From Chloroflexota bacterium (GTDB lineage: Bacteria; Chloroflexota; Anaerolineae; DSLN01): 32,839 nt of DNA. Location of the stretch: assembly GCA_902812335.1 (NCBI GenBank), contig CADDZL010000008.1:1-32839 (forward strand), written 5' to 3'. Below are positions 1-32,839 of the stretch, piece by piece. The notes beneath the pieces were generated by a model, which saw nothing but the letters and a program-made list of their open reading frames with translations, had not been told where the DNA came from and ran no database searches. How positions within the stretch are numbered: the stretch's first letter is position 1; the number at the start of each line of letters is the position of its first letter. The position numbers were made by a program, and so were the translations under genes.

Positions 1-700
1 CATTAAGCGCGTTCTGGCCATTGGCGATCAAGAACTTGAAGCGTTCATTGGTCTCATGGGGCGTGCCGAAGCCAGCGTACTGGCGCATGGTACAGGGTCG
101 GGCGCGGTACATCAGCGGGTGGATGCCCCGTGTGAAGGGGAACTGGCCCGGTTCGCCGATGTCGCGGGCGTAGTCAAGGTCGGCCACATCGGCTGGGCCA
201 TACACCGGCTTGACGGAGAGGCCGCTTTCGAGGACAACTTCACGGCCCAGGGCGGATTCCGGCACGGATGCACGCACAGAATCGGTGATAGCCGTGTATC
301 CGGCTGAGGATCCGCCCTGTGCGAAGGCCGCAATGTCCTCGAAGCGCGTGCCGGTGGGGAAGACGGCCGCGGCCCCAACCGCCAATAGCCCGTCCCGGTC
401 TCGCTCCGGGATGACACCCCCAACGACGACCGCCACATCCGAGAGCCCGGCCCGGCGCAGCCCGCTGACAACCTTCTCCGTCAACGGCAGGTGGGCGCCA
501 GACATGATGGACAGGCCAACGATATCCACATCCTCTTGCAAGGCAGCCTGGACAATCTGCTCCGGCGTCTGGTGCAGGCCGGTGTAGATGACCTCCATGC
601 CAGCCTCGCGCAGCGCGTAGGCAACGGTCTTGGCTCCACGGTCGTGCCCATCCAGGCCGGGTTTGGCGATCAGGATGCGGGGACGCCGCTCGGTGCTCAT
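1..700 (-). CDS. B12-dependent acyl-CoA mutase, cobalamin domain fused ahead of mutase domain (3' end outside window)
   Basis: The open frame runs 233 codons from the ATG at 700 to the left edge with no stop. Residues 1-130 form a cobalamin-binding domain with the DxHxxG signature (D17-G-H19-D-R-G22; H19 is the expected lower cobalt ligand), the GLSIMSG strand near 62-68 and VVVGG at 91-95. A linker follows, and from about 164 the sequence matches the N-terminus of methylmalonyl-CoA mutase large subunits (PFTRGIHPLMY, TMRQYAGFGTPHETN). Y208 aligns with the tyrosine that separates methylmalonyl-CoA mutases from isobutyryl-CoA mutases, which have Phe. C203 replaces a usual Trp. Classical mutases put the B12 domain last, and IcmF puts a GTPase between the two; neither applies here. 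The ATG overlaps the thiolase stop by four bases, so the two genes are probably translationally coupled. The substrate could be methylmalonyl-CoA or an aryl-substituted succinyl/malonyl-CoA. Confidence 0.88.
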   Translation of the reverse strand, partial: MSTERRPRILIAKPGLDGHDRGAKTVAYALREAGMEVIYTGLHQTPEQIVQAALQEDVDIVGLSIMSGAHLPLTEKVVSGLRRAGLSDVAVVVGGVIPERDRDGLLAVGAAAVFPTGTRFEDIAAFAQGGSSAGYTAITDSVRASVPESALGREVVLESGLSVKPVYGPADVADLDYARDIGEPGQFPFTRGIHPLMYRARPCTMRQYAGFGTPHETNERFKFLIANGQNALN

Positions 701-1902
701 GCCTCCACCTTCACCACCGCAGCCGCCGCCGTGTCGCCCGCGGCGCAGCCGGCGAACAGGCCATAGCCCCCACCGGCCAGAACCAATTCCTCGATCAGTT
801 CAATGATCGCCCGCATCCCGGTTGGCCCTTGAGGATGGCCCCACACAAGCGATGAGCCGTAACGGTTGATGTTCTCCTGCTGTAGGCCCAATTCGCGGGC
901 CAGGTAGATATCATTCACGGCGAACGGGTTGTGCGTCTTGATGGCGCGCAGGTCCTGGACGGTGATCCCCGCCAGCACCAAGGCCTGGCGTGCCGCCGGT
1001 ACAGTCGCCTGGGCCATGAAGCCCTTCTTGGCCCGGCCCTGGCCGAAGGCCAACACCTGGACCTCGATCTTTGGGTCGAGACTCAGCTCGCGGGCGCGGG
1101 CGCGGGTCGTCACGACCATGCCGCAATTGCCGTCGGCGGGGTGGGTCTGGCTGCCGTAGGTCACCGTGCCGCCTTCCAGCACCGGCTTGAGTCGCGCCAG
1201 CCCCTCGGCCGTCGTCGGGAACACGCCCTCGTCATCCACAACCTGGGCCACGACCTTGCGACCAGCGGGATCTTTCACCTCAATAGGCCTCACCATATAG
1301 CGGCGATGAAAAGCGGCGGCGTCAGCAAGCGCCATCTGATACTGGCTGTAGCGTAGCAGGGTGACTTCATCCTGCTCTTCTTTGGTGATGCCCGCCTCGC
1401 GGGCTACGTTCTCCGCTGTTTCGATCATGGCGTTTTTCGCATATGGGTCATGGTTGAAGCTATCCCAGACCCAGTCCTCGGCATCGCCCTTGCCGCCCGG
1501 CCCCAGCGGGTTGGGATAGAAAACGTGAGGCCCATTGCTCGTCCGATCGCAGGTCACGGCCAGAATGGCGCGATCCCCGCCGGCCTCGACCTCAAAGGCG
1601 GCGCTGGCGAGTACGCGCGCCGAGGTAGCGCAGGCCTGGTTAATTGTCGGGCCTGTAATCTTCGGCGCACCTATGAGCGCCGCCAGCCAAGGGGCGCTGT
1701 ACAGCCCATGGTGCTGCGGCACGGTCATGCCCAGGTGAAGTGCGTCAAATGCTTCAGGCGCGATGTGCCGTTCCTCCAGCGCCCGCCGGGCCACTTCGCC
1801 AGCGAAAGTGATGGCATGCAGATGAGCGAAACTCCCCTGCCAGCGGCAGAAAGGCGTTGACCAGTAGCCCCCATAGGGGATAAAGACGTTTTCAAATGGC
1901 AT
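697..1902 (-). CDS. Thiolase family protein (acyl-CoA acetyltransferase)
   Basis: A 401-residue thiolase that should cleave a 3-oxoacyl-CoA with CoA, or condense two acyl-CoAs, in the cytoplasm. The nucleophilic cysteine is C91 in NQACATS. The catalytic His is H356 in WGHPQGPTG, and the second cysteine is C386 in FAGCAAGD. The usual NEAF motif is replaced by HNPF (H324-N325), so this is not a standard acetoacetyl-CoA thiolase. The start is well supported by an AGGAGGG ribosome-binding site three bases upstream of the ATG, placed directly after the preceding SDR stop. The gene follows two SDRs, a MaoC hydratase and an acyl-CoA dehydrogenase, so it probably ends a beta-oxidation spiral and releases acetyl-CoA plus an aroyl-CoA or shorter acyl-CoA. 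Confidence 0.9.
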   Translation of the reverse strand: MPFENVFIPYGGYWSTPFCRWQGSFAHLHAITFAGEVARRALEERHIAPEAFDALHLGMTVPQHHGLYSAPWLAALIGAPKITGPTINQACATSARVLASAAFEVEAGGDRAILAVTCDRTSNGPHVFYPNPLGPGGKGDAEDWVWDSFNHDPYAKNAMIETAENVAREAGITKEEQDEVTLLRYSQYQMALADAAAFHRRYMVRPIEVKDPAGRKVVAQVVDDEGVFPTTAEGLARLKPVLEGGTVTYGSQTHPADGNCGMVVTTRARARELSLDPKIEVQVLAFGQGRAKKGFMAQATVPAARQALVLAGITVQDLRAIKTHNPFAVNDIYLARELGLQQENINRYGSSLVWGHPQGPTGMRAIIELIEELVLAGGGYGLFAGCAAGDTAAAAVVKVEA

Positions 1903-1911
1903 GGGCCCTCC

Positions 1912-2655
1912 TCATATGTACTGCCCCCCATCCACCTGTATGACCTCACCGGTAATGTGGCGAGCCTTATCGCTACACAGAAAGGTCACGACGTAGGCCA
2001 CCTCCTCCGGCGTGCCCAGGCGACCTAAGACAATCTCAGCCAGCGCCATGTCGCGCACCTGCTGCGGCGCTTGGCGCACCATGTCCGTCTCGATCAACCC
2101 CGGCGCGACGGCATTAACGTTGACGTTATAACGGCCCAATTCGCGGGCGACACTTTTCGTCAAGCCGATAACACCGGCCTTGGCCGCCGAGTAGTTTGAC
2201 TGGCCGAACTTGCCGCGTAAGCCGTTGATCGAGGTGATAGTGACGATCTTGCCGCAGCCCTGCTCCTTGAAGATGGGCGCGGCGGCGTGAATGTAATTGA
2301 AGCAGCCCTTGAGATCGGTGGCGATAACCTCATCCCACTGCTCCTCAGACATCTTCCAGACAACCGCGTCGCGGTTCAGGCCGGCATTGTTCACCAGGAT
2401 GTCAAGGCGGCCAAAAGCCTTCACCACCGTCTCAACGGCGCACTGCGCCTCGGCAAAGGAGGCCACATCGGCCTGGATCACCAGCCCTCGCCGGTCGAGC
2501 GCCTGGATAGCGGCGAGGACCGCCTGGGCCCCGTCGGCATGGCGGCGGTAGGTCAGCGCGACATCGGCACCGTTGGCGGCCAGGTCGAGAGCAATGGCCC
2601 GCCCGATGCCCATGCTGCCACCGGTCACAAGTGCAGCTTTGCCAGAGAGGTCCAT
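1912..2655 (-). CDS. SDR family 3-oxoacyl-CoA/3-oxoacyl-ACP reductase (FabG/PhaB-like)
   Basis: A 247-residue classical short-chain dehydrogenase. It shows the cofactor motif GGSMGIG (12-18), NNAG (89-92), and catalytic S142, Y155 and K159. Arginines at the end of the second strand (TYRR, 36-39) suggest NADP(H). The C-terminus ITGEVIQVDGG is typical of FabG/PhaB proteins. The ATG at 2655 was chosen because a GGAGGAGGAG ribosome-binding site lies just upstream; a longer frame reaching 2691 has no such support. It is one of two tandem SDRs between MaoC and thiolase. In that setting it probably interconverts a 3-hydroxyacyl-CoA and a 3-oxoacyl-CoA. Tandem SDRs also occur as BbsCD in benzylsuccinate beta-oxidation, so a heteromer with the next gene is possible. 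Confidence 0.88.
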   Translation of the reverse strand: MDLSGKAALVTGGSMGIGRAIALDLAANGADVALTYRRHADGAQAVLAAIQALDRRGLVIQADVASFAEAQCAVETVVKAFGRLDILVNNAGLNRDAVVWKMSEEQWDEVIATDLKGCFNYIHAAAPIFKEQGCGKIVTITSINGLRGKFGQSNYSAAKAGVIGLTKSVARELGRYNVNVNAVAPGLIETDMVRQAPQQVRDMALAEIVLGRLGTPEEVAYVVTFLCSDKARHITGEVIQVDGGQYI

Positions 2656-2687
2656 CCACTCCTCCTCCAGACCTTCGAGGTCTCTCC

Positions 2688-3455
2688 TCAAATCCCCACG
2701 CTAATGCCGCCGTCGCAGAAGATGACCTGACCGGTGATGTAGGCGGCCTCATCGCTCGCCAGGAACAAGTGCAGATGGGCGATGTCCTCCGGCTCGGCCA
2801 TCCGGCGCAGTGGGATCTTCTGAATCAGCGCTTCACGCAGGTTGTCCGGGATGCCGGCAGTCATCTGCGTCTTGGTTGCGCCAGGGGCGACACAGTTGAC
2901 GGTGATATTGTAGCGGGCCAGTTCGAGCGCCAGTGTATAGGTCAGGCCGATCACACCGGCCTTAGAGGCAGCATAGTTCGCCTGGCCGATATTGCCCAGC
3001 GCACCGATGGATGAAGTATTGACGATCCGACCATAGTTCTGCCTGATCATCGGCACGGCCGCCGCCTGGCTGCACAGGAAAGCCCCCTTCAGGTTGACGG
3101 CGATGACTGCATCCCATTGCTCGTCGCTCATCTTCCTGACCTCGCCGTCCTTGATGCGCACGCACAGTGCGTCGCGATTGATGCCGGCGTTGTTGATCAG
3201 AATATCGATCCGGCCGTACGCCGCCAATGCCTGCTCGATGAGAGCGTCCACATCGGCACGCTTGGTGACGTTGACCTCAACCGGCGTCGCCTGCCCACCC
3301 GCCGCGCGGGCCTCGTCAGCGACGGCACTGGCAGCGGTGAAATTGATGTCGGCGACGACAACCCTGGCGCCCTCGGCGGCGAAGCGCAGGCTCGTTGCCC
3401 GCCCTATCCCGCTGCCGCCCCCGGTCACGATAGCAACTTTGTTACGGAGCCTCAT
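2688..3455 (-). CDS. SDR family NAD-type 3-hydroxyacyl-CoA dehydrogenase
   Basis: A 255-residue short-chain dehydrogenase with TGGGSGIG (11-18), NNAG (88-91), S149, Y161 and K165. The Asp ending the second strand (VVVADIN, D36) points to NAD(H). The tandem partner carries arginines there, so the two may use different cofactors. The ATG at 3455 overlaps the MaoC stop (ATGA), which fixes the start. The insert around IKDGEVRKMS (101-110) is longer than in the partner. A role in oxidising a 3-hydroxyacyl-CoA fits the context. It is also a candidate to replace the missing 6-hydroxycyclohex-1-ene-1-carbonyl-CoA dehydrogenase, because BadH of Rhodopseudomonas, which acts on a related ring, is an SDR. 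That second role is speculative. Confidence 0.88.
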   Translation of the reverse strand: MRLRNKVAIVTGGGSGIGRATSLRFAAEGARVVVADINFTAASAVADEARAAGGQATPVEVNVTKRADVDALIEQALAAYGRIDILINNAGINRDALCVRIKDGEVRKMSDEQWDAVIAVNLKGAFLCSQAAAVPMIRQNYGRIVNTSSIGALGNIGQANYAASKAGVIGLTYTLALELARYNITVNCVAPGATKTQMTAGIPDNLREALIQKIPLRRMAEPEDIAHLHLFLASDEAAYITGQVIFCDGGISVGI

Positions 3456-3907
3456 CCTGACTTCCTCATCATCAGAACCCACTGTCCCTCAATCACCGTC
3501 TTCTCGTCCTGGTTGACCACCGCCGTATCGAAGGTGACTACCCCCCGATCCGGCCTGGAGGTCTCCTTCTTCTCCGCCACTTTCAGCTCCAGATGGATGG
3601 TATCGCCGAAGCGGATGACACCGGTATAGCGGATGGTCTGGGTCAACAAGGCCAGGGTTGTACCCTCGAAGACGCCGAGCTGGTTGGCCAGGCCAGTGGC
3701 AATGGCCGCACCCAACATGCCATGAGCGATGCGCCCGCCGAAGGGCGTGGTGCGGGCGAAGGTCTCGTCGGTGTGCAGCGGGTTGAAGTCACCGGACAGC
3801 CCGGCGAAGGCAACAACATCGGCCTCAGTCACCGTCCGGCTGGCGGTGCTGAATGTCTGACCCAGTTCAAACTGGTCAAAGGTCAGGCCGCGCATTCTGT
3901 AGGTCAT
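3452..3907 (-). CDS. MaoC-like (R)-specific enoyl-CoA hydratase
   Basis: A 151-residue single hot-dog-fold protein. The hydratase-2 motif is clear: D40-F-N-P-L-H45 followed by GGRIAHGML (57-65). D40 and H45 are the expected catalytic pair that adds water to a trans-2-enoyl-CoA. The start codon overlaps the acyl-CoA dehydrogenase stop (ATGA), and its own stop overlaps the next SDR start in the same way, so all three are likely co-translated. It sits exactly where beta-oxidation needs a hydratase, after dehydrogenation and before the SDR step. An (R)-hydroxyacyl-CoA product would suit the SDR partners. Mesaconyl-CoA-type hydratases share the fold but are usually longer. Confidence 0.87.
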   Translation of the reverse strand: MTYRMRGLTFDQFELGQTFSTASRTVTEADVVAFAGLSGDFNPLHTDETFARTTPFGGRIAHGMLGAAIATGLANQLGVFEGTTLALLTQTIRYTGVIRFGDTIHLELKVAEKKETSRPDRGVVTFDTAVVNQDEKTVIEGQWVLMMRKSG

Positions 3908-5043
3908 AGCCCCATCTCCTTTGCGATCACCGTCCTGAGTATCTCGGCTGTGCCGCCGCCGTAGAGCAGGAAGCGGGCATCACGGTAATAGCGTTGGGCC
4001 TCGTACTCCATGGCGAAGCCGTAGCTGCCGAAGATGCGTGTGGCTTCGTCAGCGAGCTTGTTGGCCATCTCGCTGGCGAACAGCTTGGCCATCGAAGCCA
4101 GCTTCATATCGGCGCGGCCCTGGTCAATGCGCCAGGCGGACTGATAGACCAGCCAGCGGGCTGCCTCCAATTGCGTCGCCATCTCGGCCAGTTTGTGGCT
4201 GATCGCCTGGAACTGGGCGATGGGCCGGCCGAACTGGATGCGCTCGCGGGCGTACTTCATGGATGCATCCAGTGCGGCCCGTCCCAGCCCCAACCCCAAT
4301 GCCCCGGTCATGGTGCGGACCTCGGCCAGGATCGCGCCCAGGTTGCGGAAGCCGGTGCCCTGCTGGCCCAACAGGTTCTCGGCGGGCACGTGAACGCCTT
4401 CCAGGACCACTTCTGAGGTCTCCGCGGCGCGCACGCCCATTTTCTCGATGCGCCGGCCGACGGTCAGGCCCGGCATACCTCGCTCCACCAGAAACATGTC
4501 AATGCCTTTGAAACCGGCGTCGGGGTCGGTCTTGGCGGCAACGGTGAAGAAATCGGCGACAGTGGCGCTGGTGATCCACATCTTGCGCCCGGTCAGGACC
4601 CAGCCATCGCCTTCGCGCACCGCCCGCGCCTGGATGCCGCCCAGGTCACTGCCAAAGTCGGGCTCGGTCATGGCAATTGTGCCGATCTTCTCGCCGCGCA
4701 GCGCCGGGGTGAGCAGGCGCTGCTTGTGGTCGTTTGTACCGAAGCGATAGACAAAGTCGGTGCCCATCAGGCACTGCATGGCGACGATGGCGGCCAGGCT
4801 GGCCGAGCCATAGGCCAACTCCTCACACATCAGGTTAAAGCTCAGCGTGTCAGCGCCGGACCCGCCGACGGCCTCCGGGTAGCGCAGGCCCAGGTAGCCC
4901 AGATCGGCACAGCGACGGAAGAGCGCCCAGGGGAACTCGCCGCGCTCATCCAGATCGCGCGCGGCTGGCATCACCTCGCGGGCCACAAAAGCCGCCACGC
5001 TCTGGCGGAAGGCGTCTTGTTCGGCAGTCAGGCTGAAGTCCAC
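3904..5043 (-). CDS. Acyl-CoA dehydrogenase family protein
   Basis: A 379-residue flavoprotein with the three-part acyl-CoA dehydrogenase layout. Signatures include MTEPDFGSDLGG (125-136), WITSA (156-160), the helical region with RIQFGRPIAQFQA (268-280) and IFGSYGFAMEYEAQRYYRDAR (337-357). The catalytic Glu of SCAD/MCAD normally sits in a YEGT motif; here the equivalent is Y361-G-G-G-T. E241 in ILAEVRTMTG lies where isovaleryl-CoA dehydrogenase carries its base and may take the role. The GTG at 5043 was chosen because it gives family length and has a GAGGGGG ribosome-binding site. A longer ATG frame would overlap the CoA-transferase by 65 bases. It probably desaturates the CoA-ester made by the adjacent CoA-transferase or mutase, possibly with decarboxylation. 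Confidence 0.88.
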   Translation of the reverse strand: MDFSLTAEQDAFRQSVAAFVAREVMPAARDLDERGEFPWALFRRCADLGYLGLRYPEAVGGSGADTLSFNLMCEELAYGSASLAAIVAMQCLMGTDFVYRFGTNDHKQRLLTPALRGEKIGTIAMTEPDFGSDLGGIQARAVREGDGWVLTGRKMWITSATVADFFTVAAKTDPDAGFKGIDMFLVERGMPGLTVGRRIEKMGVRAAETSEVVLEGVHVPAENLLGQQGTGFRNLGAILAEVRTMTGALGLGLGRAALDASMKYARERIQFGRPIAQFQAISHKLAEMATQLEAARWLVYQSAWRIDQGRADMKLASMAKLFASEMANKLADEATRIFGSYGFAMEYEAQRYYRDARFLLYGGGTAEILRTVIAKEMGL

Positions 5044-5044
5044 G

Positions 5045-6283
5045 TCAGATGACCCCCTCTTGGTGCAGGTCTTCGAGCTCACGAGCGCTATAGCCCAAGG
5101 CTGCGCCATAGATGGCCGCGTTGTGCTCGCCCAGGCGCGGCGGGAAGCTCAGCCGCCGGCCTGCTGAGATGAGATAAGGCGTTGTCACCGGCGGCGGCGG
5201 CAGAACAATCTCAACGCCAGTGCGCGGGTCGCGGGCACGCAGGCTCTCACCCCGGAGCACCGGGTCGTGCAGCACATCGGCGATGCGGCTGACCTGCGCC
5301 ACAGGCACGCCAGCCTGGCGCAGGCTTCTCACCAGTTCTTCTGTGCTGACCTGCCGCGTGGCTGCAGCCAGCCGCCGGCACAGCGCCTCGACATCGGCAA
5401 TGCGCCCGGCATTGGTGCGATAGCTCTCATTGGCCAGCCTGTCGAATCCCGGCAGCCGGGTGATCGCTTCCCATTGGCGGTCGTTGCCCACAGCCAGGTA
5501 GATATGGCCGTCACGCGTCGGAAATACGTCCACCGGCGCGAAGAAGGGATGGCGGTTGCCCTGGCGGGCCGTGCTCAGGTCGAAACTGGCCTGGAGCGTG
5601 ACCGGGCTGACCAGCCAGGAGACCGCGCTGCGGAACAGCGAAAGGTCAATTCGCTGGCCCTGGCCGGTGGTGGCTCGCAGATAGAGCGCTTTCATGATCT
5701 GGCCATAGGCGTGCTCGGCTGCACCCAGGTCCACGAGCGGCAGGCCGAAGGTCAGCGGCCCCCCTTCACCCCCTTCTCCCCCTCCCCCAACCGGGCTGAA
5801 GCCCGGTACTGAGGGGGAGGGGGAAGGTCTATTCAGGTCCATCCAGCCAGCCCGCGCCTGTAGCACCGGATCGTAGGCCGCTTCGTTGCTGTCCGGCCCA
5901 AAACCGGTGATGCCCAACCAGATCAGGTCGGCCTTGATCGCCCGTAGTGTCACCTCATCAATGCCCAGTCTGGCATAGTCCTTGGGCCGCTGGTTGGTGG
6001 CGAATATGTCCACATCTAACCGGCGGATCAATTCACGCAGGATGGCGCGACCGCGCTCGGTCGCCAGGTTAAGCGTGATCGCCTCCTTGCCGGCGTTGTT
6101 AGGCAGGAAATAGGCATACATGCCTGCCTCACCCAGCACGTCTGGTCCGACCCAGCGGTTAGGGTCGCCGCGCGGCGGGTTCTCCAGCCGAATCACCCGC
6201 GCCCCGTCCTGCACCAGCCGGTAGGTCAGGTAAGGCAGAGTCGTTGCCTGCTCCATACTGAGAACGGTCAAGCGTGTCGCCAT
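5045..6283 (-). CDS. Family III (CaiB/BaiF) CoA-transferase with an inserted Gly/Pro-rich loop
   Basis: A 412-residue family III CoA-transferase, which moves CoA between carboxylic acids through a catalytic aspartate. Recognisable parts are the N-terminal strand-helix ending in GARVIRLENP (28-37), NLATERGRAILRELI, the AAYDPVLQARAGWM region, VDLGAAEHAYGQIMKAL and TTGQGQRIDLSLFRS. The catalytic Asp is probably the one in VDLGA. Just before it lies an insertion (PSPSPSVPGFSPV, then GGGGEGGEGG) encoded by a palindromic DNA element at about 5772-5827; relatives have a short loop there. In aromatic pathways this family activates benzylsuccinate (BbsEF) and arylsuccinates, which fits the neighbouring dehydrogenase, hydratase, SDRs, thiolase and mutase. 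Confidence 0.9.
   Translation of the reverse strand: MATRLTVLSMEQATTLPYLTYRLVQDGARVIRLENPPRGDPNRWVGPDVLGEAGMYAYFLPNNAGKEAITLNLATERGRAILRELIRRLDVDIFATNQRPKDYARLGIDEVTLRAIKADLIWLGITGFGPDSNEAAYDPVLQARAGWMDLNRPSPSPSVPGFSPVGGGGEGGEGGPLTFGLPLVDLGAAEHAYGQIMKALYLRATTGQGQRIDLSLFRSAVSWLVSPVTLQASFDLSTARQGNRHPFFAPVDVFPTRDGHIYLAVGNDRQWEAITRLPGFDRLANESYRTNAGRIADVEALCRRLAAATRQVSTEELVRSLRQAGVPVAQVSRIADVLHDPVLRGESLRARDPRTGVEIVLPPPPVTTPYLISAGRRLSFPPRLGEHNAAIYGAALGYSARELEDLHQEGVI
5772..5827. repeat. Compound palindromic element inside the CoA-transferase gene
   Basis: The core ACCGGGCTGAAGCCCGGT (5790-5807) is an inverted repeat with 8-base arms. It is nested in outer arms rich in CCCCT on the left (5772-5788) and AGGGG on the right (5811-5827). 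The core plus the following ACTG recurs at 11503-11525 with two changes. It is read in frame and makes a Gly/Pro-rich loop. Confidence 0.8.
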
Positions 6284-6286
6284 TTG

Positions 6287-6322
6287 CTATCCGTTCAATC
6301 CGTTCCCCGAATCCGTTGACAG
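6287..6322. repeat. Dispersed repeat, copy 1 (codes for the epimerase-like C-terminal tail)
   Basis: Plus strand begins CTATCCGTTCAATCCGTTCC and ends TCCGTTGACAG. The minus strand reads [11 protein letters not shown]-stop. Related copies lie at 10206-10232, 16037-16072 and 17402-17436. Confidence 0.85.
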
Positions 6323-6745
6323 CGATGTCTTCTCGGCCAGATGGATCAGGACGCCGAAGGCCTCCTTGGGATGGACGAAGGCTTCGCGCCAGACATAGCC
6401 TTCGAAGGTCACACCGGGCGCATAGGTGTGGCGGTAGGCGATATGCCCACCCTGCGCCTCGAACTCGGCCACGGCTGCATCGAGGTCGTCCACCTCAAAC
6501 GTGATGTGATGCACGCCCTGACCGCGCTGCGCCAGGAAACGGGCCACCGGGCTGTCGGGCCGCGTCGCTTCCAGCAACTCCATCCGGCTCTCGCCGATGT
6601 CGAATGGCGCATAGCGGATGCCCATGTCCTCGATGACCTCGACTGGATGGAACACGGCCCCAAAGAGGTTCTCGAAGAACGGCCGGGCCGCCTCGATACT
6701 CTCGACCGCCAATGCCACCCTCTCAATGCGCTTCACGAATCCCAT
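6287..6745 (-). CDS. VOC-fold protein resembling methylmalonyl-CoA epimerase, with altered metal ligands
   Basis: A 152-residue protein with two beta-alpha-beta-beta-beta modules. Hallmarks of methylmalonyl-CoA epimerase are present: ESIEAARPFFENLFGA (15-30), MELLEA (55-60), GVHHITFEVDDLDAA (77-91) and VHPKEAFGVLI (124-134). Two of the four usual metal ligands differ: R9 stands where the N-terminal His is expected (ERVALAV instead of DHIGIAV), and H135 replaces the C-terminal Glu (VLIHL instead of VLIEL). The ATG shares a base with the aminotransferase stop (TGATG), fixing the start. The last residues [11 protein letters not shown] come from an intergenic-type repeat running into the gene end. 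It may epimerise a substituted malonyl-CoA for the mutase, but the ligand changes make that uncertain. Confidence 0.82.
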   Translation of the reverse strand: MGFVKRIERVALAVESIEAARPFFENLFGAVFHPVEVIEDMGIRYAPFDIGESRMELLEATRPDSPVARFLAQRGQGVHHITFEVDDLDAAVAEFEAQGGHIAYRHTYAPGVTFEGYVWREAFVHPKEAFGVLIHLAEKTSLSTDSGNGLNG

Positions 6746-7929
6746 CAGATCAGCACTTTCCCTGCCGTTTCCCGCTCCCCTGCTGCGCCCGTCTGGCCTT
6801 GTAGTTCTTCCAGGGCAGTGCGCAGACAAGCGATGAAGCGCTCGTTATCCGGACGTGTGCCCACCGTCACCCGCATCCAGTCAGGCATGTAGAAGAAGGC
6901 CAGCGGGCGGACGATCACGCCCATGCGTAGCAGCCGCTCAAACATGATGTCGGCAGGAAAGGGCGGGCGGAAACTGATGAAGTTGGCCTGGCTGGGGATA
7001 TACGGCAGGTCCAACTCGGCCAACCGCTCCTCCAACCAGGGCCGTTCGGCCAGGACAAGTGCCCGCGAGCGGGCGACGTGCTCGGTGTCATCGAGCGCAG
7101 CCAATGCTCCACGCAATGCCGCCAGCCCAAAGTGAAAGGGCAAATGCAGACGCTCAAGATACTCGGCCACATCGCTCCGGGCGAAGGCATAGCCGACGCG
7201 CAGTCCTGCCAGCCCCCAGCTCTTGGAGAAGCTGCGCACCGCGATAACATTCCGGCCCGCGCGCACGAAGTCGGTCGCGTCCCAGGCGTCTTCGGCGAAG
7301 TCGCGGTAGCTCTCATCGAACACGACCAGCGCACCCGGCGCAGCCGTCCGCGTCAGGCCCTCAATCAGCCGGTTAGCCTGTGCCCTGCTGACGACCGTCC
7401 CGGTTGGGTTATTGGGTGTGCAGATGTAGATCAACCGCGTGCGCTCACTGATCGCCGCCAGTACGGCCTCCGGATCGTAATCAAAGCCCGCGGCCCCCTC
7501 CCTTCCCTCGTTAGGGGAGGAGAAGGGAGAGAGGTCGGCATAAACGACCCGCCCTCCCATGCGGCAAGTGAAGATGTCAAGCATGGGAAAGGTGGGCCGC
7601 GAGATGACCACCTCGTCGCCGGTCCGGATGAAGCCCCGCACTATTATGTCAAGTAATTCGGTAGCGCCGTTGCCGGTGGCGACGTTCTCGGCTGCCAGCC
7701 CGACATGGGCTGCCAGCGCCGCCCGCAGTTCGTCATCGGCGACGGCCGGATAGCGGAACAGGTCGGGGAGCGCCCGCTCAATGGCGGCCACAGCCTTCGG
7801 TGAAGGTCCCAAGGGATTCTCGTTCGAGGCCAGCTTGATCACATCGCGCAGGCCGTAACGCCGCTGAATCTCCTCAATAGCTGTGCCAGCAACATATAGC
7901 GGCGCAGTCGCGATGTTCGGGTCAAACAT
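6745..7929 (-). CDS. PLP-dependent aminotransferase, histidinol-phosphate/aromatic type
   Basis: A 394-residue fold-type I aminotransferase of the HisC group. Seen in order: LASNENPLGPSP (33-44), GNGATELLDII (85-95), CTPNNPTG (about 170), the DESY strand motif and the lysine loop SFSKSWGLAGLRVGYA. The loop DLSPFSSPNEGREG comes from a palindromic element (7494-7533) and is absent from relatives. No histidine biosynthesis genes are nearby; the neighbours are aromatic-degradation genes and iorAB. I infer transamination of tryptophan, phenylalanine or tyrosine to the arylpyruvate used by IorAB, but true histidinol-phosphate activity cannot be excluded. The start overlaps the Mo-hydroxylase stop by 8 bases. 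Confidence 0.86.
   Translation of the reverse strand: MFDPNIATAPLYVAGTAIEEIQRRYGLRDVIKLASNENPLGPSPKAVAAIERALPDLFRYPAVADDELRAALAAHVGLAAENVATGNGATELLDIIVRGFIRTGDEVVISRPTFPMLDIFTCRMGGRVVYADLSPFSSPNEGREGAAGFDYDPEAVLAAISERTRLIYICTPNNPTGTVVSRAQANRLIEGLTRTAAPGALVVFDESYRDFAEDAWDATDFVRAGRNVIAVRSFSKSWGLAGLRVGYAFARSDVAEYLERLHLPFHFGLAALRGALAALDDTEHVARSRALVLAERPWLEERLAELDLPYIPSQANFISFRPPFPADIMFERLLRMGVIVRPLAFFYMPDWMRVTVGTRPDNERFIACLRTALEELQGQTGAAGERETAGKVLI
7494..7533. repeat. CT/AG-rich palindromic element inside the aminotransferase gene
   Basis: CCCCCTCCCTTCCCTC on the left faces AGGGGAGGAGAAGGGAG on the right around a short GTT centre. It is translated in frame as a polar loop (about DLSPFSSPNEGREG). 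Same style as 19303-19343. Confidence 0.7.
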
Positions 7930-10201
7930 TCTGGCCTCCCGCTTCTCTCAGTGCCCTCAACACGTTCTCCGGCGTCATCGGCAGCTTCGTCATCAGCACG
8001 CCGGTGGCGTCATAGACCGCATTTGCGATAGCGGCGGCAGTGGGGGTGCCCCCCATCTCGCCGACGCCCTTCGCGCCAAACGGCCCTTCTGGATCGGCCG
8101 TCTCGACGATAATTGTCTCGATAGCCGGCATATCGAGTGCCGTCGGCAACCGGTAGTCGAGAAAGTCGGGATTGAGCACGCGGCCATCGCGCACAAGCAA
8201 TTCCTCGGTCAGCGCATAGCCGAGCCCCATCTGGATGCCCCCTTCGATTTGCCCCTCGACATACATCGGGTTGATGGCCCGCCCGACGTCGTGAGCAGCG
8301 ACCAGGCGCAACACACGCACCCGGCCCGTTTCCATATCAACTTCCACCTCCGCTGCCTGCGCGCCGAAACCGTAGGTGGCCGAAATGTTCCCTTTATAGG
8401 TCTCCTTATTCACCATCTCGGTGGGCGGGTCGTACCAGCCGCGACCCTGGACAACTTCACCACCGGCGCGGAAGTGAAGTGAGCGCACGACCTTGTCGAG
8501 GGCCAGGGAACGCTCCGGCTGGCTTCTGACGAACACCTTACGTCCGCCGGTCGCCAGGTTCTGCGGCGATTCACCCAGCATCTCGGCGGCATGTGCGACA
8601 ATCTGACGCCGTGCATCGTCCGCTGCCAGCCAGGCAGCTTTGCCAGCGATGAACGTGGTCCGGCTGGCATGTACTCCCACGTCCCAGGGCTTGACGTCGG
8701 TATCGTTATTGACCACCGTCACGTCTTCTAACGGAACACCCAACACCTCAGCCACGATCTGGGCCAACGTCACATCCGAGCCCTGGCCGATCTCAGTTGC
8801 GCCGGTGATCAGGCTGACCCGCCCGGAGTCATCCACTTTGACCGTCGCCCCGCAGCCATCCGAGCGGTAAATGCGTGCCCCCCCACCGACGTTGAGCGTA
8901 GCGGCGATCCCAAACCCTCGTCGAACATTGGAGGGAACGTCGTCATCGCTTGCTGCCCGCCGCCTGCTACCCACCGCCTTCAGGCACTCCTCCAACCCAC
9001 AAGTCGTAATCCGCAATCCCTGCGGCGTGGTTTCGTTGGGCCGGTTGGCGTTCTGGAGGCGGAAGCACAGCGGATCGAGCCCCAATTCGCGGGCCAGGTG
9101 CTCCATTGAGCATTCAACAAAGAACGTAGCTTGTGGATTATCGAAGCCGCGCATCGCGCCGGTAGGGGGGTTGTTTGTGTAGACGACATCGGCCTGGAAG
9201 CGCGCGTGCGGCACGCGGTAAAGCGAGGCCACCGTTTCCATCATCACCAGCGGCGTGACCGCCCCCCAGGAGATATACGCGCCGGTGTCGAGGATAGCCT
9301 GCACGTCGCGGACGAGGAGCGTGCCATCGCGACGGGCACCAGAGCGGATGGTCACGCGCAGCGGCTGGCGCACCGGTGCGACGCGAAATTCCTCCTCACG
9401 GCTGAAGGCAATGCGCACAGGCCGGCCGGCCTTGCGTGCCAACAGCGCCGCGATCGGTTCGAAAGGATAGATGTCCAATCCGCGCCCGAAAGCGCCGCCG
9501 ACCGCCGTCTGGATAACACGGATGTCCCGCCCGGGGATACCCAGGGCTTCGGCCAGGTCGCGCCGGAGCAGGAAGGGAATCTGCGTTGTGCTCCACAGTG
9601 TCAGGCGGCCGTCGGGGCTGAAGCTGGCCAGGCAGAAGCTGGTTTCCAGGCAGCTATGAGCCACGTAAGGCAGGATAAAGGTGTCCTCGACGACACCATC
9701 GGCGTCAGCCAGGGCAGCACGGACATCACCATGTTGGTAGCTGTAGCGGGTGAACAGGTTATCAGGCCGTTCGGCATGGACACGAGGCGCATCCGGCGCT
9801 AGAGCTACGATCGGGTCAAAGACCGCCGGCAGGGGTTCGTAGTCGGCGCGGATCAGCTCTAGCGCTTCAAGCGCCGTATCTTCGTCAATTGCCGCCACTG
9901 CTGCCACGGCATCGCCATACCAACGCACGACCTCACCCTTGAGGGGTGTGTTATCGTGGCCGTAGCCGAAGCGATGAGGTGGATTATCGGCCGCGGTGAT
10001 AACGGCTTTCACCCCGGGCAGGCGTTCGGCGCGGCTGGTGTCTATGTGCGTGAGGCGGGCATGAGCATATTGACTATACGAAATCTTGCCCCACAACATG
10101 CCCGACGGCCGCAGGTCATGGCCATACACCACCCGGCCTAACGCCTTGTCCAGCGCATCCAGCTTCGGCGCTCGCTTGCCTATGACCTCGAAGTGATCCA
10201 C
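7922..10201 (-). CDS. Molybdenum hydroxylase large (Moco-binding) subunit, xanthine dehydrogenase family
   Basis: A 759-residue catalytic subunit that binds molybdopterin cofactor. Residues about 1-120 form the ab-hammerhead domain ([22 protein letters not shown] and onward). Later come the Moco loops [10 protein letters not shown] and [15 protein letters not shown], then [15 protein letters not shown]. Near the C-terminus [21 protein letters not shown] holds the catalytic glutamate. The GTG at 10201 was chosen because it follows the small-subunit stop by four bases and begins with family sequence; the longer ATG frame reads through the Fe-S gene in another frame and is low-complexity. Such enzymes hydroxylate N-heteroaromatic rings with water, or reduce 4-hydroxybenzoyl-CoA. 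The FAD partner lacks the extra Fe-S loop of 4-hydroxybenzoyl-CoA reductase, so hydroxylation is preferred. Confidence 0.88.
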
Positions 10202-10205
10202 CGCC

Positions 10206-10232
10206 CTATCCGTTCCCAGAATCTGTTGACAG
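10206..10232. repeat. Dispersed repeat, copy 2 (short form, codes for a protein tail)
   Basis: Same element as 6287-6322 but one CCGTTCAAT unit shorter; minus strand reads LSTDSGNG-stop at the end of the Fe-S subunit. Confidence 0.8.
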
Positions 10233-10685
10233 CGCCACTGACAGCACCGCCTCCACAATCTTGGCATACCCCGTGCAGCGGCACAGGTTCCCGGCCAGCC
10301 CGCCGCGGACCTGGGCCTCGGTCGGATGCGGATGCTCGGCCAGGAGCGCAGCAACGGCCATGATCATCCCCGGCGTACAGAAGCCGCACTGAATTGCCCC
10401 GTGTGTCACAAAGGCTTGCTGGATCGGATGGGGCGTGTTGCCCTGCGCCAGCCCCTCAATCGTGGTGACCGTCGCACCATCGGCGTCCACCGCCAAAACC
10501 AGACAGGCAGCCACCGGGCGGCCATCCAGCAAGACCGTACACGCGCCGCAGTCGCCGCTGTCACAGCCCCGGTGTACCCCGCGCAACCCGATGTGGTTGC
10601 GCACCATATCCAGCAGTGACCAGCGCGGGTCTACGCTCAGCTCGTAAAGGTCGCCATTCACCCTCAGCCGGATCGGGTATCTCAC
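10206..10685 (-). CDS. Molybdenum hydroxylase small subunit, two [2Fe-2S] clusters
   Basis: A 159-residue iron-sulfur subunit that passes electrons between the molybdenum site and FAD. The N-terminal plant-type cluster is formed by [16 protein letters not shown], and the second cluster by QCGFCTPGM together with GNLCRCTGY. The GTG at 10685 starts four bases past the first base of the FAD-subunit stop and matches family starts; an upstream TTG frame would begin inside a palindromic repeat. The C-terminal tail ALSTDSGNG is encoded by a shortened copy of the dispersed repeat. The order FAD subunit, Fe-S subunit, Moco subunit is a complete heterotrimer set. Confidence 0.92.
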
Positions 10686-10686
10686 C

Positions 10687-11592
10687 TCAGTTCCCCGTAG
10701 AGGCAAGCCTTGTGCTTGCCCTGTCTAAAGCCAGCAGTGCCCGCCGTGTCAGCACCTCGACCATCTCGCGCCGGTACCAGGCCGAAGCGCGCACATCGTC
10801 AATCGGGCGCGCTTCGTCTGCGGCCAGGCGGGCCGCCTCCATGATTCGCCTTTCATCCAGCGGTCCACCACCGATGGCCCTCTCTGCTGACTGTGCCCGC
10901 AGTGGCGTCGGCGCGACCGCGCCCAGGACAATCTTCGCCGAAGAGCACAGACCATAGCTAAAGGTGACGGCAGCAGCCACACCGACGATGGCGATGTCCA
11001 TAGCCTCACGCGGCGTGTGCTTGAGGTAGATGGCTGTCGCGCCGTGTTCAGGAGGGGGCACCCTCACCTCGAGCAGCAGTTCATCACTCGCCAGAACGGT
11101 CTGGCCGGGGCCGGAGAAGAAGTCTTCCAACGCCACCGTCCGCCGGCCATGCGGACCGGCGATATGCGCCTGCCCGCTCAGCGCGATCAGGGGTGGCGCC
11201 AGGTCGGCCGAGGGCGCAGCGTTGCACAGGTTGCCCCCGACCGTTGCCAGGTTCCGAATTTGCACACTGGCCATCATCGCCGCGGCCTGAGCTAGAGCCG
11301 GGTAGTGGGCCCGCACATCCGGTGACGCCATGACCTCAGACACCGTCACCAACGCGCCCAGGCGCAGTCCCCTGCTCTCATCGTAGCTCAGCCCATGCAG
11401 CTCCGGGATGCGCTTGATATTGATGAGGCAGCCGGGTGCCAGCCGGCCCGTTCGCATCTTCAGCAACAGGTCGGTGCCCCCCGCCAGGGCGCGGGCGCAG
11501 CCAACCGGGTTAAAGCCCGGTACTGGTTGCCCGGCCAACAGGCCGAGGGCTTCATCCAGGCTTAGCGGAGCATAGTAGTCAAAGGGTTTCAT
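10687..11592 (-). CDS. Molybdenum hydroxylase medium (FAD-binding) subunit
   Basis: A 301-residue FAD subunit of the xanthine dehydrogenase/CO dehydrogenase type. FAD motifs are ALAGGTDLLLKM (near 35-46) and TVGGNLCNAAPSADLAPPLIAL. The roughly 40-residue cysteine-rich loop that carries an extra [4Fe-4S] cluster in 4-hydroxybenzoyl-CoA reductase (HcrB) is absent: QIRNLATVGGN runs straight on. The segment PVPGFNPVG ahead of the AGGTD motif comes from the palindrome at 11503-11525, and the tail DRASTRLASTGN from another at 10697-10725. The ATG at 11592 lies inside the iorB end (14-base overlap). An upstream GTG at 11613 is possible but has no better ribosome-binding site. Confidence 0.88.
   Translation of the reverse strand: MKPFDYYAPLSLDEALGLLAGQPVPGFNPVGCARALAGGTDLLLKMRTGRLAPGCLINIKRIPELHGLSYDESRGLRLGALVTVSEVMASPDVRAHYPALAQAAAMMASVQIRNLATVGGNLCNAAPSADLAPPLIALSGQAHIAGPHGRRTVALEDFFSGPGQTVLASDELLLEVRVPPPEHGATAIYLKHTPREAMDIAIVGVAAAVTFSYGLCSSAKIVLGAVAPTPLRAQSAERAIGGGPLDERRIMEAARLAADEARPIDDVRASAWYRREMVEVLTRRALLALDRASTRLASTGN
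10697..10725. repeat. Palindromic element coding for the FAD-subunit C-terminus
   Basis: GGCAAGC (10702-10708) and GCTTGCC (10714-10720) pair around a short loop, with a GTAG end on the left. It resembles half of the larger element at 14362-14413. It is read in frame as DRASTRLAS. Confidence 0.6.
11503..11525. repeat. Palindromic element inside the FAD-subunit gene
   Basis: ACCGGGTTAAAGCCCGGT (11504-11521) matches the core at 5790-5807 except at two positions, and both are followed by ACTG. It is translated as VPGFNPVG, against VPGFSPVG in the CoA-transferase, so the same reading frame is used in two unrelated proteins. Confidence 0.85.
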
Positions 11593-12148
11593 GTCGCTGC
11601 GCTGCCTCAGCACCGCGCTCGAATGCCCGCCGGTTCAGATCGCGGAAGCGAGGTGGGCTGATACGCTGGAGCGTAGCGGCAACGGCTTCGGCCGGGAACA
11701 GGCTGGCCGGATGCGCTGTCGCGAAGCCCAGCAGGACGACATTAGCTACCGCCGGCCCACCGCACTCCAGCGCGATGCGGTCGGCGTCCACCTGGAGCAA
11801 GCTGATACCCAGGGTATCGAGCAGTGCGCTGACCTCCTCTCCTGCCATCCAACCTCCAGAGGGGACATTCACACAGCACAGCCCGCCTGGCCGGGCAAAG
11901 GCCAGATGACGGGTGGCCTCAGTTGCGTCGAGCCCCAGGACCAGATCGGCGGTGCCTTTGCGCACCAGCGGGCTGCGGTAGGGTCCGATCTTGAGGTGCG
12001 CCACAACCTGGCCGCCGCGCTGGCTCATGCCATGCGTCTCCGACCCGATCACGTCATCGCCCATCGCCAGCGCAACCTGCGCCAGGACCCTGCTGGCGAA
12101 TAACACGCCCTGCCCACCCAAGCCAGCCACAATCACCCGGGCATTCAT
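11579..12148 (-). CDS. iorB: Indolepyruvate:ferredoxin oxidoreductase beta subunit
   Basis: A 189-residue protein of the pyruvate:ferredoxin oxidoreductase gamma-type domain family. It opens with VIVAGLGGQGVLFASRVLAQ and carries SETHGMSQRGGQVVAHLKIG, both typical of IorB. With IorA it oxidatively decarboxylates aryl-2-oxoacids (indolepyruvate, phenylpyruvate) to aryl-acetyl-CoA and reduces ferredoxin. The ATG at 12148 overlaps the IorA stop (TAATG), fixing the start. Its 3' end overlaps the Mo-hydroxylase FAD gene. Placement between the reductase genes and the Mo-hydroxylase suggests it feeds acyl groups, low-potential electrons, or both into the pathway. Confidence 0.9.
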   Translation of the reverse strand: MNARVIVAGLGGQGVLFASRVLAQVALAMGDDVIGSETHGMSQRGGQVVAHLKIGPYRSPLVRKGTADLVLGLDATEATRHLAFARPGGLCCVNVPSGGWMAGEEVSALLDTLGISLLQVDADRIALECGGPAVANVVLLGFATAHPASLFPAEAVAATLQRISPPRFRDLNRRAFERGAEAAQRHETL

Positions 12149-14100
12149 TAGAGAACTACCTCTGCCGGGCCGTGGGCCCTGGCCAGGGCCTCGTCTGCCA
12201 GCGGCACAATCGCCCCTTTGTAGCAAGCCTCGATGCATTGGCCACAGTCAATGCACGTGCGCCGATCAATCTCGACCTTACCAGCGGCGACATTGAGGAC
12301 CAGCGCCGGGCACTCGAATGCTACCAGACAATACTTGCACCCATCGCAGGCCTCCGTCACCGTGACCGGGACGGGATGCTGGCATACCGGCAGCGGGTCA
12401 TAAAGCACACAGGCTCGCTCGGCGATGACAACTGCTATCCCACCTTCCTCGGCGCGAACATAGCGGCCAGCCTCCTCTAGAAGCGCCTGGAAAGCCCCAA
12501 GCTGATAGGGGTCCATGCGGCGGACAAAGCGCACACCACAGGCTTTCGCCAGTTCCTCCAGCGACAGCGGTTGTGCCGCTCGGCCGTCCGCCAGCAGCGC
12601 CGACTCAGCCGTCGGTTGCATACCGGTCATCGCAGTCGTGCCATTATCGAGGATGACCAGGACAAAACGCGCGCCGGTGTGTACAGCGTTGGCAAGAGCC
12701 GGCAGGCCGGCGTGCACAAAGGTCGAATCGCCGATGGTGGCAACGATCGGACGCCTGTCGCCGTCCAGGTGATAGGCCTGGTAGAAGCCGTCGGCCATGC
12801 TAATGGCCGCGCCCATATCCAGGCAAGTGTCCACTCCCCGCAGATTCAGCCCAAGGGTATAACAGCCTATGTCCGAAGGCAGAATGGCCTGCGGTCCGAA
12901 GACACGCTTGATCGCATAAAAGGACGAACGATGCGGGCAGCCGGGGCACAAGCGCGGTCCGCGCGGCGGCAGCTTAAGCGCGGCCACGGCTGCATCCAGC
13001 GCCTCAGTCGGAGCCGGCGGCAGCTTCGCCAGGCCACCATCGGCCAGAACGCGCGCCAGAAGGCTATAAATGACCTCCGGCGACAGCTCGCCTGCACCCG
13101 GCACAGTCCCGTTCAGCCGGCCGGAAACCTTACGCCGGTCGGCGATCTGCAATTCGATGGCGGCGTCGGGCTCCTCCAGCACCAAGACCCGCTCGTAACG
13201 GGCAATGAAGTCGGCGACCAGGCGGCGCGGCAGCGGGTAGGGCGTGCCGATCTTGAGCACCGGCATGTCCAACCCCAACTCATCCAGCAGATCGAGGACA
13301 GTGACAAACGGCACGCCGCTGGCGATGATACCGATGCGTGTAGCCGCGTTCGACATCCGTGTCGTGCTGTTCAGCGGCGAGGCTTCAAAGACCCCCTCGA
13401 CCGCCTTCAGCTTTTCATTCAGTTCCACATGCAGACCATAGCGGAAGCGTGGTGTGGCTGCCCAGCGGGCTGGCTCGCGCTTGAAGTGCGGTGAACGCCC
13501 CAGGGTTTCTAGCGTGCCCAACTCAATGTTCTGAACCGCATGGCATACTCGCGTCGTGGGCCGTAGCAGCACAGGTAGGCGGAATTGCTCCGACAGGCGG
13601 AACGCTTCGCCGACCATCTCCCTGGCCTCACGCGGCGTGCTGGGGTCGAGAACGGGCAACTTGGCGAACAGTGCGAACAGGCGCGTGTCGGCCTCGGTCT
13701 GCGAGGAGTGTGGGCCGGGGTCGTCGCCCACCACAATGACCAGACCGCCGACCACGCCGGTATAGGCCGCGTTAAGCAGCGCATCGGCGGCGACGTTCAG
13801 CCCGGCCTGTTTCATCGCTACGGCTGCGCGCAGGCCGGTCATGCTGGCCGCCAGCGCAACCTCCAGAGCTACCTTCTCGTTTGTGGACCACTCGGTATAT
13901 AGAGCCTGCCCTGAGTCGTGCGAAGGGTCCAGCCCCATAGCGGCGCGGAAACGGATAACCTCGGCCAGCACCTCACTCGCCGGCGTGCCAGGATACGACG
14001 TCACCACCCGCACGCCGTTTTCCACCAGCCCGCGAGCGATGGCTCCATTGCCCAGCAACACCTCCGTCCGTCCGCTCCTCATAATGTCAGATACCCTCAT
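12148..14100 (-). CDS. iorA: Indolepyruvate:ferredoxin oxidoreductase alpha subunit
   Basis: A 650-residue thiamine-diphosphate enzyme subunit. The N-terminal third is the pyrimidine-binding domain (SYPGTPASEVL, TEWSTNEKVALEVA). The middle has CPGCPHRSSFYAIKR and the ThDP motif GDSTFVHAGLPALANAV followed by DNGTTAMTGMQP. The last 70 residues form a ferredoxin domain with C-x2-C-x2-C-x5-C (CDGCKYCLVAFEC) and C-x2-C-x2-C-x3-C (CIDCGQCIEAC), enough for two [4Fe-4S] clusters. The start at 14100 overlaps the preceding stop; an in-frame ATG at 14082 with GAGGG upstream is an alternative. Besides making arylacetyl-CoA, it is the only visible source of reduced ferredoxin for the adjacent benzoyl-CoA reductase, a role filled by KorAB in Thauera. 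Confidence 0.92.
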   Translation of the reverse strand: MRVSDIMRSGRTEVLLGNGAIARGLVENGVRVVTSYPGTPASEVLAEVIRFRAAMGLDPSHDSGQALYTEWSTNEKVALEVALAASMTGLRAAVAMKQAGLNVAADALLNAAYTGVVGGLVIVVGDDPGPHSSQTEADTRLFALFAKLPVLDPSTPREAREMVGEAFRLSEQFRLPVLLRPTTRVCHAVQNIELGTLETLGRSPHFKREPARWAATPRFRYGLHVELNEKLKAVEGVFEASPLNSTTRMSNAATRIGIIASGVPFVTVLDLLDELGLDMPVLKIGTPYPLPRRLVADFIARYERVLVLEEPDAAIELQIADRRKVSGRLNGTVPGAGELSPEVIYSLLARVLADGGLAKLPPAPTEALDAAVAALKLPPRGPRLCPGCPHRSSFYAIKRVFGPQAILPSDIGCYTLGLNLRGVDTCLDMGAAISMADGFYQAYHLDGDRRPIVATIGDSTFVHAGLPALANAVHTGARFVLVILDNGTTAMTGMQPTAESALLADGRAAQPLSLEELAKACGVRFVRRMDPYQLGAFQALLEEAGRYVRAEEGGIAVVIAERACVLYDPLPVCQHPVPVTVTEACDGCKYCLVAFECPALVLNVAAGKVEIDRRTCIDCGQCIEACYKGAIVPLADEALARAHGPAEVVL

Positions 14101-14335
14101 CGCCCGCTGCTTTAAGCCGCGTGTAGATAACCCGATACGTCATACACGCCGCGAAATGGCAGTCGGCGCACTCCGGATAGGCCGTCTCCGGCACAAGGGA
14201 CTCCAGATGGACCTCAAGCCCCAGCGACCGATAGACTTCTTCTGCCTCGGCACAGCGGTCCGGGTCGGCAATGAAGCGTCGGGTCCAGCCAGCCACGGCC
14301 AGCGCCTGAGCGCGGTCTTCGCTCTCATGTAGCAT
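14087..14335 (-). CDS. Small cysteine-containing protein of unknown function
   Basis: An 82-residue acidic protein with no signal peptide or membrane segment. The C-terminal half has a compact cysteine motif, C-x2-C-x4-C (ECADCHFAAC), followed by MTYRVIYTR. The pattern could bind zinc or an iron-sulfur cluster, but three cysteines and one His (CHF) is all that can be seen. A GAGGG ribosome-binding site precedes the ATG, the gene lies 12 bases after the bcrD-like stop, and it overlaps iorA, so it is very likely real and co-expressed. I do not recognise a family with certainty. Its position between benzoyl-CoA reductase and IorAB suggests a role in cluster assembly, electron transfer or regulation. 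Confidence 0.75.
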   Translation of the reverse strand: MLHESEDRAQALAVAGWTRRFIADPDRCAEAEEVYRSLGLEVHLESLVPETAYPECADCHFAACMTYRVIYTRLKAAGDEGI

Positions 14336-14347
14336 CCTGCCCCACCC

Positions 14348-15202
14348 TCAGCCCGCCTGTTGTAGGGGCCACCCTTGCGGTTGCCCCAGGGCAGGCACAA
14401 AGCCCGCCCCTACGGCCCGCTTCGCCATGCGCAAATGTCCCAGGAGCGCCGCTCCCAGGGCTCCAGCGTACTCGGCCTCCGGCGAGATGTTCAGCCGGAC
14501 ATCCAGGCGCGCCTCCAACGAGTGCACCATGCCCACATTGCGGCTCACCCCGCCCGTCAGCGTGATCTCCGGCTCAACCGTACCCATCTGCCGCACCAGG
14601 CTGACGATGCGGTCCGTCAACGAGTCATGTACGCCGGCCAGAATGTCCTCGACCCGCGCCTCATGGCTCACCAGGTTGATCACCTCAGACTCGGCCAACA
14701 CAGCGCAGACGCTGCTGATCGGCGTCTTCGCCTGCGAACGCAGTGCCACTGGCCCAATGCTTTCCAGGTCCAACTCCATTGCCCTGGCAACCCGTTCCAG
14801 GAAGCGGCCGGCCCCGGCAGCGCAGCGGTTGTTCATGCGGAAGGACTTAACCCGTCCGTTGGCCTCGACGCGGATGGCACGGGTATTTTGAGCGCCGATG
14901 TCGAGCACGGTGCGCGTGCCGGGGAACAGGTGGATCGCGCCACGCGCGTGACAGGTGATGTCGGTGATCTGGATATGGCGGAAGGCCACCTGATAGCGGC
15001 CCCAACCGGTGCTGGCCACATACGCTACGTCATCACGCTCCATGCCGGCATTGGACAGTGCCTGATCAAAGGCACGCTCGGCGGCCTCGGCCAGAAACGC
15101 CCCTGTTTCGGTCTCGCTACTCCCCACAATACGGCCGCTCTGGTCAACCAGGATGGCCTTCGTCGAGCGCGAGCCCACATCTATTCCGGCTACGATGCTC
15201 AT
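14348..15202 (-). CDS. bcrD: Benzoyl-CoA reductase ATPase subunit (BcrD/BadG-like)
   Basis: A 284-residue member of the BadF/BadG/HgdC ATPase family (acetate kinase-Hsp70 fold). It opens with [13 protein letters not shown] (5-17) and keeps both cluster cysteines, C127 in [11 protein letters not shown] and C166 in [11 protein letters not shown]. These would bind a [4Fe-4S] cluster shared across the ATPase dimer. The phosphate loop reads [10 protein letters not shown] (101-110), not the usual [10 protein letters not shown] found in the paralogue next door, so the two are not equivalent. The last 20 residues ([20 protein letters not shown]) derive from a palindromic element. The start overlaps the bcrA stop (ATGA). 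Two different ATPase paralogues favour benzoyl-CoA reductase over 2-hydroxyacyl-CoA dehydratase, whose activator is a homodimer. Confidence 0.85.
14362..14413. repeat. Palindromic element coding for the BcrD-like C-terminus
   Basis: GTAGGGGC at 14362-14369 pairs with GCCCCTAC at 14406-14413, with further pairing inside. It is translated in frame as the C-terminal tail of the ATPase subunit. Confidence 0.75.
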
Positions 15203-16026
15203 GCCTGCCCCCTGATATCTGCTGCCGCCAGGGCCTGCTCGCTGAGCATACCAGCCCGCTCATAGGCGAAGACGGCCGCGCCTATCGCACCCATGAAGTG
15301 CGAATCGTCACTCACGTTAAGTGGCATATTCAACACGTCCTGTAGCGCTGCAACCATGCCCTTGTTGCGGCTGACCCCGCCGGTGAAGGTAATCTCAGCG
15401 TCCAGGCCCACCCGACGCAGCAGGCCGACACTGCGCCGGGCGATGGAGTAGTGCACCGCCCTGAGAACGTCCTCGCGCTTGCGTCCCCACGCCAAATGCG
15501 ACAGGATCTCAGACTCCACGAAAACCGTGCACACATTGGTGATGTGGATGCCGTCCTGGCCGCGCAGACTGACGTCGCCGATCTCTTCCAGCGTCAACCC
15601 CATCGTCGTGGCAGCGGCCTCCAGGAAGCGGCCCGTACCGGCGGCGCACTTGTCGTTCATGGCGAAGTCAAGCACCTCGCCCCGGCTATCCACCTTGATG
15701 CCTTTCGTATCTTGCCCGCCGATGTCGAGCACAGTCTGGGTACCGGGGAAAGCAAAGTTTGCGCCTTTGGCATGACACGAGATCTCAGTGATCTGCGTGT
15801 CGCCGAAGGTGACCTTATAGCGGCCGTACCCCGTGCCGACGATATAGACGACATCGTTCCGTTGGACGCCGGTCTCCTCCAACAACAGGTCGAAGGCGCG
15901 CTCGGCTGCCTTGACGATGTTGGCTCCGGTGTGGGTCAGGGATCGCCCGACGATACGCTTGTTGTCATCAATCAGCACAGCCTTGGTTTGCGTGGAGCCT
16001 ACATCCACGCCAGCGACATAGTACAT
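15199..16026 (-). CDS. bcrA: Benzoyl-CoA reductase ATPase subunit (BcrA/BadF-like)
   Basis: A 275-residue ATPase of the BadF/BadG/HgdC family. Nucleotide-binding motifs are [14 protein letters not shown] (4-17), [10 protein letters not shown] (101-110) and [13 protein letters not shown] near residue 215. The [4Fe-4S] cysteines are C127 in [12 protein letters not shown] and C166 in [11 protein letters not shown]. In class I benzoyl-CoA reductase the two ATPase subunits spend ATP to push electrons from ferredoxin to the catalytic subunits, which reduce the aromatic ring to a cyclohexadiene. Its motifs are closer to consensus than those of the downstream paralogue. The assignment of A versus D follows gene order and is tentative. 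Confidence 0.87.
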
Positions 16027-16036
16027 GGTCTGTCTC

Positions 16037-16072
16037 CTATCCGTTCAATCCGGTCCCATAATCCGTTAACAG
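16037..16072. repeat. Dispersed repeat, copy 3 (intergenic)
   Basis: Begins CTATCCGTTCAATCCGGTCC and ends TCCGTTAACAG; it fills most of the gap between the bcrB stop and the bcrA start. Confidence 0.8.
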
Positions 16073-16078
16073 CTCTCC

Positions 16079-17362
16079 TTACGCAGCCCGCGCTGCGACG
16101 TACTTGCGGTGCTCCAACGATTCAAAGAAAGCGTCTATCCGGTTCTTCATCTGCGCATCGGAGAAGTAGCGCGGGTCGATCAGGTCGGACTCGATCAGCA
16201 ATGTGGGAATGTCAAGCTCCTTACTGAACTCCTCACGGAAGTCGGCTTCACCAGCAGCGAAGGAGCGACACGACTTGACCGAGTGGATCACGATGCCGTC
16301 AGCGTTGTAGTCCCTGGCGTAATCCAGGAGTAACTGCCGCCGTCGTGGCAGGCTCCAATTCACATAGCAGTTCAGTGTATATTCGGCGATGCTCTCCAGC
16401 GGGTTGTCGGGGTCATGATAGCGCCCGGTCACATCCCACAACCCGCCGACCTTCGAGTAGGTCGAGGCCACTGTGACGGCACCCCAACTCTTGAACATAT
16501 CCCAGAAGGTGCGGAACTTGGGCCAGGGCGGCGGCCCTTCCAAGACAATGCGAAACTTCTCCTGAGGCACCGGCCCCAAGCCGTATATCAGCCGCTCCTG
16601 AATCTCCTCCCAGACTGCCTGGAAATACTGCATGGCTTGGGGCGTGCCGCGCAACGTGTAGATCGGGGCCATCAAGAAAACCGCCTCGAAGTAGGCATCG
16701 AGTGGCGATGGGCTGTGCTTGCAGGCGTGCAGGATTTTGACCCATAACTCCTCTGCCTGCCGGGCCAGTTCCAGCGTCTCGCGCAGCCGGTCGGGGTCGA
16801 ACTTCGTTCCGGTCACCTCCTCGCACACAGTGATAAGTTCCTTCAATTGGCCGACAACGTAGGCAATATCCTCGCGGCGGATGTGGTCCAGCCGGTTATA
16901 AGGCGAGTCCAGGACGAAGATAGGGCAGCCATAATACTCCGCCAGCGCTTCCCACCACTTGATGTAGGTGGTACAGCCGGCGTAATTGCACACCAGCAAG
17001 CTGGGCGGTGGTATCTGGGCGAAGGAGGTTTTGTTGCCCGATAGGAGTAAGCCGATATCGTTCTTAACGTAGCCACACACGTCGGCGCTATAGCCGGCGT
17101 CCTCTGAACGCAGCAGGTACTGAGGCGAAACGTGCTTGATGCCACACTGTAGCGCGTTAACCTCTGGAAAGCACACGTGGAAGCCGAAGGCTCGCATCAA
17201 CTCGCCGACGTTGCCGCTGATGAACAGATAGGCGACCGGCTCGCCCTTCTGTGGCGCTTCGGACAGCGCGCGATAGTAATCGGTCATCATTTCCTTCTGC
17301 AACCAGCGCCCTGCGCCCTGGTGCTTCAATTCCGGCAGCGTTTTCCCGTCCTGGTTATCCAT
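16079..17362 (-). CDS. bcrB: Benzoyl-CoA reductase catalytic subunit B (BcrB/BadE-like)
   Basis: A 427-residue protein of the HgdB/FldB/BcrB catalytic family. Visible signatures are AYLFISGNVGELMRAFGFHVCFPEV near 38-62, LLVCNYAGCTTYIKWWE with cysteines likely to bind the active-site cluster, and DGIVIHSVKSCRSFAAGEAD near 355-375. The ATG at 17362 has a GGAGGG ribosome-binding site. A longer in-frame start at 17503 would run through an intergenic repeat and into bcrC and is rejected. With BcrC it forms the module that binds benzoyl-CoA and receives electrons. It follows bcrC after an 82-base gap that carries a repeat. Confidence 0.88.
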   Translation of the reverse strand: MDNQDGKTLPELKHQGAGRWLQKEMMTDYYRALSEAPQKGEPVAYLFISGNVGELMRAFGFHVCFPEVNALQCGIKHVSPQYLLRSEDAGYSADVCGYVKNDIGLLLSGNKTSFAQIPPPSLLVCNYAGCTTYIKWWEALAEYYGCPIFVLDSPYNRLDHIRREDIAYVVGQLKELITVCEEVTGTKFDPDRLRETLELARQAEELWVKILHACKHSPSPLDAYFEAVFLMAPIYTLRGTPQAMQYFQAVWEEIQERLIYGLGPVPQEKFRIVLEGPPPWPKFRTFWDMFKSWGAVTVASTYSKVGGLWDVTGRYHDPDNPLESIAEYTLNCYVNWSLPRRRQLLLDYARDYNADGIVIHSVKSCRSFAAGEADFREEFSKELDIPTLLIESDLIDPRYFSDAQMKNRIDAFFESLEHRKYVAARAA

Positions 17363-17401
17363 AGCACCCTCCGCTCTTCTGCCATCCGACCTGCAAGGTC
17401 T

Positions 17402-17436
17402 TATCCATTCAATCTGTTCCCCGAACCCACTGACAG
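17402..17436. repeat. Dispersed repeat, copy 4 (intergenic, diverged)
   Basis: Begins TATCCATTCAATCTGTTCCC and ends CACTGACAG, lying between bcrC and bcrB. More diverged than the other copies. Confidence 0.7.
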
Positions 17437-17444
17437 TATCCTCA

Positions 17445-18611
17445 TCATGAGTAGAAGAGGATCGATTCCACAAAGGTTTCGACCTGGCTCCGCACCAACT
17501 CAAAGACGCTCATCTTCTCCTCAAACTCCAGCGCCAGGTGAGGGAGGTGTTCGCGGTCCAGGGCATCCTTCAACAGAACGTAGTCAAATTGGGCCGGATC
17601 GCAGAACTTGGCCCAGGTAAAGATCACCCCATCCACGTTGAGCGCATGACACTTCTCAAGGAAGCGCCGTGTGCGCACCTTCGGCCCATCGTAGCGAATG
17701 GCTGAGGGGACGCTATGCCCGATGAACGTGGCCGCCAGCGCCGTCAAAGCGTCGGGCAAGCTGCCGTTCAAAGACACAGGCATCTCCAACCAGCGCCGGC
17801 CGATAGCGAGATCATCATCCAGGATATAGCAGCCGGCCTGCTCAATGCCCATGATGACCTCAATGGGCGGCTGCTCGCAGAATGCACCATCCAAGATCAC
17901 GCGGATGCGGTCCATCGGCCTGGCGTCGCGTGCCTCCAGTTCAGGCAGAACCTGGCGCAGCAAGGCGTTATGCTCCTCTTTAGGCATCACGCCACCGGCG
18001 CGGACTAGTGCGTAGGTCTCGGTCATACTGACCTTCTCCGGCGCCCGGCGCTTGAGCTGGTAGAGTTGCCCCAGGAGCGCCCGATTCTCGTTGTAGACCG
18101 CAATGGAATGTCGTAGCGCCTCCTCGGTGACGGGCACACCACCCAGGGCTTCGAGGGCCTGGCGCAGCCGCTCATATTCCGAGCGCAAGTAGGGCACGGC
18201 GTTGGCTGAGTAGATATTCTGGGCAAAGTGAATAAAGAACGACAACTGGCTGGGGAAATTGCGCTGCCAGACGCCGGACAGGTTGCGGGCGACATCGCAG
18301 ATCGAGGGGAATATCAGGCCATCGAAGGCATCCAGCCGGCCGGTCAGCCCCAGTTCGAGCGTTGAACGCGAGATCGAGCAGATGAACGATTGGATGCGCG
18401 AATCGGCGTGGTCAATCTCGATTGAAGGGCCACCGCCGTGGAGCGCCACTGGCAACATGCCGGCAGCATGGATGATCTCCTCTGGCACATACACCGGGAA
18501 GCAGCCGACAACCTTGCGGCCGGGATGCGCCTCTTTCCAGCGCCGCACCGCCCCAAACGTCGGGTCCTGAAACATCTGCTTGCAGTTCTCAATGACTGCC
18601 TCAAGGTCCAT
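17445..18611 (-). CDS. bcrC: Benzoyl-CoA reductase catalytic subunit C (BcrC/BadD-like)
   Basis: A 388-residue protein of the HgdB/BcrC family. Signatures include VGCFPVYVPEEIIHAAGMLPVALHGG (35-60), SFICSISRSTLELG, DGLIFPSICDVARN, and near the C-terminus WAKFCDPAQFDYVLLKDALD and EFEEKM. Cysteines in SFICSIS, PSICD and KFCDP are candidates for cluster and active-site ligation. It heads the bcrC-bcrB-bcrA-bcrD order known from Thauera aromatica. The start has an AGGAGAAG ribosome-binding site lying just after a long stem-loop (18627-18675). Homologues that dehydrate 2-hydroxyacyl-CoAs share the fold; the neighbouring dch-like and oah-like genes favour ring reduction. Confidence 0.88.
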   Translation of the reverse strand: MDLEAVIENCKQMFQDPTFGAVRRWKEAHPGRKVVGCFPVYVPEEIIHAAGMLPVALHGGGPSIEIDHADSRIQSFICSISRSTLELGLTGRLDAFDGLIFPSICDVARNLSGVWQRNFPSQLSFFIHFAQNIYSANAVPYLRSEYERLRQALEALGGVPVTEEALRHSIAVYNENRALLGQLYQLKRRAPEKVSMTETYALVRAGGVMPKEEHNALLRQVLPELEARDARPMDRIRVILDGAFCEQPPIEVIMGIEQAGCYILDDDLAIGRRWLEMPVSLNGSLPDALTALAATFIGHSVPSAIRYDGPKVRTRRFLEKCHALNVDGVIFTWAKFCDPAQFDYVLLKDALDREHLPHLALEFEEKMSVFELVRSQVETFVESILFYS

Positions 18612-18626
18612 AGTCTTCTCCTGGCA

Positions 18627-18675
18627 TCAAACGTCAAGCGTCAGATACCAATGACACCTTACGCTTGACGTTTGA
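18627..18675. repeat. Long perfect inverted repeat between dch and bcrC
   Basis: TCAAACGTCAAGCGT (18627-18641) is perfectly complementary to ACGCTTGACGTTTGA (18661-18675), giving a 15-base-pair stem and a 19-base loop. It abuts the dch stop and lies just upstream of the bcrC ribosome-binding site. No T-run follows, so it is not a standard terminator. Confidence 0.85.
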
Positions 18676-19466
18676 CTATTGATCCCTCCACACCGGCCGG
18701 CGCTTCTCAAGGAAGGCCGCCAGCCCCTCATGCGCGTCGGCTGTCGCCATCAGGTCTTCAAGGTACAGCCGCTCTACCGTGGCCAGCGCCTCATCCAGGG
18801 GCCTGGCAGCAATGCGCATGGCCTGCTTGGTCAGCACCAGCGCCGCGCGGCTCAGCCCGCTCAATTGGCCGACCAACTGCTCGACGGCGGCCGGGAACCC
18901 GGCCGCCGGCACTATCCGGTTGACCAACCCCAGTTGAGCGGCTTCGGCAGCGGAGATGACCTCACCCATGAGCAGAAGTTCATTGGCCTTCTTCGGGCCG
19001 ATGAGGGCTGGCAGGCGGATGCAGGCATAAGGCGCGATCACCCCCAATTTGATCTCCGGCTGCCCAAAGGTCGCTGCGTCCGAGGCCACAACCAGATCAC
19101 AGGCCAGCGCCAGTTCGCAGCCACCGCCCAGCGCTGCCCCCTGGACAGCCGCCACCGTTGGGATCGCCAGCGCCTCAAGTTGTCGAAAGATCCGATCGAA
19201 GGCTCGCACCATCTCACAACCCGCTCCGCTGTGTGATCCGCCACATCCACCCCGGCCGAGAAGGCCCGCCCTTGCGCACCGACGACCAGCAGTTTGGCCG
19301 GAGACCTCTCCCCTTTCAGGGGAGGCGAGAGAGAGGAGAGGTCCGAAAGCGCAGCACTGATCTCCTCCATCATGGCAATGTGGAGGATGTTGAGCGGTGG
19401 CCGATTAAGCGTCAGCCGGGCGATGCCGCCCTCGATCCGCCACTGGATGAATTCAAGCGCCCTCAT
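18676..19466 (-). pseudogene. dch: Cyclohexa-1,5-diene-1-carbonyl-CoA hydratase-like gene with a one-base frameshift
   Basis: Two overlapping frames make one enoyl-CoA hydratase of about 263 residues. The first (from ATG 19466) gives RLTLNRPPLNILHIAMMEEI and GRAFSAGVDVADHTAERV. The second (onward from about 19212) gives MVRAFDRIFRQLEAL, AAVQGAALGGGCELALACD and FGQPEIKLGV. The break lies near 19213-19222, where adding one base would restore a DEM or GEM-type junction before VRAF. The NRPPLN...MMEE and SAGVDV.DHT patterns are those of Dch/BamR, which hydrates the diene formed by benzoyl-CoA reductase. The start overlaps the oah stop (ATGA). A palindromic element (19303-19343) also adds a loop. 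Real inactivation, recoding or a sequencing error are all possible. Confidence 0.82.
19303..19343. repeat. Palindromic element inside the dch-like gene
   Basis: GACCTCTCC (19303-19311) pairs perfectly with GGAGAGGTC (19335-19343), with an inner CCCCTTTCAGGGG. It is translated as DLSSLSPPLKGERS, a loop not expected at this point in the crotonase fold. Confidence 0.8.
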
Positions 19467-20527
19467 GCTGGTTCAGTCCCGTTCAGCGGCTTGCCGCACA
19501 CACCGCAATAGACGAATCCTGCCGGCAACGCCTCAGCGCCACAGGCTGGGCAGGTTTGGGTGTAGGGCCCCCAGACAAACTCGCTCGAATCGCCCTCCGC
19601 AGCGCGCCGGCGCAGACCAACATAATCGGCGGGCCGCTTCTGGACGAAGGCACGCATACCCTCCAACGGCTCCCAGGATGTGTAATGCACCGCCAGCCAG
19701 TCGCGGGCGTGGCCGATGGTCTGATGCCAGGCCAGGTCTTTCCAGAAATTGGCGTGCTGCTTGGTATAGCGGCTACACTCGGCAAACTTGTTCACCAGCC
19801 GCTCACACATCGCATCCACTGCCTGGTCCAGCCGGCTCAGGTCAATGCGGTAGCCGTTCTCGCCCTTCTGGGCCCAGGCGATCTGCTCCGGCGTGGCGCG
19901 TTCGATGAAGCTCCCTTCCCTGACGACCGAAGGCACCACCTGATTGACCAGGCCCCAATCGAGGGCCTGATAAGCGGAGATGCGTTCATTGAGCAGCAAC
20001 ATCTGCCGTGCCCGCCGGTCGCCGACGAAGATCGGCAGCCATTGGGTCGCGCCGCCGCAGGCTACGCTCCCCACCCCGGTTCCCACCTGGCCGATGTAGG
20101 CGTGCTCAGCCATGATGGAGAGATCACAAGCCAGATGCGACTCATTGCCGCCGCCAACAGCCATGCCGTTAAGCCGCGCGATCACCGGCTTGCCACAGTT
20201 CAGGATGCTTTCGATATAAGCCTTGAACAGGCCCATGTACTTCCAATAATGGCGGGGGGCTGTCGTGTACTCGGCTGCGTACTCCTTGACATCGCCACCG
20301 GTGCAGAAGGCGCGATCACCAGCGCCTGTGAAGACCACCACAGCCACGCTGTCGTCGAAGGCAGCGTCCTGGAAGGCGGTGGCCAGTTCAACCAACGTCG
20401 GGGTGGCATAGGCATTGTAGGCGTGGGGACGGTTGATCGTAATGCGCGCCACCCAGTCACCCTTGTGATAGAGGATGTCTTTGAAGTTGTGGCTCTCAGC
20501 CGGGCGGGGCCCAAAGATGCCCATCAT
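19463..20527 (-). CDS. oah: 6-oxocyclohex-1-ene-1-carbonyl-CoA hydrolase-like protein (Oah/BamA) with C-terminal zinc ribbon
   Basis: A 354-residue crotonase-family protein resembling the ring-opening hydrolase of the benzoyl-CoA pathway. Shared features are ITINRPHAYNAY, FCTGGDVKEYAAEYT, YWKYMGLFKAYIESILNCGKPVIARLNGMAVGGGNE and the helical C-terminal part with HYTSWEPLEGMRAF. The known enzyme adds two waters and opens the ring to 3-hydroxypimeloyl-CoA. After about residue 325 there is an added zinc-ribbon-like module, C-x2-C-x11-C-x2-C (CPAC...CGVC), not part of the family core as I know it. An AGGAGGT ribosome-binding site precedes two adjacent ATGs (20527, 20524); either may be used. It is the first gene of the long minus-strand array. 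Confidence 0.82.
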   Translation of the reverse strand: MMGIFGPRPAESHNFKDILYHKGDWVARITINRPHAYNAYATPTLVELATAFQDAAFDDSVAVVVFTGAGDRAFCTGGDVKEYAAEYTTAPRHYWKYMGLFKAYIESILNCGKPVIARLNGMAVGGGNESHLACDLSIMAEHAYIGQVGTGVGSVACGGATQWLPIFVGDRRARQMLLLNERISAYQALDWGLVNQVVPSVVREGSFIERATPEQIAWAQKGENGYRIDLSRLDQAVDAMCERLVNKFAECSRYTKQHANFWKDLAWHQTIGHARDWLAVHYTSWEPLEGMRAFVQKRPADYVGLRRRAAEGDSSEFVWGPYTQTCPACGAEALPAGFVYCGVCGKPLNGTEPA

Positions 20528-20541
20528 ATACCTCCTGAAGT

Positions 20542-20558
20542 TGGACCAATACGGTCCA
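20542..20558. promoter_or_regulatory. Perfect palindrome upstream of oah, candidate operator
   Basis: TGGACC-AATAC-GGTCCA lies 15 bases upstream of the oah start and before its ribosome-binding site. It is the only symmetric site between the paaX terminator and the array's first gene. No convincing -35/-10 pair was seen here. TGGACC half-sites recur at 22176 and 22227. Confidence 0.55.
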
Positions 20559-20570
20559 GTTAATCAAATA

Positions 20571-20600
20571 AAAACGCCAGCCCTGATTCAGGCTGGCGTT
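20571..20600 (-). terminator. Rho-independent terminator after paaX
   Basis: AACGCCAGCC (20573-20582) pairs with GGCTGGCGTT (20591-20600). On the minus strand the stem is followed by TTTTTATTTG. It should end paaX transcription and separates paaX from the oah-led array. Confidence 0.85.
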
Positions 20601-20649
20601 GCATGGAGCGGGCTCCCTATCGCCGCTTGCACACGCTCTCCTGCTGCAC

Positions 20650-21519
20650 TCAGGTGGCGACCGCCACATAGCGGTGATTCTCCTCTCGCATTAGCAACTG
20701 CCGGTCGAGAGCACGGTCCACGAACTCATTGGCCGGACCGGCCAGGAGGTCGTGATACTCGTGTAGCAATTGGGCCGCCTGTTCGCCCAGCCAGTCGTCA
20801 GGCAGGAGTTCAGGCGGCAGATTGGGGTCTACATAGGGCAATGAACGGTAGTCGTGAACTACACGAAAACGGCGGGCGAAGGCGGCACCCTCGGTGCACT
20901 CGCTACCATCGGCCCGCTGGAAACGAAGGTGCGACGGGAATGGGGTGTAGCGACGGATGAAGTCGGCATAGGCCCGATTGAGCCCTTTCAGGTTCCAGCA
21001 GCGGGCGACAAGCTCGCGGTCATCCCCTAAGCTCTCGCGCCGACCTGTGAATATCTCCACATAAGACCGGATGCGCAGGCTCTCAAGCAGATCCTCCACC
21101 TCCGGGCGCAAGTCGCGTGGCGAAATCCAGGTGGCGGTGTTCAACATGCCGAACCCCAGCCAGATGAGCCGCCGGCGCAGCCTGTCACGCAGGTGGCGCT
21201 TGGACTCCGGAATGGAGTAGGTCAGGATGCGCCAGCAACCATCCCAGGGCTCCTGGCGCGGGTGGAAGATGTGCTGTTCGCCTTCGATCATGAGCTTGCG
21301 ACCGCGTGGGGTGAGCGAGTAGAAGCTGAAGCGACCGTCGTGGCGGACGGTGAACCAGCCACGGCGGGCCATACGGGAGAGTGTTGAGCGTACTGCCTGC
21401 TCCGAAACGCCCAGGCAATCCATCAGCTTAATCAGGCCCGCCGTGGGGGCCTCACCCCCCCGCGGGTGGATGTAGTCGCCGTAGAGGGTGAAGATTAGAT
21501 CCTGGGTGCGTGACCCCAT
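20650..21519 (-). CDS. paaX: PaaX-family transcriptional regulator
   Basis: A 289-residue repressor of the PaaX family, which typically responds to aryl-CoA esters such as phenylacetyl-CoA. The N-terminus is a winged-helix domain: LIFTLYGDYIHPRGG (9-23), SEQAVRSTLSRMARRGW (39-55). The central PaaX domain (WRILTYSIPESKRHLRDRLRRRL, LGFGMLNTATWISPRDL) and a C-terminal domain ending near HEYHDLLAGPANEF follow. It has its own promoter and two operator-like repeats upstream and a terminator downstream, so it is a separate unit just ahead of the array it probably controls. The inducer is not readable from sequence; benzoyl-CoA or an arylacetyl-CoA are the obvious candidates. Confidence 0.9.
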   Translation of the reverse strand: MGSRTQDLIFTLYGDYIHPRGGEAPTAGLIKLMDCLGVSEQAVRSTLSRMARRGWFTVRHDGRFSFYSLTPRGRKLMIEGEQHIFHPRQEPWDGCWRILTYSIPESKRHLRDRLRRRLIWLGFGMLNTATWISPRDLRPEVEDLLESLRIRSYVEIFTGRRESLGDDRELVARCWNLKGLNRAYADFIRRYTPFPSHLRFQRADGSECTEGAAFARRFRVVHDYRSLPYVDPNLPPELLPDDWLGEQAAQLLHEYHDLLAGPANEFVDRALDRQLLMREENHRYVAVAT

Positions 21520-21551
21520 TCCCTGTAGCCCTCAAGCTGATGGTTGCCGCC

Positions 21552-21571
21552 CCAATGACGTATGTCATTGG
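21552..21571. promoter_or_regulatory. Operator-like palindrome 1 in the paaX leader
   Basis: CCAATGACGTATGTCATTGG has perfect 8-base arms around GTAT and lies downstream of the predicted paaX promoter. It shares the pattern AATGACRTATRTCA with the second site at 21591. Confidence 0.7.
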
Positions 21572-21590
21572 ATGACAATAGCGTTTTATG

Positions 21591-21606
21591 AATGACATAT
21601 ATCAGT
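21591..21606. promoter_or_regulatory. Operator-like palindrome 2 overlapping the paaX -10 box
   Basis: AATGACATATATCAGT, an imperfect copy of the 21554-21569 site, centred 37 bases away and overlapping the -10 hexamer. Two similar sites around the start of transcription suggest autorepression. Confidence 0.6.
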
Positions 21607-21631
21607 ATAGCACAGAAATCGCGTTTGTCAA
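21604..21631 (-). promoter_or_regulatory. Sigma-70-type promoter of paaX
   Basis: On the minus strand TTGACA (21631-21626), a 16-base spacer, then TATACT (21609-21604). Both hexamers are near consensus, and the paaX start lies about 85 bases downstream. Confidence 0.75.
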
Positions 21632-21679
21632 TACCCAAGCTACCAAATCGAGCTTAAAATTCTGAATTCGCGGCGGCGA

Positions 21680-22147
21680 CTAGACGGCCGTGGATACGGC
21701 CTGCTGACCATCGTTCCGCTCGCCTTGAGCGGCCATCAGTTGCCGGGCCTGAAGAGCCAGGTGATCGAAGGTTGTGCTGCGCAAGAACTGGATCAGGTTG
21801 GCCTGAGCCTGCCCCCAGGCCAGGTAAATGGGGCAGATATAGTCGCGGTCGCAGTCCCCCGCTGCCCGCAAGCAGTAATTCAGCAAAACCGGCCCATCGA
21901 GAGCCTCGACTACGTCCAGAATGGAGATTTTGGCGGCAGGGCGGGCCAGGGCAACGCCACCGCTGGCACCACGATACGTCCGCACCAGGCCAGCGACAAC
22001 GAGTTGACCGATGATCTTGTTTAGAAAGGGCAGCGGGATGTTCTGCTTCTCCGCGACGGTCGCAGCCGGGGCGACCTCCCCCGGTGGCAACAAGGCCAGT
22101 TCCAGGATCAACCGCAGACCGTAGTCCCCGCGTCGGCTCAATTGCAT
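21680..22147 (-). CDS. Rrf2-family regulator with three conserved cysteines
   Basis: A 155-residue Rrf2/IscR-type regulator. The N-terminal winged helix (LSRRGDYGLRLILELALLP, then LPFLNKIIGQLVVAGLVRTYRGASGGVALARP) is complete. C92, C99 and C105 lie in NYCLRAAGDCDRDYICPIY, spaced almost as in IscR (92/98/104), so a [2Fe-2S] cluster is likely and the protein may sense iron-sulfur status, oxygen or nitrosative stress. A GGGAGGTG ribosome-binding site lies seven bases before the ATG. It is divergent from the first Crp/Fnr gene and shares about 150 bases of control region with it. Confidence 0.9.
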   Translation of the reverse strand: MQLSRRGDYGLRLILELALLPPGEVAPAATVAEKQNIPLPFLNKIIGQLVVAGLVRTYRGASGGVALARPAAKISILDVVEALDGPVLLNYCLRAAGDCDRDYICPIYLAWGQAQANLIQFLRSTTFDHLALQARQLMAAQGERNDGQQAVSTAV

Positions 22148-22249
22148 GGTGCACCTCCCGTAAAAGCTAACTATCTGGACCGTAATTCTCTACAGCGAAT
22201 CATAAAGCATTTCCGCCTCACCAGCGTGGACCAAAGTCACATTTTTCAT

Positions 22250-22278
22250 TTGACGAGAGAACCGGTCGGCATTATGAT
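22250..22278 (+). promoter_or_regulatory. Promoter of the first Crp/Fnr gene
   Basis: TTGACG (22250-22255), a 17-base spacer and TATGAT (22273-22278). The ATG follows at 22297, so the transcript leader would be only about 12 bases without a clear ribosome-binding site. Confidence 0.75.
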
Positions 22279-22296
22279 TACAGGCTGAACACTCAG

Positions 22297-22974
22297 ATGA
22301 TAGCGTCTAGTGCGCTCGAATCCATCCCCTTTTTCGCCAATTTCAGCCGGGCCGAGCTGGGCGAGATCGCCGGCCTGATGGTCGAGCATACCTATCCACC
22401 CGGCTCAATCATCTTCCTTGAGGGAGAAGCCAATCCCGGCCTGTTCTTCGTCCGCAGCGGTCGGGTCAAAATCTACAAGATGTCACCACAAGGTAAGGAG
22501 CAGGTCCTCTGCCTGATGCATCCGCGCACCTGCTTCGGCGCCTGCCCCATTTTCGACGGCGAGACCAACCCGGCCACGGCCCAGGCCATAGACCAGGTGA
22601 CGCTCTACTTTCTGGGCAGAACTGACGCACTGGCACTGTCTGAGCGCCGGCCGGAGGCGGCCCAGGCGCTGCTCAAGGTTTTTGCCGGCCGGCTGCGCCA
22701 CCTGGCCGCCCTGGCAGAAGGCTTATCCTTCAAGTGCGTTACATCGCGCTTAGCCGAGACGCTGCTGACCTACGCCGACGAACGTGGCATCCCTGCCGAC
22801 GGCGGTATCGAGATCAGGCTGGACATGAGCCAGAGCGAGCTGGCCGCTGTGCTGGGCACCGTACGCGAGGTGGTCACCCGTGCCCTGCTACGCCTGGAAC
22901 GGACCGGCGCGATCGAAGCCCAAGGCCGCCGCATTCTGATCATAGACCGGGCCCGGCTAGAACGCCTGCTCTAG
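22297..22974 (+). CDS. Crp/Fnr-family regulator with a cysteine cluster in the sensor domain
   Basis: A 225-residue Crp/Fnr protein. Residues 5-125 form the cyclic-nucleotide-type beta-roll (IPFFANFSRAEL, PPGSIIFLEGE, GRVKIYKM). A long dimer helix follows, then a winged helix with SQSELAAVLGTVREVVTRALLRLERTGAI (178-206). The roll carries C72, C79 and C83 (LCLMHPRTCFGAC) and there is C147 in the helix. Fnr proteins bind [4Fe-4S] through N-terminal cysteines, which are absent here, so any cluster would be bound differently. It is the first of two tandem paralogues at the head of the aromatic region and could couple it to oxygen, redox or nitric-oxide state. Confidence 0.9.
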   Translation: MIASSALESIPFFANFSRAELGEIAGLMVEHTYPPGSIIFLEGEANPGLFFVRSGRVKIYKMSPQGKEQVLCLMHPRTCFGACPIFDGETNPATAQAIDQVTLYFLGRTDALALSERRPEAAQALLKVFAGRLRHLAALAEGLSFKCVTSRLAETLLTYADERGIPADGGIEIRLDMSQSELAAVLGTVREVVTRALLRLERTGAIEAQGRRILIIDRARLERLL

Positions 22975-23005
22975 TGTGACCTAAGTCCTAGCTCCAGGTC
23001 GTTCT

Positions 23006-23021
23006 AACCACTACAGTGGTT
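23006..23021. promoter_or_regulatory. Palindrome upstream of the second Crp/Fnr gene, candidate operator
   Basis: AACCACT-AC-AGTGGTT has seven-base arms and lies 16 bases before the ATG at 23038, overlapping where transcription or translation would start. It does not match the Crp or Fnr consensus. Confidence 0.45.
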
Positions 23022-23037
23022 GCGTTAAAGGTATGCG

Positions 23038-23724
23038 ATGGCAATTGGCAGAGAATCCCTGCACGGGGTTCCGCTTTTCCGGGCTCTCAGCAGCAGTGAG
23101 TTGGAGGCTCTGGCCCGAGCCGCACACGAGTGCAGTTACCGCACACGGGCGGTCATTTTTCAGGCTGGCGATCCATGCACTCACCTGCACCTGGTCCACT
23201 CAGGCCGGGTGAAAATCGTCCAGGCCGACGCAACTAAGATACACATCCTGGAGCTTCTGGGCGCCGGCAGCATACTCGACCCCACCCCTCTTCTGGATGG
23301 CGGCCCCCATATGGTCACCGCCCGGGCAGTGACGCCGGTAGTGCTCATTGAGGTTGAACTGGCGGTGGCCCAGGCAGTAATGGAACACAGCCCTGCCCTG
23401 CGCGCTACCGCGCTCCGTCTGGCAGCAGGGCAATTGCGCCAGTACGCCACGCATATCAACGATCTGGCCTTCAAGCAGGTGCCGGCCCGGCTGGCTGGTG
23501 TGCTTCTGACTTACGCCGGGCCTGATGGAGCCGTTGCGCCGGGTGGCGACCCATTAGGCCGCCAGTTTACCAAGAGAGACCTGGCGGCACTGGTGGGCAC
23601 TGCCCGCGAGGTCGTCGTGCGCGCACTCAAGCGGCTGGAGGAACAGGGGCTCATCAGCCAGCGGCCCGATGGCATCGTCATCCTCGACCGCGCCGGGCTG
23701 GAAAGGGTGCGCGAGTTGAAATAA
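23038..23724 (+). CDS. Crp/Fnr-family regulator
   Basis: A 228-residue Crp/Fnr protein, a diverged paralogue of the upstream gene. The beta-roll spans about 10-125 (VPLFRALSSSELEAL, GRVKIVQADATKIHILELLGAGSIL). The winged helix contains TKRDLAALVGTAREVVVRALKRLEEQGLI near 180-208. The cysteine cluster of the neighbour is missing; only C32 and C47 are seen. An AAAGG ribosome-binding site lies six bases upstream. The 63-base gap between the two genes has a palindrome, so it may have its own control or be read from the upstream promoter. The ligand is not predictable. Confidence 0.9.
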   Translation: MAIGRESLHGVPLFRALSSSELEALARAAHECSYRTRAVIFQAGDPCTHLHLVHSGRVKIVQADATKIHILELLGAGSILDPTPLLDGGPHMVTARAVTPVVLIEVELAVAQAVMEHSPALRATALRLAAGQLRQYATHINDLAFKQVPARLAGVLLTYAGPDGAVAPGGDPLGRQFTKRDLAALVGTAREVVVRALKRLEEQGLISQRPDGIVILDRAGLERVRELK

Positions 23725-23735
23725 GCGGGGCCATC

Positions 23736-23754
23736 ACAAGGATTGTCCCCTTGT
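23736..23754. terminator. Weak hairpin between convergent genes
   Basis: ACAAGG (23736-23741) pairs with CCTTGT (23749-23754) in the short gap between the Crp/Fnr stop and the cytochrome c stop. The stem is short and no clear T-run follows. Confidence 0.25.
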
Positions 23755-23773
23755 AAGCTGTGCGGGCTGCGAC

Positions 23774-24163
23774 CTACTTGCTAAGCGTGCGGATGTAGGC
23801 GATGATTGCCCGGATTTGATCATCAGTCAGGTCGGGCCGGCCTCCTTTGGGCGGCATCGCCACGCCAGTGGTGTTGGCCGGGTCGCTTGTGTCCCGCCCC
23901 TTGTTCACAAATGCGAGAAGCTGATCATCCGTCTGGCTCTTAACAAACTGACTGGTCGTCAGGTCCTTGCCCAACCCGGCGATGCCTCTGGCGTCCTTGC
24001 CATGACAGGCAGCGCACACATCCTCGAACTTAGCCTTGCCCAGCGCCACATCCGCCTGGGGCGCTTGAGTAGCTGTAGTCCCGCCGGGCGCGCCGCCGCC
24101 GCACGCACCCAGCACTAAGGCAGCCAGAATCAGGCCGACGAACGCGATCTGGCGTGATAACAT
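23774..24163 (-). CDS. Lipoprotein monohaem cytochrome c
   Basis: A 129-residue exported cytochrome. A lipoprotein signal peptide ends in the lipobox LVLGAC (C21), so the mature protein should be lipid-anchored outside the membrane. A low-complexity spacer (GGGAPGGTTATQAPQ) leads to a class I cytochrome c domain with the haem site CAACH, distal Met in VAMPPKGG, and the closing helix DQIRAIIAYIRTLSK. The AGGAGGGAGAAG ribosome-binding site is strong. It is the last gene of the trpB-led minus-strand set. The role is electron transfer in a respiratory chain; the partner cannot be named. Confidence 0.92.
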   Translation of the reverse strand: MLSRQIAFVGLILAALVLGACGGGAPGGTTATQAPQADVALGKAKFEDVCAACHGKDARGIAGLGKDLTTSQFVKSQTDDQLLAFVNKGRDTSDPANTTGVAMPPKGGRPDLTDDQIRAIIAYIRTLSK

Positions 24164-24186
24164 CGTGACTTCTCCCTCCTGGTGAT

Positions 24187-25296
24187 TTATGATCCGCTGG
24201 CAGTGCTGGCCGCCGCCTCGGCTGCCGGCCGGCCAAACGTCGCAAGCTGATCCTTGATCTTGGCCACTTGAGTTTCGGGCGCGTAGATACCGCGCGTCGT
24301 CGCAACCGAGGCATGGCCCAGATAGGCCTGGAGCACTTCAATATCCATCCCCTCGTGAAGAAGCTGCTGAGCGCGGTAGTGACGGAAGTCATGCGGCGAA
24401 ATATCTTCAGCCAGGCCGAGTGCCCTGACAGCCCGCTTAATGATATTCCACAGGCTGGCACGGGTCAAGCCAGGGCTGCGTTTGCCGTCATGCTGGCTCC
24501 TCCCGCGCCGGTGCGACACAAACAGGGCGTCACGGCCATCGGCGCCACGCTCGGCCAGGTAGGCGGCGATGGCCGCCCGGGCCTCGTCGTCGAGCAGGAT
24601 CAACCGCGCCTTGCCGCCCTTACCGGTCACCCGTACCTCGTCCCGAATCAGGAGCTGTCCATCTGGACTCTCCCCGGCCACGACCAGCCGTCGCGTGAGT
24701 GCCGCCACCTCGCTGACCCGGCCGGCCGAGGCGTACAGAGTGTGCACTACCGCCCGATCGCGCAGGATCTCCAGTCGGCGTATACGCCCGGCGGCCCCCA
24801 CCGGCAGGGGTAAGTGGTCATAATAAGCGACAATCTGCGGCAAGCGCGGGTCGGTGGGCGGTGCTGCCCGCGATCGACGGCGGACACGGCCACGCGCTGC
24901 GCGCAGCCGGCTCTCTGCCTTGCCGAGCTGGAAGCCAGGCGGTAGCCGGTCGAGCGCATCCAGCCAGACCAGGAAGCGTCGCGCTGCTGCCAGGCACACG
25001 CCGGCCGACCCCGCCAGGTCTCCCTGAACCAGCCAGCCGTAGAAGCGTGCCAGCACATCATCGCGGAGGACCGACACCGGATAGGGGCGACCTTGCGTTT
25101 CAGCCGGAGGGCGCGCTTCGCTATCGGCGCCTTGCGTCGGTTCTACCTCGGCGTAGTGTGTGCTAGTGAGAAACTGAACGAACTTGCGCAGCGCCAGGCG
25201 GTAACGTTCGACGGTGCGCGGGCTGGCGGCGAGTTCCTGGAGGAATTGTTCACCATGCTCGGGCAGAGGAACTGGAGATTGCGTCTGCGATCCCAT
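24187..25296 (-). CDS. Tyrosine recombinase/integrase (XerC/D-like)
   Basis: A 369-residue site-specific recombinase. The N-terminal core-binding domain spans about 10-125 (SPRTVERYRLALRKFVQFL). Catalytic residues are all present: R193 in ASAGRVSEVAAL, K226 in TGKGGKA, H302 and R305 in PHDFRHYRAQ, H328 in YLGHAS, and the nucleophile Y338 in TTRGIYAP. The ATG at 25296 was chosen because it lies seven bases past the amidohydrolase stop; a start at 25326 would overlap that gene. No att sites or other mobile genes were seen nearby, so it is probably a domesticated or chromosomal recombinase. Its place inside a metabolic operon is odd. Confidence 0.88.
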   Translation of the reverse strand: MGSQTQSPVPLPEHGEQFLQELAASPRTVERYRLALRKFVQFLTSTHYAEVEPTQGADSEARPPAETQGRPYPVSVLRDDVLARFYGWLVQGDLAGSAGVCLAAARRFLVWLDALDRLPPGFQLGKAESRLRAARGRVRRRSRAAPPTDPRLPQIVAYYDHLPLPVGAAGRIRRLEILRDRAVVHTLYASAGRVSEVAALTRRLVVAGESPDGQLLIRDEVRVTGKGGKARLILLDDEARAAIAAYLAERGADGRDALFVSHRRGRSQHDGKRSPGLTRASLWNIIKRAVRALGLAEDISPHDFRHYRAQQLLHEGMDIEVLQAYLGHASVATTRGIYAPETQVAKIKDQLATFGRPAAEAAASTASGS

Positions 25297-25303
25297 ACGC
25301 CGA

Positions 25304-26131
25304 TCAATGCGCCAGGCCCAGTACACGGGCCGCGTTCAGGCCAAGTATCTTGTCTTTAGTCACATCACGTAGGGGAAGCGCCCGCACGGCATCAATGTTG
25401 CGGCGGATATCCCGCACTTCCGGCCAGTCTGAGCCGAAAATGACCTTATCAGCGACTCGTTCCAGGTCCGGGAAATAGTCAAGCAACTTGTGCGGCGGCA
25501 GGCCGGCAACCTCCATATACACGTTCGGGTGCAACCGGGCCAGCAGAAAGGCCTGGGCATACCAGACTCCCCGGCCCGAATGAGCCATCACAATCTTGAG
25601 GCCTGGAAAGTCGGCCGCCACATCGTCAAGAAGCAGTGGGTCGGCGTACTTGAGACGGGTGCCCTTGAATACTGAAGAGCCCGTATGGAACATGACCGGT
25701 ATGCCCAACGCCTGCGCCCGCGCATATAAAGGGTATAACCGGTTATCGTTAGGGTAAAAGTGCTGGTAGGGTGGATACAGCTTGATCCCCCGAAATCCCA
25801 GGTCGCCGACCAGTCGGTCGAGTTCAGCGGCCAGGTCAGCGGTGAGGAAGGGGTTAATCGAGGCAAAGGGGATCAGGTGTGGCTCCTCGCGGCAAAGGGC
25901 AGCCACAGCTTCATTGGTAACTACGCTCGTGGCCAGCGGGTTAAGCTCGCCCAGCGCCACAGCATAATCCACACCGTTTTCGCGCAGTAGCCCCCGCAAC
26001 CCCGCCGGCGTGATCATCGCGTCCAGGTAAGCCTTGATCTCCTCAGCGGAGTACGTGCGTTTAAACCACTCAAGCGTTGAGGGTAAGATGTCTTCGTAGC
26101 GCGCCACATGGATATGGAAGTCCACAATCAT
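25304..26131 (-). CDS. Amidohydrolase family 2 (TIM-barrel metal-dependent hydrolase/decarboxylase)
   Basis: A 275-residue Amidohydro_2-type enzyme. Metal-site motifs are H6-I-H8 in VDFHIHV, His in PVMFHTGSS, His in VMAHSGRG and Asp in IFGSDWPEV. The family includes ACMSD, the decarboxylase of the kynurenine pathway, as well as resorcylate decarboxylases and lactonases. The adjacent tryptophan 2,3-dioxygenase makes a tryptophan-related role attractive but unproven. The ATG at 26131 is preferred to an in-frame GTG at 26143 because the AGGGGG ribosome-binding site would touch the GTG. It starts 27 bases after the dioxygenase stop. Confidence 0.85.
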   Translation of the reverse strand: MIVDFHIHVARYEDILPSTLEWFKRTYSAEEIKAYLDAMITPAGLRGLLRENGVDYAVALGELNPLATSVVTNEAVAALCREEPHLIPFASINPFLTADLAAELDRLVGDLGFRGIKLYPPYQHFYPNDNRLYPLYARAQALGIPVMFHTGSSVFKGTRLKYADPLLLDDVAADFPGLKIVMAHSGRGVWYAQAFLLARLHPNVYMEVAGLPPHKLLDYFPDLERVADKVIFGSDWPEVRDIRRNIDAVRALPLRDVTKDKILGLNAARVLGLAH

Positions 26132-26158
26132 CTCAATCAACACCCCCTGTGTCGGGCA

Positions 26159-26980
26159 CTACTCCTGGCGCAGTTCCCACAAGCGCGAGCGGGCATCCCA
26201 TAACTCCGGAAAGAAATGCGACCGCCGCACGGTTGAGTCCAGATAGGCCACGCCGGATGTGTAGCCGGTGCCGGGGATTTGCGCCCCCAGCGCACGCTCG
26301 GCCATACGGGCATGCACGAAGCGCCAGATGACAAAGGCTTCATCGTAGTCCAGGAGCGCCTCGGCCAGGCTGAACAGATCGGGGTACGGCTGGGGCCGGC
26401 CCGCAGGCTGGTACAAATCTGTGATGCCCACATCGCGTCGCCCCAACAGGTCAAGGAAGGCATCGCGCACACTTGGGCTGTTCCAGCGCCGCGCCAGTCG
26501 TTCGCTCCAGAGCAGTGTCTTAGGCATATCCGGATCGGGGTCGGGAGGCAGTTCCAGGAAGTGGCGGTAGTTCGGGTCGCGCAGGCCAGAGGTGATTTCG
26601 ATCTCCCGGAAAGCTTGTGATTCGGTGCCGCTGGCTGGGGCAAGCTCACCGCGAAATTCGAAGAAATCTGCCGGCGACATCGTCTCCAGGACAGTGATCT
26701 GGGAGATGAACAGGCGCACAATGGTGGCGATACGCCGCACCAACCCGGTTGCGTGCTCCACCTGATCGCGCTGGAGAGCTGCGATGACCCGGTCGAGTTC
26801 GAACACGACGAGTTTGAACCATAGCTCGAAAGTCTGATGAGTGATAATGAACAGGAGTTCGTCAGGATGGCGCAGTTCATCGGCCGGCGGCTGCAATCGC
26901 AATAGCTCAGCCAGGCGCAGGTAATCGCAGTAGTGGATTTGATCCGGATCGGCCACTTCGTGGCCACAAGACAATCGCAT
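26159..26980 (-). CDS. kynA: Tryptophan 2,3-dioxygenase
   Basis: A 273-residue haem dioxygenase that converts tryptophan and O2 to N-formylkynurenine. Seen in order: LLFIITHQTFELWFKLVVFELD with H48, DFFEFRGELAPASG with R110, QAFREIE, the haem-ligand region IWRFVHARMAERALG with H223, and the substrate loop IPGTGYTSGVAYLDST (236-250). The ATG at 26980 starts the family sequence. The longer frame to 27082 is palindromic repeat DNA and is not conserved protein. No kynurenine formamidase or kynureninase is in the window. It needs oxygen, unlike the benzoyl-CoA reductase across the regulators, so the two sides may serve different oxygen conditions. Confidence 0.92.
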   Translation of the reverse strand: MRLSCGHEVADPDQIHYCDYLRLAELLRLQPPADELRHPDELLFIITHQTFELWFKLVVFELDRVIAALQRDQVEHATGLVRRIATIVRLFISQITVLETMSPADFFEFRGELAPASGTESQAFREIEITSGLRDPNYRHFLELPPDPDPDMPKTLLWSERLARRWNSPSVRDAFLDLLGRRDVGITDLYQPAGRPQPYPDLFSLAEALLDYDEAFVIWRFVHARMAERALGAQIPGTGYTSGVAYLDSTVRRSHFFPELWDARSRLWELRQE

Positions 26981-26984
26981 ATCA

Positions 26985-27070
26985 GACCTCTCCCCTGTCT
27001 CCCCCCTATCAGGGGAAGGACAGAGGACAGAAGACCGAGGACAGAGGCGCTCTCGTCGGTCTTCCGTCCT
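26985..27070. repeat. Composite palindromic repeat between trpB and the dioxygenase gene
   Basis: GACCTCTCCCCT (26985-26996), also found at 19303, is followed by CCCCCTATCAGGGG. A second palindrome pairs AGGACAGAAGACCGAGGACA (around 27025) with TCGTCGGTCTTCCGTCCT (27053-27070). It fills nearly the whole intergenic gap. Confidence 0.7.
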
Positions 27071-27081
27071 CCGTCGCCCCA

Positions 27082-28455
27082 TTACGCCGTCAGGGTCACT
27101 TGAGGCAGGTGCTGCATGGCTTCGCGCACCCTCTCAACCGGATATTCATAATCCTCTAACCGACCGTGGAGAAACTCATCATAGGCCTGCAGATCGAAGT
27201 GGCCGTGACCACTTAGATTGAAGGCGATGACCTTCTGCCTGCCCTCCTGCTTCGCTTTGAGCGCTTCATCAATCACCACCTTCACGGCGTGGGCCGATTC
27301 CGGCGCGGGGATAATGCCCTCAGCGCGAGCAAAGTCCACCGCTGCCTGGAATACCGGCCGCTGGTGCACGGCGACCGCCTCGATGAAGCCCTGGTCGTAA
27401 AGCTCGTCAACGATTGGAGCCATCCCATGATAGCGCAGGCCCCCGGCGTGGATCCCCGCCGGGACGAAGGTATGGCCGAGGGTATACATCTTGGCCACCG
27501 GTCCGATGCCCACCGTGTCGCCATAGTCATACGCATACACCCCTTTGGTCAGGCTGGGACAGGCCGCCGGCTCGACGGCAATGATACGCGTCGGCTTGCC
27601 CTCGACGATCTTCGCGCGGGCGAAGGGCAGGATGAAGCCACCGAAGTTTGAGCCGCCGCCGATGCAGCCGACCAGAATGTCGGGATACTCGCCGACCAGT
27701 TCCAGTTGCTGCATCGCTTCCTGCCCAATGACCGTCTGGTGCATGAGCACGTGATTGAGCACGCTTCCCAGGCTATACTTATACTTGCCGCCACTGGTTG
27801 CGGCCGCCTCAACTGCCTCACTGATGGCTATGCCGAGCGAACCCGGTGAGTCAGGGTTCTCGGCCAGGACCGCGCGCCCGGAGTTAGTCTTCTCCGATGG
27901 ACTGGGCGTGACATCGGCGCCGAAGGTCTCCATCAGAATACGACGATAGGGCTTCTGATAATAGGAGACCTTGACCATATAGACGTGGCACTCCATATTG
28001 AAGAAGTTGCAGGCCATCGCGAGTGCGCTGCCCCACTGACCAGCACCGGTCTCAGTCGTCAGGCCCTGGACTCCCTCCTCCTTATTGTAGAAGGCCTGAG
28101 CAACGGCAGTATTAGGCTTGTGTGAGCCCACCGGGCTGACACCCTCGTACTTGTAATAAATGTGAGCAGGCGTATCGAGTGCCTTTTCCAGCCGGCGGGC
28201 GCGAATGAGCGGCGTCGGGCGCCACAGCCGATAGATGTCGCGGATCGGCGCAGGGATCTCAATATACCGCTCCCGACTGACCTCTTGCATGATCAGCGCC
28301 ATTGGGAAGAGCGGCGCCAGGTCGTCCGGCCCCATCGGTTGGAGTGTCACCGGATGCAGTACCGGCGGCAGCGGGCGCGGCAGGTCGGCTTGAATGTTAT
28401 ACCACGCTTGAGGAATATCCTTCTCGCTGAGAAGGATTTTGGTTGATTCGGTCAT
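27082..28455 (-). CDS. trpB: Tryptophan synthase beta chain-like protein (TrpB2 type)
   Basis: A 457-residue PLP enzyme of the TrpB2 group, which makes tryptophan from indole and serine or works as a stand-alone beta-replacement enzyme. The PLP lysine is K113 in GSHKPNTA. Also seen are TETGAGQWG, the phosphate loop [11 protein letters not shown] and the C-terminal [11 protein letters not shown]. The long N-terminal extension (about 1-80) marks the TrpB2 subgroup. The ATG at 28455 has a GGAGGAG ribosome-binding site; a GTG at 28488 lies upstream without support. No trpA accompanies it, which fits indole salvage. Its own promoter lies at 28570-28599, with a leader of about 107 bases. Confidence 0.92.
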
Positions 28456-28478
28456 GGTCTCCTCCTTCCACAAGGTAG

Positions 28479-28526
28479 TCACGGACACTGTCTCATCTTG
28501 AGGCTCTTGATCGTCTCAATAGGCAT
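28479..28526 (-). CDS. Possible 15-residue leader peptide upstream of trpB
   Basis: Within the trpB leader an ATG at 28526, preceded by GAGAGGAG, opens a 15-codon frame ([15 protein letters not shown]) that ends 23 bases before the trpB ATG. It has no tryptophan codons, so it is not a classical trp attenuator peptide. It may be chance. Confidence 0.3.
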
Positions 28527-28569
28527 CAACTCCTCTCTCCCAGCGACCGGCGGATGGAAATGAAACGGT

Positions 28570-28599
28570 ATAATACGCGATATGGACACGATGTGTCAA
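28570..28599 (-). promoter_or_regulatory. Promoter of the trpB-led operon
   Basis: On the minus strand TTGACA (28599-28594), an 18-base spacer and TATTAT (28575-28570). It drives the gene set from trpB to cytochrome c. Confidence 0.7.
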
Positions 28600-28628
28600 A
28601 TTGACGGCCCTTTAGGAGCGACCTGGGT

Positions 28629-28656
28629 TTGTCCCCGGACCAGCCCATGCTATAAT
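28629..28656 (+). promoter_or_regulatory. Promoter of the secreted Asp-box protein
   Basis: TTGTCC (28629-28634), a 16-base spacer and a consensus TATAAT (28651-28656) preceded by TGC (extended -10). A GGAGG ribosome-binding site and the ATG at 28678 follow closely. Confidence 0.75.
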
Positions 28657-28677
28657 CGCCTGAACGGAGGTCGCCCC

Positions 28678-30801
28678 ATGGAGACAGTTCGTAAGCCTGT
28701 CTGGTCGGTTCCCATCGTGATCGCGGGGCTCATCCTGGCTGGCGTCCTGATTGCGATTGGCTCGTCACCGGTGCAGCCAGCGGAGCCGGCCGCTGCTGCC
28801 CATCAGCCGTCAGCACCTGACGGTGATGCGCCTGACTGCGGCTTGCTGGACAGACCCGAAATCGCTTCGACCATGCTGGGGCTGGAGCGGAAACTGATGG
28901 CACTATGTGGGCGCCTGGGGAAGCAGCCACCCGCGCCCCCCAGTCCCGCTGGCCGGCTTCCATTCGCCCCACTCGCCCCACTGGGCACGGACGTGCAGGA
29001 GAACAACTACCTTCTTGACCCCTACCCACACTACCACCAGGACGAGAGCGACCTGGCCGTAAACGCCAACACTATCTGCTCCAACTACAATGACTCGGGC
29101 ACTTACGCCACGAATACGACCTTCATGGGCTTCAGCGTCTCCACCGACGGCGGCGCGAGCTTCAGCGACCGCAGCCGTGTCAGTCCGCTGGCCTCATCCT
29201 TCGGCGACCCGGGCATGATCTACCGCCAGGCTGACGGTTTCTTCTACGCCTCCTCCCTCGGCAACCCGGGCGGCTTATTCTTATACAAGTCCACCGACAA
29301 CTGCCAGACGTTCAGCGCGCCCACCACCATCCACAGTGGCATCAATGACGACAAACCTATGATGCGCGTAGACAACAACGTCTCCAGCCCTTTCTACGGT
29401 CGCATGTACGTGTGCTTCACTAACTTCAACATCGGCGGCTTCCCCATTCAGGTAACCTGGTCATCCAACGGCGGCACAACTTGGTCCGCACCGGTCACGG
29501 CCAGCACAGGCAATAACGTGCAAGGCTGCTGGCCGGGAGTGGCTCCCAATGGGGATGTGTACGTCGTCTACATCCAGGGCTACACCACCGGCATCAACAA
29601 TATCCAGATGGCTCGCTCAACCAACGGCGGCGCCAGCTTCTTCGCAACCGCGAACGTCGCCACCGACATCACCGAGCCAGGTGTCAGTGTGTTTTGCTAC
29701 AACAGCTTCCGCCCGACCATGAACGGCGACATCCGTACCTGGGCCATGCCCCAGGTGGCCATCGCGCCCAGTGGCCGGATCCATGTGACCTACACACGCA
29801 AGGACGGCAGCGACCGGGGCAATATCTACTACCAATACTCGGACACCAGCGGCATGAGCTGGAGCGCACCGGTGCGTATTAACGACGACAGCACCACCAA
29901 CGACCAGTGGTTCTCGACCATTGCAGTGAATGCCAATGGCACGGTGGTGATCTCGTGGTACGATCGGCGTGAGGACCCCGGCAATATGCTGTTCAGGCGC
30001 TATGCCGCGCTCTCTTATGACAACGGCAACACCTGGCAGCCCAATGTGGCGGTGGGCGACATTCTCTCACCCGTGCCACCGCTCAACCCGAACTTCGACC
30101 CCTACGTGCTTGACTGCTACATGGGCGACTACGACGCGGTCGCCATAGATGCCAACAACGCCTACATTCAGTGGAGCGATAACCGCAATCTGGAGAACGA
30201 CATCCAGCAACCCGACATGTTTATGGACCGCATTGTCGTGGCTCTCACGCCAACGCCGACCCAGACCGCTACACCTACGAACACACCTACACCAACCCAC
30301 ACGCCCACGCGCACCCCGGGCGTATCCCTTGTCAAAGTTAACAACCCCTTTGGGACCGTCCAACCCGGCGGACGGATCACATACACTATCAGCTACAGCA
30401 ACATCGGTGACCTGGCCCTCAGCGGCATTGTCATCACGGACACGGTCCCCTGGAACACAGTCCTGGATCAAAGCTCCATCAACCCGCCAGCCATCGTCGT
30501 CGCTGGTACCCCACCGACGATTCTGTGGTCAACACTGCCGACGTTAGCGCCAGGAGCGAGCAACCGGGTAGCCTTCTCTGTCGCGCTTCCGACCCTGACG
30601 CCAACGCCTGGGCCGAGCCCCACGGGCACGCAGCCTCCGACACGGACGCCAACGCCGACACCTTTAGCCGGCTGCCCTCGTGACGTTCAGGTCTGCAACG
30701 TCGCCTGGATCGACACGGACCTGACGAACTGGCAGCCCAGCAATCCGGCTTTCAATCCGTCCTATCGGCTCTACCTGCCGCTTATCTTCAAGAATCCGTG
30801 A
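28678..30801 (+). CDS. Secreted/membrane-anchored Asp-box (BNR, sialidase-like) protein with a DUF11-type domain
   Basis: A 707-residue extracytoplasmic protein. A hydrophobic segment (10-28) serves as signal or anchor. From about 110 to 520 lie repeated Asp-box-like units (STDGGASFS, STDNCQTFS, SSNGGTTWS, STNGGASF, DNGNTWQ), typical of a six-bladed propeller as in sialidases. A Thr-Pro linker (TPTPTQTATPTNTPTPTHTP) leads to a DUF11-like beta domain (VSLVKVNNPFGTVQPGGRITYTISYSN), then a second TP linker and the ending YRLYLPLIFKNP. Such endings recur in Chloroflexota secreted proteins and may be an anchoring or export signal. The ATG at 28678 has GGAGG upstream; an earlier ATG at 28582 lies before the promoter. 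Catalytic residues of a sialidase were not identified. Confidence 0.88.
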   Translation: METVRKPVWSVPIVIAGLILAGVLIAIGSSPVQPAEPAAAAHQPSAPDGDAPDCGLLDRPEIASTMLGLERKLMALCGRLGKQPPAPPSPAGRLPFAPLAPLGTDVQENNYLLDPYPHYHQDESDLAVNANTICSNYNDSGTYATNTTFMGFSVSTDGGASFSDRSRVSPLASSFGDPGMIYRQADGFFYASSLGNPGGLFLYKSTDNCQTFSAPTTIHSGINDDKPMMRVDNNVSSPFYGRMYVCFTNFNIGGFPIQVTWSSNGGTTWSAPVTASTGNNVQGCWPGVAPNGDVYVVYIQGYTTGINNIQMARSTNGGASFFATANVATDITEPGVSVFCYNSFRPTMNGDIRTWAMPQVAIAPSGRIHVTYTRKDGSDRGNIYYQYSDTSGMSWSAPVRINDDSTTNDQWFSTIAVNANGTVVISWYDRREDPGNMLFRRYAALSYDNGNTWQPNVAVGDILSPVPPLNPNFDPYVLDCYMGDYDAVAIDANNAYIQWSDNRNLENDIQQPDMFMDRIVVALTPTPTQTATPTNTPTPTHTPTRTPGVSLVKVNNPFGTVQPGGRITYTISYSNIGDLALSGIVITDTVPWNTVLDQSSINPPAIVVAGTPPTILWSTLPTLAPGASNRVAFSVALPTLTPTPGPSPTGTQPPTRTPTPTPLAGCPRDVQVCNVAWIDTDLTNWQPSNPAFNPSYRLYLPLIFKNP

Positions 30802-30848
30802 GGCCAATGACTGACCCTCGCCCGCGTGTAGGCGGCAGGGCCACTCTA

Positions 30849-32201
30849 TCAAACCAAGGGAGACACAATGAACATCGGGACCGCCGAGCCACTGCCGGCC
30901 GAGACGTTGAGCATAGCCCCCGTGCCCAGCCGCACGCCGCAGCCCTCGACCAGCCCGCCACCGTACAGGTATGGATTCAGGTCCAGCAGCCGCTTGCTGA
31001 TGTCGATCCGGCCATCCTCGAAGGTCGGGTAATCCTCGCCGGGTGCGTCCACGCGCTCCTGCACGACGGTCGAGGTGCTCAGCGCCGCCATGACCGCCTG
31101 CTCCCACGCGCTTGCCTCTGTTTCCCAGCCGATGATAACGCCCCGACCGCCGTAGTCATCGTTTGGCTTGAGCACCAGCCGCTCGCGTGCGGTTAGCGCA
31201 AACGGCAACAGGTCAATCCGTCGGCCACGGTAGGTAGTGTAGCCCTCGCGCAGCCGGCGCGTCCACGGAATGCAACGGGCGATGGCCGCCTGCTGCTCCA
31301 GCGTGAACCAATCCCGATTGGCTTCATCGCTGAGCACAGCCATTATGCTCTTCTTGAAGAGCAGCTTCATCCGGAACGAGTTGACCACACAGGCGGCGCG
31401 CTCAGCCACCGCCCGGATCAGGGGGTGATTCAATCCGCCGCGCGCGATCAACTCGCTCGTCACCACCCGCCGGTAGACCAGGTCCACCGGCGCGCCCGCC
31501 GCCCACAGCCGGCCATGGCGCAGCTCCAATTCAGCGGGGTCGGCGATGACCGCCGGCACACCCGCTCGCCCGAAACTCTCCTGGAAGAGCAGAAACTCGT
31601 TATAAGTGGGCACATCGCGCCAGTCCACGATGGCGATGCGTGGAATGCCCTGACCGCCCCACGCCTGCCAGGTCATTAAGAGCGCATCAAGGACCCGTGT
31701 ACTTACCGGCAGCGCCTGCACATCGTAGCGGCGGCGAAACAGGCGCATGATCGGCAGGTCAAGGAAGACCTCAGCCAACGCATCGCCGAAGCCCAACCCA
31801 CCGGGGCTCTCGGCATTGTATTCGATGAAGCGGAGTTGGGCCCGCGCCGGGTTAAAGAAGGCGTCCAGCCGCGACAGACCGTCAGGTGAGGGAAAACCAG
31901 GGTCGAGCCGTAGCAGGTAATCCTCTTCGGCGGTCAGGTCCATCTGTGCTCGCAGCCGCGACTCGGCCATCATGATGTCAAAGGCGCGCGCCAGCGCCCC
32001 GGCTACGAGCCCAGCCTCGCGCCGGACATGACCATAGCCCTCCGGCGTGATGAAGTAAGGTCGCAACACCGTGCATAGGGGGCGGCCGCCAAAGGTCAGG
32101 CGGCGGACGCGGACCTGGGCCTGAAGCTGAGCCCAACTGTCCTCGGCCAGTCGGCCGGTGCACAGGTCGTGGTAATCGTGGATGATCGTTAATGGGTCCA
32201 T
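30849..32201 (-). CDS. ATP-grasp-like protein (circularly permuted type, function unknown)
   Basis: A 450-residue cytoplasmic protein. The motifs FIEYNAESPGGLGFGD (near 125-140), LVLKPNDDYGGRGVIIGWE (near 345-363) and VVQERVDAPG resemble the nucleotide- and metal-binding parts of circularly permuted ATP-grasp and glutathionylspermidine synthase-like ligases. The C-terminus has GGGLVEGCGVRLGTGAMLNVSAGSG. Such enzymes join a carboxylate to an amine using ATP. The ATG at 32201 is used; a GTG at 32216 is also possible. It lies 65 bases after a secreted-protein gene on the same strand and converges on the Asp-box gene. The substrate is unknown. Confidence 0.72.
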   Translation of the reverse strand: MDPLTIIHDYHDLCTGRLAEDSWAQLQAQVRVRRLTFGGRPLCTVLRPYFITPEGYGHVRREAGLVAGALARAFDIMMAESRLRAQMDLTAEEDYLLRLDPGFPSPDGLSRLDAFFNPARAQLRFIEYNAESPGGLGFGDALAEVFLDLPIMRLFRRRYDVQALPVSTRVLDALLMTWQAWGGQGIPRIAIVDWRDVPTYNEFLLFQESFGRAGVPAVIADPAELELRHGRLWAAGAPVDLVYRRVVTSELIARGGLNHPLIRAVAERAACVVNSFRMKLLFKKSIMAVLSDEANRDWFTLEQQAAIARCIPWTRRLREGYTTYRGRRIDLLPFALTARERLVLKPNDDYGGRGVIIGWETEASAWEQAVMAALSTSTVVQERVDAPGEDYPTFEDGRIDISKRLLDLNPYLYGGGLVEGCGVRLGTGAMLNVSAGSGSAVPMFIVSPLV

Positions 32202-32266
32202 TCCGGTCCCATTCACAACCTCAGGCGATCTGCTGCATCCGTCCGGCCTGCCCCGGCTATTGCCGC

Positions 32267-32839
32267 TCAGGGCGCATGGGTTGGACGCGGGGTATGCGTG
32301 GGCTTCGGCGTCTTGGTCGGCTTTGGGGTATGGCTGGGTTCGGCTGTGGTCACCTCATTGGCCTCTCCATGGGACTGGTAGTTTCCGCCCGTGAGATAGC
32401 CTGAGACAGATAGAACCACGTTGCCCCCCGCATCTCGTATCACGATTTGGATAAAGTCGCCCGTGCCCGGCTCACTGGCATCGGTGAAGGTCCACTCGGC
32501 AGTAGCCCCCGACACACTATCATAGCGTCCCGTGCCGGCACCCCGATAGGTGTCAAACGACGCGTCCGGTGGGTTGGGTATGATCCCAGGATCGTCGGTG
32601 CAGGCAGCTTCGGTGAGCCTCTCCAGATGGAACTTCTCCCCCTGCCCCCAATTCACTTCGAGGTGATTGGGCTCCTGGCTGGCATCGCAGTGCAGCTCGA
32701 AGCCAAATGTCACACGCCCACTAGCGGTGGCAATATTGCCACCGCCGGTGATGCGAGCACCCAGCGTCTGGGTGATGCCGGGCGTAGGCGTCTGCACCGG
32801 CGTAGACGTCTCGGTCGGTGTCGGCGTTTCGGTGGGTGT
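32267..32839 (-). CDS. Secreted protein fragment with Thr-Pro linkers (5' end outside window)
   Basis: The frame is open to the right edge. The 190 visible residues start with a Thr/Pro/Glu linker (TPTETPTPTETSTP), then a beta-rich domain beginning ARITGGGNIATASGRVTFGFELHCD and ending VVLSVSGYLTGGNYQSHG, then a tail of PTKTPKPTHTPRPTHAP. The GGG-N-I...TFGFE pattern resembles a small domain seen in large secreted Chloroflexota and Actinobacteria proteins (post-COAP-1-like), but this is only recalled similarity. The C-terminal linker ends the protein with no sorting motif. It is probably an extracellular adhesin or cell-surface protein. Confidence 0.75.
   Translation of the reverse strand, partial: TPTETPTPTETSTPVQTPTPGITQTLGARITGGGNIATASGRVTFGFELHCDASQEPNHLEVNWGQGEKFHLERLTEAACTDDPGIIPNPPDASFDTYRGAGTGRYDSVSGATAEWTFTDASEPGTGDFIQIVIRDAGGNVVLSVSGYLTGGNYQSHGEANEVTTAEPSHTPKPTKTPKPTHTPRPTHAP

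Follow-up and report, generated by a model that had tools for sequence, protein, structure and literature searches.

A small CxxC protein family encoded near benzoyl-CoA reductase genes in Chloroflexota and other bacteria, with a candidate accessory role

What might a protein of 82 residues with a pair of closely spaced cysteines be doing between the genes of a putative ATP-driven benzoyl-CoA reductase (BCR) and those of a putative indolepyruvate:ferredoxin oxidoreductase? Few reductions in biology are as demanding as that catalyzed by benzoyl-CoA reductases, enzymes at the heart of the anaerobic breakdown of aromatic compounds. The window, i.e., the entire 32,839-nucleotide stretch analyzed here (contig CADDZL010000008.1 of a Chloroflexota bacterium), codes on its minus strand for this protein, hereafter P82 (14087..14335, stop codon included), behind four genes that resemble those for the class I enzyme. 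These code for two activase subunits, bcrD-like (14348..15202; TIGR00241, 233 bits, over the cut-off; TIGR02261 benz_CoA_red_D, 187 bits, below the cut-off of 312.85) and bcrA-like (15199..16026; TIGR00241, 272 bits, over the cut-off; TIGR02259, 204 bits, below the cut-off of 578), and for two reductase subunits, bcrB-like (16079..17503; TIGR02260, 384 bits, cut-off 486.55) and bcrC-like (17445..18611; TIGR02263, 366 bits, cut-off 421.15). Next downstream of P82 lie an iorA-like gene for the alpha subunit (12148..14100; TIGR03336, 630 bits, cut-off 650.9) and an iorB-like gene for the beta subunit (11579..12238; PF01558, 113 bits, with the specific beta models below their cut-offs), both on the minus strand.

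The same strand carries further genes that might belong to the benzoyl-CoA pathway, namely an oah-like ring hydrolase (19463..20527; best NCBIfam match TIGR03200 dearomat_oah, 226 bits, below the cut-off) and a dch-like dienoyl-CoA hydratase (18676..19466; TIGR03189, 131 bits, C-terminal half, below the cut-off), as well as a PaaX-type regulator (20650..21519; PF07848, PF20803 and PF08223 over their cut-offs), relatives of which occur near P82 in several Chloroflexota loci. The dch-like gene is broken: a tblastn search with the homologue from locus L018 matches two frames that meet near 19215–19218, which reflects a genuine frameshift or else a mistake in the assembly. From the bcrC-like gene to a thiolase gene at 697 the recognized genes, some of them named by eye, run in one direction. 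Among them, at 7922–11613 on the minus strand, are molybdenum hydroxylase subunits with all models below the cut-off, their closest models being 4-hydroxybenzoyl-CoA reductase (alpha), glyceraldehyde dehydrogenase (gamma) and xanthine dehydrogenase (FAD subunit).

A frame this short might be fortuitous, the more so as its ribosome-binding site, in the 15 nucleotides before the ATG (TGAGGGTGGGGCAGG), is moderate and not good as the first-pass annotation of the window had it. The frame begins with ATG 12 nucleotides past the stop of the bcrD-like gene, its upstream neighbor, ends with TGA and codes for MLHESEDRAQALAVAGWTRRFIADPDRCAEAEEVYRSLGLEVHLESLVPETAYPECADCHFAACMTYRVIYTRLKAAGDEGI. Its codon-position GC content of 0.71/0.48/0.70 is similar to that of the adjoining genes, homologues are present in other genomes (E down to 4.8e-18 in a single-sequence search), and six close pairs of these homologues give dN/dS values of 0.08–0.26, so that the frame stands beyond chance. 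P82 is thus a real gene under purifying selection; with homologues across several phyla and invariant residues among them, a spurious frame is already refuted and may be practically dismissed. The annotation had both the coordinates and the reality of the gene right, the strand being minus, and its overlap with iorA holds for one of two possible starts: with iorA beginning at 14100 the 3′ end of P82 overlaps it by 14 nucleotides, whereas the alternative in-frame ATG at 14082 leaves no overlap.

The annotation had also called the protein unrecognized, and the family libraries concur. P82 on its own matched no family in Pfam, NCBIfam or PHROGs at E values up to 10, and the matches of 14 of its relatives never fell below E 0.02 in Pfam or E 0.05 in NCBIfam, none of them recurring in a second member. 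Sequence and profile searches of the PDB yielded no convincing relative; the profile matches below E 0.01 were designed or repeat proteins matched over 16 positions and were set aside. Among 100 relatives of the same class, the single-sequence search matched 10 genomes, one of them falsely (G061, E 0.0018, a 797-residue frame that the P82 profile missed), and the profile search found nine. Beyond these, P82 is present in 7 of 400 genomes of the phylum, in 20 of 63 genomes of Desulfarculia, the class of Desulfocarbo, and in 1 of 385 genomes of the class of the alphaproteobacterium G493, which has two copies. Nineteen loci came from contigs of named genomes assigned to Chloroflexota, Desulfarculaceae, Desulfocarbo indianensis, other “Deltaproteobacteria” records, Zixibacteria, KSB1 and Rhodospirillaceae. 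Viral contigs held no relatives, and plasmids held neither P82 nor a bzdO match; nine BcrB matches on plasmids had 25–28% identity, several being annotated as members of the 2-hydroxyacyl-CoA dehydratase family. A search of the open-licence literature by title and abstract, a scope outside which older operon papers fall, turned up no recognizable account of a P82-like protein. Sequence comparison places P82 in a small bacterial family absent from Pfam, NCBIfam, PHROGs and the PDB.

The gene neighborhoods of 44 copies from 43 genomes were compared, same-genome duplicates being excluded; manual scoring was used for two loci (L027 and L036), and in two others (L031 and L043) the automated nearest BCR match differs from the bzd genes listed for them. 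In six copies, including that of the window, P82 follows a bcrD gene by at most 21 nucleotides or overlaps it, and these six come from Chloroflexota, KSB1 and an alphaproteobacterium. In seven others it follows, within 120 nucleotides, a gene for a BzdV-like NAD(P)H:ferredoxin oxidoreductase, and in eight a gene for a GNAT acetyltransferase lies directly ahead. P82 is thus a CxxC protein encoded behind bcrD, BzdV-like or GNAT genes in several phyla. In two further loci (L038 and L077) it adjoins a series of AFOR-family, FeS, HdrA and FlpD genes, which, from gene order, we take to be a putative class II (bam) cluster. As separate observations, bcrD and P82 of locus L014 are kept apart by an insertion (2923–3782) that consists of a PIN-domain gene and another gene on the opposite strand, and residues 747–820, at the C-terminal end of a BzdV-like protein in L016 (6100–8619), match DUF7508 with 29.1 bits against a cut-off of 26.

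This survey also bears on the possibility that P82 is an accessory subunit of IorAB, as might be suspected from the window, where P82 overlaps or nearly overlaps iorA. IorA is found near P82 in just two of the 44 copies (the window and L018) and is adjacent in the window alone, which largely refutes this reading and makes it very improbable. Thus, of the position between bcrD and iorA that the annotation had considered telling, the BCR side has held up and the IorAB side has not. The annotation had further named, as an outcome that would count against it, homologues lying mostly away from iorAB or bcr genes. Formally this is half the case: BCR genes are within the flanks read of 20 of the 44 copies and lacking from those of 24, but 16 of the 24 are in genomes with a BCR elsewhere, the other 8 being in genomes where none was found.

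The distribution across the 100 class relatives supports the view that P82 tracks BCR rather than IorAB. P82 is restricted to BCR-carrying genomes in this set: it occurs in 9 of the 10 genomes with a BCR and in none of the 90 others (Fisher p 5e-12, uncorrected for relatedness). Nine of the ten have a class I enzyme, of the Bcr-like kind in six and of the Bzd type in three (two with bzdO over the cut-off and one with bzdNO at a contig end), while in the tenth, G012, a BamB-like protein shares 84% identity with the one from L038, the next match being far lower at 262 bits. The exception without P82 is G046, whose 4.2-kb bcr contig stops behind bcrA and ahead of bcrD; in G092 the bcr contig stops behind bcrD, and P82 is at the end of another contig. 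The P82-positive relatives span six families, and the BCR-less members of families f34 and f37 are also without P82. In a tree of BcrB-type proteins, that of the window and nine others form one clade, the Bcr-like one, and eight bzdO-type proteins a second, each with support of 100/100, other paralogues falling outside both. A later, larger tree (short search, no bootstrap) retains both clades, and a protein of G401 and the two canonical BcrB proteins of G493 join that of the window. On a separate point, the BamB-like protein of G012 belongs to a class II-like bam series (locus L153), and its 84% identity to a Desulfarculus protein suggests gene transfer involving this Chloroflexota genome.

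Outside this phylum the picture is more mixed, such that the link between P82 and BCR can be considered well supported in Chloroflexota and partly so beyond. A BCR is present in 35 of the 43 P82 genomes; in the remaining eight none was found, the search in six of these, all Desulfarculia, being confined to BcrB and BamB. Among the 63 Desulfarculia, scored here for P82 and BamB-like proteins, 13 have both, 5 BamB alone, 7 P82 alone and 38 neither. All their P82 copies fall in an apparent block of 26 genomes, delimited by handle order, within which the association between P82 and BamB is absent (13/5/7/1 in the same order, p 0.63). Several of these copies sit among genes that, as named by eye, seem unrelated to aromatic metabolism, including housekeeping or cell-division genes. 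These patterns, together with the eight genomes where no BCR was found, are what might be expected if P82 had a general function and owed its place in aromatic-degradation islands only to gene transfer and a shared lifestyle. Against this stand the tight spacing behind bcrD in three phyla, the absence of P82 from the 90 BCR-less Chloroflexota and the second copy in G493, where a Bcr-like operon has P82 21 nucleotides behind its activase gene. A general function hence appears unlikely. The canonical bcr operon of G493 has two GNAT genes and no P82 within the 20 kb read.

Several observations on these genomes may be recorded in their own right. Desulfocarbo indianensis, isolated from a benzoate-oxidizing enrichment according to passages of PMC4559730, combines BzdP/BzdQ-type activases, a BzdV-like oxidoreductase and P82 in one locus (L037, 5562–10228) without bzdN or bzdO; the best bzdO match in its genome scores 121 bits and a BamB-like protein 1056 bits. 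BcrB-like paralogues of a clade of their own turn up repeatedly in P82 genomes (L052, L102, L103, L106 and L043 at 10107–12202) and also in nine Desulfarculia loci (L138, L141 and L143–L149). Behind such a paralogue L052 and L043 each have just one activase gene, and ahead of it L052 has an FAD/Fe-S oxidase.

The GNAT genes raise the main rival to a dedicated role in BCR systems. In Rhodopseudomonas the repressor BadM is released by acetamidobenzoates, the products of the GNAT enzyme BadL, and the passages of PMC6191541 that describe this also mention BadL homologues in Magnetospirillum and Geobacter. One recognizable GNAT group (profile E 2e-51 or better) is found in the flanks of 18 of the 44 P82 copies, once as a fragment, and directly ahead of eight, among them Desulfarculia loci without BCR genes nearby; members of this group close to P82 or BCR genes could be candidate BadL-like enzymes. 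P82 might then be the regulator or partner of an adjoining signal-making GNAT, sensing a redox state or a ligand or modulating the GNAT itself, and such a regulatory setting would be in keeping with the BadL homologues of other genera and with an Rrf2-family regulator present in the window. However, 26 of the 44 copies are without such a GNAT in the flanks read, a DNA-binding fold is not apparent in P82, and a comparison of the P82 and GNAT profiles returned a probability of 1.1%. This reading therefore deserves to be taken seriously, even if it is rather unlikely. The related idea that P82 is a relative of the C-terminal half of the GNAT, prompted by inspection by eye and weak structural matches (Z about 3), drew no support from the same hhalign probability. 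As to the GNAT proteins themselves, their alignment shows conserved residues across phyla in members from 16 loci.

The residues conserved in P82 narrow its likely chemistry. In an alignment of 43 members (from Chloroflexota, Desulfarculia, other “Deltaproteobacteria”, Zixibacteria, KSB1 and one alphaproteobacterium), W17, R27, G39, C56 and C59 are invariant, L12, G16, Y35 and T72 are each found in 42, and a conserved histidine was looked for and not found. The C-x2-C-x4-C motif that the annotation had stressed is present in the window (C56, C59 and C64), but the family as a whole keeps the CxxC pair, the third cysteine being shared by just 8 of the 43; nine of the 43 domains have two cysteines only. 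AlphaFold2 models of the window protein (pLDDT 74.5, pTM 0.58) and of the most central relative (pLDDT 78.6, pTM 0.63) both show a helix-strand-helix-strand-short helix-strand arrangement, with the CxxC at the N-terminus of the short helix, this region being the least certain part of the core (blocks with pLDDT about 54–62). From these models we infer a small alpha/beta fold for P82, in which the CxxC opens the short helix. Searches of the PDB with the two models gave no coherent fold (best Foldseek E 0.25 and 0.95; best Z 5.7 and 3.6), and neither had a clear match to a thioredoxin-like or metallochaperone fold.

These features weigh on whether P82 could be a small electron carrier of the ferredoxin or rubredoxin type, passing electrons from IorAB or BzdV to the reductase, as would fit the electron-transfer role first proposed for it. 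Its conserved cysteines, its place directly after the BzdV-like oxidoreductase in 7 of the 44 copies and its place after bcrD and before iorA in the window speak for such a role. However, such a site calls for at least four conserved cysteine ligands, and C56 and C59 are the sole invariant cysteines; given the domains with just two cysteines and the lack of a conserved histidine, an Fe-S or rubredoxin site within a single copy is excluded as a trait of the family. Some bzd operons, moreover, already have a separate ferredoxin (L043 at 4171–4464, and L079; named by eye). A carrier of this type is hence quite improbable. Instead, an invariant pair that begins a helix and has no other fixed ligands beside it would suit a redox-active dithiol, or else a metal or Fe-S site to which two copies contribute.

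The reading we favor, at a probability of roughly 40%, is that P82 is an accessory CxxC protein dedicated to BCR systems. It would act through its CxxC pair, either as a dithiol/disulfide or as a half-site for a metal or Fe-S center shared by two copies, and its target would be the activase/reductase or the oxidoreductase that donates electrons to it. The activase, the BzdV-like oxidoreductase and the class II cluster have oxygen-sensitive, low-potential Fe-S chemistry in common, and an assembling, protecting or gating role is therefore favored. Of the roles that the annotation had raised, those in assembly or as an adaptor may still hold. P82 may thus keep this machinery competent through assembly, repair or redox gating, as opposed to bulk electron carriage. 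A bolder and decidedly doubtful extension would have P82 serve both of the unrelated BCR classes, the ATP-driven class I and the tungsten class II, as the first conserved helper common to the two, maturing, repairing or gating their low-potential electron input. If true, this would point to a problem that both classes share, of which we know of no prior description. P82 may be seen as a candidate for a missing part in making, protecting or controlling BCR enzymes, one absent from the family libraries searched, and as a candidate marker for locating BCR in uncultured bacteria.

A parallel may be drawn with three known systems. The likeness to BadL/BadM of Rhodopseudomonas palustris (passages of PMC6191541) lies in a GNAT near BCR genes, and the difference in that none of the profiles tried identifies P82 as a GNAT or as an Rrf2 regulator. 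With the class II (Bam) system the loci share the placement of P82 beside the AFOR-family/FeS/HdrA/FlpD series in L038 and L077 and the BamB-like proteins of 13 of the 20 Desulfarculia P82 genomes; in NCBIfam, however, the BamB-like protein matches a single model, one for aldehyde ferredoxin oxidoreductase, and scores below the cut-off there. With respect to class I, the four subunits of the window differ from canonical Bcr in that all score below the Bcr model cut-offs, whereas bzdN, bzdO and bzdQ of L031 pass the NCBIfam cut-offs and are of the Bzd type. Candidate counterparts of P82 in Azoarcus are bzdS, bzdT and bzdU, of which BzdT is mentioned in passages of PMC2988823 that do not include its sequence. 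The P82 loci resemble class I operons in their layout, with P82 placed directly behind bcrD-like genes or within bzdNOPQ-BzdV operons.
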